A program made the position numbers and the translations under genes. Source: Gammaproteobacteria bacterium (GTDB lineage: Bacteria; Pseudomonadota; Gammaproteobacteria; Steroidobacterales; JABDKV01). Taken from it: a stretch of DNA of 49,868 nucleotides. Position 1 is the stretch's first letter, and each line of letters starts with the position of its first letter. Positions 1 through 49,868 of this stretch are shown piece after piece. The stretch lies in assembly GCA_024638445.1 (NCBI GenBank), contig JAHEKH010000010.1:1-49868 (forward strand), written 5' to 3'. Under the pieces are notes generated by a model. The model was not told the origin of the DNA and searched no databases. It saw nothing but the letters and a program-made list of their open reading frames with translations.

Positions 1-83
1 AGGCCATCGCCAAACTGGAGTCCGCGGTCCAGCACCGGCAGATTCGCGCTTTCAGTCCCATCGACAAAAGTCCGGCGACTCAT
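1..83 (-). CDS. pabC: Aminodeoxychorismate lyase, N-terminal fragment (cut by window edge)
   Basis: The first 27 codons of a minus-strand gene are visible, starting with an ATG at 83-81. The translation has the typical PabC/branched-chain-aminotransferase-fold N-terminus: a short strand with FVDG, then LDRGLQFGDGL, which matches the family's DRG-x-x-(F/Y)GDG motif. PabC is the PLP-dependent lyase that turns 4-amino-4-deoxychorismate into p-aminobenzoate and pyruvate for folate synthesis. Its ATG overlaps the TGA of pabB (ATGA, 4 bp), so the two are probably translationally coupled, which suits consecutive enzymes. The gene continues beyond position 1. Confidence 0.85.
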   Translation of the reverse strand, partial: MSRRTFVDGTESANLPVLDRGLQFGDG

Positions 84-1435
84 ATCACGTCCGCCCCGAG
101 TGCCAGCAGCAGGCCACGCGCCTTTGCCCGCGTTTCCTCGACTTCGGCCTTTGCGACGGAATCCGCAACAATTCCTGCTCCCGCACGCAGGCCAACGTGA
201 CGTCCCGAGCGACTCAAGGTTCTGATCAGGATATTGAGGTCCATGTCACCACTGCGATCGAGGTAGCCAAACGAGCCGGTATAAGGCCCGCGTGGCGTCG
301 CCTCCAGTTCGTCGATAATCTCCATGCAGCGGACCTTGGGGCAACCGGTAATCGTGCCACCGGGGAAAACTGCCGCAATCACTTCGCCGGGCGTTACCCC
401 CTTGCGCAAGCGGCCGGTAACGTTGGAAACGATATGGTGAACGTGGGCATACGTTTCCAGGATCATGTATTCGTCCACCTCTACCGTCCCTGGCTCGCAA
501 ACCCGGCCGAGGTCGTTGCGCTCGAGGTCGATCAGCATGATGTGTTCGGCCCGCTCCTTGGGATGACCGATCAGTTCCCGGGTCAGTGCCTTATCCCGCT
601 CCGCTGAAGCGCCGCGCGGTCGCGTCCCCGCAATCGGTCGCGTATCGACACGCTCGCCACGCACCCGTACCAGCCGCTCGGGCGACGAACTGATGATCGC
701 ATTGGCACCCCAACGGGCCAGACCTGCAAAGGGCCCTGGATTGCAGGTCCGTAGCCTGCGGAAAAGTTCTGCGTCGCCGACCGGACCGTACACATCGGCC
801 GACCACGAGCGCGAGAGATTAGCCTGGTATATATCGCCTGCCTCAATGCGCCGCTTGACCGATTCGACGGCATCGATAAAGGCACCCGCCGGCTCTTCGG
901 AAACCGCGGATAGCGCAACGCCGGCCTTGTCACTGTCCGGACTTTGCAGGCCATCGAGGTCAGCCTGGATTTCATCAAAGACCGCCTGGCCTTCTTCCGC
1001 CACCAGCGTAACCGTACCCTCGTGATGATCACGCACCATTGCAGCGCGCATTCTTGCCGCAAATGCGACCGGCCATGCCGGGTCCGGCTCGAGGTGCAGC
1101 GACGGCTCGATTTCAGCCGCCAGTTCGTATCCGAGATAAACGAACCAGCCGGATCGAAATGGCAGCCAGTCCGGACCGGCCGGCCCCCGCCCAGCCTCCT
1201 GCCACCAGCGGTCCAGCCCGTCGAGAAACCCGGTGCTTCCGGGCAGTCCGCCGTGCAGCCGGAATTCCGAGTCGAGCCACAATGTGTGAGCAGGCAGGGC
1301 GAACAGGATGTCGTAACGACCCTGTGGCGTTCCCGTTGCAGCGCTCTGCAATAGTGCCGGATAGCGCTCGGGGTAGCTCGCGTGCAGGGCCAGCAGATCC
1401 ACGCCTGGATCGATCCTGCGGGTAGGGATGGACAC
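80..1435 (-). CDS. pabB: Aminodeoxychorismate synthase component I (PabB)
   Basis: This 451-residue chorismate-binding enzyme transfers an amino group to chorismate, giving 4-amino-4-deoxychorismate for p-aminobenzoate and folate; it normally works with the glutaminase PabA, which is not in the window. Family motifs in the C-terminal half include ERNDLGRV, the GGTITGCPK loop and the EIIDELE stretch. The start is GTG at 1435, only 5 bp from the fabF stop, and the stop overlaps pabC. At residues 267-271 the sequence reads PIAGT, whereas E. coli PabB has PIKGT with a reactive lysine (Lys274); alanine at this point is typical of anthranilate synthase TrpE. Neighbouring pabC and fabF favour PabB over TrpE, and some other PabB proteins also carry alanine here. 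Confidence 0.9.
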   Translation of the reverse strand: MSIPTRRIDPGVDLLALHASYPERYPALLQSAATGTPQGRYDILFALPAHTLWLDSEFRLHGGLPGSTGFLDGLDRWWQEAGRGPAGPDWLPFRSGWFVYLGYELAAEIEPSLHLEPDPAWPVAFAARMRAAMVRDHHEGTVTLVAEEGQAVFDEIQADLDGLQSPDSDKAGVALSAVSEEPAGAFIDAVESVKRRIEAGDIYQANLSRSWSADVYGPVGDAELFRRLRTCNPGPFAGLARWGANAIISSSPERLVRVRGERVDTRPIAGTRPRGASAERDKALTRELIGHPKERAEHIMLIDLERNDLGRVCEPGTVEVDEYMILETYAHVHHIVSNVTGRLRKGVTPGEVIAAVFPGGTITGCPKVRCMEIIDELEATPRGPYTGSFGYLDRSGDMDLNILIRTLSRSGRHVGLRAGAGIVADSVAKAEVEETRAKARGLLLALGADVI

Positions 1436-1440
1436 CGGGG

Positions 1441-2676
1441 TCAGGAAAGCTTGCGGAATACCAGGGTGCCGTTGGTGCCGCCGAAGCCGAACGAGTTCGA
1501 CACGGCGACGTTGACATCGACGCGGCGTGCTTCATTAGGCACGTAGTCGAGATCGCAATCGGGGTCGGGCGTTTCGTAGTTGATTGTCGGCGGCAGGACA
1601 CCGTCATGAATCGCGAGCACCGAAAAGATTGCTTCGACGCCACCGGCTGCGCCCAGCAGGTGTCCGGTCATCGACTTGGTCGAGCTGACCGCGACACTGT
1701 CTGCGTCATTGCCAAACACCCGCCGGATTGCAACCGTTTCGGCTTTATCGCCCAGCGGCGTAGAAGTGCCGTGCGCATTGATGTAGTCGACATCGCTGCT
1801 GGCGAGTTGCGCATCGCGCAAGGCGTTTTCCATGCACAACGCCGCGCCCGATCCATCTTCGACCGGCGCGGTAATGTGATGCGCATCCGCGCTCATTCCG
1901 AAGCCGATGAGCTCGGCATAAATCGTGGCCCCACGCGCGCGCGCCTGTTCGTACTCTTCCAGCACCAGCGCACCGGCGCCGTCCGCGAGGACGAAACCGT
2001 CCCGGTCTGCCTCGAAAGGCCGACTCGCCGCCTTCGGGTCGTCATTGCGGTTCGACAGCGCCCGCGCGGAGCAAAAACCGCCCAGGCCCAGCGGAGTCGT
2101 TGCGAACTCCGCGCCGCCGGCAATTATCACGTCGGCGTCACCGCTGGCAATCAGCCTGCCGCCGAGACCAATGCAGTGCGTGGCGGTGGTACAGGCCGTC
2201 ACGGCAGCGATGTTGGGGCCGCGGAATCCGTACCGGATCGATACATGACCCGAGATCATGTTGATGATGCTACCCGGTATGAAAAACGGTGAGATCTTGC
2301 GCGGACCACGGGACAGGTAAGCGGCGTGATTTTTCTCGATGGTTTCGATGCCACCGATTCCCGCACCCATTGCGACACCGACCCGGGTCGGGTCCAGCGA
2401 TTCCACTCCCGATTCGATTACCGCCTGCTGTGCCGCCGCGATTCCGTAATGAATGAAATTATCGGTCTGTCGCGCCAGCTTGGGATTCACGTACTCGCCG
2501 ACATCGAAGCCGCTGACCTCGCCGGCGATAGTGGTCGAAAATCCTGCGGGATCGAAATGGGTGATCGTGCCGATGCCGCTGTGGCCTTCGACAATATTCT
2601 TCCAAGCGGTATCGATCGTGCTGCCGACTGGCGACACAATCCCGAGACCTGTGATCACAACTCGGCGTCCGGTCAC
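1441..2676 (-). CDS. fabF: 3-oxoacyl-[acyl-carrier-protein] synthase II (KAS II)
   Basis: This is a 411-residue condensing enzyme of type II fatty-acid elongation, of normal FabF length. It joins malonyl-ACP to acyl-ACP in the cytosol. The Cys-His-His triad is present: Cys162 in TACTTATH, His302 in NAHGTSTPLGD and His339 in SMTGHLLGAAGG. The C-terminus has the usual SNSFGFGGTN loop. The start is GTG at 2676, giving an N-terminus with the VVITGLGIVSP motif. It follows acpP, as in E. coli, and precedes pabB by 5 bp, so fatty-acid and p-aminobenzoate genes share one unit. Confidence 0.96.
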   Translation of the reverse strand: MTGRRVVITGLGIVSPVGSTIDTAWKNIVEGHSGIGTITHFDPAGFSTTIAGEVSGFDVGEYVNPKLARQTDNFIHYGIAAAQQAVIESGVESLDPTRVGVAMGAGIGGIETIEKNHAAYLSRGPRKISPFFIPGSIINMISGHVSIRYGFRGPNIAAVTACTTATHCIGLGGRLIASGDADVIIAGGAEFATTPLGLGGFCSARALSNRNDDPKAASRPFEADRDGFVLADGAGALVLEEYEQARARGATIYAELIGFGMSADAHHITAPVEDGSGAALCMENALRDAQLASSDVDYINAHGTSTPLGDKAETVAIRRVFGNDADSVAVSSTKSMTGHLLGAAGGVEAIFSVLAIHDGVLPPTINYETPDPDCDLDYVPNEARRVDVNVAVSNSFGFGGTNGTLVFRKLS

Positions 2677-2702
2677 TGGTAGTCGTCCTGGGCTGAAGAA
2701 AC

Positions 2703-2720
2703 GCCGGCGTTGCCGCCGGC
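2703..2720 (-). terminator. Possible hairpin terminator or attenuator after acpP
   Basis: A perfect 7-bp GC stem (GCCGGCG / CGCCGGC) with a four-base loop lies in the acpP-fabF gap. Read on the minus strand it is followed by GTTTCTTC, a short imperfect U tract. It could end part of the acpP transcript and raise ACP output relative to fabF. This is inference from shape only. Confidence 0.4.
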
Positions 2721-2733
2721 ACTCGGATGATTA

Positions 2734-2976
2734 TCAGGCAGCAGACCGGTTCTGCATGATGTAGTCAATGGCCTGTTGAACCGTGGTGATCTTCTCGGCC
2801 TCTTCATCCGGAATCTCACACTCGAATTCTTCTTCGAGCGCCATCACCAGTTCAACTGTATCGAGCGAATCGGCGCCGAGATCGTCGACAAAAGACGCCT
2901 CGGTCGTAACGGTGTCCTCTTTGACACCCAGCTGCTCGGCTACAATTTTCTTGACTTGTTCCTCGACACTACTCAT
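2734..2976 (-). CDS. acpP: Acyl carrier protein
   Basis: An 80-residue acidic protein with the phosphopantetheine attachment site DSL: Ser37 lies in [13 protein letters not shown] carries growing acyl chains between the Fab enzymes in the cytosol. Length, composition and the conserved position between fabG and fabF leave little doubt. The start is an ATG at 2976 preceded by GAGGA about 10 bases upstream. It is separated from fabG by 85 bp, the largest gap in this operon, leaving space for its own promoter. Confidence 0.97.
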
Positions 2977-3029
2977 TTATCGTCAGTCCTCTGCACAACG
3001 CCCGCGGTGGGCGGAAAAAATGATGCGGT

Positions 3030-3035
3030 ATTGTA
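3030..3035 (-). promoter_or_regulatory. Candidate -10 element upstream of acpP
   Basis: In the fabG-acpP gap the minus strand reads TACAAT at 3035-3030, five of six matches to the sigma-70 -10 consensus, about 50 bases before the acpP start. No convincing -35 hexamer lies at 16-18 bp, so this is weak. A separate acpP promoter would be usual in gammaproteobacteria because ACP is needed in excess. Confidence 0.22.
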
Positions 3036-3061
3036 TGTGAATACCCGGCGTTAAATCTACA

Positions 3062-3793
3062 TCAGGCCATGTACATTCCACCGTTAATATTGAGGGTCTC
3101 ACCCGTTATATAACCACCCGCCTCAGAGGCCAGGAACACCACGGCATGGGCGATGTCTGATGGCTGGCCAAGGCGCGCCAGGGGTATCTGGCCGGTCAGA
3201 TTGCTGCGCTGCGTCTCCGTCATGGCCCGGGTCATGTCGGTCTCGATGAACCCCGGGGCGACCGTGTTGACGGTGATATTCCGCGACCCCACCTCGCGGG
3301 CCAGTGAGCGGGTAAAACCGATCATGCCGGCCTTTGCTGCGGCGTAATTGGATTGCCCGGCGTTGCCCATGATCCCGACCACCGAGCCAATATTGACGAT
3401 GCGCCCGAACCGCGCCTTCATCATGCCGCGCAGGCAGGCGCGGGACGTCCGGTAGATTGCCGTCAGATTGGTGTCGAGCAACTCCTGCCACTCGGCCGGC
3501 TTCATTCTGAGTAACAGGTTATCCCGCGTGATTCCGGCGTTGTTGACCAGGATCACGGGTGCCCCTGCCGTTTTGCCAATCTCGCCGACGACTTCAGCGA
3601 CAGCACTGTCATCGGTGACATCGAGCACTACGCCCCGGCCACCGTGTTCATCGAGCCGTTCACTGATCGAATCAGCGCCGCCGGCCGACGTGGCGGTTCC
3701 CACCACGGTCGCGCCTGCCACAGCGAGCTGGCGGGCAATTTCCTCACCGATACCCCGTGACGCACCCGTCACCAGTGCAACCCGTCCTTTCAT
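3062..3793 (-). CDS. fabG: 3-oxoacyl-[acyl-carrier-protein] reductase
   Basis: This 243-residue short-chain dehydrogenase reduces 3-oxoacyl-ACP with NADPH in fatty-acid elongation. It has the N-terminal cofactor motif TGASRGIG, the NNAG motif, and the Ser137-Tyr150-Lys154 triad within GSVVG and NYAAAKAG. The C-terminus GGYITGETLNINGGMYM is the typical FabG ending. Its ATG overlaps the fabD stop by 4 bp (ATGA). Position between fabD and acpP sets it apart from the many other short-chain dehydrogenases. Confidence 0.96.
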   Translation of the reverse strand: MKGRVALVTGASRGIGEEIARQLAVAGATVVGTATSAGGADSISERLDEHGGRGVVLDVTDDSAVAEVVGEIGKTAGAPVILVNNAGITRDNLLLRMKPAEWQELLDTNLTAIYRTSRACLRGMMKARFGRIVNIGSVVGIMGNAGQSNYAAAKAGMIGFTRSLAREVGSRNITVNTVAPGFIETDMTRAMTETQRSNLTGQIPLARLGQPSDIAHAVVFLASEAGGYITGETLNINGGMYMA

Positions 3794-4731
3794 GATGATT
3801 CTCCCAGTTCAGCTGCCACCGCAGCGAGAGAATCCGCATCGAAGATCGCGTGACCCGCGATGCGGCGATCGATACGTCTCAACAGGCCGCTGAGCACTTT
3901 ACCGGGCCCGCATTCGACCACCGTCTGCACACCCGCCTCGCTGGCCATGCAGCGAATCGTGTCGGCCCAGCGCACGGGACTGTGTACCTGCTCGACGAGC
4001 GCGCTGCGAATATCGTCGGGACCGCCATGGCGGCGCAGTCCGACCGTGTAAACCGGAATCCCGGGTTCCTGAAAGTCCACTTCCGCCAGCCGGTCCGCCA
4101 ATTGCTTCGCTGCCGGCAACATCAGCGAACTGTGTGACGGCACGCTGACCGGCAACAGGATCGCCCGGCGGGCTCCGCGTGCACGTACCGCCTCGATCGC
4201 ACTTTCCACGGCTGCGGCGTGGCCAGCAATAACCACCTGTCCCGGCGCGTTGTAGTTCACCGGTTCGACCCGGGCAGTGTCCTTACTGCTCTCGTCACAG
4301 GCGGCCTCCACGCCCTCGTCATCCAGCCCGAGGACGGCAGCCATGGCGCCGGTGCCGGCCGGCACGGCCTCCTGCATGTAACGGCCGCGCTGCTGTACCA
4401 GGCCAACGCCCGCCTCGAAATCGAGGGCGCCGGCACAGACCAGCGCCGAGTATTCGCCGAGGCTGTGGCCTGCCAGCACCGCTGGCTGCGCGCCACCGGC
4501 CTCCTGCCACAAGCGCCACAGGGCAACGCCGGCGGTCAGCATGGCCGGCTGGGTGCACTCAGTGACGTCCAGACGCTCACGCGGGCCGTGCTGCACGACT
4601 TCCCACAGGTCGTAACCGAGCACGCCGGAGGCCGCTGCAAACGTATCCTGAACGACCTTGCGTTCACCGAGATCGGCCAGCATGCCTACCGATTGCGAAC
4701 CCTGTCCGGGAAAGACAAACGCCAGTGACAC
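3790..4731 (-). CDS. fabD: Malonyl-CoA:ACP transacylase
   Basis: FabD loads malonate from CoA onto ACP to feed the condensing enzymes. The start chosen is GTG at 4731: the protein then begins with the usual SLAFVFPGQGSQSVGM N-terminus, is 313 residues long (normal for the family), and has AGCGAGG 8 bases upstream. The reading frame is open back to 4806, but the extra 25 residues look non-native. The catalytic serine is Ser90 in GHSLGE and the partner histidine is His200 in VPSHSS. It follows the rhombosortase gene by 34 bp; fabH and plsX, common neighbours elsewhere, are absent here. Confidence 0.95.
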   Translation of the reverse strand: MSLAFVFPGQGSQSVGMLADLGERKVVQDTFAAASGVLGYDLWEVVQHGPRERLDVTECTQPAMLTAGVALWRLWQEAGGAQPAVLAGHSLGEYSALVCAGALDFEAGVGLVQQRGRYMQEAVPAGTGAMAAVLGLDDEGVEAACDESSKDTARVEPVNYNAPGQVVIAGHAAAVESAIEAVRARGARRAILLPVSVPSHSSLMLPAAKQLADRLAEVDFQEPGIPVYTVGLRRHGGPDDIRSALVEQVHSPVRWADTIRCMASEAGVQTVVECGPGKVLSGLLRRIDRRIAGHAIFDADSLAAVAAELGESS

Positions 4732-4765
4732 AGATTTTTCCTCGCTCTTTGAGTGCGCTGGAAGT

Positions 4766-5377
4766 TTATCGACGCTGACTGGCCCAGTCACGCAGCATTG
4801 CAGCACCGGCGGCTGCCCCTGCCACGGCGCCGTAAAGGTGGGCGTCGACGATCACCGGTCCACCGGACGTGGAGACGCTGAGCGGCAGGGCCCCGGCGTA
4901 CTGCTCCCAGGCCAGTTTGCCCATGAGGAAGCCCCCCAGCACGTAGCCCTCCCATTCCCGCCGCGAGACCCAGCGGAGGGCTCCGGCGAAAAACAGGCCA
5001 TGCAGAACACCGGACAGCCCCACGTACCAGGCCAGCCCGGGCCGCAGCAGGAGCAGGCCGGCGCTGATCGTGGCCAGGGCCGCAACCAGTAGAACGCTCC
5101 ACTGGCGCGCCCGGAACTCGCGGGGAAACAGCGCTGCCACGAGGACCAGGCCGGCCAGGTTGAGTGCCGTATGGGACGGGCCGAGATGTACAAAGTGGCC
5201 ACTGATCAGTCGCCACCATTCGCCGGCAGCAATACCGGCCCGGTCATAACGCAGGGCCACCCGGGCCGGCTCCCCGCCGAGTGCGGCGAGCACGACCAGT
5301 CCCCCGGCGAGCCAGAGAGGCCACTGGGCTCGGGCCATGCCGGCGATCCAGTCCCGGAGGCTTGCGGAAGACGTCAT
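4766..5377 (-). CDS. rrtA: Rhombosortase, rhomboid-family intramembrane serine protease
   Basis: A 203-residue polytopic membrane protein of the rhomboid superfamily. The N-terminal GEWWRLISGHFVHLG block and the conserved AxNLAGL helix match the rhombosortase subfamily. The catalytic serine is Ser122 in YVGLSGVLHG and the histidine is His180 in VDAHLYGAVAG. Known family members cut proteins with a C-terminal GlyGly-CTERM signal after export, in organisms that have type II secretion. The divergently adjacent gsp operon supports this role. The chosen ATG at 5377 gives a sensible cytoplasmic N-terminus; the frame is open back to 5428. It heads the fab operon, which is an odd place for a protease. 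No GlyGly-CTERM substrate was found in the window. Confidence 0.82.
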   Translation of the reverse strand: MTSSASLRDWIAGMARAQWPLWLAGGLVVLAALGGEPARVALRYDRAGIAAGEWWRLISGHFVHLGPSHTALNLAGLVLVAALFPREFRARQWSVLLVAALATISAGLLLLRPGLAWYVGLSGVLHGLFFAGALRWVSRREWEGYVLGGFLMGKLAWEQYAGALPLSVSTSGGPVIVDAHLYGAVAGAAAGAAMLRDWASQRR

Positions 5378-5388
5378 TTTGCTATGAT
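5362..5388 (+). promoter_or_regulatory. Weak candidate sigma-70 promoter for the gsp operon
   Basis: TTGCGG at 5362-5367 and TATGAT at 5383-5388 lie 15 bp apart, ahead of gspG and overlapping the 5' end of the divergent rhombosortase gene. The spacing is short and the -35 is poor, so this is only a pointer to the divergent promoter region. Confidence 0.22.
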
Positions 5389-5457
5389 TGCCGATTACGC
5401 GGGAACACTCGTGCGTCGCCGCGATCATAGCTCAGGCAATCACCGGAAATGAATTCA

Positions 5458-5895
5458 ATGATCAAACTCCGTACCGACCGGCAGAGTGGCTTTACCCTGA
5501 TTGAAATCATGGTTGTCGTCGTCATTCTCGGCATTCTCGCAACCCTCGTGGTGCCCACGGTCATCCAGAACGTCGAGGAAGCCCGGATCAACAAGGCACG
5601 CAGCGACATCAGCACGATCCAGAGCCAGATGGAGATGTTCAAGCTGCACGCGTTCCGCTACCCGAGCACCGACGAGGGCATCGAAGCCCTGGTGAAGCCG
5701 CCCAACACGCCGGATGCACGGGACCGCTGGAAAGGTCCGTACCTGCCCAAGGTGCCCAACGACCCCTGGGGCCGGCCGTACCTGTACATTTCGCCCGGCA
5801 CCCGCGCCAACATCGACCTGTATACGCTCGGCGCCGACGGCCAGCCCGGCGGCGAAGGCGAAAACGCCGATATCGGCAACTGGAACCTCGACTGA
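5458..5895 (+). CDS. gspG: Type II secretion major pseudopilin GspG
   Basis: The major pseudopilin polymerises in the inner membrane and periplasm to drive exoproteins through the secretin. The class III prepilin signal SGFTLIEIMVVVVILGILA is intact: cleavage before Phe, Glu at +5, then a hydrophobic helix. The C-terminal half has the GspG hallmarks YPSTDEGIEALV, GPYLPKVPNDPWG and the TLGADGQPGGEGENADIGNW calcium-site end. I chose the ATG at 5458 because GGAA lies 9 bases before it; an in-frame ATG at 5449 would add three residues and has no ribosome site. First gene of a tight gspG-N cluster. Confidence 0.95.
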   Translation: MIKLRTDRQSGFTLIEIMVVVVILGILATLVVPTVIQNVEEARINKARSDISTIQSQMEMFKLHAFRYPSTDEGIEALVKPPNTPDARDRWKGPYLPKVPNDPWGRPYLYISPGTRANIDLYTLGADGQPGGEGENADIGNWNLD

Positions 5896-5897
5896 TC

Positions 5898-6449
5898 ATG
5901 AGCCCCAAGGCGGTGCCGGCGCAGGGCCGCTCGCGAGGATTTACCCTGATCGAGCTGATGGTCGTCGTGATCATCGTCGGCCTGCTGGTTACGTTTGCCG
6001 TCATCAGCATGGGCGATACCGCGGCTCGCAGGCTGGAGGAAGAAACGACGCGGTTTGCCAGCCTGCTGCGCCTTGCCGCCGACGAAGCGGTCCTCAACAT
6101 CAAAGACATCGGACTGGAGATCGACGAACAGTCCTATTCGTTTTTTGTCTTCGACGATCAGCTGCGCACCTGGATTCCGATCGACGACACGCCGACGCTG
6201 AGAACCCGGCAAATGAAAGACGGCATTCGCATGGAGCTGTACATGGACGACCTCGAAATGGAGCTCGTGGGAAAGACCGACCCCGAGGACGAAGAAGCCG
6301 ACCCGCCCAGCCCGCAGGTGCTGATGCTTTCCAGCGGCGAAATCACCCCGTTCGAGCTGCGGTTCGAAATGGAAAATCTCGACAAGGAAGTATTGCTGCG
6401 CGCCCTGGCAAACGGCGAAGTCGAACTCCTGACGGGCGATGAGATCTAG
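5898..6449 (+). CDS. gspH: Type II secretion minor pseudopilin GspH
   Basis: A 183-residue prepilin-like protein with the cleavable signal RGFTLIELMVVVIIVGLLV near its N-terminus, including Glu at +5. GspH is a minor pseudopilin of the type II secretion pseudopilus. The body is variable, as is normal, with an acidic stretch (DPEDEEADPP) around residue 135. It begins 2 bp after gspG and its end overlaps gspI by 11 bp, matching the canonical order. Confidence 0.88.
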   Translation: MSPKAVPAQGRSRGFTLIELMVVVIIVGLLVTFAVISMGDTAARRLEEETTRFASLLRLAADEAVLNIKDIGLEIDEQSYSFFVFDDQLRTWIPIDDTPTLRTRQMKDGIRMELYMDDLEMELVGKTDPEDEEADPPSPQVLMLSSGEITPFELRFEMENLDKEVLLRALANGEVELLTGDEI

Positions 6450-6873
6450 GCGCGAGCGCGGCTTTACGCTGCTCGAGGTCCTGGTGGCCCTGGCGATCGC
6501 CACCCTCGGCATAGCCGGCATTACGCTGTCGGCCATTACCGCAGGAGCCAACGCCAGCTCGCTGCGCGAGCAAAGCCTTGCCCACTGGGTCGCCATGAAC
6601 AAGGCTACCGAGCTGAGGCTGTCGCAGGACTGGCCGGCGCTGGGCAGCAGCGACGGCGACTCGGAGTTTGCCGGTGTCGAATGGCGTTGGCAGGCCGAGG
6701 TGTCCGAGACCGACGTCGAGGCGCTGCGCCGGGCGGACATCACCGTCAGCTATGCCCAGACACCGGACGACGAGATCACCCGTCTGTCGGTATTCATCAA
6801 GCAGCCAACACCCGACATCGACCTGCGCCCCTGGAGTGGCTACACCCAACAGGGACCGGGAACTACCCCATGA
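6439..6873 (+). CDS. gspI: Type II secretion minor pseudopilin GspI
   Basis: A 144-residue minor pseudopilin. The prepilin signal RGFTLLEVLVALAIATLGI occurs right at the N-terminus, and the following ANASSLREQSLAHWVAMNK is typical of GspI, which has a conserved AxWVAxNK-like block. GspI nucleates the tip complex with GspJ and GspK. The gene overlaps gspH by 11 bp and gspJ by 4 bp. Confidence 0.92.
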   Translation: MRSRRERGFTLLEVLVALAIATLGIAGITLSAITAGANASSLREQSLAHWVAMNKATELRLSQDWPALGSSDGDSEFAGVEWRWQAEVSETDVEALRRADITVSYAQTPDDEITRLSVFIKQPTPDIDLRPWSGYTQQGPGTTP

Positions 6874-7472
6874 ACCGGCGACAGAGGGGTTTCACTTTTA
6901 TCGAGCTGATCGTCGCGATAGCCATTTTTGCGATCATGAGCGCGATGCTTTATTCGATGCTGGGTGCGGTTCGCGGCCAGCTCATACACAGCCGCGAGGC
7001 CGCCGACGAACTGCGCGAACTACATTACGCGATGAGAAGGATTGCCCTCGATATCTCGCAGCTGCAGCCGCGACCCATCCGGGACGAAATTGGTTCCGGC
7101 TGGCAGGACGCCGTAAGCACCGGCAACGGTCTGAACGCCATCGAGCTGAGTATCGGTGGCTGGCGAAATCCCGTGGGGCTCCCGCGCGGCACGATCCAGC
7201 GGGTTGCCTACACGCTCGACGGCGATGTGCTCGCCCGGCTGCACTGGCAGGTGCTGGACCGCACCTTGTCGAACGAACCCCTGAGGATTGACCTGCTTTC
7301 CGGCATTCGCGATTTGCGGGTCAGGTTTCTCGATCGCAGTGGCGAGTGGGGCGAGCAGTGGCCGCCGCTGGGCGCCGGGGGCGATCCGCGTGCCCGGCCC
7401 CGTGCCATCGAGATTTTCATCGAGCACGAAAACTGGGGCGAGCTCACCCGGATTATCGAGATTGCCGGATGA
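6870..7472 (+). CDS. gspJ: Type II secretion minor pseudopilin GspJ
   Basis: A 200-residue tip pseudopilin. The start is the ATG at 6870, overlapping the gspI stop (ATGA); it gives a short leader followed by the prepilin signal RGFTFIELIVAIAIFAIMSAM. The frame is open upstream to 6681, but that extension is only the shadow of gspI. Family features include the DISQLQPRPIRDE segment and the C-terminal RAIEIFIEHENWGELTRII strand. It pairs with GspI and GspK at the pseudopilus tip. Confidence 0.92.
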   Translation: MNRRQRGFTFIELIVAIAIFAIMSAMLYSMLGAVRGQLIHSREAADELRELHYAMRRIALDISQLQPRPIRDEIGSGWQDAVSTGNGLNAIELSIGGWRNPVGLPRGTIQRVAYTLDGDVLARLHWQVLDRTLSNEPLRIDLLSGIRDLRVRFLDRSGEWGEQWPPLGAGGDPRARPRAIEIFIEHENWGELTRIIEIAG

Positions 7473-8389
7473 AACACAGGCACGCGCAGAGCGGCATTGC
7501 CCTGATCACCGCGATGTTTATCGTGGCTCTGGCGACGATGTGGATAGCGTCCATTGTCTGGATCGATCACCTGCAAAAACGACGCGTTGCCAACCTGCTG
7601 CTGACAGACCAGGCCGTGCTCTATGCGATGGGCGGCGAATCCTGGGCGCACGACATCCTGCGGCTGGACCTGGAAAACGGCCCCACCGATAACCTGACCG
7701 AGGAGTGGGCGATACCGCTCCCGCCGCTGCCCGTTGACGGCGGACAGATCGAGGGCGCACTGGAAGACCTGCAGGGCCGATTTAATATCAATAACCTGAT
7801 CAACCCCGCCGGCCAGCCCAACCCGGCTGCTATCGAGATTTTCCGGCGGCTGCTCGCGCTTCTCGAAATCGATCCGGCGCTGGTCGGTCACGTCATCGAC
7901 TGGGTCGATCCCGACGTTGACCTCAGCTTCCCGCAAGGCGCCGAAGACGATGTCTATACGGCCAGGATTCCGCCCTACCGGACGGGCAACGGCCCAATCA
8001 CCAGCATCAGCGAACTGCGGGCTGTCGAAGGTATTGACAGCGAGATCTACGATGCGCTGTCACCCCATGTGGCCGCCCTCCCCGTCGGCACCACGATCAA
8101 CATCAACACGGCAACCGTCGAGGTGCTGGCAGCACTGTCCGATGACATCAGTCTTTTTGACGCCCAGTCCATTGCCGATGGACGCATCGATGCACCCTTC
8201 GATTCGCTGGAAGAAATTCGCGACGACGTGAGTCCGCAGGTTATTCCGCTGCTGTCTGTATCTACTGATTTTTTCAGGGTAAACGTGCTCGTGTCGCTTG
8301 GCACTGTGCGGTTGTACATGTACAGTCTGCTCGAACGTGACGAGGCCGGCCGTGTAGGCACCCGCCTTCGCAGCTTTGGGACCGATTAA
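7469..8389 (+). CDS. gspK: Type II secretion tip pseudopilin GspK
   Basis: A 306-residue protein, larger than the other pseudopilins as expected for GspK, which caps the pseudopilus. The N-terminal helix follows SGIALITAMFIVALATMW and lacks the Glu at +5, a known GspK trait. Other family marks are GRFNINNLIN around residue 105 and the helix-hairpin-helix-like NINTATVEVLAAL. The start is the ATG at 7469 overlapping the gspJ stop; the longer open frame from 7346 is gspJ shadow. Confidence 0.93.
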   Translation: MKHRHAQSGIALITAMFIVALATMWIASIVWIDHLQKRRVANLLLTDQAVLYAMGGESWAHDILRLDLENGPTDNLTEEWAIPLPPLPVDGGQIEGALEDLQGRFNINNLINPAGQPNPAAIEIFRRLLALLEIDPALVGHVIDWVDPDVDLSFPQGAEDDVYTARIPPYRTGNGPITSISELRAVEGIDSEIYDALSPHVAALPVGTTININTATVEVLAALSDDISLFDAQSIADGRIDAPFDSLEEIRDDVSPQVIPLLSVSTDFFRVNVLVSLGTVRLYMYSLLERDEAGRVGTRLRSFGTD

Positions 8390-8398
8390 ACGAACCTC

Positions 8399-9628
8399 AT
8401 GACAGAGCACCTGGTAATCCAACTCGACGCCGCGAGCCCCGACCGGGTTCGCTGGGTTATCGCCGATAGCGGTGGCCAGCGAGTGTCGATGACCGAATCG
8501 GGTACCTATGCCGAAGCGGCCGGCAGGGCTCAACAGCGTCCGGTGATCGCCCTCGTGCCGGGACCGGAGGTGCTGCTGAGACAGGTCAACCTGCCCGTCC
8601 GTGGCGCTGCCAGGATGTTGCAGGCGGTTCCTTTTGCGCTGGAAGAACAGCTGGCCGATGACGTATCTGACCTGCATTTCGCCATCGGTCGCCGGGATGC
8701 GGCCGGCCAGGTGGGCGTGGCAGCGGTACGCCGGGCCCTGATGGAGCTCTGGCTGGACCGCTGCGACCAGGCCGGTCTGAACCTCAGCCACATGCTCCCG
8801 GAAACCGCCGGTATCCCCGAGTCAGACGGTTTGTGCCTGGTGATTGACGCCGACCGGGTCCTGATACGGGACGGCGATGGCCGATACCTGACCGGTGAGA
8901 CCGAGGCGGCCTCGGATTTCGTCGCGGCGATGGGTGTCGATGCCGATTCGGACGTAGCGGCGCACCTTTATTTGTCGTCGGCCGATGCCGCGAGACACTC
9001 CCGCGAAATCAGCGAGCTGCGGATGTTGCTGCCCGACGTCGAGGTCATCGAGGTACGGGACGATATTCTCCCGCTCAAGGCCAGTGCCGCGGTCAAGGCA
9101 CCCTACCCCAACCTGCTGCAGGGCGCATACGCGCGCTCCAGTAATCGCGAGAAGCTATGGCGCCCGTGGCGGACCGCTGCAATCCTTGCCGGCGTGTTCG
9201 TACTCGCAGCGCTGGGTGCCAAATCACTCGAAGTGATGAGCCTCAAGTCAGAAATGCGTCAGCTGACCGCAGAGCTGAACGCGATAGCAGCAGAAGCAAT
9301 GCCGGGCAGCCGAATCGTCGATCCCATGTTGCAGCTGGAGCAGCTGGCCACCAGCCTGCGCGGCTCCCCGGATTCCGGCAACCAGGAATTCCTGAGAATG
9401 CTCGATGTCCTGGCGCAGGCGTTGCGGTCCACGGGAGGCTCGACACTGGGGCGTCTCGATTATCGTCAGGGCACAATGGACCTGACGCTCACCGCTCCGG
9501 ATGTCGATACGCTCGATCGCATCAGCCGCGAAATTGACGGCAAGGGACTGAGCGCACAGATCCAGTCGACCAATCCGCGTGACAACGGGGTCGAAAGCCG
9601 CATTCGAATTTCCGACAAATCAACATGA
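8399..9628 (+). CDS. gspL: Type II secretion inner-membrane platform protein GspL
   Basis: A 409-residue bitopic membrane protein. The N-terminal ~255 residues form an actin-like cytoplasmic domain that in the family binds the ATPase GspE; VALVPGPEVLLRQVNLP and QAVPFALEEQLADDVSDLHFA are typical. One membrane helix follows (WRTAAILAGVFVLAALGA, around residue 265), then a periplasmic ferredoxin-like domain that pairs with GspM. It starts 9 bp after gspK and overlaps gspM by 4 bp. Confidence 0.93.
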   Translation: MTEHLVIQLDAASPDRVRWVIADSGGQRVSMTESGTYAEAAGRAQQRPVIALVPGPEVLLRQVNLPVRGAARMLQAVPFALEEQLADDVSDLHFAIGRRDAAGQVGVAAVRRALMELWLDRCDQAGLNLSHMLPETAGIPESDGLCLVIDADRVLIRDGDGRYLTGETEAASDFVAAMGVDADSDVAAHLYLSSADAARHSREISELRMLLPDVEVIEVRDDILPLKASAAVKAPYPNLLQGAYARSSNREKLWRPWRTAAILAGVFVLAALGAKSLEVMSLKSEMRQLTAELNAIAAEAMPGSRIVDPMLQLEQLATSLRGSPDSGNQEFLRMLDVLAQALRSTGGSTLGRLDYRQGTMDLTLTAPDVDTLDRISREIDGKGLSAQIQSTNPRDNGVESRIRISDKST

Positions 9629-10116
9629 AAGACTGGTTTGACAATCTGGAGGCTCGCGAGCGCCTGACGCTGCTGATTGGCGGAGCGGTGTTGCTGCTGG
9701 CTTTGGCCTGGGTCCTGTTGATCAACCCGCTTTTTGTCAGCGCCGGGGACCGCGCCGAGAAAATCGATGCACTCCGTGCCGACGTGGCGCGGGCGCGGGT
9801 GCTCGGCGCCGAAATCGCGGCACTGAAACAGAGCGGCGCTCGCCCGACCGGCGCCGGACAGGGCGGTGGGCAGTCGTTACTGGTCATCGTCGAGCAGACA
9901 TCGCGCAGCGCCGGACTGCAGGTAAACGAAACCCGTCCACTGGATGGCTCGGATGCCATTCGGGTCCGCTTTCGATCCGCCTCTTTCGACTCCCTGGTAC
10001 GTTGGATGGGACAGCTGTCGGCCCGCTATGCGATTGAGATCGACATTGCGTCGCTGGACCGCCTCGACACCGAGGGCATGGTTGACGCCCAGCTCACCCT
10101 CAAGCGCCCCGGCTGA
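9625..10116 (+). CDS. gspM: Type II secretion inner-membrane platform protein GspM
   Basis: A 163-residue bitopic protein. The short cytoplasmic N-terminus has the family's WFDNLEARERLTLLIGG block; a membrane helix (about residues 16-35) and a periplasmic ferredoxin-like domain follow. GspM stabilises GspL and links it to the rest of the platform. Overlaps gspL by 4 bp. Confidence 0.9.
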   Translation: MKDWFDNLEARERLTLLIGGAVLLLALAWVLLINPLFVSAGDRAEKIDALRADVARARVLGAEIAALKQSGARPTGAGQGGGQSLLVIVEQTSRSAGLQVNETRPLDGSDAIRVRFRSASFDSLVRWMGQLSARYAIEIDIASLDRLDTEGMVDAQLTLKRPG

Positions 10117-10124
10117 TCGCCCTC

Positions 10125-10883
10125 TTGCAAAGCACTGACTCAAAGCCCGGTCTGCACTGGCTGCTCATCCTCGGCGCGGCCGCCTACGTGATGTTCGCGC
10201 TGGTGACCTTTCCCGCGCGCCTGGTCCTGGCCTGGTTCCTGCCAGAGGTGCCGGTGTCGGGAGTCGCAGGCACCGTCTGGTCTGGCACCGCGGATACGAT
10301 CGTGGCCGGCCAGGTCCGGCTCGAGGATGTGACGTGGAAAGCTCACCCGCTGGCGCTGGCCACCGGCCGGGCGAGCTATACGGTGCGTGCCGGCGTTGCC
10401 GGCGGGAGCGTCCAGGCCCGCGCCAGCGCTGGTCTGGGCGGCACCATCCGGCTACGGGACGTTGCCGGAGTACTGCCGCTCGCCGCGTTTGCGGAAGTGG
10501 CCCCCGTCGATGCTGTCGATGGCCGCATCGGACTAGATTTCGCCAGTGCGACAATCGCCGATGAATGGATCACCGATGCCACCGGCAGCGCGAACCTCGT
10601 CTCGCTCAACGTGCTTGCGCCCGTCAATGAAGCGCTGGGCAGCTACGAGTTGGCTTTTGAAGGGGCAGGCGACAGCGGCCTGCAGGGGCGCCTTAGCGAT
10701 GTGCAGGGACCCCTGGCGGTGAACGGCACGCTCACGCTCGGTGCAGGTAAGTCGTGGTCACTGGACGCAACGGTAAAAGCAAAACCCAGCGCGTCACAGC
10801 AGCTGGCGCAATCGCTCTCATTTGTGGGCGAGAGACAGCCGGACGGCAGCTACAGGCTGCGTTACGACTCCGACGGGCGGTAG
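10125..10883 (+). CDS. gspN: Type II secretion protein GspN
   Basis: A 252-residue protein with one N-terminal membrane helix (about residues 12-38) and a beta-rich periplasmic domain. VSGVAGTVWSGTADTIVAG and the GRIGLDFASATI segment are typical of GspN, an accessory type II secretion component. The best start is TTG at 10125, 8 bp after gspM; no ATG or GTG fits before the membrane helix. GspN is optional among gammaproteobacteria, so its presence closes a full G-to-N set. The next gene is convergent, 3 bp away. Confidence 0.83.
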   Translation: MQSTDSKPGLHWLLILGAAAYVMFALVTFPARLVLAWFLPEVPVSGVAGTVWSGTADTIVAGQVRLEDVTWKAHPLALATGRASYTVRAGVAGGSVQARASAGLGGTIRLRDVAGVLPLAAFAEVAPVDAVDGRIGLDFASATIADEWITDATGSANLVSLNVLAPVNEALGSYELAFEGAGDSGLQGRLSDVQGPLAVNGTLTLGAGKSWSLDATVKAKPSASQQLAQSLSFVGERQPDGSYRLRYDSDGR

Positions 10884-10886
10884 CGC

Positions 10887-13800
10887 TCAGCTGCCGCTGT
10901 CCCACTCCCGCCAGCCACCAGCGAAAGGAAAATACACGCCAATCCGGACCGGTGTCGGGTCGTAGCGGCGCGCCAACCCGGCAAAATCATTCCACAGGGG
11001 CCGCAGACCCTCGATCAGTTCATCAGAGATTTCCCTGGCGAAGTCATAGCCGATAATCCAGCGGCTTCCATTTTCGACGAAGCTGACGTCAATCTCCGCA
11101 TCGATGAGCCGGCTGTCCAGCCAGCCGGTTAGCCGCAATGGCGCCGACTTGTTGTCATGACCTGCGCTGAGCAGCCATGCACCTCGTTCTTCATCGAGCA
11201 TGTTGCGTATTGCCAGGCCGGCGCGATCGGCCATACCCGGTACTTCGTCGTGGGATATGCCCATCATGGCGAGGAGTTGCTGGAGGTTGTTCTCCAGACC
11301 GTCCAGCGAGCGCATCGCCCAGTCGACAGGCCCGAGCGTTCCGATTTCAGCGAGCGTTCTGCGCATGACCTTCGAGAGGATGTCGGCATGCCGTTCACCT
11401 CCAGGCTGATCTGCGACAGGCCGCGCCTGCGTTTCGGTCGCCTGCCACTGCTTGGGCTGCGGCGACTCGGGCAGCAGCCATGAAGACGGCAGCCGGCGGA
11501 TGGTACGCACCACCGGTGCCCGCTGCAGATCGGCCTCAGCGACAGCCGGCTCGTCCGGCAGCTGGTCGCGCAGCGAGGGCCACATGGCCCCGAGCGGCGA
11601 ATGGGCTGGCGGCTGATGCCAGCCATCGTCGCCGTGCAGCGTCCGGGTGACGACGTGAAGGGACTGGTCGGCCCTTGTCGCGCCGGCGTAAAACAGCCGC
11701 CGCAGCTCGTTGTCATTCATCCGCGTCTGTAGCGCGGCGAGCCAGTCGTTAATCGCGTCGCCCGCACCCTCGCCGCTGACGGGCGCCAGCAGCAGCTGTG
11801 GCTTGCCATACTGGTCGGGCCGGACCAGCCAGCGCAATGCCCGGTCACCTGCGGATTCGTTGCCCACTGTCGACAGCCCGGCAAGGATGACATGGTCAAA
11901 CTGGCGCCGCGCCGCCTGCCGTATCGTCGTCACCAGTACTCCTTCGGTACCGGCGACGCTCATCTCGAGGCGTTCCACAGCCGCGTCGAGCGCTTCCAGG
12001 CTGTCTGGCTCGCCGCCGTCGTCGATTCTTTCGAGCATGCGAAAAAACTCACGGGTCTGCTGCAGCTCGCGATCGTCTGCGATGCACACCGCGCCACCCA
12101 GGGCAGTCCAGACGCCTTCGATCAGCCGCCTGAGGTCGCGACGGCCACGTTCCGCAAGCGACTGAGCGAATACCCGCTTGATCCGCGACAGTCGCTGTTG
12201 GCCGTCTTCGCTCAATCTCGAACGGCGCTGTTCATCGATGACCAGCTCCCAGACCGCAACGTCGGTCGAGTCCGCACAAAGGCGATGCAGGTCATCCAGG
12301 GTCAACCCACACCATGGCGCCCGCAGCACCGTCAGCCAGGCAACCCGGTCGGCCAGGTGGCAAAGCGCGCGGGTCAGAGCGTGCAGATCCTGCACCGTGC
12401 TGCGTTGTCCCAGCTGCTCGACAGCCTCGCTCCGGCAACCGATGCCGGCCCGGCGCAGGCTGTCGACCACCGATGTGGCCAGGCCCGGGTCGCCCAGCAG
12501 AACCGCAGTACTGCCTTCCGCGAGCGCTGGCGATCCGGTAATCAGCCGGGCTATCCACTCGCTCTCGATGTCGACCGGGCCGGACAAAGCGTGAATCCGG
12601 ACCTCGCCCGAATGCTCGCTAACCGGGTCGGCCGCGACGAAGGGCATCGCGCCTTCGCCAATGATTGCCGTCTCGTCACCGGCGAAAATATCGTTGATCC
12701 ACCGGACTATGGCCGACCCGCTGCGCTGCTGTTGCCCGAGGGAAACCAGCGACAGGTCGATCTTTCCGAGTCCGCTGTTGAGCAGCTTGAGATATTGTGC
12801 AGGCTGAGCGCCCTCGCTGCGTCGAATAGACGCAAACGCGTTGCCGGTTACCAGCAGGCTCCGCTCGTCTTCCCCGGTCCAGGAACGAGTCAGGCTTTCG
12901 AGCAGCTTCGCTCCCAGCAAAGAAAGTTCGTGCATATTGTCGACTACAATATGGCGCAGCCCCTGCGGGCCAAAAATCTCGGCGTGGCCGGCTTGCAATG
13001 CCCGGATGGCACCCTGCAGCACCTCGGTAATATCCATCTCCCCCAACGCCCTGAAAGCACGCGACAGGTCGGCAATGACCCGCGGCAAGACTGCCAGCAG
13101 TGACTGCAGGACCGTCCACTGGAGATGGGTATAACGCACGTCAGCAATTTCACTGACGGCCGCAAGCCGCTGGGTGAAACCGGGAATTTCCGACAACCTC
13201 GCAACGAGGACCTGTGCGCGACTCTGCATTTCGATCCGCCGGCTGCGCTCCTTGTCATCGCTCGCATCTGCAGCTGGCGGAAAGCCGACGGCCTCATCGA
13301 ATTCCTGTCGCAACCGGCCATCATCATCCAGCAGCAATGTGCACAGACCACGCCAGGCGCGCAGATTTGCCGCGTCGGCCGACGGCAGGCTGTTGAGGTC
13401 ACGGCAGAACGTGACCGGCGAATCGTCTCCCCGCAGGGACAGGTGCTTGCCTGCCATCGCCGAAACGGTTACCAGTTCATCGCTCACATCGTCGGGAATC
13501 GCAGCCGACACCTCGGTCAGCGTCATTACCACGGCGTCTTCCAGCGCCGACTGCAGGGTCGACCTGTTCTCTTCAGGACTCGCCAGCTCGACGCACTGGT
13601 GCAGCTCTGCCCGCCGGCGCAGCAAAGCCGCCAGCAGGGTTTCTGCCCGCACCAGGTCGTTGTCGAGATGCAGCAGGAGCGTTTCCAGGTTCGGCGCAAC
13701 ACCGTCATCGTGATCAAGGGTGCGAAGCAAGGCTCGCGATGCCGTTCGGTAATACGCGTCGGGATCGGCGGTGATGCGAACGCCGGCCCCGCATCCGGAG

Positions 13801-14141
13801 GAAACCGGCGCCGCCTCGACCAACGCCAGGGACAGGCTGGCCAGCGTGTGGACGTGGAGACACTCGGGGTGCGCCGCGAGGTTCCAGCTGCGCCCGGCAT
13901 CGTGTTTCGACAGGTCAGACTCACTGTCGGCCAACTCTTTCCGGACTGCCCCGCGGACTTTTTCTACGGCTGCCTCGTCGTCGACGAGAAACAGGACTTC
14001 CTCGGAATGTTCGACTCCAACCAGCGCCGCTATGAATCGCTTGATGGCAACATGGGTCTTGCCGCACCCTTCACCACCCTCGATGACGATCGACCGGCCC
14101 AGGTCGACTGCCTCTGCTTCCGGATCCATCAGCAGGTTCAT
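10887..14141 (-). CDS. AddA/RecB-like UvrD-family helicase-nuclease homologue, catalytic motifs degenerate
   Basis: A 1,084-residue protein with the overall plan of the helicase-nuclease subunit of AddAB-type exonucleases. Walker A is intact (GGEGCGKT, residues 22-29) and the motif VI region is recognisable (ELRRLFYAGATRADQSLHV). Other motifs are not. Motif Ia reads FLVDDEAA instead of TFT-like. Motif II reads VVDNMHEL (D401-N402) instead of DEFQD. Motif III reads VTGNAFASI (from 431) instead of GDPKQSI. Motif V reads TIRQAARRQFD. The C-terminal PD-(D/E)XK-like domain has WIIGYDFA (1031-1033) where IIDYKT is expected. It probably binds ATP but is unlikely to be a working helicase or nuclease. 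Overlaps its partner by 4 bp (ATGA). Confidence 0.72.
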   Translation of the reverse strand: MNLLMDPEAEAVDLGRSIVIEGGEGCGKTHVAIKRFIAALVGVEHSEEVLFLVDDEAAVEKVRGAVRKELADSESDLSKHDAGRSWNLAAHPECLHVHTLASLSLALVEAAPVSSGCGAGVRITADPDAYYRTASRALLRTLDHDDGVAPNLETLLLHLDNDLVRAETLLAALLRRRAELHQCVELASPEENRSTLQSALEDAVVMTLTEVSAAIPDDVSDELVTVSAMAGKHLSLRGDDSPVTFCRDLNSLPSADAANLRAWRGLCTLLLDDDGRLRQEFDEAVGFPPAADASDDKERSRRIEMQSRAQVLVARLSEIPGFTQRLAAVSEIADVRYTHLQWTVLQSLLAVLPRVIADLSRAFRALGEMDITEVLQGAIRALQAGHAEIFGPQGLRHIVVDNMHELSLLGAKLLESLTRSWTGEDERSLLVTGNAFASIRRSEGAQPAQYLKLLNSGLGKIDLSLVSLGQQQRSGSAIVRWINDIFAGDETAIIGEGAMPFVAADPVSEHSGEVRIHALSGPVDIESEWIARLITGSPALAEGSTAVLLGDPGLATSVVDSLRRAGIGCRSEAVEQLGQRSTVQDLHALTRALCHLADRVAWLTVLRAPWCGLTLDDLHRLCADSTDVAVWELVIDEQRRSRLSEDGQQRLSRIKRVFAQSLAERGRRDLRRLIEGVWTALGGAVCIADDRELQQTREFFRMLERIDDGGEPDSLEALDAAVERLEMSVAGTEGVLVTTIRQAARRQFDHVILAGLSTVGNESAGDRALRWLVRPDQYGKPQLLLAPVSGEGAGDAINDWLAALQTRMNDNELRRLFYAGATRADQSLHVVTRTLHGDDGWHQPPAHSPLGAMWPSLRDQLPDEPAVAEADLQRAPVVRTIRRLPSSWLLPESPQPKQWQATETQARPVADQPGGERHADILSKVMRRTLAEIGTLGPVDWAMRSLDGLENNLQQLLAMMGISHDEVPGMADRAGLAIRNMLDEERGAWLLSAGHDNKSAPLRLTGWLDSRLIDAEIDVSFVENGSRWIIGYDFAREISDELIEGLRPLWNDFAGLARRYDPTPVRIGVYFPFAGGWREWDSGS

Positions 14142-16828
14142 GTCGACGGCTCGACAGGCATTTCGTTAACCCGGCAAAGGCTCGCCAGGTGACAGGCACT
14201 GCACGTCTCTGCCCCGTGTTTCGGGTCGACAGCGGCATTGCCGCCGGCGAAGTCCCCGGTCAGGCGTGTCAGGGTGTGCCGCCACGACTCCAGGAGCCCG
14301 TCCCAATCCAGTCCGGTCAGTGTTGCCAGCCGGCTCTCCTCGTAAACCGGCAGACCGGTCACCACCGGAGTGTGCTGGACTCCGGACAGATCCATGCGTT
14401 CCGCAGACACAAAACCCGTCAACAGGGCCACCGGCTCTTCTTCGGTAGCCAGCACGTAAAGCTGCAGCGTCGGCGAATCCGGCCGCTCGCCGGTCCATTT
14501 TTCGGCGACGAACGGTGCCGTGTCATAGTCGATTACCGCCATGCCCTGCCCGCTTACCGAGTCGATACGGTCGACATGAGCCCGGATGGTCACGCCGGCA
14601 ATTTCGATCGTGGCGAATACATTGGTTTGCTGCACCTGGAACGGAGCCCGTCGGGTCTCGACCCGCAGCCATTGCATGAGGAGCCGGACCATTCGCGCGT
14701 GTTCAAGCGCTCGGTAACGGCGTGACAGGCGCACCGGCAGCTTGCGTTCGAATACCGCGAGCACCGTGTCGGCCACCTCCCAGATCTGGACTTCCAGGTG
14801 TTCACCGGACAAGGCTGCCTGCAGTACGTCCGATGATTCGATGCGGTGCCACATATGCTCCAGGCCCATCCGCACCAGTTCAACCCGTGCTTCTGGCCGC
14901 AGACCGGGCCGCAGTGCACGCAGTGGCCGGGCGCCCAGCCGCTGCACGGCAAACGACCGGAAGGGACATGCGGCCTGGAGCTCTACGACTGCCTGGTCGA
15001 GGTCGATGGACTCGACCGGATCGAGTGCCGGCCCCCTGTCATCGGTGACCACCTGAATATCCGTAGTAGCCAGCAAGGCCCGCCGGTAGTCGGTCAGCTC
15101 GGCCAGTTCGATATCGTTCTGCGACACTGACGGCAGGGTGGCGAATGCAGAGGGTAATGCGCCGGTTGATGTCTCCACGCGAGAAACGACAACACTTGGC
15201 GCCGCGCTCACCAGCCGGCCAATTCGCTTGGTCGTCCTGGCGTCGCGCAAACCAGGATCGCTTTCCGGTAATTCATGATTGCGCTGCCATTCCACCGGAA
15301 TGAAGGGATTTGGCTGTCCGATATCGGAACGCCACCTGCCGCTGGCCGCGTCACAGATCCAGAGGTGATCAAAACTGAGCCACTCGGCGTCGGCTGGCTC
15401 CAGCACCATGATCGGCGTATTGGGCGCATGAAACTGGAACTGCCGCTGCCGCAACAGGTGTCTGAATACTCGTAGTGCTTCGGGAGCAGTCAACGTTTTG
15501 AGCACCCGGTCGAGAGATGCGAATTCGTCGACGAGCTTCTCAAAGTCATGCTGTGCCTGTTGCTGGATTGCGTCCTGGCGGCCCTCACCGGGCCAGCCAA
15601 AAATCTCCAGCAGTTCCCTGAAGCCGGTTGCCCACTGACCCGGCATTCTCGGCTTGTTGATGTCTTTCCGGTCGAGCATCCGCATCACCAGCGATTCCAG
15701 CCGGAAATCGGTCGCCGCTATACCGGTAGCGTGCCGGAAAGCCTCCAGCATGCCCGGCAGATGCATGACATCCACGTCAACGGAACCCTTTTCGCGAATC
15801 CAGGCATCGAATCGCGCCCGTCGCGGCGCCTCGGCCACACCGCCAGAAATAAAAGGCGAACGGATGATCCGGCTCAGGACGCGCATCGACACGCCGCCCA
15901 TCGACAGGGCCAGCACATGGTCTGCGGCAACCACGACCGGCTGTTTGCGCAACGGCCGGCCGGCGACTACTTCATAGGGTCGTTGTGCCTCACTGGACGC
16001 GCCCGGCAGCGAGGCCCCGGCCATGAACGCGGAATCGAGTACGCGCTCGACCCGCTGGAAATTGTCGCGCAGCCCCGGCACCACCATTCCAACCCGTTGG
16101 GCGCCACCGGCCAGCACGAGACCCCGCAGCCAGCGCACCGCCGTTTCGAGTTCCTCGTCGTGTTTTGCGAGCGTGAGTAGTCCCGCCTGCCGGGGTGTTT
16201 CGCTCCCACGGGTCATTGCCAGCCGGGTACCCATGCCCGCCAAAACGCGCAGCAACCCCCGCTGCTGGGGATTGAAGCTGTCAAAGCCCGTCAGAAGGAC
16301 TCTTGGCGGAACCGGCACCGCGCCCGAACTGATAGCCGGAACCAGCGAGTCGATTACACGGGCCGAGTCCAGCCAGGCATTGTCGGCGCAATGCCGGTGA
16401 TAGGTCTTCATCCACCGGGAAAAAGCACTTTGCTCGGCCGTGGTAAAGCCAACCGTTCCGGGGTCGGGAAGCCGCCACTCCTGGAGCAACTGCCATGCGT
16501 CACGCGCGAGACCGGCAGTGCCGCGAATGTTGAGTGGCGGATCCTTCGACTCGGTCACCACCCGTTCCCACAGAATCTGCTCCTGGTAGCCGGTCAGCAG
16601 CTGGCGGCGGCCGGACGGCGAAGCATAGCCCGACCACAGCACCTGTTCGCCCAGTGCCCGCAGCCAGTCATTCCATGAAAGGACCTTTCCGCTCTCCCAG
16701 GCTTGCAGCCCGTTCGAGGCCTGGTGCAGCGCGTATTGCTGTCGGATCTCGCGCGCGAGCCGGTCATTGGCAGAAACGACCACGGCGGCGGATCCCAGGG
16801 CTTCCAGGACCTGTTCAGATAACGCCAT
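14138..16828 (-). CDS. AddB-like PD-(D/E)XK-fold DNA repair protein with [4Fe-4S] cysteines, nuclease lysine missing
   Basis: An 896-residue protein resembling the family annotated as probable DNA repair protein (TIGR03623-type), the AddB-like partner of a UvrD-like helicase. The N-terminus (VVVSANDRLAREIRQQYALHQ) is a helicase-like domain lacking Walker A, as in AddB. The C-terminal nuclease fold keeps the iron-sulphur staple: Cys621 in ACPFRSF and Cys876, Cys879 and Cys885 in CSACHLASLC. It also keeps the RIDSV strand. The active-site motif reads VIDYDTA (767-769) where the family has VIDYKTG, so the catalytic lysine is replaced by aspartate. First gene of the pair, coupled by ATGA to the AddA-like gene. 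Confidence 0.75.
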   Translation of the reverse strand: MALSEQVLEALGSAAVVVSANDRLAREIRQQYALHQASNGLQAWESGKVLSWNDWLRALGEQVLWSGYASPSGRRQLLTGYQEQILWERVVTESKDPPLNIRGTAGLARDAWQLLQEWRLPDPGTVGFTTAEQSAFSRWMKTYHRHCADNAWLDSARVIDSLVPAISSGAVPVPPRVLLTGFDSFNPQQRGLLRVLAGMGTRLAMTRGSETPRQAGLLTLAKHDEELETAVRWLRGLVLAGGAQRVGMVVPGLRDNFQRVERVLDSAFMAGASLPGASSEAQRPYEVVAGRPLRKQPVVVAADHVLALSMGGVSMRVLSRIIRSPFISGGVAEAPRRARFDAWIREKGSVDVDVMHLPGMLEAFRHATGIAATDFRLESLVMRMLDRKDINKPRMPGQWATGFRELLEIFGWPGEGRQDAIQQQAQHDFEKLVDEFASLDRVLKTLTAPEALRVFRHLLRQRQFQFHAPNTPIMVLEPADAEWLSFDHLWICDAASGRWRSDIGQPNPFIPVEWQRNHELPESDPGLRDARTTKRIGRLVSAAPSVVVSRVETSTGALPSAFATLPSVSQNDIELAELTDYRRALLATTDIQVVTDDRGPALDPVESIDLDQAVVELQAACPFRSFAVQRLGARPLRALRPGLRPEARVELVRMGLEHMWHRIESSDVLQAALSGEHLEVQIWEVADTVLAVFERKLPVRLSRRYRALEHARMVRLLMQWLRVETRRAPFQVQQTNVFATIEIAGVTIRAHVDRIDSVSGQGMAVIDYDTAPFVAEKWTGERPDSPTLQLYVLATEEEPVALLTGFVSAERMDLSGVQHTPVVTGLPVYEESRLATLTGLDWDGLLESWRHTLTRLTGDFAGGNAAVDPKHGAETCSACHLASLCRVNEMPVEPST

Positions 16829-17066
16829 GTCTGCCCGATTCCGGCTCTTTTTCGTTCCGGACTAGCCTGGTTTGCACACTATTAGCTATCGGCATGCACC
16901 ATTGGCGCCTTTAGCCGACACGCCGACCTCCCAATTCGTTGTCACGGAAGCTCCCCTGACAGATAAACACCGCCCTGCCGTCGAACACTGGAGACTTGCA
17001 GTAACCACCGTCTGCGGCAGAATTGTACACGATCGAACTCCTTCCCCGACACCGCCGGTAATCCTG

Positions 17067-18206
17067 ATGTTTACAAACGACGATTCCTCTCCTGACCAAC
17101 ACGGCGAAGCGGGTTTCCAGGCGCTGCTCGACGCCGCGGTCGACGCCATAGTCGTAATCGACTGCCGTGGCCATATCGAGACGTTTAATCGCTCGGCCGA
17201 GAAGCTGTTTGGCTACAGCGCCGAGGAAATCCGGGGCAGCAATGTATCGATGCTGATGCCTCAACCCTATCGTCGGGAGCACGATGGCTACCTGGCCCGA
17301 TACCTGGAGACCGGCGAAGCGCGCATCATTGGGATAGGCCGGGAAGCCAGCGGGCAACGCAAGGACGGCACCGTCTTCCCTATGGAGCTTTCGGTCGGCG
17401 AGTTTCGCGACAGCAAGACCGTGAGATTTGTCGGGATCGTGCGCGATATTACCGAGAGGAAAGAAACCGAGCGCCTGATTCGCCAGCAGCAGGAGCGGCT
17501 GGAGCACGTGATGCGACTCGGCACACTCGGCGAAATGGCCGCCGGCATCGCCCATGAAATCAACCAGCCCCTGACGGCAATCAGCACCTATGCCCAGGCG
17601 GCACGACGGCTCATCGACAGCGGTCTCATGGAGGACGACCGCTTGCTCGAAGTGCTGGAGAAGACCGGGGCCCAGGCCGAGCGGGCGGGCGCCATCATTC
17701 GCCGTATTCGCAACCTTGCCCGCAAACGCCCCGCCCAACGCGAGCGACACGATATAGCCCGGGTCGTTGACGAAGCCCTGCGACTGGCCGAAGTCGACGC
17801 TCGACTGCACGATGTCAATTTGTCGGGAACCGCCGAACCGGACCTCCCGCCGGCCTGGGTCGATGCGGTGCAGATCCAGCAGGTGGTGCTTAACCTGGTA
17901 CGCAACGCCATGGAAACAACGCCCCCGTCGACCAGCATCATGGTGGAAACGCTCTGCAGGAGCGAGGAAGAGGTTATTATCAGGGTCTGTGATGACGGTC
18001 CTGGCCTGGACGAAGATCTGATCTCGGAAATTTTTAACCCGTTCTTCACGACAAAAACGCACGGCACAGGGATGGGGCTGTCGATCAGCAGGTCGATCGT
18101 GACGTCGCATGGCGGCCGCCTGGAGGCAAAGAACAGGCCCGATGGGGGCGCGACCTTCAGCGTGATTTTACCAACGGCAATGAACGAACATGAACATGGC
18201 AACTGA
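17067..18206 (+). CDS. fixL: FixL-like haem-PAS oxygen-sensor histidine kinase
   Basis: A soluble kinase of 379 residues from the chosen ATG at 17067; the frame is open back to 16872 but that extension looks non-native. The PAS domain (about 16-130) carries the FixL haem signature. His72 aligns with the haem-ligating His200 of Bradyrhizobium FixL, Arg78 with Arg206 and Arg92 with Arg220 in the IIGIGR loop; the His214 position is Arg86. A HisKA domain follows with His163 in GIAHEINQPL, then an ATPase domain with N box, DDGPGL and GTGMGLSI. It should phosphorylate FixJ when oxygen is low. No amino-terminal membrane helices. fixJ overlaps its 3' end by 17 bp. Confidence 0.85.
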   Translation: MFTNDDSSPDQHGEAGFQALLDAAVDAIVVIDCRGHIETFNRSAEKLFGYSAEEIRGSNVSMLMPQPYRREHDGYLARYLETGEARIIGIGREASGQRKDGTVFPMELSVGEFRDSKTVRFVGIVRDITERKETERLIRQQQERLEHVMRLGTLGEMAAGIAHEINQPLTAISTYAQAARRLIDSGLMEDDRLLEVLEKTGAQAERAGAIIRRIRNLARKRPAQRERHDIARVVDEALRLAEVDARLHDVNLSGTAEPDLPPAWVDAVQIQQVVLNLVRNAMETTPPSTSIMVETLCRSEEEVIIRVCDDGPGLDEDLISEIFNPFFTTKTHGTGMGLSISRSIVTSHGGRLEAKNRPDGGATFSVILPTAMNEHEHGN

Positions 18207-18813
18207 AAAACCCACTGGCACTGTATTCGTTGTCGATGACGACGAACCCGTTCGGGATGCCCTGTCGATGCTGATGGAATCAGCCAGTCTGGCGGTGCGC
18301 AGTTTCGAATCCGCGAAAGCGTTTCTCGATAGCTACCCTGCCGACGAACCCGGCTGCCTGATCCTCGATATCCGGATGCCCGGCATGAACGGCTTCGAGT
18401 TGCGTGACGAGTTGTTGTCCCGTAACGCACTCCTGCCGATAATCTTCATTACCGGTCACGGTGATGTACCGATGGCGGTCGATGCAATGAAACATGGCGC
18501 GATCGACTTTATCCAGAAACCGTTTCGCGACGAGGATCTGCTCGACCGGGTACACCAGGCACTGGCCAGGAATGAAAAAGAGCGCCTGGAAGCACAGGCA
18601 CAGGGCGAGGTTACCGCGCGGTTTGAAACGCTAACGCCGCGTGAGCGCGAGGTTATGTCACTTGTTGTGCAGGGCAACGCAAACAAAGTGATCGCGCAGG
18701 ATCTCGGGGTGAGTCAACGAACTGTCGAGATACACCGCGCCCGCGTAATGGAAAAAATGGGAGCACGCTCGATCGCCCAACTGGTGCAGCTGGCCGGCAT
18801 CATCGATAAGTAG
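18190..18813 (+). CDS. fixJ: FixJ-type response regulator
   Basis: A 207-residue two-domain transcription regulator. The receiver has the acidic pocket DDD (16-18), phospho-acceptor Asp60 in LILDIRMPGMNG, FITGHGD and Lys110 in FIQKPF. The C-terminal LuxR-type helix-turn-helix reads LTPREREVM, then NKVIAQDLGVSQRTVEIHRARVMEKM. It should be phosphorylated by the overlapping FixL and control genes in response to oxygen; targets cannot be told from the window. ATG codons at 18190 and 18196 are both possible starts. Confidence 0.92.
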   Translation: MNMATEKPTGTVFVVDDDEPVRDALSMLMESASLAVRSFESAKAFLDSYPADEPGCLILDIRMPGMNGFELRDELLSRNALLPIIFITGHGDVPMAVDAMKHGAIDFIQKPFRDEDLLDRVHQALARNEKERLEAQAQGEVTARFETLTPREREVMSLVVQGNANKVIAQDLGVSQRTVEIHRARVMEKMGARSIAQLVQLAGIIDK

Positions 18814-18877
18814 TTGTCCGTATTGTCGGCAGACCCGCCCGGGGCGAGCATGTTTCCAACCTGGACGAGCCCCGGTC

Positions 18878-19294
18878 ATGTCTGCGCAGATAGCCCAACA
18901 AGAACCCGACGCCGCAATTTACCTTGTCGAATCCGACCCTGCTCTGCGTATGGAGGTAGCGGCGTCGCTGGCCGGCCTGGACTGGCCTGTTTATGACTAC
19001 CCTTCGCCGCGCGGCCTGCTTGCCGCCTTGCCCCGCCAGGCGACGGGTTGCCTGGTGGCGAATATCGCGTTGACAGGGATGGACGCGGTTGAACTCCAGC
19101 GCGAACTGACCCGGCTTGGCCACCGGCTCAGGGTCATCCTGCTCAGCTACGACATCGAAGTTCCCGATGCAGTGGCCGCCATGCGCGCCGGAGTTGACGA
19201 CATCCTGCCTTTGCCTGTCGTCCAGAGGCTCCTGCGCCGCCGCGTCAGCACGGCGATGTCGCTTCTTGAAAAAAAAGTTCAAAAAGACTTGTAA
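18878..19294 (+). CDS. Stand-alone degenerate receiver protein (possible FixT-like regulator)
   Basis: A 138-residue protein consisting only of a FixJ-like receiver fold, lacking the DNA-binding domain. Aligned with FixJ from the same locus, the phospho-acceptor Asp is Asn62 (CLVANIALTGMDAVEL against CLILDIRMPGMNGFEL), the acidic pair is Glu18-Ser19 and the conserved lysine is Leu112 (LPLP against QKP). It therefore should not accept phosphate in the usual way. Single receiver-like proteins such as FixT act as inhibitors of FixL in alphaproteobacteria; the position 64 bp after fixJ makes a similar role reasonable but unproven. The C-terminus is basic and helical (LLEKKVQKDL). Confidence 0.65.
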   Translation: MSAQIAQQEPDAAIYLVESDPALRMEVAASLAGLDWPVYDYPSPRGLLAALPRQATGCLVANIALTGMDAVELQRELTRLGHRLRVILLSYDIEVPDAVAAMRAGVDDILPLPVVQRLLRRRVSTAMSLLEKKVQKDL

Positions 19295-19299
19295 GCTGT

Positions 19300-20943
19300 T
19301 TATTCTATTGTTTTTTTACGAATCAGCTCGATAAGCGCTGCAGTAGAGGGGTTGCGCTGCTCCCCGGGCCCTGAGGTCAGTTCCGGGTAAATCTCTCCGG
19401 CCAGTTGCTTGCCGAGCTCGACCCCCCACTGGTCGAACGAGTTGATCCCCCAGGTTACGCCCTGAACGAAAATCTTATGCTCGTAGAGTGCGATCAGCAT
19501 TCCCAGACTGCGTGGCGTCAGCGCTTCCAGCACTACCGTATTGCTGGGCCGGTTTCCGGCAAATTGCCGGTGCCCGACCAGCCGGGCCAGGGAGTCCTCG
19601 TCCGCCCCGGCATCCCGCATCGCTGCTGCTGTGGTTTCCGGGTCACGACCCAGCATCAATGCTTCGGTTTGCGCGAGACAGTTGGCGAGCAGCAGATCAT
19701 GGTGCGAACCGTAGCGCCGCGGGGGATTGACCACCGCGATGAAATCGGCCGGCACCAGGTGGCTGCCCTGGTGCAGCAACTGGAAGTAGGCGTGCTGCCC
19801 GTTCGTTCCGGTGGACCCCCAGACCACGGGCCCCGTTGCATGCCGGGCAGTTGACCCATCCGCCTGCGCCAGCTTGCCGTTACTCTCCATGTCGGCCTGC
19901 TGCAGATAGTCCGGTAAGCGGTCGAGATACTCACAATAAGGCAAGACAGCATGGGTGGGTGCATCGAGGAAATTGATGTACCACACGCCCAGCATTGCCA
20001 GGATGACCGGCAGATTCTCTTCCAGCGGCGCCGTGGCGAAATGCTCGTCCATCGCCCGGGCTCCGGCCAGCAGGTCGCGGAACCCCGTCATTCCGATGCT
20101 CAGCGCGATGGGTAGTCCTATGGCAGACCACAGCGAATAGCGACCGCCCACCCAACTCCAGAAACCGAACATATTGTCCGGGTCGATGCCGAAACCGGAA
20201 ACTGCCTCGGCGTTGGTAGACACAGCGACAAAATGACGCGGCACGTCGGACAGGCTTCGGCCGCTGGCAAGAAACCAGTCCCGCGCCGTATGTGCATTGG
20301 TCATGGTTTCCTGCGTCGTAAAACTTTTCGACGCCACCACGAACAGGGCGGTTTCCGGGTCAATGGCGTCGAGCGTCGAACCGATATCCGCGCCGTCTAC
20401 GTTGGAAACGAAATGAGTACGCATTTCCGGCCTGGCAAACGCGGCAAGCGCCTCTGTCACCATCTGTGGGCCCAGGTGAGAACCGCCAATCCCGATATTG
20501 ACGACATCGGAGATGGGCTTGCCGGTAGCACCGAGCCATTCTCCGGATCGCAGCCGCTCGCTGAATACCGCCATCCGGTCGAGGACTTCGTGCACGCCTG
20601 GCACCACGTCAGCACCATCGACGTGAATCGAAACATCGGGGGGAGCGCGTAATGCGGTGTGCAGGACCGCCCTGCCCTCGGTGAAGTTAATTTTTTCTCC
20701 GGAAAGCATTGCATCGCGAGCGGATTCGACGCCGCGCTCGCGCGCCAGCCCGAAAAGCAGACCGAGACCCTCATCGTCGATGCGGTTCTTGGAGTAATCG
20801 AGGTGCAGCGGCCCCAGCGTTGCCGAGTAACGGCGCGCGCGGCCGGGATCAGCCGCAAACAGGTCGCGCATGTGGCGCGCAGAAAAGCGATCCCGGTAGC
20901 TGCCAAGCGCCCGGTATGCCTCGGCCGCAGTCAGGCTGGTCAT
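19300..20943 (-). CDS. pgi: Glucose-6-phosphate isomerase
   Basis: A 547-residue enzyme interconverting glucose-6-phosphate and fructose-6-phosphate, linking glycogen and Entner-Doudoroff metabolism with gluconeogenesis. Signatures include [38 protein letters not shown] and [18 protein letters not shown]; length is normal. The start is the ATG at 20943, overlapping the glgC stop (ATGA). A longer frame to 21222 is only the shadow of glgC. The gene ends 5 bp from the convergent receiver gene. Confidence 0.97.
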
Positions 20944-22211
20944 CGGGTGTGGTGCAACTGCTGGCCCAGCATTTCCGGCACAACCAGCGTGACCCCATTG
21001 GCGGTCACCCGGAAACGCTGCGCATCGCTTTGCGGATCGATGCCAATATCCGTGCCGTCGGGAACGACAGTGCCCTTGTCGATAATTGCCTTGCGAATCC
21101 GGCAGCCGGCGCCGATCCGCACATTGGGCAGGACCACGGTATCTTCCACTACCGTGTGATTCTCGACGTGCACGTTGGTAAACAGCAGCGAGCGCCTGAT
21201 CTCTGCTCCGGATACGATGCACCCGCCGGACACCATCGAGTCCACCGCCATTCCCCGTTTGTCGGCCAGGTCAAAAACGAACTTGGCCGGGGGCTGCTGG
21301 CTCTGGTAAGTCCAGATTGGCCACTCCTGATCGTACAGGTTCAGTTCCGGCGTCACGCCCAGCAGCTCCATGTTGGCAAGCCAGTAAGAATCGACGGTAC
21401 CGACGTCCCGCCAGTAGGTGTGCGGACCTGCTCCCTTGCGGAACGGATAGGCGGCAACGCTGAATTTGTCGATACACCGCGGAATGATGTCTTTGCCGAA
21501 ATCGTGGTTGGAATCGCCTTCGTCGGCGTCGTGCTCGAGCTGTGAACACATGAAATCGGTATTGAAAATATAGATCCCCATCGATACCAGCGCATGGGTC
21601 TCGCTGCCCGGCATCGGTTGGGGTTCTGCCGGCTTTTCCTCGAAACTCACAACCCGGTTGTCGTCGTCGACCGCCATGACACCGAAGCCCTTGGCATCCT
21701 CGAGCGGCACGTCAATACACGCGACCGTCATATCGGCGCCTGCTTCGGCATGAAACGCCAGCATTTCGCCATAGTCCATCTTGTAGATGTGATCGCCTGC
21801 CAGGATCAGGACATGGCGGGGGTTGTGACGCCTGACGATATCGAGGTTCTGGTAGATCGCGTCGGCAGTGCCAGCATACCAGCCGGTGTGCACGTGTTGC
21901 ATGGCTGGCAGCAGTTCGACGAATTCTCCCAGCTCAGCCCGGAGAAAGCCCCAGCCCTGCTGGATGTGACGAATGAGTGAATAGGCCTTGTACTGACTGA
22001 GTACCCCGATCCGGCGGATATCCGAGTTGATACAGTTCGACAACGGAAAATCGATGATCCGGAACTTGCCGCCAAACGGCATGGACGGCTTGGCCCGCCA
22101 GCGGGTCAGGTCCAGCAATCGGGTACCCCCGCCCCCCGCAAGTATCAGCGCCAACGTGTCTCGAGTCAGCCGGCTGACAAAACGCGGGGTCGGAATAGTC
22201 TCGTCGCTCAT
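20940..22211 (-). CDS. glgC: Glucose-1-phosphate adenylyltransferase (ADP-glucose pyrophosphorylase)
   Basis: This enzyme makes ADP-glucose from ATP and glucose-1-phosphate, the committed step of bacterial glycogen synthesis. From the ATG at 22211 it is 423 residues, normal for GlgC; upstream codons to 22337 look non-native. Motifs seen are [18 protein letters not shown], the catalytic [11 protein letters not shown] aspartate, EEKP and YWRDVGT, then a left-handed beta-helix C-terminus. The N-terminal nucleotide loop reads AGGGGTRL, with glycine where most relatives have a charged or polar residue (AGGRGTRL in E. coli). Coupled to pgi and divergent from the glgA operon across 98 bp. Confidence 0.96.
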
Positions 22212-22309
22212 AAGCCTGATCCTTGTGCCGTGTACTTTTAAACTAGCGAACTCGGGTCCCCGCGTAAAGCGCGTTGACACAGCAGCGTCACTGCCCGGAC
22301 CATAGCGAT

Positions 22310-23239
22310 ATGAAACGCATTGTCCTGTTGGGACCACAGAGAAATAAACCGACCGTCTCTCGCGCGCTGGAGGAACACGGCATGGCCGGACGGCTGGCCG
22401 TGGTCACCGCCGGCTGGCAGGAACGCGAGGCTGAGCTGGAATCCCTGGCGGAACACCTCCTCGGCCAGAATATAGTGGACCTGCGGCTCTACGACAGGGC
22501 AGATAGCGTGTTCGGGAAAGACCCGGACCTGCGCGAAGCCTGGCGTGAACGCCAGGAGTGGCTCAAGGAGCTGCAACGACTGTACCGCCGGCGCCTTCGG
22601 CGTTTGCTGGACACGGTGCGGGAACTCGATGAGCTCGATGGAATCGAAGCCCTGGTGACGCGTGAACGGCAGGAAGCCATGGACGCTGTTCGCGACCTGG
22701 ACCGGGAGCACCTGCGCAAGATTCGCGAAATAGCACGTGGCCATTGGCAGAAATGGAAGCCGGTGGAACGGCCGGCGGTCAGCCGGCACAGGGAAGAAAT
22801 TTCCGCGTTACTCGCGCAGTGCGACACGCTGCTGATTGCCGGTGGACATGTCGGTGTCCTGCTGAATCGGCTTCGAATGTTCGAACTGGGCCCCCTCATC
22901 GGTCACCTGGACCTGGTGGCCTGGTCCGCAGGCGCCATGGCGTTGTCGGAGCAGGTCGTGTTGTTCCACGATTTCACGCCCGAGGGAGCAATCGACGAGG
23001 AACTGTTCGACGCAGGGCTTTCCGCCTGCCGCGGCCTGATGGTCTTTCCGGACGGCTCTAACCGGCTGGCACTGGATGACCGGGTCCGGGTCGGGCAGCT
23101 GGCGCGGCGGATGCGGCCCGCCCGTTGCGTGTCTCTCGACGAAGATTCGATCCTCACCTGGAATGGCCGGGCGTGGCACTCAGCGGGTCCGGTCCGGCTG
23201 CTCCGGCAGGACGGCAGCACACAGCCGATGGATTCATGA
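22310..23239 (+). CDS. Peptidase S51 / type 1 glutamine-amidotransferase-like protein of unknown role
   Basis: A 309-residue protein with a Rossmann-like start ([15 protein letters not shown], then LAVVTAGW) and a class-I amidotransferase-type nucleophile elbow [10 protein letters not shown], with Ser206 as the likely nucleophile, as in peptidase S51 (dipeptidase E, cyanophycinase). [15 protein letters not shown] precedes it and LFHDF (His220) follows. Between the halves (about 70-150) lies a highly charged, helical, probably coiled-coil insert rich in Arg, Glu and Leu. The start is the ATG at 22310. It is the first gene of the operon ending in glgA and overlaps the next gene by 4 bp. Substrate unknown; the fold is a family-level inference. 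Confidence 0.6.
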
Positions 23240-24366
23240 AATACGAAGACCTCCTCGCACTGGAATCGCCGCAGCCGGCCGATGTGGACGCCTTCCTGGC
23301 GGCGAACGACGTACCGCTGGTCAGACCGGGCCGGGTGATCTACGTCTATCGGGGCGCGGCAACGGCGGTGCGACTGCGCCAGTGGATTCACGGGCTGCCG
23401 GCTGATCCCGCCCTGGATCGGCTCGGCGATACGGACCTGTGGTATCTCGAGTGCGAACTACCCGACGGTTCCCGGGTCGAGTACAAGTTCGAAATCGAGG
23501 ACGAAAACGGAACCCGGTGGACGACCGATCCTTTGAACCCGGAGCTTGCCGAGGACCCATTCGGGGCCAACTCGGTCTGCCATGGCTATGGCTATCGCCG
23601 GCCATCCTGGTCGCTCCCCGACGCCGGCGGCCGTCCTGGCACGCTGGACCGGCTGACAATCGCCAGCCGGTCGTTCGGGGAAAAGCGCCGGACACAGGTT
23701 TACCTGCCGGCCCGGTTTCGGCGCACGCGACGATATCCGCTGCTCATCGTTCACGACGGCTCGGATTTCCTGCGTTTTGCCGCCTTCAATGCGGTACTCG
23801 ACAACCTGATCCATCGCATGGAAGTTGCGCCGATGATCGTGGCGCTGACCGATCCGGGCAATCGCAACGTCGAGTATGCAGCCGACGACCGGCACGCCAC
23901 CTACATCGCGGACGAGCTGTTTCCGGCCCTTGCCGCCCGGTTCAATCTCGAGGACCACCCCGACGCCCGTGGGCTGATGGGGGCCAGCTTTGGTGCCGTC
24001 GCCTCCCTGCATGCGTCCTGGCGGCGTCCCGAGTTGTTCGGGCGGCTGATGCTGCTGTCGGGGTCCTTTGCCTTTTCGGACATTGGCGGGCACCATCGCG
24101 GACCGGTGTTCGACCCGGTCGTCAGGTTTGTCAACGCCTTCCGGCACGCGCCGGCCAGGCCGGCTCAACGGGTTTACATGAGCTGCGGAATCTACGAGTC
24201 GCTGATCTACGAGAACCGCTCGATCCTGCCTCTGCTGAGAGATACGGGCGCGCGGGTGCGCTACGATGAAGCGCGGGACGGACACAACTGGGAAAACTGG
24301 CGCGACCGCCAGCAAAAAGCTTTGAGCTGGCTTTTTCGCGGACCACTCTGGATGACTTACGAGTAA
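23236..24366 (+). CDS. Putative esterase with E-set-like N-terminal domain
   Basis: A 376-residue protein. Residues 30-105 look like a beta-sandwich E-set domain of the kind seen in glycogen-acting enzymes and enterochelin esterases (VIYVYRG, then DLWYLECELPDGSRVEYKFEIED). Residues 140-370 are a PF00756-type alpha/beta hydrolase: RTQVYLPARF, LLIVHDGSDF, nucleophile Ser251 in LMGASFGAVASL and probable catalytic His350 in DGHNWENWRD. No signal peptide, so cytosolic. The start is the ATG at 23236, overlapping the previous stop. Location before an ATP-grasp gene and glgA suggests action on a sugar- or polymer-linked ester; not proven. Confidence 0.65.
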   Translation: MKYEDLLALESPQPADVDAFLAANDVPLVRPGRVIYVYRGAATAVRLRQWIHGLPADPALDRLGDTDLWYLECELPDGSRVEYKFEIEDENGTRWTTDPLNPELAEDPFGANSVCHGYGYRRPSWSLPDAGGRPGTLDRLTIASRSFGEKRRTQVYLPARFRRTRRYPLLIVHDGSDFLRFAAFNAVLDNLIHRMEVAPMIVALTDPGNRNVEYAADDRHATYIADELFPALAARFNLEDHPDARGLMGASFGAVASLHASWRRPELFGRLMLLSGSFAFSDIGGHHRGPVFDPVVRFVNAFRHAPARPAQRVYMSCGIYESLIYENRSILPLLRDTGARVRYDEARDGHNWENWRDRQQKALSWLFRGPLWMTYE

Positions 24367-24372
24367 CTGACT

Positions 24373-25599
24373 ATGGCTGACAAGACCTGCCGCATCGGGC
24401 TATCACTGGGTGCCGACATCTGCTGGCCGATTTGCTACGAAGAGATCATGCGGCGGCTAGACCTGTCGATACCACGTGGAGCCGACACGTTGCACTTCGA
24501 GGTGGAACGGGTATCAATCGAACCTTATGACCTGGCCCAGTCCTGCCGCTACGATCTCGTCATCGACCGGCTGACCCACTGGTTTCATACCAGCCGTGAA
24601 TGGATCAAGAAGAGCATCATTCTCGACGACCTTTACGTGTTCAATCACCCATGGGCGCTGCAGTCGATGGAAAAGCAAACCACGTATTGCGCCATGATGC
24701 GTCTTGGCATGCCCATGCCCCGCACCTGGATGCTGCCACCAAAGGCCTACCTGCCCAGCGCCGACCTGGAGCCGACCCTGCGTCAATACGCCCGGCTGTT
24801 CGATCTGTCAGAAGTCGGCGACAAGGTCGGCTATCCGTGTTTCATGAAACCCTACGATGGCGGCGGCTGGGTTGGTGTTCGCAAGATCGACAACGCAAAG
24901 GAGCTGCAGGAGGCCTACAATGCCAGCGGCACCGGCGTCATGATGCTGCAGGAGGCGGTCGAACACGACCTGTTTGTACGCTGTATCGGGCTGGGCCCGC
25001 AGCTGCGCCTGGTCAACTACCACCCCTCTGCTCCCCTGCATGACCGCTATGGCCTCGACACCGACTTCCTGGACGAGGATTCAGTCTCGATCCTCGAAGA
25101 CATGACGCTGACCATTAACGCTTTCTTTGGATGGGACTTCAACTCCTGCGAGGCGCTGCGTCGTGGCGATACCTGGGTGCCGATCGATTTTGCCAATGCC
25201 TGTCCGGACTCGCAGGTGACCTCGCTGCACTATCACTTTCCGTGGCTCATCATGGCCAACGTCCGCTGGTCAGTGTTTTGCGCCGCCACCGGCCGAAGCA
25301 AGCCGGTCAATCTGCCGATCCAGCCTTACCTTGCGATTGCTGAGAAAGACCTGCCCTGGCGGGAACGACTCCGCGCATACGGTGAGCAGGCACGACGCGA
25401 TTTCGAGTACGAACGGTTCCAGGAGTTTTGCGACCGCAACCTCTCTCACCTCGAAGAGGTGACCCGCGATTTCTTTGGCAGCGAGGCCGCCCGTAGCGCA
25501 ATACGCAAAAAGGTAGACGCACTGTTCCCGGAGCATGAACGGGAAGAGTTTACCGAGCTGTTCTGGTCCCGCATTCAGCAGTGGCGCAATAACCCATGA
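24373..25599 (+). CDS. ATP-grasp domain protein of unknown substrate
   Basis: A 408-residue cytosolic protein with an ATP-grasp core. Residues 155-170 (PCFMKPYDGGGWVGVRKI) hold the nucleotide-binding lysine (Lys159) and glycine-rich loop, followed by MMLQEAVEHDLFVRC with the hinge and acidic residues. The late VPIDFANACPDS resembles the metal-binding strand of the fold. ATP-grasp enzymes join a carboxylate to an amine or thiol through an acyl-phosphate. The N-terminus (IGLSLGADICWPICYEEIMRRL) is not one I recognise. It starts 6 bp after the esterase gene and its stop overlaps the next ATG. Confidence 0.68.
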   Translation: MADKTCRIGLSLGADICWPICYEEIMRRLDLSIPRGADTLHFEVERVSIEPYDLAQSCRYDLVIDRLTHWFHTSREWIKKSIILDDLYVFNHPWALQSMEKQTTYCAMMRLGMPMPRTWMLPPKAYLPSADLEPTLRQYARLFDLSEVGDKVGYPCFMKPYDGGGWVGVRKIDNAKELQEAYNASGTGVMMLQEAVEHDLFVRCIGLGPQLRLVNYHPSAPLHDRYGLDTDFLDEDSVSILEDMTLTINAFFGWDFNSCEALRRGDTWVPIDFANACPDSQVTSLHYHFPWLIMANVRWSVFCAATGRSKPVNLPIQPYLAIAEKDLPWRERLRAYGEQARRDFEYERFQEFCDRNLSHLEEVTRDFFGSEAARSAIRKKVDALFPEHEREEFTELFWSRIQQWRNNP

Positions 25600-26321
25600 A
25601 GGAAGTCTCCGACTGGTATTCTCCGCGCGTCGAGCAGAATATCCGCCTCGCACGCTGGGGGCACTGGGGTACGCCGGTGCTGATATTTCCAACCGCTGGC
25701 GGAGATGCCGAGGAGATCGAGCGCTTTCTCCTCATCGACGCCCTGGCACCGTTGATATCGGCGGGTCGAATCAAAGTCTATTCGTGCGACAGCATCGCGG
25801 GGCGAGCATGGACCTCACGACAGCACCCACCGGAATACTGTGCCCTGCTGCAGAACCGTTACGACGAATGCGTCTACCGTGAAGTGGTGCCCGCCATCTG
25901 GCAGGACTGTGGCGGGCAAATAGAGATCGTGACCGCAGGGTCTTCAATCGGCGCGTTTAACGCGGTTGCCGCATTGTGCCGGCATCCCGATGTCTTTCGC
26001 CTCGCGTTCGGATTGAGCGGAACCTATGACCTCGAGCCAAAGATGCACGGGCAGGCCAACGACGAGTTCTATTTCGGTTCACCCCTGCATTTCCTGCCCA
26101 ACCTGGGCGAGTCGCTGCAGCTCGAACAGCTGCGCCAGCGTTTTGCCGTGCTGGCTTTTGGCCAGGGCCGCTGGGAAGACCCGGAGGAGTCATGGCGGCT
26201 GGCCGATGTGCTGGGTTCGAAGGGCGTCCCGAACAGGGTCGACCCCTGGGGACCCGAGTTTGACCACGACTGGCCGACCTGGCGGGTAATGATGCCCAAG
26301 TACTTCGACGAGTGGCTTTAA
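25596..26321 (+). CDS. Second alpha/beta hydrolase (esterase-like) of the glgA operon
   Basis: A 241-residue single-domain alpha/beta hydrolase. Visible features: strand TPVLIFPTAGGDAEE, nucleophile elbow TAGSSIGAFNAVAA with Ser117, and a C-terminal FDHDWPTWRVMMPKYF containing the likely catalytic His224. It resembles the esterase-D or putative-esterase group and differs from the upstream esterase, lacking the E-set domain. Its ATG overlaps the ATP-grasp stop and its TAA directly abuts the glgA ATG with no spacer, so synthesis of all three is likely coupled. Substrate unknown. Confidence 0.65.
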   Translation: MKEVSDWYSPRVEQNIRLARWGHWGTPVLIFPTAGGDAEEIERFLLIDALAPLISAGRIKVYSCDSIAGRAWTSRQHPPEYCALLQNRYDECVYREVVPAIWQDCGGQIEIVTAGSSIGAFNAVAALCRHPDVFRLAFGLSGTYDLEPKMHGQANDEFYFGSPLHFLPNLGESLQLEQLRQRFAVLAFGQGRWEDPEESWRLADVLGSKGVPNRVDPWGPEFDHDWPTWRVMMPKYFDEWL

Positions 26322-27773
26322 ATGCGTATCTGCATGATCAGCTCAGAGTTTGCTCCGTTTGCCAAGGCCGGCGGCCTGGGTGATGCGGTCTCGGCGCTCG
26401 CGGCAGAGCTGCACCGGGGGGGGCACGAACTACGGATCTTCGTGCCACGCTACAGCAGCATCGATCCGGAAGCTGCCGGCATGGTGCCGGTCGATTTTCT
26501 CCAGGACATCAGCCTGGCCACCGGCGCATTCGGTCTTCAGTATTCAATGTACACCGCGCCACAGCAGAACGGCCTGTGGGTTCATTTTATTGACTGCCCG
26601 ATCCTGTACGACCGGCCCGGTCTTTACACCAGCGACAGCGATGAACACCTGCGATTCATCATGCTGTCCCGGGGCGCACTCGAGTGCTGTCAGCGCATGG
26701 GGTGGTCGCCAGATATCGTGCAGTGTCATGACTGGCAGAGCGCGCTGGTCCCCCTGTACCTTAAAAGTCTCTACGCGTGGGACAGCCTGTTTGCCAACAC
26801 GCGCACGGTGTTCAGCATTCACAACCTTGGTTACCAGGGTGGCTTCCAGGCTGGCATCCTGCCGGCCACCGGGCTGTCCGCGTACCGGGACCTGCTGCAC
26901 CAGGACGACCTCAACGCCGGCGCAATCAATTTTCTCCGTCACGGAATCATCTACGCCGATGCCCTGACGACCGTCAGCCCGACCTATGCCCGGGAAATCT
27001 GCACGCCGGAATACGGCATGGGTATGGACGACCTGCTGCGCCAGCGCCACGAATCGCTGTTCGGGATTCTCAACGGTGTCGATTACGAGACCTGGAGCCC
27101 CGAGAAAGACCCACTCATCCCGTTCCGTTACAGCCGGTCGAACCTGCGCGGCAAGGCCGCCAACAAGGCGCGGCTCCAGGAGCAGCTGGGACTGCGGCAG
27201 GACCCGGATACGCCCCTGGCGGGAATCGTATCCCGGCTGGTCGCCCAGAAAGGGTTTTCCCTCGCCTACGAAGCGCTGCCACGCCTGCTCGCCGACGGGC
27301 GGCTGCAGCTCGCGGTGCTTGGCAGCGGCGAATCGCGGTACGAGGAGTTCTTTACCTGGCTACAGCACGAGTTTCCGGGCCGGGCCGCGTTCTGGCGGGG
27401 TTTCAACAACCCGCTCGCTCATCTCATCGAGGCCGGCAGCGATATGTTCCTGATGCCTTCGCTATACGAACCCTGTGGTCTCAACCAGATGTACAGCCTG
27501 CGCTATGGAACGGTGCCGGTAGTACGCAAGACGGGCGGACTTGCAGACACGGTCACTCCCCATACCCGGGACGACGGCAACGGGATCGTGTTCGAGCATG
27601 CGGACCAGACAGGCTTCGGCTGGGCAATGGATACCGCGGTGGAACTGTACGGCCAGCGCGAGCGATGGAACCGGCTGATTGCCAACGGGATGCGGCAGGA
27701 TTTTTCCTGGGAGAAACAGGCTGGAGCCTACGTCACTTTATTCAGGCACCTGGCCGAGACTTCGACTGCCTAA
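26322..27773 (+). CDS. glgA: Glycogen synthase (ADP-glucose dependent, GT5)
   Basis: A 483-residue GT-B glycosyltransferase extending alpha-1,4-glucan from ADP-glucose. The N-terminal KAGGLGDAVSALAAEL motif binds ADP-glucose; HDWQSALVPLY, the GIVSRLVAQKGF domain junction and EPCGLNQMYSLRYGTVPVVRKTGGLADTV with the catalytic Glu are all present. Length is normal. It is the last gene of a five-gene operon whose other members are not recognised glycogen genes. Its 3' end overlaps the convergent malQ by 4 bp. Confidence 0.97.
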   Translation: MRICMISSEFAPFAKAGGLGDAVSALAAELHRGGHELRIFVPRYSSIDPEAAGMVPVDFLQDISLATGAFGLQYSMYTAPQQNGLWVHFIDCPILYDRPGLYTSDSDEHLRFIMLSRGALECCQRMGWSPDIVQCHDWQSALVPLYLKSLYAWDSLFANTRTVFSIHNLGYQGGFQAGILPATGLSAYRDLLHQDDLNAGAINFLRHGIIYADALTTVSPTYAREICTPEYGMGMDDLLRQRHESLFGILNGVDYETWSPEKDPLIPFRYSRSNLRGKAANKARLQEQLGLRQDPDTPLAGIVSRLVAQKGFSLAYEALPRLLADGRLQLAVLGSGESRYEEFFTWLQHEFPGRAAFWRGFNNPLAHLIEAGSDMFLMPSLYEPCGLNQMYSLRYGTVPVVRKTGGLADTVTPHTRDDGNGIVFEHADQTGFGWAMDTAVELYGQRERWNRLIANGMRQDFSWEKQAGAYVTLFRHLAETSTA

Positions 27774-29956
27774 CCGGCCCGCCCTCGCTCCGTATTCATG
27801 GCTGAGAAAACCCGTCTTGCCGTTGGGTGATCGAACATGTCGTCGACCGACTCGTTCAGCTTGCGTGACCAGTTGGGATAGGCCGAAGACATCGTTCCCG
27901 GGATGTTGACCGGCGTGGTCATGCCCAGCCAGTCTTCCGGCTGCACCATCACGACGGCTGACTCGCTGCGCGCGAGAAACCGGTGTATCGCCACCGCCAG
28001 GTCCGGCGTCAACGCGGCGGCATCAGCCACGTCGATCCCGTTCGTCCGTAGCGCCTCTATCACGGCAGACCGGTCACGCGAGCGAGCGGCGTTCATTTGC
28101 CGCCCTGTTTCCTCGTCGGGATACAGCCCCAGCTGATCCCGCAGGCGTATGTCCGATCCGCTCCAGAAGCTGTACAGCGGTGGCAGGTCGTGAGTGCTGA
28201 CAGTAGCCAGGGCGCGCCGTGGATAGTCGGCGGGCCGCCTGAAACTCCCGTCCTCGTTCTTTTCAAACATCAGCACCCGGTACGAATAGATCGCTGCAGC
28301 GGGCAGCCTGTCACGAATCTGGTCGGGCACGGTCCCCAGGTCCTCCCCGATCACCAGGCACCCGGCTCTCCGGCTTTCGAGCGCCACCAGGCCAACCAGG
28401 TCATCGAACGGATAGTAGACATACGCGCCGTCAGTGGCTTCGGAGCCTGATGGCACCCACCACAGTCGCAGCAGTCCCATGACGTGGTCGATTCTGAGCG
28501 CCCCGCAGTCTCGCATGTTGTTGCGTATCAGGTGGACAAACTCAGCATAGGACTGTTGCTCGAGCCGACGTGGGTGCAGGGGCGGCAAGCCCCAGTCCTG
28601 CCCGCGCAACGCCAGTGGGTCGGGTGGCGCGCCAACCGTGGCATCGGCGACGTACAGCCGCTGGTTGGCCCAGGTCTCGGAGCCATCGGGTGACACGCCG
28701 ACGGCAAGGTCGCGATACAGTCCCACCGACATCCCGGCATCCAGCGCTGCGGCATGTGCCTCGGCCAGCTGGCTGTCGGCAATCCACTGCAGGTACTGGT
28801 AAAAGTCGATCGCATCCCGGTGACGCAGCGCGAATCGCATCACGGAATCGGAACAGGGGTCGCGATAATCGGCCGGCCAGTCACCCCAGCCAGCCGACCC
28901 ACCGTTCCTGCGGGCAAAATGCGCATGCAGCGCATCGAACAACGCGTGGGTTTCCAGCGGCGGCCCGGCCTCGGTCACAAACTGCTGAAATTCCCGCGCC
29001 CGCGCGGTGGCTCTGCGCAGATGGTTGTCCCGGAAATGTTCGTACAGCAGACGCAGCGCGGAAAGCTTGACGTCGGTCACCGCCGCATAATCGACGCGAT
29101 CGAGTGATCGCAACGACTGCAGTCGCGCAGAAAAAGCCGGATCGCGAACGAGCGCCTGCAGTGCCGGGCAAACCGTTGCTTCGGGCACACCGGGAACGTC
29201 GATGTAGAGAATATTCAGGAATCCACGGCTCGACGGCCGGTATGGACTGAAGGCCGTCGGATGGGACGGGAATGTAGCGTGCATCGGGTTGATACCGATG
29301 ATGTCGGCGCCTGCTGCACCGGCCCTCAGGGCGAGCCTGCGCAGGTCGCCAAAATCCCCGATACCCCAGTTTCGCTCCGAACGCAGCGAATAGAGCTGTA
29401 CCGAGATACCCCACGCACGCTCTCCGCGAATGAAGGCGGCCGGCTCATGACATTGCGCCGGGACAACAATGACCCGGCAGACCCAGCCCTCGCTGCGGCC
29501 GGGCGCGTGGATCACCAGCTCGTGGTAGCCATGACCCAGGTCATCCGGCAAACCGGCCTCGCAACGCACCCACGTCGTGCCTTCGATCTGCCGGCGGGAG
29601 ATCTCATTCAGCTCCGCCGGCCGGACATGACCGGTCAGCAGGCGGCCATCCTCGTACCACAGACGCCAGTGCAGCCGGACATCCAGCTGATGCTCGGAAA
29701 CATTGAGGTAAACCTTCCTGGGCCCATCGTCGCGAACGATGCATACCGGCGGCAGCAGCCGTCGCCGGCTATCGTCTGCGAGCTGACGAACCGCAGCCGC
29801 CTGCCCCTCGGCATCGTGATCGGCATAGCCCATCGCAGCGAGTATCTGCCGGCATGACGACGCCGGCACCGTGCGATGCTCCCCGCGGTAGTCGTAGTAC
29901 CCGGTCTCGACACCCACCGCCCTGGCAAGATTGTCGAGTGCTGGCCTGTCACCCAT
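27770..29956 (-). CDS. malQ: 4-alpha-glucanotransferase (GH77, amylomaltase)
   Basis: A 728-residue enzyme that disproportionates malto-oligosaccharides, recycling the short chains left by glycogen phosphorylase and debranching. GH77 marks: LYSLRSERNWGIGDFGDL, SPYRPSSRGFLN, the nucleophile region LRIDHVMGLLRLWWVP, the acid/base VIGEDLGTVP and VSTHDLPP. The ~150-residue N-terminal beta domain is as in E. coli-type MalQ. The ATG at 29956 has AAGGA 9 bases upstream. Last gene of the zwf-pgl-glgP-glgB-glgX-malQ run, 67 bp after glgX. Confidence 0.95.
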   Translation of the reverse strand: MGDRPALDNLARAVGVETGYYDYRGEHRTVPASSCRQILAAMGYADHDAEGQAAAVRQLADDSRRRLLPPVCIVRDDGPRKVYLNVSEHQLDVRLHWRLWYEDGRLLTGHVRPAELNEISRRQIEGTTWVRCEAGLPDDLGHGYHELVIHAPGRSEGWVCRVIVVPAQCHEPAAFIRGERAWGISVQLYSLRSERNWGIGDFGDLRRLALRAGAAGADIIGINPMHATFPSHPTAFSPYRPSSRGFLNILYIDVPGVPEATVCPALQALVRDPAFSARLQSLRSLDRVDYAAVTDVKLSALRLLYEHFRDNHLRRATARAREFQQFVTEAGPPLETHALFDALHAHFARRNGGSAGWGDWPADYRDPCSDSVMRFALRHRDAIDFYQYLQWIADSQLAEAHAAALDAGMSVGLYRDLAVGVSPDGSETWANQRLYVADATVGAPPDPLALRGQDWGLPPLHPRRLEQQSYAEFVHLIRNNMRDCGALRIDHVMGLLRLWWVPSGSEATDGAYVYYPFDDLVGLVALESRRAGCLVIGEDLGTVPDQIRDRLPAAAIYSYRVLMFEKNEDGSFRRPADYPRRALATVSTHDLPPLYSFWSGSDIRLRDQLGLYPDEETGRQMNAARSRDRSAVIEALRTNGIDVADAAALTPDLAVAIHRFLARSESAVVMVQPEDWLGMTTPVNIPGTMSSAYPNWSRKLNESVDDMFDHPTARRVFSAMNTERGRAG

Positions 29957-30023
29957 GCATGTCCTTCCTGCGTCTGACTGCCATTAAGCTGCGGCGGGGC
30001 TCGTCGGGGAGTTTATCAGAGCA

Positions 30024-32072
30024 TCATGATCGCGGTCGGACCAGCAACGTGACACTCCCGGGCGAACTGCGGAATAACCCTGGCTCGACCAGTTCGCCCT
30101 GCCCGCTGTCAACAGCAACCGTCCACGCACCGGCAAAAACCGGCAGCGAAAAAGAGGTTTCGACGTTGTAACCGTTAATCACGACCAGTGCATCGTCGGA
30201 TGGCAGCCTGTGACGCGGTGCGACCCGGGGTTCGGCCAGGTCTCCACGCAACAGTACGGCGATGGCGCGGTGGTCGGGATCGTGCCATTGCTCCACCTGC
30301 ATGGGTGCGCCATCCGGGCGCAGCCACTGCACGTCGTGCACCGGACCGTGTTCGTGAAGCTGTCCCTGGAGATACTCGCGCCGGCGAAGGACTCCGAGCC
30401 TCGATCGCCAGCCGATTAACGCCGCCACAAACGCCGACAAGTCAGTGTCGGCATTTTCCCAGTCGATCCAGCTAAGCTCATTATCCTGGCAGTAAGCGTT
30501 GTTGTTGCCGCGCTGAGTGCGGCCCAGTTCATCGCCACCCAGCAACATCGGCACACCCTGGGACAGCAGCAGTGTGGCCAGCAGCGCACGCCGGTCGCGA
30601 AGTCGGCGATGCTTGATCTGAGGGGTGTCGGTTGGCCCCTCTACGCCATGATTCCAGCTCTGGTTGTGTGGATTGCCGTCCCGGTTGTCCTCGCCGTTGG
30701 CTTCGTTGTGACGCTCTTCGTAGCTGACCAGGTCCGCAAGCGTAAATCCGTCATGAGCCGTCACGTAGTTGACGCTGGCAACCGGCCCCCTTGACCCGAA
30801 GATATCGCTGGATCCCGACAACCGTGAGGACAAATCCGCCACGCCGGTGCGATCGCCGCGCCAGAAGCTGCGCACGGTTGCGCGGTACTTGTCATTCCAT
30901 TCAGACCAACCGGCGGGAAACTGCCCGAGACGGTACCCGGCGTGACCGGCATCCCACGGCTCGGCAATCAGCTTTACACCTGATAGCACGGGATCCTGGT
31001 GTATGGCCTGGAGAAACGGCGCGTCGGAGCGATACTCGCCATCGACCCTGGCCATGGACGGCGCCAGGTCGAAGCGAAACCCGTCGACACCCATTTCCTC
31101 GACCCAGTAGCGCAGGCTATCCATTACCAGCTGCATCACCGGCGGTCGGGACACAGCCAGCGAATTGCCACAGCCGGAGTTATTGACACACGCCGCCCGG
31201 TCGTGAGTGCGCAGGAGGTAGTAGCCTGCGTTGTCGATACCCCGAAAGCTCAGCGACGGACCGCCGGCGCCGCCCTCGGCGGTATGGTTGTAGACCACGT
31301 CCAGCAAGACCTCGATTCCGGCTTCATGCAACGCACCGACCATGGCGCGAAACTCGGTGACCGGATCCGTAGCGGCATAGCCGGAATGTGGCGCGGAGAA
31401 CGCCACGGTGTTGTAGCCCCAGTAGTTGGTCAGCCCCCGCCCAGCCAGCAGCGGCTCGGTCATGAAACTGGCGCAGGGCAACAGCTCGACCGCAGTGACA
31501 CCCAGTCCCTTGAGGTAGTCGATAACCGGTGGCTGGGCGAGCCCCAGGTAAGTGCCACGAAGTTCCGGGCTGATGCCGGGATGACGGGCAGTAAATCCCT
31601 TGACGTGCAGCTCATAGATCACGCTGTCTTCCAGCGGAATCGCCGGACGTTTGCCGCCGTTCAAAGTCGGCGCGATCACCACGGCCTTGGGAATGACCGC
31701 TGCGCTGTCGCGCGGGTCTGGCTGCCAGGCTCCTTTTTCAACCCGGTAGTCGAGGTGCCGGTCATCTGGCCGCACGACACCGGTGAGCGCACGGGCGTAG
31801 GGATCGATCAGCAGCTTTGCCGGGTTAAAGCGCTGGCCGGTCTCGGGTTCGTAGGGACCGTGAACCCGGTAACCATAGCGGAGTCCGGGGCCGGCGCCGG
31901 TGAGCAGGCCATGCCACACCCCATTGGTGCAGCGGGGCAACTCGTGCCGGATTTCCGTTTCGCCATCGAAGACACACAGATCTACGCGGGTTGCGGAACC
32001 GGACCAGAGCGCAAAATTGACACCGCCTTCACAGACCGTGGCGCCCAGCGGCGCCGGTTTACCCGGCAGCAT
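30024..32072 (-). CDS. glgX: Glycogen debranching enzyme (GH13)
   Basis: A 682-residue isoamylase-type enzyme that hydrolyses alpha-1,6 branches of phosphorylase-limited glycogen. It has an N-terminal CBM48/E-set domain (PLGATVCEGGVNFALWSGSA), GH13 motifs VVYNHTAEG, the nucleophile DGFRFDLA, the acid LIAEPWDAG and VTAHDGFTL. The loop with YEERHNEANGEDNRDG is typical of GlgX. The start is the ATG at 32072 (a GTG at 32078 is also possible), overlapping the end of glgB by 14 bp; the longer open frame to 32219 is glgB shadow. Confidence 0.95.
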   Translation of the reverse strand: MLPGKPAPLGATVCEGGVNFALWSGSATRVDLCVFDGETEIRHELPRCTNGVWHGLLTGAGPGLRYGYRVHGPYEPETGQRFNPAKLLIDPYARALTGVVRPDDRHLDYRVEKGAWQPDPRDSAAVIPKAVVIAPTLNGGKRPAIPLEDSVIYELHVKGFTARHPGISPELRGTYLGLAQPPVIDYLKGLGVTAVELLPCASFMTEPLLAGRGLTNYWGYNTVAFSAPHSGYAATDPVTEFRAMVGALHEAGIEVLLDVVYNHTAEGGAGGPSLSFRGIDNAGYYLLRTHDRAACVNNSGCGNSLAVSRPPVMQLVMDSLRYWVEEMGVDGFRFDLAPSMARVDGEYRSDAPFLQAIHQDPVLSGVKLIAEPWDAGHAGYRLGQFPAGWSEWNDKYRATVRSFWRGDRTGVADLSSRLSGSSDIFGSRGPVASVNYVTAHDGFTLADLVSYEERHNEANGEDNRDGNPHNQSWNHGVEGPTDTPQIKHRRLRDRRALLATLLLSQGVPMLLGGDELGRTQRGNNNAYCQDNELSWIDWENADTDLSAFVAALIGWRSRLGVLRRREYLQGQLHEHGPVHDVQWLRPDGAPMQVEQWHDPDHRAIAVLLRGDLAEPRVAPRHRLPSDDALVVINGYNVETSFSLPVFAGAWTVAVDSGQGELVEPGLFRSSPGSVTLLVRPRS

Positions 32073-34275
32073 CGTCACCGGCCTGCCAGGCCACAAATCC
32101 CAAAGGCGGCAGTCGAAAGTCGGCGGATTGCTGCCTGCCGTGGCTCGCAATCTCCTCGGTCTGCAGGCTGCCGCCATCGCTGAAGCCTGAACCGCCGTAA
32201 GCCTTCGAATCGCTGTCAAAGAGCCGTCTCCAGGAACCCGCGGACGGTAGTCCCAACCGGTACGACTCCCGGGGGACGGGCGTGAAATTGAACACGCACA
32301 GGATCGGCGGACGACCGCCCTCGACGTCGTGCCTCAAAAAGGCGTAGATGCTGTTGCTGGCATCCTGGCACTCGACCCACTCAAAACCCTCCGGCGAGGT
32401 ATCGCTGGCGAAGAACTGCGGGCTCTCTAAATAAAACCGGTTGAGGTCCCGGCACAGGTCCTGGACCTGCCGATGCTCGTCATGCTGCAGCAACTCCCAC
32501 GGCAGCGACTCGTATTCACGCCATTCATGACGCTGACCAAACTCCTGGCCCATGAACAGCAGTTTTTTGCCCGGGTGAGTCAGCATGAATGCCAGGTACA
32601 GGCGCAGGTTGGCGCGTTTCTGCCAATCGTCACCCGGCATCTTGGTCAACAGCGACGCCTTGCCGTGTACTACCTCATCATGCGAAATAGGCAAAATAAA
32701 GTTTTCCGACCAGGCGTAGATCATCGCGAAGGTCAGCAGAGAGCTGTGGTGCTTGCGGTGTATCGGGTCCATCGAGATAAACCGCAGTGTGTCGTTCATC
32801 CACCCCATGTTCCACTTGAAGTTGAACCCCAGCCCGCCCGCGTCCGGTGGCAGCGTGACGCCGGGAAATGCGGTCGATTCTTCCGCAATCGACATGACGC
32901 CGGGAAAATAGTTGAAAATAACTTTGTTGTACTGACGGATGAACTCGATGGCTTCGAGATTCTCGCGTCCGCCATGGCGGTTTGGCACCCATTCGCCGGG
33001 CCCGCGGCTGTAGTCCAGGTACAGCATCGAGGCTACGGCGTCGACTCTCAATCCGTCGATGTGGTAGTAGTCCAGCCAGAACAATGCGTTGGACACCAGG
33101 AAATTACGGACTTCGTTGCGTCCGTAATTGAAAATCTTGGTACCCCATTCCGTATGCTCACCGCGCCGTGGATCGGCATGCTCGTACAGGTAGGTTCCGT
33201 CAAAACGTGCGAGAGCAAAATCATCTCGCGGAAAGTGTGCCGGCACCCAGTCCATGATGACGCCGATTCCGGCTGCATGACACCGATCAATAAAACGCAT
33301 CAGGTCTTGTGGCTTGCCGAACCGTGAGTTGGCGGCGTAATAGCCCGTCACCTGGTAGCCCCAGGAACGATCCAGCGGATGCTCTGCCAGCCCCATCACT
33401 TCGATATGGGTGTAATTGAGATCGCTCACGTAGGGAATCAGTTCGTCGCCAAGCCGGTCCCAATCGAGAAACTCTCCGTCGTCCTGTTTCCACGAACCGG
33501 GATGCACCTCATAAATGTTGACCGGCGATTTCAGCGGATCGCTTTGTGCCCGTTGCTCCATCCAGTCGCTGTCCGTCCACTCGAAACCATCGAGGGATGC
33601 CACGATTGACGCGGTATCGGGTCTCAGCTGCATGCGAAAAGCATAGGGATCGGACTTGAGCCTGATTTGTCCGTCGAAACCGAGAATCTCGAACTTGTAG
33701 AGGTCGCCGTCTCCCACGTTCGGCACAAAAAGCTCCCAGACACCGCTGTGGTCCCTGGCGTGCATCAGGTGACGCCTGCCGTCCCAGTGGTTGAAGCTGC
33801 CGACCACGCTGACTCGACGGGCCGTTGGCGCCCAGACCGCAAACAGGACCCCGCTAACCCCCTCCCGCTCCGCGACATGGGCCCCCAGCTTGCGGTAGAT
33901 GTGATGATGATTACCGGCGCCGAACAGGTAAAGATCCAGTTCGCCCAGCTCCGGGGAAAAATAGTAGGGGTCGTAGCGGGTCTGCCGGTTGCCGTCCCGG
34001 TAACGGAAATTGAGCCGGTAAGGCTCCAGCGTCTTGCGGGGCGCAATATTCAGCTCGAACAGGCCGGCATCGTGCAGCCGGGTCATCGGGCCCGACTCCT
34101 CTCCATTAGCCCAGGTGAGGGTTGCCGTTTCGGCGTCCGGCTCGTAGGCACGTACGACCCAGCGGCGGTCGCCGCCTGTCCCGGTTTCGTGGAACCCCAG
34201 CACTGAGCGCGGACTGGAGTGTTTTCCCGTTACGATCCCGTCGATATCTCCGCGACTCAACCTGTTGGTGTTCAT
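32059..34275 (-). CDS. glgB: 1,4-alpha-glucan branching enzyme (GH13)
   Basis: A 738-residue enzyme creating alpha-1,6 branches in glycogen. It has two N-terminal beta-sandwich domains (VLGFHETG and VSGVLFAVWAPTARRVSVVGSFNHWDG), then the GH13 barrel with EVHPGSW, DWVPAHFP, nucleophile DGLRVDAVASM, acid SIAEESTAFP and PISHDEVVHGKAS, and the usual FNFTPVPR C-terminus. Full length as in E. coli GlgB. It begins 1 bp after the glgP stop and overlaps glgX, so phosphorylase, branching and debranching enzymes are made from one transcript. Confidence 0.97.
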   Translation of the reverse strand: MNTNRLSRGDIDGIVTGKHSSPRSVLGFHETGTGGDRRWVVRAYEPDAETATLTWANGEESGPMTRLHDAGLFELNIAPRKTLEPYRLNFRYRDGNRQTRYDPYYFSPELGELDLYLFGAGNHHHIYRKLGAHVAEREGVSGVLFAVWAPTARRVSVVGSFNHWDGRRHLMHARDHSGVWELFVPNVGDGDLYKFEILGFDGQIRLKSDPYAFRMQLRPDTASIVASLDGFEWTDSDWMEQRAQSDPLKSPVNIYEVHPGSWKQDDGEFLDWDRLGDELIPYVSDLNYTHIEVMGLAEHPLDRSWGYQVTGYYAANSRFGKPQDLMRFIDRCHAAGIGVIMDWVPAHFPRDDFALARFDGTYLYEHADPRRGEHTEWGTKIFNYGRNEVRNFLVSNALFWLDYYHIDGLRVDAVASMLYLDYSRGPGEWVPNRHGGRENLEAIEFIRQYNKVIFNYFPGVMSIAEESTAFPGVTLPPDAGGLGFNFKWNMGWMNDTLRFISMDPIHRKHHSSLLTFAMIYAWSENFILPISHDEVVHGKASLLTKMPGDDWQKRANLRLYLAFMLTHPGKKLLFMGQEFGQRHEWREYESLPWELLQHDEHRQVQDLCRDLNRFYLESPQFFASDTSPEGFEWVECQDASNSIYAFLRHDVEGGRPPILCVFNFTPVPRESYRLGLPSAGSWRRLFDSDSKAYGGSGFSDGGSLQTEEIASHGRQQSADFRLPPLGFVAWQAGDDAAG

Positions 34276-34276
34276 G

Positions 34277-36766
34277 TCAACCTGCCGGGTCTACCGGCCC
34301 GATACCCCAAACTTTACTCGCATAGTCGGCAATAGAACGGTCGCTCGAAAAATAGCCCATGTTAGCCATGTTGATAATCGCCTTTCGATTCCACTCTTCC
34401 GGATCGCGATAGAGCGCATCGACCTTGTCCTGGGCGGCCACGTAGGCTTCGTAGTCGGCCAACACCAGGAAATGCTCCCCGTCGGCAACCAGGCTGTCGA
34501 TCAGTGACCGGTACTCGTGGGGCGAGTCCGGGGAAAAATGCCCGTCGGCCACCAGGTCCAGGACCCGTCTCAATTCAGCGTTCTTCTCTACGATTTGAGC
34601 GGGCCGGTAACCCTGGGCGCGGCGCGCAGCGACTTCCTTGGCGGTCAGACCAAAAATGAAGATGTTCTCGTCGCCCACGGCATCCCGAATCTCGACGTTG
34701 GCACCGTCGAGGGTGCCAATCGTGAGCGCCCCGTTCAGCGACAGCTTCATATTGCCGGTACCCGACGCCTCCATGCCGGCCGTCGATATCTGCTCCGACA
34801 GGTCGGCAGCCGGAATGATTTTTTGTGCCAGCGTCACGCTGTAGTCAGGCACCACGACCAGCTTCAGGCGGTCGGAGGTAACCGGATCGCTGTTGATCAC
34901 GGCGGCCACGTTGTTAATCAGCTTAAGGATATGACGGGCAACCATGTAGGCTGGCGCAGCCTTACCGGACATGATCACGGTGCGCGGCACCAGGTCGGCT
35001 GCCGGGTCATCACGCAAACGCAGGTACCGGCTGATGACATACAGCAGGTTCAACAGCTGCCGCTTGTACTCGTGAATCCGCTTGATCTGGACATCGTGCA
35101 TCGACGAGGGATCCAGCTCGATTCCGAGTTGCTCCCGAACAAAATGAGCGAAGCGCGCCTTATTGCGATACTTTACGTCTGCGAACTCGTCGCGAAACTG
35201 AGCGTCGTCCGCCAGCGGCACCAGGGCGGTCAGGCGCTCGAGGTCTCGCTCCCAGCCTTTAACATGGCGACTCGCCAGCGCGGCGAGACGTGGATTGGCC
35301 TCCAGCAACCAGCGACGCGGCGTAATGCCGTTCGTCACGTTGATGAAGCGCCCCGGGTAGAACTCGTTGAAATCCTGAAACACGGTGCTCTGCATCAGGC
35401 CGGAATGGATCCTGGCAACTCCGTTGACCTTGTGACTGCCAACGATCGCAAGACTGGCCATGCGGACGCTACGGGTTTGCTCGTCGATCAGCGACATGCG
35501 CTGCATGCGGTTGATATCGTGATCGTAGCGTTCTGCGACCTCCTCCATCAGGTTCTTGTTTATGGTGTAGATGATTTCCATGTGCCGGGGAAAAAGCCGC
35601 TCGAAGGTCGCAACCGGCCATTTTTCCAGCGCCTCGGGCAATAAGGTGTGATTGGTGTAGCTGAAAACACCGGTCGTAATCTCCCACGCCCGGTTCCATG
35701 TATAACCATATTCATCGATACAGAGACGCATCATTTCGGGTATGGCCAGCGCCGGATGGGTATCGTTGAGCTGAATCGCCACCTTGTCAGGCAAGGCATC
35801 CAGTGTTTTATGACGGCGATGGTAGGTCGCCAGAATATCCTGCAGACTCGCCGCAACGAAAAAATACTGCTGCCGGATACGCAGTTCCCGCCCCTGCTCG
35901 GTCCGATCGTCCGGATACAGCACTTGCGACAGATGCTCAGCGGCGTTGAGCTCGGCCATCGCCTCGGCATGTTGCCCGGCATTGAACAACGATAGATTGA
36001 AATCCGCTGAGGCCTGCGCCGACCACAGCCTCAGGTGATTGACCGTCTGCGACTGATAGCCGGGCACCGGCAGATCGTAGGCGACAGCAATGTATTCCTG
36101 GGCATCGATCCAGTCCCTGCGCACCGGGTCCTCGGGATGAGGCACGGTCCGGCCACCGAAACGAACCCGGTACTGCAGCGCTTCGCGTGGCATCTCCCAC
36201 ATATGCTGAAAGCGCAGCCAGTTATTCGGCAGCTCGACCTGTTCGCCGCTGGCGGCAAACGCCTGGCTGAAAATCCCGTAGTCATAGCGTATGCCATAAC
36301 CAAACCCCGGCAGCTGCAGCGCTGCCAGCGAATCGAGAAAACAGGCGGCAAGCCGGCCCAGTCCGCCGTTGCCCAGCCCCGCATCGGGTTCGATGTCGCA
36401 CAGCCGCTCCAGGTCGAGCCCGAGTTCCTCGACGACCGCCTTCACCTCTTCCTCGAGTTCCAGGCTCAGCGCGGCATTCGAGAGGTTCCTGCCAATCAGG
36501 TATTCCAGCGACAGGTAATAAACGCGCTTGGCATCGGCCTGCTCGTAGGCGCGCTGCGAATGCAGCCAGCGAGTCATCAGCCGGTCACGCAAACTGAGCA
36601 CGACCGCGTTATACCAGTCACGCAGACCGGCGGAATCGGCGTCCAGGCCCATGCTGAGGCTAAGCCGTCCGACGATTGACCGTCGCAGGCCCTCCGCATC
36701 CATCGGCGGTTCGCTGCCGTTGAGTAAGTCGTTGCGACCGTCTTTTTCTTTATTGGCGATTGTCAT
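34277..36766 (-). CDS. glgP: Glycogen/alpha-glucan phosphorylase (GT35)
   Basis: An 829-residue PLP enzyme releasing glucose-1-phosphate from glycogen chain ends. The PLP lysine lies in EASGTGNMKLSLNGALTIGTLDGANVEI. Other family stretches are YYLSLEYLIGRNL, GLGNGGLGRLAACFLDS, YGIFSQ and VQIKRIHEYKRQLLN. Length is typical of GlgP/MalP. Start ATG at 36766, 5 bp after pgl. The zwf-pgl-glgP linkage suggests glycogen carbon is intended for the glucose-6-phosphate oxidation route; phosphoglucomutase is not in the window. Confidence 0.97.
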   Translation of the reverse strand: MTIANKEKDGRNDLLNGSEPPMDAEGLRRSIVGRLSLSMGLDADSAGLRDWYNAVVLSLRDRLMTRWLHSQRAYEQADAKRVYYLSLEYLIGRNLSNAALSLELEEEVKAVVEELGLDLERLCDIEPDAGLGNGGLGRLAACFLDSLAALQLPGFGYGIRYDYGIFSQAFAASGEQVELPNNWLRFQHMWEMPREALQYRVRFGGRTVPHPEDPVRRDWIDAQEYIAVAYDLPVPGYQSQTVNHLRLWSAQASADFNLSLFNAGQHAEAMAELNAAEHLSQVLYPDDRTEQGRELRIRQQYFFVAASLQDILATYHRRHKTLDALPDKVAIQLNDTHPALAIPEMMRLCIDEYGYTWNRAWEITTGVFSYTNHTLLPEALEKWPVATFERLFPRHMEIIYTINKNLMEEVAERYDHDINRMQRMSLIDEQTRSVRMASLAIVGSHKVNGVARIHSGLMQSTVFQDFNEFYPGRFINVTNGITPRRWLLEANPRLAALASRHVKGWERDLERLTALVPLADDAQFRDEFADVKYRNKARFAHFVREQLGIELDPSSMHDVQIKRIHEYKRQLLNLLYVISRYLRLRDDPAADLVPRTVIMSGKAAPAYMVARHILKLINNVAAVINSDPVTSDRLKLVVVPDYSVTLAQKIIPAADLSEQISTAGMEASGTGNMKLSLNGALTIGTLDGANVEIRDAVGDENIFIFGLTAKEVAARRAQGYRPAQIVEKNAELRRVLDLVADGHFSPDSPHEYRSLIDSLVADGEHFLVLADYEAYVAAQDKVDALYRDPEEWNRKAIINMANMGYFSSDRSIADYASKVWGIGPVDPAG

Positions 36767-36771
36767 GATAT

Positions 36772-37470
36772 TCAGTCGAATGAGCAGTAAACGTTTACGG
36801 GCACCTGGTCCTGGTGAAGAATTGCCCTGACAGGCATCGCCGAGACATCGTCACCGGCGAGCGCTTCCTGGTAGACCTTCCATTTATCTGCACCACGGAG
36901 CAAAAGGACGATTTGCCTGCTGTTGAGCAAAGCGCGACGGCTGAGCGTAAGCCTGACTGCGCTCTCCGGCCTCACCACTACGCAGCCGGCGTCAGCCTCC
37001 AGCGCCTCGGCAAGTCCCGGTGCCCCGGGAAACAGCGAGGCTGTGTGACCGTCGGTGCCCATACCCAGCAGCACCAGGTCAAAAGGATTGTCGAGAGAAG
37101 CGATCGCTGCACTCGCCCGCTCCGCGTCTGCCTCGGGTTCGTCGCCGGTACGGGCCATCGACAGCAGCCGGGATGGCGAGTCCGGCCCTAACAATTCACG
37201 GAGGAACATCCCCTCGTTGCTGGCGTTGTCCGATACCGGCACCCAACGCTCGTCCGATGGGCAGAAAGCCAGCTTTTCCCAGGGTAGCGGCAGCTCGCGC
37301 AGGACGTTATACAGACCGGCAGGGGTGCTGCCACCCGACAGGACGATCTGTGCCCGGTCCCTTAAAGCAACACATTCTTCGACGGTATCCCAGATCAGCG
37401 CGGCAAGCGCGATCGTGAGATCTGCCGAATGCGTGTAACGGCATTCGCTGTTTACCTGCAAAGTGTTCAT
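36772..37470 (-). CDS. pgl: 6-phosphogluconolactonase
   Basis: A 232-residue enzyme hydrolysing 6-phosphogluconolactone to 6-phosphogluconate. Family motifs: VLSGGSTPAGLYNVL, DERWVPVSDNASNEGM and LLGMGTDGHTASLFPG. The start is the ATG at 37470, overlapping the zwf stop (ATGA); the frame is open to 37491 without a better start. Being coupled to zwf and facing edd, it is the middle step from glucose-6-phosphate to the Entner-Doudoroff intermediates. Confidence 0.96.
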   Translation of the reverse strand: MNTLQVNSECRYTHSADLTIALAALIWDTVEECVALRDRAQIVLSGGSTPAGLYNVLRELPLPWEKLAFCPSDERWVPVSDNASNEGMFLRELLGPDSPSRLLSMARTGDEPEADAERASAAIASLDNPFDLVLLGMGTDGHTASLFPGAPGLAEALEADAGCVVVRPESAVRLTLSRRALLNSRQIVLLLRGADKWKVYQEALAGDDVSAMPVRAILHQDQVPVNVYCSFD

Positions 37471-38933
37471 CAATCCGCACCTGCGTCCCATTCACGATTA
37501 TCGCGGGCGAGCAATGCCGCCGCCGCGGTTGGCCCCCAGGTCGAGGCAACATAGCGCCCGGGCTGACCACCGTCCTCTTCCCAGCGTGCGGTGATCGGCT
37601 CGACCCAGCGCCACGCGGCTTCGAGCTCGTCCCGGCGCACAAACAGGGTCGCGCGCCCGTCTATCGCATCGATAAGCAGGCGCTCATAAGCATCCGGCAC
37701 GTGATCGACGCCACGCTGGTCCTCATCGAGGTGCAGCTGCAGGTCCCGCACCCGCATACCGGTGCCAATTCGCTTACCTGAAAGCTGCAGGCGGATTTCC
37801 TCATTGGGCTGCAGCCGGATAATCAGCCGGTTGGCGTTCAGCTCAGACCTGCCAAAAATCGAAAAAGGCACATGCCGGAACTGGATGACGATCTCGGACA
37901 TCCGGCGGGCAAGCCGCTTGCCGGTACGCAGGTAGAACGGAATTTCCGCCCAGCGCCAGTTGTCGATATACGTTTTCAACGCAACGAACGTTTCGGTATT
38001 GCTGTCGTCAGCCACCCCAGGTTCATCGCGATAGGAGGGCACGGGTTTGCCGTCGACTGCTCCGGCCTGGTATTGACCGCGCACAACGAACCGGTCTACG
38101 TCCGAGCCGGTAATCGGCCGCAGCGAACGCAGCACCTTGAGTTTCTCATCGCGCACGACGTCCGGATCGGTGCTCGGCGGCGGCTCCATTGCGATAATGC
38201 ACAGCAGCTGCAGGAGGTGACTCTGGATCATGTCGCGCAGCGCACCGGTGTGATCATAAAAACCTGCTCGTCCCTCCACGCCCAGGTTCTCGGCGACAGT
38301 GACCTGGATGTGGTCGATATAGCTCTGGTGCCATAACGATTCGAACATCGTATTACCGAACCGCAGCACCATCAGGTTTTGCACCGGCTCCTTGCCGAGG
38401 TAGTGATCGATGCGAAACACCTGGTCCTCGCTGAAGCACTCGAGAACCTGGCGGTTGATCTCGTGGGCCCCCTCCAGGCTGTTGCCGACCGGTTTTTCGA
38501 GCACGACCCGTGACTGTGGTGTGATCAGGCCAAGCTCCCGAAGACAGTTGCAGATCGGGGCAAACAGCTTGGAACCCGTAGACAGATAAAAAACCCGCAC
38601 CCGGTCCGGGTGCTCGGCCAGCCGGTCGGCCAGGCCACGGTACGATCCGCAGTCAAACGCATCGATCGGGGTGTAATCGATCCGGGACAGGAAGCGTTGC
38701 CAGTCCTCGGCGCCGCGGTGTTCGTCCGGAATATACTGCGCCGCTGACTCCTCGAGCATGGCGATAAAGCCGTCCCGGTCGAGTTCGGCGCGCGATGCGC
38801 CAATGATCCGCCCGGCCGCGGGCAGCTGCCCGTCACGACACCGGTAATACAGTGCCTTGTACAGCTTGCGCAACGCCAGGTCGCCGGTGGCGCCGACAAT
38901 TACAATGTCGAAGTCGGGCAGAGAACTGCTCAC
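37470..38933 (-). CDS. zwf: Glucose-6-phosphate 1-dehydrogenase
   Basis: A 487-residue enzyme oxidising glucose-6-phosphate with NAD(P)+. The N-terminal fingerprint is GATGDLALRKL, and the substrate/catalytic motif RIDHYLGKEPVQNL is intact, as are EKPVG and the DHTGALRDMIQSHLLQLL helix. Start is GTG at 38933 with GAGGGGG about 9 bases upstream. It leads the minus-strand run zwf-pgl-glgP-glgB-glgX-malQ and is divergent from edd across 115 bp, a natural place for joint sugar-responsive control, though no recognisable HexR-type site was seen. Confidence 0.97.
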   Translation of the reverse strand: MSSSLPDFDIVIVGATGDLALRKLYKALYYRCRDGQLPAAGRIIGASRAELDRDGFIAMLEESAAQYIPDEHRGAEDWQRFLSRIDYTPIDAFDCGSYRGLADRLAEHPDRVRVFYLSTGSKLFAPICNCLRELGLITPQSRVVLEKPVGNSLEGAHEINRQVLECFSEDQVFRIDHYLGKEPVQNLMVLRFGNTMFESLWHQSYIDHIQVTVAENLGVEGRAGFYDHTGALRDMIQSHLLQLLCIIAMEPPPSTDPDVVRDEKLKVLRSLRPITGSDVDRFVVRGQYQAGAVDGKPVPSYRDEPGVADDSNTETFVALKTYIDNWRWAEIPFYLRTGKRLARRMSEIVIQFRHVPFSIFGRSELNANRLIIRLQPNEEIRLQLSGKRIGTGMRVRDLQLHLDEDQRGVDHVPDAYERLLIDAIDGRATLFVRRDELEAAWRWVEPITARWEEDGGQPGRYVASTWGPTAAAALLARDNREWDAGAD

Positions 38934-38960
38934 CCGCTAACCCCCTCAATGAAAACGCGC

Positions 38961-39016
38961 AGTATACCGGTATGGGCAAAGCGCAACAGCCTCAACCCGG
39001 CCATAGCAGGTATGAT
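38961..39016. promoter_or_regulatory. Divergent zwf/edd control region with candidate -10 elements
   Basis: Between zwf and edd, TATACT on the minus strand (38966-38961) and TATGAT on the plus strand (39011-39016) are near-consensus -10 hexamers facing the two genes. Good -35 partners are not evident, so promoters here may need an activator. No palindromic TGTA-ATTACA-like HexR site was found by eye. Confidence 0.25.
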
Positions 39017-39048
39017 TAGCGTTCTTTCGGGGACTGGAGTGACAAAGC

Positions 39049-40863
39049 ATGGCGAGGCTGAACGCTGTCCTGGCTGAGGTAACGGCCCGCATTCGCCGCC
39101 GCAGCGAGGAATCACGCGGGGAATACCTGCAGCATATCGACAGCTGGCGAGGCCGGGGGCCCCGCCGGGCAATCCTGGGATGCACCAACCTGGCGCACGG
39201 CTACGCGGCAGTGAGCGACGAGAGCAAGCAATTCCTTCGGCAGCTCAAGCAACACCCGAACATCGCTATCGTCTCGGCATATAACGATATGTTATCTGCA
39301 CACCAGCCGCTACGCGATTATCCGGAGCAGATCAAGCGTGTCGTGCTCGAGCACGGCGCAACGGCACAGTTTGCCGGCGGTGTGCCGGCGATGTGCGACG
39401 GAGTAACCCAGGGGCAACCGGGCATGGAGTTATCCCTGTTCAGCCGCGACGTCATCGCGATGAGCGCGGCAGTCGCGCTCTCCCACGAGATGTACGACGG
39501 CACACTGATGCTGGGAATTTGCGACAAGATCGTTCCGGGGCTTTTGATTGCCGCGCTTCGGTTTGGTCACCTGCCGGCGATTTTCGTGCCCGCCGGGCCG
39601 ATGCCATCGGGAATCTCGAACAGCGAAAAAGCCCGCACCCGGGAACTGTATGCCGAAGGCAAGATCGGCCGCGAAGAACTCCTGCTGTCGGAAGAGAAGT
39701 CATATCACGGTCCGGGTACGTGCACGTTTTACGGCACCGCCAACAGCAACCAGATGCTGATGGAAATAATGGGGCTCCATATTCCCGGTACGGCATTTTT
39801 CAACCCGTACACGCCAATGCGGGAAGCGCTGACCGCGGCCGCCGCCAGGCGGGTTACACAGATCACCGCGCTGGGTGATGACTACCGGCCTGTTGGCCGG
39901 CTGATTGACGAACGCAGTATCGTCAACGCCATCGTTGGCCTGCTGGCAACAGGCGGTTCCACTAATCACACCCTGCACCTGGTGGCAATCGCACGCGCGG
40001 CAGGAATCGTCGTCGACTGGAACGATTTTGCGCAACTGTCTGAAATCACTCCCCTGCTCGCCCGCGTCTACCCCAACGGCAAGGCCGACGTAAATCACTT
40101 TCATGCCGCCGGCGGACTGGGCTGCGTTATCCGGCAGCTGCTCGACGCCGGGTTGCTGCACGGCGACGTGGAAACCGTGATGGGACAAGGGCTGGACCAT
40201 TACGCCCGCGAACCCTGGCTCGATGACGGCAAGCTGGCGTGGCGCGATTCACCGGCGTTGGCCGCCGACCCGGCAATCGTGGGGAGCCTTGCCGAGCCCT
40301 TCAGTGAATCCGGCGGCATCAAGGTGCTCGAAGGCAACCTGGGCCGTGCAATTTACAAGACCTCCGCCGTTCCGGCAGACCGGCTCGTTGTCGAGGCACC
40401 GGCGCGCGTCTTTGACCACCAGGAGGCGGTTCTGGAAGCATTCCGCGCCGGCGAGCTGGACCGGGACATGATCGTGGTCGTGCGTTACCAGGGGCCGGCC
40501 GCAAACGGCATGCCCGAACTGCACAAGCTCTCACCCCCGCTGGGCGCGATGCAGGAACGGGGTTTGCGGGTTGCGCTGGTCACTGATGGCCGCATGTCGG
40601 GTGCGTCGGGCAAATTTCCGGCCGCCATACACCTGACCCCGGAGGCGGTCGCTGGCGGACCGATCGCAAAGATCTGCGATGGCGACCTGCTTCGGGTGGA
40701 TGCGACTGACGATCGACTGGAGTATCTCGGTGACGCGGACCAGTTTGCCGGCCGCGAACCGGCCGGCGCCCCGGCACCTTACCAGGGCCTTGGCCGTGAG
40801 CTGTTTAATGTGTTCCGGCGGGCGGTCAACGATGCTGAAAGCGGTGCTTGCAGTATTATTTAA
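39049..40863 (+). CDS. edd: Phosphogluconate dehydratase (Entner-Doudoroff)
   Basis: A 604-residue iron-sulphur dehydratase of the IlvD/Edd family, converting 6-phosphogluconate to 2-keto-3-deoxy-6-phosphogluconate. Conserved segments: [65 protein letters not shown] and [23 protein letters not shown]. The cysteines in the MCDG, GICDK and GTCTFYG segments are the likely cluster ligands. Length and these stretches point to Edd over dihydroxyacid dehydratase; the following eda confirms it. ATG at 39049 with GGAGTG upstream. Confidence 0.96.
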
Positions 40864-40900
40864 TTTTTTCATTGGTTTATAAGACTTTTAGCGAAATAAT

Positions 40901-41518
40901 ATGAATATCAGGAGCTTGCTCGAAACCGCGGCACCGGTCATGCCGGTGCTGACCATTCAACGGGTCGAAGATGCCGTGCCGCTGGCTGACGCTTTAGCTG
41001 CCGGTGGCCTCCGGGTGCTGGAGATAACGCTGCGAACCGATGCGGCCATAGACGCGATCAGCGCCATCAGGGAAACCCGGCCCACCCTGGTCGTTGGCGC
41101 GGGAACGGTCCTGACTCCCAAGCAGATGGGTGCCGTCAGTACCGCTGGTGGCCAGTTTGCGGTTAGCCCGGGACTGACGGCGACCCTGGTCGAAGCTGCC
41201 GAGGAGTGTGAGATGCCCTATCTGCCGGGAGTCGTGACGGCCGGGGAAATACAGCACGCCATGGAGGCCGGACTCGATGCCCTGAAGTTCTTTCCCGCTG
41301 CCGCAGCAGGTGGACCCGGCCTGCTGAAGAACTACGCCAGCGTTTTTCCGCAGGCGATTTTCTGTCCGACCGGCGGTATTCGCCTCGACAACATGCGCGA
41401 TTACCTCGGCCTGAAAAACGTCGGTTGTGTCGGCGGCTCGTGGATCGCACCGCGGCAGCTCGTTGACGACGGCGACTGGGCGGCCATCGAACGTCTGGCG
41501 CGTCAGGCGACCGCCTGA
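40901..41518 (+). CDS. eda: KHG/KDPG aldolase
   Basis: A 205-residue class I aldolase splitting 2-keto-3-deoxy-6-phosphogluconate into pyruvate and glyceraldehyde-3-phosphate. Motifs: RVLEITLRTDAA, VGAGTVLTPKQM, SPGLT, LPGVVTAGEI and the Schiff-base lysine in DALKFFPAAAAGG; the C-terminal FCPTGGI phosphate site is present. It starts 37 bp after edd in an AT-rich gap, forming the edd-eda unit. Confidence 0.96.
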   Translation: MNIRSLLETAAPVMPVLTIQRVEDAVPLADALAAGGLRVLEITLRTDAAIDAISAIRETRPTLVVGAGTVLTPKQMGAVSTAGGQFAVSPGLTATLVEAAEECEMPYLPGVVTAGEIQHAMEAGLDALKFFPAAAAGGPGLLKNYASVFPQAIFCPTGGIRLDNMRDYLGLKNVGCVGGSWIAPRQLVDDGDWAAIERLARQATA

Positions 41519-41592
41519 ATCCGTACTTACCCCGATAGCGTACTAAACACGGCGTTGGCAATCTTGCTGCGAGAATCCCGGGAGAGGTTGAA

Positions 41593-43083
41593 ATGGGACT
41601 TGCGATAGAGAAAGACCGTTTCGAGGAGCACGACTACAAACGGTTCGAGGAACGGCTGCGCGCCAACCTCCAGGCACTCGAAGCGCTGTTATTGCGTGAC
41701 AGTTTCGGGATTGGCAAGCCGTCGCTGGGTGCCGAGCTCGAACTTGACCTCATCGACGACCGGTGCCGGCCACTGGCGATCAACCGCCAGGTGCTGGCCG
41801 ATCACGTCGACCCACGGCTGCAGCTGGAGCTGACGCGGTTCAATCTCGAGTACAACCTGTCGCCGGTATCGGCCCGGGGAACGCCCTTCACCACCATTGG
41901 CAAAGAGATGGAGCTGGCGCTTGAGTCACTGCAGGCGCCCGTCGCGGCGCACGGCGGCAGAGTCCTGCCTATCGGCATCCTGCCAACCCTGCGGCCGGAC
42001 GACCTGCAGCGGTCGGCGTTGACGGACCTGGCCCGGTACCGGGCACTCTCTTACGGTCTGCGGCGAATCCGCCGGTCCCCGTTCCATGTCAGGATCGAAG
42101 GCGACGAATCGCTGGAGATCGAGAGCGATGACGTAACCCTGGAGGGTGCCAACACCTCGTTCCAGGTCCACCTGAGGATCAATCCGTCCGATTTCGCCGA
42201 TTATTTCAATGCCGCCCAGCTGGCAACCGCTCTCGCGGTATCAGTTGCCGGTAACTCGCCGGTATTCCTGGAACGCTGCCTCTGGGAAGAAACCCGGGTA
42301 GCGCTATTCAAACAGGCGGTCGACGCCCGCAGCGCCCGCACGGGTGGCGAGTGGCGCAGAGCCGCGAGAGTGCCATTTGGTCACGGCTGGGTTCGTGAGG
42401 GGGCCTTCGACCTGCTGGCTGAATCGGTCCGGCTTTTCCCACCCGTCCTTCCGGTTTGCGACGACGAAGATCCACTGGAAGTCGTCAACAATGGCGGCAT
42501 CCCCCGCCTGGCTGAGCTTCGCATGCAGCAGGGGACGGTCTGGCAGTGGAATCGCGCTGTGTACGATCCCGGTGCCGGCGGGCACCTGCGCATCGAGTTC
42601 CGCGCTTTGCCCTCCGGCCCCACGCCCGTCGACATGATGGCCAATGCCGCATTTATCGTCGGCCTGACCGCCGGGCTGCAGAAGAACATCAACCAGCTGC
42701 TACCCGCATTCCCATTTCGCTATGCGGAGTACAATTTCTATCGCGCCTCGCAGAGCGGTCTGTCTGCCAATCTGCTGTGGCCCACGCTCGAAGGACTCTC
42801 GCCAACCGAACACAGTGCCCGCGACCTGGTGCTCGATCACCTGTCGCTGGCCCGCGACGGTTTGCTCGGCCTGGGTGTCGAAGCGGGCGAAATCGACAAG
42901 CTCCTGGGCGTAATCCAAGACCGTGCCGAGAGCGGCCAGACGGCATCGCGATGGCAGCGGCACACGCTGGCCCAACTCGAGAAAAAAGCCGCGAGGACCG
43001 ACGCCCTGGCGACTATGGTTTCTGCCTATCACGACCGCGCCGTGAGCGGCAGGCCGGTCAGTGAGTGGATCGTCCCCTCATGA
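41593..43083 (+). CDS. GCS2-family glutamate-cysteine-ligase-like protein (carboxylate-amine ligase)
   Basis: A 496-residue protein of the glutamine-synthetase-fold GCS2 group. Typical blocks are PSLGAELELDLID near residue 45, LTRFNLEYNLSPV, VTLEGANTSFQVHLRINPSDFADYFNAAQ around 190 and HLRIEFRALPSGPTPVDMMANAAF around 340. Relatives ligate glutamate to an amine or are uncharacterised; the true substrate here is unknown and glutathione synthesis is not assured, since no gshB partner is near. ATG at 41593 has GGAGAGG 6 bases upstream. It lies 74 bp after eda on the same strand and overlaps the convergent next gene by 6 bp. Confidence 0.68.
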   Translation: MGLAIEKDRFEEHDYKRFEERLRANLQALEALLLRDSFGIGKPSLGAELELDLIDDRCRPLAINRQVLADHVDPRLQLELTRFNLEYNLSPVSARGTPFTTIGKEMELALESLQAPVAAHGGRVLPIGILPTLRPDDLQRSALTDLARYRALSYGLRRIRRSPFHVRIEGDESLEIESDDVTLEGANTSFQVHLRINPSDFADYFNAAQLATALAVSVAGNSPVFLERCLWEETRVALFKQAVDARSARTGGEWRRAARVPFGHGWVREGAFDLLAESVRLFPPVLPVCDDEDPLEVVNNGGIPRLAELRMQQGTVWQWNRAVYDPGAGGHLRIEFRALPSGPTPVDMMANAAFIVGLTAGLQKNINQLLPAFPFRYAEYNFYRASQSGLSANLLWPTLEGLSPTEHSARDLVLDHLSLARDGLLGLGVEAGEIDKLLGVIQDRAESGQTASRWQRHTLAQLEKKAARTDALATMVSAYHDRAVSGRPVSEWIVPS

Positions 43084-44958
43084 CCCGGGCTGCCACGCGA
43101 TCGAGCAGCCCTGCCTGAAATCCACCCGGAGTTCGAATTCCTCGAGCGGGACATCCTCGATCGTGTCGTCGAAGATCACCTTGAGCAGCCGGCTTTCGTT
43201 TCTCGGAATTTTCCGGTGGCCCTGGTCAGCGGTCAACTCACCGCGATCGATTTCGGCATGGCCGCCATAGGTGTCGGCGTCGAAAAACTTGTCGCCGTCG
43301 AGCTTGATTTCCTTCAGCTTGTCGGTGACATGGTCGGGCCAGGTGACCGTCACAGAATCAACTACACCGGCAACATTGCCGCCGTTAACCAGCGTCCAGC
43401 GGATCTCCTTGTCATGCATATGCAGACCCGAGCCGCTGATTTCGCACGGCGACGGCGGCGTAACGATGATCGGCACGTAGTCCGCGCCACCACAGCCGGC
43501 ACCTGTCCATTCTTCACCAGTTGCCAGGATGGCGCTGGTGGTATCGGTCATGACATAGGTGGTGCCCGAAACCGTTTTGTCCGACATGGCATCGACGGAA
43601 ATGCCTGGATTCGCCAGGGTACGCCGCGGAGCCTCACGGGCCTGTGCCAGCTGGGCAAAGTCCGATCGGTTGGACACCTTGTAGTCGTAGTCAACGAAAG
43701 AGCCTAAGCCGATACCGTTAATCGCCACCAGCGTGAGGTCACCAAAGACATCACCCACCTCGAGCGACCGGCTGCAGGAAGTGTGAATACGCATTTCGTT
43801 GGTGGACGTACCCGCACTCAGCAGGATGTCGGTGTCAGACCCGTCTTTAGCGATGGTAAATGCTTCGCCTTTACCCACCGTATAGTTGTCGCCATCCTCG
43901 GTGGTGACTGTCACCGAATCGCTGCCGGCGACCGTACCCGAGCACTCGAATTTGTCCCGCTGGTCATTGTTGCTGGCCTCGCAACCGCCACCGGTATAAA
44001 CGAAGGTCAGCCACCTGGGTTTATCAATAATGTCGCAGTTGGCCCAGGCGCCCTGGATCTCGCAGGTCGATGAAGCCGCCGGCTGACCACAGTCCAGCAG
44101 ACCGCTGTCGTCGACCATTCCTGCCAGCTGCCAGTCATTGACCCTGTACGACTTGTTGTCGCGACCATCACCCTGTGGAAGCCCGCAGTCCTCGACTCCG
44201 TTCATCTCGTCATCGTCGCATGCGAGGCGGAACTTCGACTCACCCAGCAGTTCGCCAGTGTCGGCGTCGAAAATTTCCCAGATCACATCGTCGGGGGCAT
44301 CGTCATATCCCTGTACCGTGATGGTCTGACCCTGGACGACATTCTCATGTTCGGCGATCACCGGCGAATCGGCATTACCCAGGTGAGCCACAACCCGTAT
44401 GGTCTGTTCGCCATTCCAGGTCAGGCTCAGGGTATTGATGGGCTTTTCGCAGGTGTAGAGCTCCGTTGCCAGCGAGGCAACAGAGCAACTTGCTTCTACG
44501 CGTAGCGGACAGCCACGCAACGGGATATCGACCGGGTCCGTGTGACTGGTTTCATCCTCGATCTCGACCTCCCAGCCGCCCAGGTCGCCGTCATCGTCAT
44601 CATCGCCGGCTTCTTCGAGCAGGAGTGACAACCCCTCCGGTAGCGTCGCCTCATCGACCACGGCAATATAATCGCCCTCGCACAAATAGTTGAACTGGTA
44701 GCGACCGCTGGCGTCGGTCGTTGCTGTCACCGCACTATCTTCATCGTCATCGTCATAAACCAGGTAGAGACTGATTCCAGCTACGCCAGGTTCGCCAGCA
44801 TCGGCTACGCCGTCAGCATTGGCATCGTGCCAGACCAGGCCCTCGAGTTGTGCAAAGCAGCCGGAATTTGGCATTCCGCTACCGGAAATTTCCGCGTGTG
44901 CGGGGAGTCCGAGCAGCAGTACCAGGGCAGAGAGATATTTTTGTTGTCTGTTTATCAT
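43078..44958 (-). CDS. Secreted SdrD-B / DUF7467-type protein
   Basis: A 626-residue exported protein. A signal peptide is clear (QQKYLSALVLLLGLPAHA, cut before EIS). Residues about 36-125 form an SdrD B-like (CNA-B/prealbumin-like) domain: GLVWHDANADGVADAGEPGV, then TTDASGRYQF. Acidic runs (DDDDED, DDDDDGD) follow and may bind calcium. Around 310-420 lies a DUF7467-like domain (RWLTFVYTGGGCEASNNDQ, then FECSGT). The last ~110 residues are beta-rich (RWTLVNGGNVAGVVDSVTV). Many cysteines suggest disulphides in the periplasm or outside. EISGSG occurs at both the mature N-terminus and near residue 510. No sorting signal at the C-terminus. Its ATG overlaps the DUF6502-like stop. Confidence 0.62.
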   Translation of the reverse strand: MINRQQKYLSALVLLLGLPAHAEISGSGMPNSGCFAQLEGLVWHDANADGVADAGEPGVAGISLYLVYDDDDEDSAVTATTDASGRYQFNYLCEGDYIAVVDEATLPEGLSLLLEEAGDDDDDGDLGGWEVEIEDETSHTDPVDIPLRGCPLRVEASCSVASLATELYTCEKPINTLSLTWNGEQTIRVVAHLGNADSPVIAEHENVVQGQTITVQGYDDAPDDVIWEIFDADTGELLGESKFRLACDDDEMNGVEDCGLPQGDGRDNKSYRVNDWQLAGMVDDSGLLDCGQPAASSTCEIQGAWANCDIIDKPRWLTFVYTGGGCEASNNDQRDKFECSGTVAGSDSVTVTTEDGDNYTVGKGEAFTIAKDGSDTDILLSAGTSTNEMRIHTSCSRSLEVGDVFGDLTLVAINGIGLGSFVDYDYKVSNRSDFAQLAQAREAPRRTLANPGISVDAMSDKTVSGTTYVMTDTTSAILATGEEWTGAGCGGADYVPIIVTPPSPCEISGSGLHMHDKEIRWTLVNGGNVAGVVDSVTVTWPDHVTDKLKEIKLDGDKFFDADTYGGHAEIDRGELTADQGHRKIPRNESRLLKVIFDDTIEDVPLEEFELRVDFRQGCSIAWQPGS

Positions 44959-45806
44959 TTATTTTTACCAGCATCGGGTACTGTCCAAGGCGCAATCTGG
45001 TAGACCCCGACACCGACCCGGACGGTGTCATCTGAACTGGCGTCAGCCTCGCGGCCGATTAACCAGTTGTCTGCGCGTTCGAGGAAGGCCTGGCCCTCCT
45101 GATTGAGAAATTCGGTAAATTCATCGAGCTGATTCGCAGGAATCAGCTGGTTCGTGGCAAAGCGCTCGAAACGGGCCCGCAGGTGTTCGTCGCGGTAGAG
45201 GTTGTAGCTGCCTGTTTCGGTCAGGTCACGAACGGCCATGCAGACGCGCTTGAGAGCGCCGGCGTCAGTCGCCCGCGGCACATAGGTCCGGCTGATAACC
45301 CGCAGCTTGCCGCCGTTCAGGCTTTCGACCGCACCCACGTTGCGAAGCTCTTTCAGCATCGCTGTCATTGGCGCAATCTTTCCGCTGTACTTGTCGTAAA
45401 GATCTTTGAAGCTATGTTCTCCACCTTCGACGGTAAGGACGCGAGGTTTGCCGGTTTTATCCAGAAAGTCCGGATCGGCATGCCATGCCATGAGTATCCT
45501 GGACGCCGGACGTACCTGGTCGATACTGGACTGGTCCTGTCCGGCATCCAGCTTATCCAGCTCCTGTTTGACCCGTGTCCGCGACAAGCCTGTCAGCAAC
45601 GCGATACGAGAGGTGTTGGTACGTCGCCCCTCGAGTCCAAATTCCTTTGCCGCGACGTCGACGTAAACACTTCTGCAGATTTCCGAAAACCGGCTGAATG
45701 ACAGGCCGTTTCGCAACAACAGCCCGACGATAGGCCGGACGATCATGCGGCAGATTTCTTCGGCAAACCGGTGTTGCCCCGGTGCCTTGTGTTGTGAGCT
45801 GTCCAT
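44955..45806 (-). CDS. DUF6502-family protein, possible DNA-binding regulator
   Basis: A 283-residue soluble protein. The N-terminal half (ICRMIVRPIVGLLLRNGLSFSRFSEICRSVYVDVAAKEF, then RTNTSRIALLTGLSRTRVKQELDKL) matches what I recall of DUF6502, whose N-terminus resembles a winged or tri-helical DNA-binding domain. The rest is alpha/beta without a known motif. The ATG at 45806 is preferred; a GTG at 45821 with GGGGAG just upstream is possible, and codons back to 45986 look non-native. It is coupled by ATGA to the secreted protein gene, and it reads away from the large repeat protein across an AT-rich gap, so it may regulate both. Confidence 0.6.
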   Translation of the reverse strand: MDSSQHKAPGQHRFAEEICRMIVRPIVGLLLRNGLSFSRFSEICRSVYVDVAAKEFGLEGRRTNTSRIALLTGLSRTRVKQELDKLDAGQDQSSIDQVRPASRILMAWHADPDFLDKTGKPRVLTVEGGEHSFKDLYDKYSGKIAPMTAMLKELRNVGAVESLNGGKLRVISRTYVPRATDAGALKRVCMAVRDLTETGSYNLYRDEHLRARFERFATNQLIPANQLDEFTEFLNQEGQAFLERADNWLIGREADASSDDTVRVGVGVYQIAPWTVPDAGKNK

Positions 45807-46162
45807 CTTCGTCGGTGGCACCGCTCCCCAGCAATATGGTGCCTTGCCCCCTGAGTATTGTTTTGCCCGAATTGCGCGGAGCCTAGCTGATTTGAGTTCT
45901 GTTGTTCCAGATGAGGCGGCAGCGGAGCAACGGCTTCGGGTGCCGTGCGATATTACAATGAATATATATCGATCATCCAGTTGCAACTATTTGATTTAAC
46001 TTATTCAACCCGTATTTCACGTCTTTACCTTTGTAAACCTTGTTTTTCTTGCTTCGATGGGCAGACATAACCTATTATTCATGGATATATGAGCTGCTAT
46101 TGCTCAATTTAAGATAACAAAATACTAAATAGAAAAACGAATAATTGGCTGGGAGAAGCACA
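45807..46162. promoter_or_regulatory. 356-bp AT-rich divergent intergenic region
   Basis: No gene is seen here. From about 45950 to 46160 the base composition falls to roughly one third G+C by eye, in sharp contrast to the flanking genes, with many A/T runs. It separates the DUF6502-like gene from the giant repeat protein and is the natural site for both promoters and for AT-preferring nucleoid proteins. Confidence 0.5.
46100..46128 (+). promoter_or_regulatory. Candidate promoter for the giant repeat protein
   Basis: TTGCTC at 46100-46105 and TACTAA at 46123-46128 are 17 bp apart in the AT-rich gap, 34 bases before the ATG at 46163. The -10 match is weak. The gene also has GGGAGA about 7 bases before its start codon, a good ribosome site. 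Confidence 0.28.
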
Positions 46163-49100
46163 ATGTTCACCTCTCTCGTATCTCGCACGATAGCGACGAT
46201 TTCCCTTCTGCTCGTTTCGGCAACCTTGGTCGCCGCGCCGATCGGTCCCTCCCCGGTCAGCCCCAGGCCGATCGAGAGACCCGACGACCCGGCGTTGCCG
46301 GGCTTGCCCGGAACCGCGCCGATGATCGAATCACGGCTCGGATTCATGATCGAATCACCGCTGCTGTTCTTCAACAACACGGGTGTTCTTACATTTGATG
46401 CGGGATCCGGCGCACTCAGCGTTACCGCCGACCCGCTTGCGATTCGCCTCAACGCGACCGATCCACCGCGCCTCGTCTTCCCCGCAGCCGGCAGCAAGGT
46501 CGTCCAGATCGACATAGTCGTCGGCGCTGACGGGAGTCTCATCGGCGGTGTTCCCGGCGACGACTTCCTGTTGACAGGCGAGATCGACCTGGACGGTGAC
46601 AGCATTGTAGATGTATCGGGCATTCTGCTGACCGGCGAAGTGACCGACTACATGGGTGAGGAAGGAACCGAAACCACCGACTTTCATTCGTTGCGCTTCG
46701 ACATTACCGGTGGACAGCTGGCCGATCTTTACGGCAGCGATGTCGGTATCGAGATCACCAGCGAGATGTCGGACTTTGCAGGTGACTACACCGTCGATTT
46801 CTCCGGTGAGGCCAAGGGCAACATCGGCGTCGTTGAGTGCACCGGCACCATCGGCGACTTCGTCTGGCTGGACCTGGACGGCAACGGCATCCAGGACGAC
46901 GGCGAAGACGGTATCGGCGGCGTACAGCTGATACTCACGGATTCTGATGGCAACATGACCACGGCCACGACACTGGCCAACGGTTTCTACCAGTTTGACG
47001 GCCTGTGCGCCGGCACCTACACCGTCGAGGTCAACCCCGATTCCCTGCCGCCCGATGTCGAGCCGACCCTGATCGGCGCGCCGGGCAGCACTGACGCCAG
47101 CGACAGCAACGATCCTGACGGCACCACCGTCACGTTGCCCGACAACAGCTCCATGGACCAGGATACCGACTTCGGCTATGTGCCGGTCTCCGCCGCTCTT
47201 GGCGACTATGTATGGAACGACCTGAACATGGACGGCGTGCAGGACGGCAATGAGCCGGGCGTGCCGGGCGTGATGGTCAACCTCTATGACTGCAGCGGCA
47301 ACCTGGTCGATATGACCACCACTGACGCTAACGGCTTTTATCTCTTCTCGCCGCTGCCGGCAGGCTGCTACGTGGTCGAATTTATCCGGCCCGACGGCTT
47401 CGTGTTCTCGCCGATGGACCAGACCGGCGATGGACTGGATTCCGATCCCGACCCGACTACCGGCTTTACCGGCCAGGTGACGCTGGGCTCCGGCGAGACC
47501 AATCTCGACGTCGATGCCGGCATCTTCCAGCCGCCGAGCGCCGAGCTGGGCGACCGGTTCTGGGAAGACCTCAACGGCAATGGCCTCCAGGATCCCGGTG
47601 AGCCCGGAATTGGCGGAGTCACCGTCACGCTGTTTGACTGCAGCGGCAACTTTATCGACTCCACCACCACCGATTCGAACGGCATGTACCTGTTCACCGA
47701 CCTTCCGGCCGGCTGCTACGAGGTGCATTTCGAGTCTCCGGCCGACTGCATCCTGACCGAGCAGAATGCGGGCGCCGACGATGCCGACAGCGATGCGGAC
47801 CCGGCCACCGGTTTGACCGGTCCGATCGATTTGGCTGAGATGCAGAGCGATCTCACCTGGGATGCAGGCTGCTATTACCCGGCCGGTCTTGGTGATTTTG
47901 TCTGGAACGATCTAAACCAGGATGGCATCCAGGATGCCGGCGAGCCGGGTATCCCGGGTCTCACCGTGGTCCTGCTCGACGCCGACATGGCGCCGACCGG
48001 CATGAGCACCACCACCGGGCCGAACGGTGACTACGAGTTCACCGGCCTGCAGCCGGGCAGCTACTTCGTGCAGTTCACGGCCCCTGCGGGCTTCGTGTTC
48101 ACCCTGCAGGACATCGGCGCTGACGACACCGACAGCGACGCCAACGGCACCGGCAAGAGCGACAAGGTCATCCTCGAATCCGGCGAATTCGATCCCACGA
48201 TCGATGCCGGCGTCTATGTGCCCAACGATCCCTCGATCAGCATCGAAAAATCGACCAACGGTGCCGATGCTGACAACCCGACCGGACCTTTCATTCCGAA
48301 CGGCGATCCGGTGTTGTGGGAATACGTCGTCACCAACACGGGCAACGTGACGCTGACCGGTATCCAGGTCATCGACGACCAGGGTGTCGCAGTGTCTTGC
48401 CCGACCGACACGCTCGAGCCGGGCGACTTCATGACCTGTACGGGTAATGGTGATGCCACGGTCGATCAGTACGCGAACATCGGTGAAACCTGCGGACTCG
48501 ATCCGGCCGGTACCGAAGTTTGCGATGACGATCCGAGCCATTACTTCGGCGCCGACCCCTCGATCGATATCGAGAAAGCCACCAACGGCGAAGACGCCGA
48601 TCTCCCGACCGGACCGTTTGTCGTTCCGGGAGCCTCGGTGACCTGGAGCTACGTGGTTGAAAACACCGGTAACGTAACGCTGACCGACGTCACCGTGACG
48701 GATGACCAGGGCGTTACGGTCACCTGCCCGCTGGACACGCTGGAACCCCAGCAGGTCATGACCTGCCTGGCTGACGGCACCGCCGTCGCCGGCCAGTACG
48801 CCAACCTCGGCAGCGTGACCGGCACACCGCCGCCGGGTGCCGGCGATCCGGTTATGGACGAAGATCCAAGTCATTACTTTGGCGCGCTGCCGGCCATCGA
48901 TATCGAGAAGGCCACTAACGGCGAAGATGCCGACGATCCGACCGGGCCGTTCGTTGCGGTCGGTGGCTCAGTCGAATGGACGTACGTCGTGACCAATACC
49001 GGCAACATTGACCTGTTTAATGTCGTCGTAACCGATAACCAGGGGGTTGCGGTCAGCTGTCCGCAAACGACGCTGGCAGTCGGCGACTTCATGACCTGCA

Positions 49101-49868
49101 CCGCCAGCGGCACGGCCATCGAAGGCCAGTACGCCAACATCGGTACAGTAACCGGCGATGCCGAAGCCGGCGGACCGGTCGATGACTCCGACCCGAGCCA
49201 CTACTTCGGCGCCCGCCCGGCGATCGACATCGAGAAAGCCACCAATGGCGACGATGCCGACAATCCGACGGGACCGTTCATTACGATCGGTGAGGACATC
49301 AACTGGACTTACGTCGTGACCAACACCGGCAACATCGACCTGTTCAACATCATGGTGAGCGATGACCAGGGTGTGACGGTGAGCTGCCCCGGCGACATGC
49401 TGGCACCAAACCAGTCGTTCATCTGCTCGGCAATGGGCATTGCCGTCGAAGGCCAGTACGCCAACGTCGGCAGCGTCGTGGGCGACGCCGAGTTAGGTGG
49501 CCCCGTCGACGACTCCGATCCGAGCCACTACTTTGGCGCCCGCCCGGGCATCGACATCGAGAAAGCCACCAACGGCGAAGATGCCGATTCCCCGACCGGA
49601 CCCTTCGTGCCGCTGGGCGGCGCAGTCGAGTGGACTTACGTCGTAACCAATACCGGTAACGTCACCCTGACCGACATCGTCGTAACTGACGACCAGGGTG
49701 TCAGCGTATCGTGCCCCGCCACGACGCTGGATCCGGGTGATTCCTTCACCTGTAACGCGGCCGGCTCGGCCCTGTCCGGGCAGTACCAGAACATCGGTGC
49801 CGTAGTCGGTACGCCGCCGGTCGGACCCCCGGTTGACGATGCGGATCCGAGCCACTACTTTGGCGCGG
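46163..49868 (+). CDS. Giant secreted repeat protein (SdrD-B and DUF7507/DUF11-like domains), open at window end
   Basis: One reading frame stays open from the ATG at 46163 to the last base, 1,235 codons with no stop, so only the N-terminal part is present. A signal peptide ends near residue 25 (ISLLLVSATLVAA). Residues 26-227 are a beta-rich, proline- and glycine-rich domain. Four SdrD B-like domains follow (from residues 228, 345, 461 and 575), each opening with GD-(F/Y)-(V/F)-W-x-DL-x-x-(D/N)-G-(I/V/L)-QD and closing in an acidic calcium-type segment. Then come five tandem ~109-residue DUF7507-like repeats (from residue 690), each opening with IEKATNG and closing with DPSHYFGA. It is probably an extracellular or surface adhesin or matrix protein. 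How it is anchored is unknown because the C-terminus is missing. Long minus-strand frames here are shadows. Confidence 0.85.
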   Translation, partial: MFTSLVSRTIATISLLLVSATLVAAPIGPSPVSPRPIERPDDPALPGLPGTAPMIESRLGFMIESPLLFFNNTGVLTFDAGSGALSVTADPLAIRLNATDPPRLVFPAAGSKVVQIDIVVGADGSLIGGVPGDDFLLTGEIDLDGDSIVDVSGILLTGEVTDYMGEEGTETTDFHSLRFDITGGQLADLYGSDVGIEITSEMSDFAGDYTVDFSGEAKGNIGVVECTGTIGDFVWLDLDGNGIQDDGEDGIGGVQLILTDSDGNMTTATTLANGFYQFDGLCAGTYTVEVNPDSLPPDVEPTLIGAPGSTDASDSNDPDGTTVTLPDNSSMDQDTDFGYVPVSAALGDYVWNDLNMDGVQDGNEPGVPGVMVNLYDCSGNLVDMTTTDANGFYLFSPLPAGCYVVEFIRPDGFVFSPMDQTGDGLDSDPDPTTGFTGQVTLGSGETNLDVDAGIFQPPSAELGDRFWEDLNGNGLQDPGEPGIGGVTVTLFDCSGNFIDSTTTDSNGMYLFTDLPAGCYEVHFESPADCILTEQNAGADDADSDADPATGLTGPIDLAEMQSDLTWDAGCYYPAGLGDFVWNDLNQDGIQDAGEPGIPGLTVVLLDADMAPTGMSTTTGPNGDYEFTGLQPGSYFVQFTAPAGFVFTLQDIGADDTDSDANGTGKSDKVILESGEFDPTIDAGVYVPNDPSISIEKSTNGADADNPTGPFIPNGDPVLWEYVVTNTGNVTLTGIQVIDDQGVAVSCPTDTLEPGDFMTCTGNGDATVDQYANIGETCGLDPAGTEVCDDDPSHYFGADPSIDIEKATNGEDADLPTGPFVVPGASVTWSYVVENTGNVTLTDVTVTDDQGVTVTCPLDTLEPQQVMTCLADGTAVAGQYANLGSVTGTPPPGAGDPVMDEDPSHYFGALPAIDIEKATNGEDADDPTGPFVAVGGSVEWTYVVTNTGNIDLFNVVVTDNQGVAVSCPQTTLAVGDFMTCTASGTAIEGQYANIGTVTGDAEAGGPVDDSDPSHYFGARPAIDIEKATNGDDADNPTGPFITIGEDINWTYVVTNTGNIDLFNIMVSDDQGVTVSCPGDMLAPNQSFICSAMGIAVEGQYANVGSVVGDAELGGPVDDSDPSHYFGARPGIDIEKATNGEDADSPTGPFVPLGGAVEWTYVVTNTGNVTLTDIVVTDDQGVSVSCPATTLDPGDSFTCNAAGSALSGQYQNIGAVVGTPPVGPPVDDADPSHYFGA
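46844..48229 (+). repeat. Four tandem SdrD B-like domain repeats within the giant protein
   Basis: Copies begin at 46844, 47195, 47543 and 47885, about 345 bp (115 residues) each. Shared landmarks are the GDxVWxDLxxDGxQDxxEPGxxG opening, the middle TTTDxNGxYxF block, and PAGCY or PGSYFV before the acidic D-x-D-S-D segment. Copies 2 and 3 have extra cysteines (YDCSGN, FDCSGN, AGCY) that could pair. In Gram-positive SdrD these domains are calcium-stiffened spacers. Confidence 0.8.
48230..49868 (+). repeat. Five tandem DUF7507/DUF11-like repeats, highly similar at DNA level
   Basis: Units begin at 48230, 48557, 48890, 49217 and 49544; unit lengths are 327, 333, 327 and 327 bp, the fifth reaching the window end. 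Each encodes IEKATNG-D-A-D-P-T-GPF, WxYVVTNTGN, a DDQGVxVxCP strand with a conserved cysteine, a second cysteine ~20 residues on, GQYANIG and DPSHYFGA. Stretches such as those coding IDIEKATNG and SHYFGA are almost identical between units, pointing to duplication or gene conversion. Confidence 0.85.

Follow-up and report, generated by a model that had tools for sequence, protein, structure and literature searches.

A cassette of predicted ligases and esterases associated with one glycogen synthase clade in several bacterial phyla

What is the biological function of four uncharacterized genes that are packed into a single run with the glycogen synthase gene glgA? The run lies in a stretch of 49,868 nucleotides, referred to here as the window. 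The genome assembly from which it comes is fragmented (3.04 Mb in 208 contigs, ~82% complete), and the window is its contig 15.

Organization of the glycogen locus

The run consists of five genes on the forward strand. S51L (22310-23239), whose product adopts a cyanophycinase/peptidase E fold in an AF2 model compared by Foldseek, overlaps by 4 bp with EstA (esterase A, 23236-24366), a Fes-like serine esterase with an N-terminal E-set domain. A gap of 6 bp separates EstA from ATPg (24373-25599), a divergent ATP-grasp ligase that in turn overlaps by 4 bp with EstB (hydrolase B, 25596-26321), a short alpha/beta hydrolase. The last gene, glgA (26322-27773), encodes a TIGR02095 protein of the ligase-linked clade described below and follows EstB with a gap of 0. 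An ORF check confirmed the positions underlying the spacings of -4, +6, -4 and 0 that the initial annotation had reported, as well as its observation that the run diverges from glgC-pgi; glgC (20940-22211), 98 bp from S51L, and pgi (19300-20943) are both located on the reverse strand. The genes malQ, glgX, glgB and glgP (27770-36766, reverse strand) converge towards glgA, and the glycogen cluster of the window is complete, with glgA, glgC, malQ, glgX, glgB and glgP in addition to pgi. A GCS2-like carboxylate-amine ligase gene, assigned by family homology and representing a second GCS2-like family, is found at 41593-43083 on the forward strand. An Rfam search of the window returned no RNA element match, a sigma-70 promoter scan found none, and a terminator scan gave background-level signals only.

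Predicted enzymes of the cassette

The enzyme classes proposed in the initial annotation are broadly right, and structure prediction with AF2 and Foldseek yields an ATP-grasp fold for ATPg and a cyanophycinase/peptidase E fold for S51L. However, the accompanying view of S51L as an enzyme that cleaves isopeptide-type bonds is not borne out by its canonical His position. The window S51L scores below the S51 cut-off (12.7 versus 23.9 bits), and its orthologs in related genomes exceed this cut-off (27-35 bits). In its AF2 model (pLDDT 93), for which Foldseek retrieves cyanophycinase and peptidase E as remote matches, S51L has in common with these S51 enzymes the overall fold and the SAGA nucleophile elbow, whose Ser206 is kept in 56 of 57 relatives. 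S51L differs from them in a long two-helix insert (residues ~72-149) and in the unconserved His position (248), at which the profile alignment is weak and which is occupied by His in 27 and by Asp in 22 of the 57 sequences, the window protein having D248. Therefore, isopeptidase activity of S51L cannot be assumed. A separate, true cyanophycinase-type gene is present elsewhere in the window genome.

ATPg is the most conserved member of the cassette, with 61-74% identity across phyla. Its score of 23.7 bits is below the D-Ala-D-Ala ligase cut-offs of both Pfam (Dala_Dala_lig_C, 24 bits) and NCBIfam (449 bits). The AF2 model (pLDDT 89) displays the ATP-grasp fold, and its Foldseek matches, all of them remote, are led by ArgX (E 1e-10), LysX and RimK, followed by D-Ala-D-Ala ligases. 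ATPg resembles these ligases in fold (target-normalised TM ~0.5-0.7) and in the ATP-site lysine region, whereas it is distinguished from them by low identity (~10-16% in fold alignments), an extra C-terminal domain that is all-helical, and a presumed metal site in which the invariant D272 and N275 show a non-canonical D-x-x-N spacing; E260 is invariant as well. A plasmid- or virus-borne cassette was rejected, as ATPg has no matches in PLSDB or IMG/VR.

EstA matches PF00756 (E 1e-23), together with a weak match to Enterochelin_N, and aligns with the enterochelin esterase structure 2b20 (PDB, E 2.5e-24) across the E-set and catalytic domains. Ser251, Glu321 and His350, which we take to be the Fes catalytic triad, are invariant in 43 of 43 sequences and align with 2b20, and the predicted catalytic residues of EstA are complete. 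The similarity to Fes/IroD extends over residues 57-369 and includes the serine, glutamate and histidine positions. Unlike Fes/IroD, EstA is encoded next to glgA, and the operon contains no siderophore genes. The glucan-binding aromatics of the E-set domain are not strictly conserved, with residue 95 being Trp in 24 (W95 in the window) and Leu in 18 of 43 sequences. EstB also matches PF00756 (E 5e-5), and its Ser117 and His224 are invariant in 35 of 35 sequences.

The system is larger than the four-gene set of the initial annotation. Further ligases (F0, F1, F7 and GCS2-, BesA/PGM1- and PurD-like enzymes) recur in the neighbourhoods, which rules out four isolated genes. F0, F1 and F7 are ATP-grasp paralogs of ~405 residues that share 29-37% mutual identity and occur in 58, 36 and 36 of 87 loci, respectively. 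With E values as low as 6e-36, alignments to L-amino acid ligases of solved structure cover most of each protein, the catalytic Glu and Arg of the active-site pattern are kept, and all three are predicted to be of the L-amino-acid-ligase type. F1, which lies on the opposite strand, is a real ATP-grasp gene and not an antisense shadow ORF. Some lineages additionally carry a YbdK-type GCS2 ligase, a member of the second GCS2-like family, a BesA/PGM1-type ligase or a PurD-like ATP-grasp ligase. At two loci, L044 and L050, the whole glg operon is interleaved with ligase genes in the order glgC-glgP-glgX-F7-S51L-EstA-ATPg-EstB-(F1 reversed)-glgA-F0-glgB-PGM1; at L044, glgC is represented by its end only. 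In the window genome, a different contig carries F0 (at C57:7139-8353, with 61% identity). Homologs of the window's GCS2-like gene are located directly after EstB in Myxococcota and Eisenbacteria, and we infer that this gene is part of the system in the window genome as well.

Recurrence of the cassette and its link to a GlgA clade

Does the cassette accompany glgA in other lineages? At least 573 relatives of ATPg emerged from 84,980 scanned species genomes, and the carriers of the best 80 of these, mostly metagenome assemblies with short contigs, belong to Gammaproteobacteria, Alphaproteobacteria, Acidobacteriota, Myxococcota, Planctomycetota, Gemmatimonadota and Eisenbacteria. In a set of 87 loci, a few of which overlap between collections, ATPg is accompanied by EstA in 84, by EstB in 69 and by S51L in 60, and the gene order S51L-EstA-ATPg-EstB is repeated across phyla. 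glgA is found within 10 kb of ATPg at 41 of the 87 loci, many of which are on contigs that end early. Of the S51L-type loci, 32 are flanked by 7 kb or more of sequence on each side; glgA is present at 20 of these, compared with 6 for glgC, 4 each for glgB and glgP, 2 for glgX and 1 for malQ. glgA follows ATPg on the same strand at 23 loci, precedes it on that strand at 7 and is encoded on the opposite strand at 9; the association has therefore outlived rearrangement. The linkage to glgA on which the initial annotation was built thus recurs across phyla, so that the refuting condition set there, families with no repeated glgA linkage in other lineages, does not hold, and the functional tie that it suggested is supported by this linkage, by a dedicated GlgA clade and by independent joining of the cassette to glgA. 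In the window's order, ATPg occurs in 11 of 40 genomes, 8 of which have glgA within 5 kb of it. glgA is present in all 11 carriers of the order and in 15 of the 29 non-carriers (p 0.003). Ligase paralogs are encoded by 8 of 11 carriers versus 0 of 29 non-carriers (p 2e-6); kinship is ignored in both comparisons.

The window GlgA is a full-length TIGR02095 protein (526 bits against a cut-off of 328, E 7e-158) and the product of the only glgA found in its genome. In a tree of 58 GlgAs, which like the other trees derives from a quick search and contains a small outgroup sample, all 40 linked GlgAs fall into one group (SH-aLRT 100, stem 0.55) that spans Gammaproteobacteria, Acidobacteriota, Myxococcota, Planctomycetota and Gemmatimonadota. 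The group also holds six unlinked GlgAs, all from the window's order, and the other 12 unlinked sequences are positioned outside. A four-residue deletion near window residue 106 is present in 40 of 40 linked GlgAs, and the six unlinked members have the same short loop; C123, Q124 and Q194 are further clade-specific residues. Three relatives of this clade, from family f11, occur without ATPg. Taken together, the recurrence and the GlgA clade rule out chance neighbours.

The genomic arrangement of the system varies. At six split loci (L136, L137, L138, L143, L144 and L146), from five genomes that are or group with Acidobacteriota and from SZAS-85, a glgA distant from the cassette stands beside two or three of F0, F1 and F7. 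glgA stands without F0, F1 and F7 in those genomes of Alphaproteobacteria, Granulosicoccus and Eisenbacteria that were checked and in some from planctomycetes, and the congeners G002 and G003 as well as G007 keep the cassette apart from glgA and encode no ligase paralogs. A variant in Alphaproteobacteria and Granulosicoccus comprises EstA, ATPg, EstB, F0 and often a YbdK-like GCS2 ligase. Because this variant lacks linkage to glgA, and its genomes, as far as checked, encode glgAs of other types, the cassette core can work without a GlgA of the linked clade.

The congeners G002 and G003 suggest how the cassette may have come to lie beside glgA. Their pgi-glgC, glgA and malQ-glgX-glgB-glgP genes are arranged as in the window with an empty glgC-glgA interval (L122, L123), and their cassettes are located elsewhere in the genome (L020, L021). 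The GlgAs of the window, G004, G002 and G003 form one clade (support 100). In the ATPg tree, the G002 and G003 copies are placed among Woeseiaceae (99) and the window and G004 copies with another family (89). A single ATPg group of these four genomes, picked after the tree had been seen, is rejected (AU p 0.007), and the EstA and S51L identities agree with the split ancestry. Given that the congeners' glycogen cluster exists without the cassette and that the cassettes differ in ancestry, the cassette appears to have joined a resident glgA independently, and the simplest reading is that of separate acquisitions, one of which landed tight against the resident glgA.

Possible functions and comparison with known systems

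The gene association is well supported. What might the cassette do for GlgA? We tentatively propose a modular pathway that is inherited together with a specific glycogen synthase and whose ligases make an amide compound; this compound would act on the glucan or primer that GlgA handles, or be attached to it. ATPg, the L-amino-acid-ligase paralogs and the GCS2-like ligases, whether encoded adjacently or elsewhere, would produce a small amide-linked, peptide-like compound; EstA and EstB would transfer or remove this compound as an ester; S51L may trim or recognize it; and the compound would be attached to, or prime, the alpha-glucan of the linked GlgA. The nature of the ligase families points to an amide-linked, peptide-like product, the esterases point to an ester that is made or broken, and the bias towards glgA, and towards a single clade of GlgAs, suggests an action at the synthase step on the primer, growing chain or acceptor. 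Several findings argue against this proposal. Caution is advised because a variant exists without glgA linkage, and the unconserved EstA E-set aromatics and S51L His, the separation of cassette and glgA in G002, G003 and G007, and the three ATPg-less relatives of the GlgA clade point in the same direction.

The glgA-free variant also makes a second explanation nearly as likely as a glucan-linked compound. The cassette could possibly produce a separate compound that contains nitrogen, is of the dipeptide or gamma-glutamyl type and serves for storage, as an osmolyte or as a secondary metabolite. This compound would have no chemical link to glucan and would be co-expressed with glycogen as both respond to carbon excess or stress. 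Such a product would be in line with the ligase classes, which usually yield small peptides, and with the location of the congeners' cassette apart from glgA. However, plain co-regulation does not predict that linkage is stronger to glgA than to glgC, glgB, glgP, glgX and malQ, nor that the linked GlgAs of five phyla belong to a single clade. The clade-specific deletion and the residues C123, Q124 and Q194 could instead reflect an altered synthase which, besides making glycogen, transfers glucose to the ligase product and so yields a glucosyl-peptide or similar small conjugate. We regard this as improbable, given that the window genome has a complete glycogen cluster and this GlgA as the only one found, so that the enzyme must also make any normal glycogen of the cell.

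The presence of both bond-forming and hydrolytic enzymes in an operon shared with glgA would suit a small-molecule regulator of GlgA or GlgC that the cassette makes and destroys, yet several ligases per locus would be a costly way to obtain one and family searches found no regulatory domain, leaving this explanation very unlikely. We give equally little credence to hitch-hiking, in which a horizontally moving operon stands beside glgA for reasons of history alone. The independent joining to a resident glgA and the split loci, where glgA is still accompanied by other ligases, speak against it, although the spread of the cassette is patchy (2 of 369 genomes of the class encode ATPg, as do 6 of 199 from Acidobacteriota) and the ATPg and GlgA trees disagree.

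Within the proposal of a glucan-linked compound, it is conceivable, albeit rather unlikely, that many bacteria contain a peptidyl- or aminoacyl-glycogen, in which the peptide-like group is a covalent primer or decoration for the dedicated GlgA and is removed by the esterase pair. If true, bacteria would possess their own functional equivalent of glycogenin-type priming, or the product would be a modified storage polysaccharide of a new class. Descriptions of bacterial glycogen present it as a polymer of glucose alone; according to a 2024 review on the alpha-glucan enzymes of prokaryotes (PMC11046441), glycogenin homologs have not been found in glycogen-storing bacteria, and the Agrobacterium GlgA is capable of self-priming. 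The open literature searched contains no report that ties ATP-grasp or its companion families to glgA or a glycogen synthase operon, which is weak evidence of absence, as most subscription journals lie outside this search. The gene system appears to be new; a known kind of metabolite could stand behind it. Its retention by scattered bacteria together with one GlgA subfamily suggests that peptide-like ligation and glycogen are connected by a chemistry not yet described. With peptide-type ligases tied to a single GlgA subfamily in five or more phyla, glycogen priming and covalent modification become directly testable, and several unnamed enzyme families gain a functional lead.

The window shares glgA, glgC, malQ, glgX, glgB, glgP and pgi with classical glgC-glgA operons. 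It adds ATP-grasp, S51-like and Fes-like genes to them; the part of the 2024 review consulted here lists amy and pgm among additional genes of glg operons and does not mention these three kinds (PMC11046441). F0, F1 and F7 share alignment and active-site pattern with L-amino acid ligases such as the RizA-type enzyme (4wd3), BL00235 (3vot) and BacD. Known L-amino acid ligases produce free dipeptides or bacilysin, and we know of none that is linked to a glycogen synthase. Iyer and colleagues reportedly described in 2009 amidoligase gene neighbourhoods in which ATP-grasp and COOH-NH2 ligases occur with peptidases. The cassette loci likewise bring several ligases and hydrolases together but, unlike those neighbourhoods, are stably tied to one GlgA clade.

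Sugar-phosphate genes and gene calls around the glycogen cluster

The Entner-Doudoroff entry genes zwf, pgl, edd and eda (36772-41518) lie directly behind glgP in the window, and glycogen use is thus clustered with glucose-6-phosphate use. The glgX (30024-32219) and glgB (32059-34275) ORFs overlap by approximately 160 bp as called, and the real start of glgX is probably located further downstream. The window also encodes, on the minus strand, a 626-residue protein (43078-44958), one stretch of which matches Sdr-type adhesin repeats.

GCS2-like ligase and cassette carriers

A GCS2-like carboxylate-amine ligase gene (41593-43083, plus strand), whose product has no match in Pfam, adjoins the Entner-Doudoroff set. 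In Myxococcota and Eisenbacteria, homologs of this ligase are encoded immediately 3' of the short alpha/beta hydrolase EstB. The ligase occurs in 9 of the 40 genomes surveyed from the order of the window, and six of these nine also carry the divergent ATP-grasp ligase ATPg.

One genome (G011) contains two copies of the S51L-EstA-ATPg-EstB cassette (loci L026 and L025) on separate contigs, each close to a glgC gene, and possesses two glgA genes. Three genomes of family f11 (L125-L127) encode a GlgA of the cassette-linked clade, including its characteristic four-residue deletion, without ATPg; these genomes may have lost the system or may retain an earlier state.

Cyanophycin-type genes in the same genome

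The genome that harbors the window also contains, on contig C127 (L112 and L161), a true cyanophycinase-type S51 gene adjacent to an ATP-grasp ORF of 958 residues that resembles cyanophycin synthetase. Given this gene pair, cyanophycin turnover may exist in this genome.
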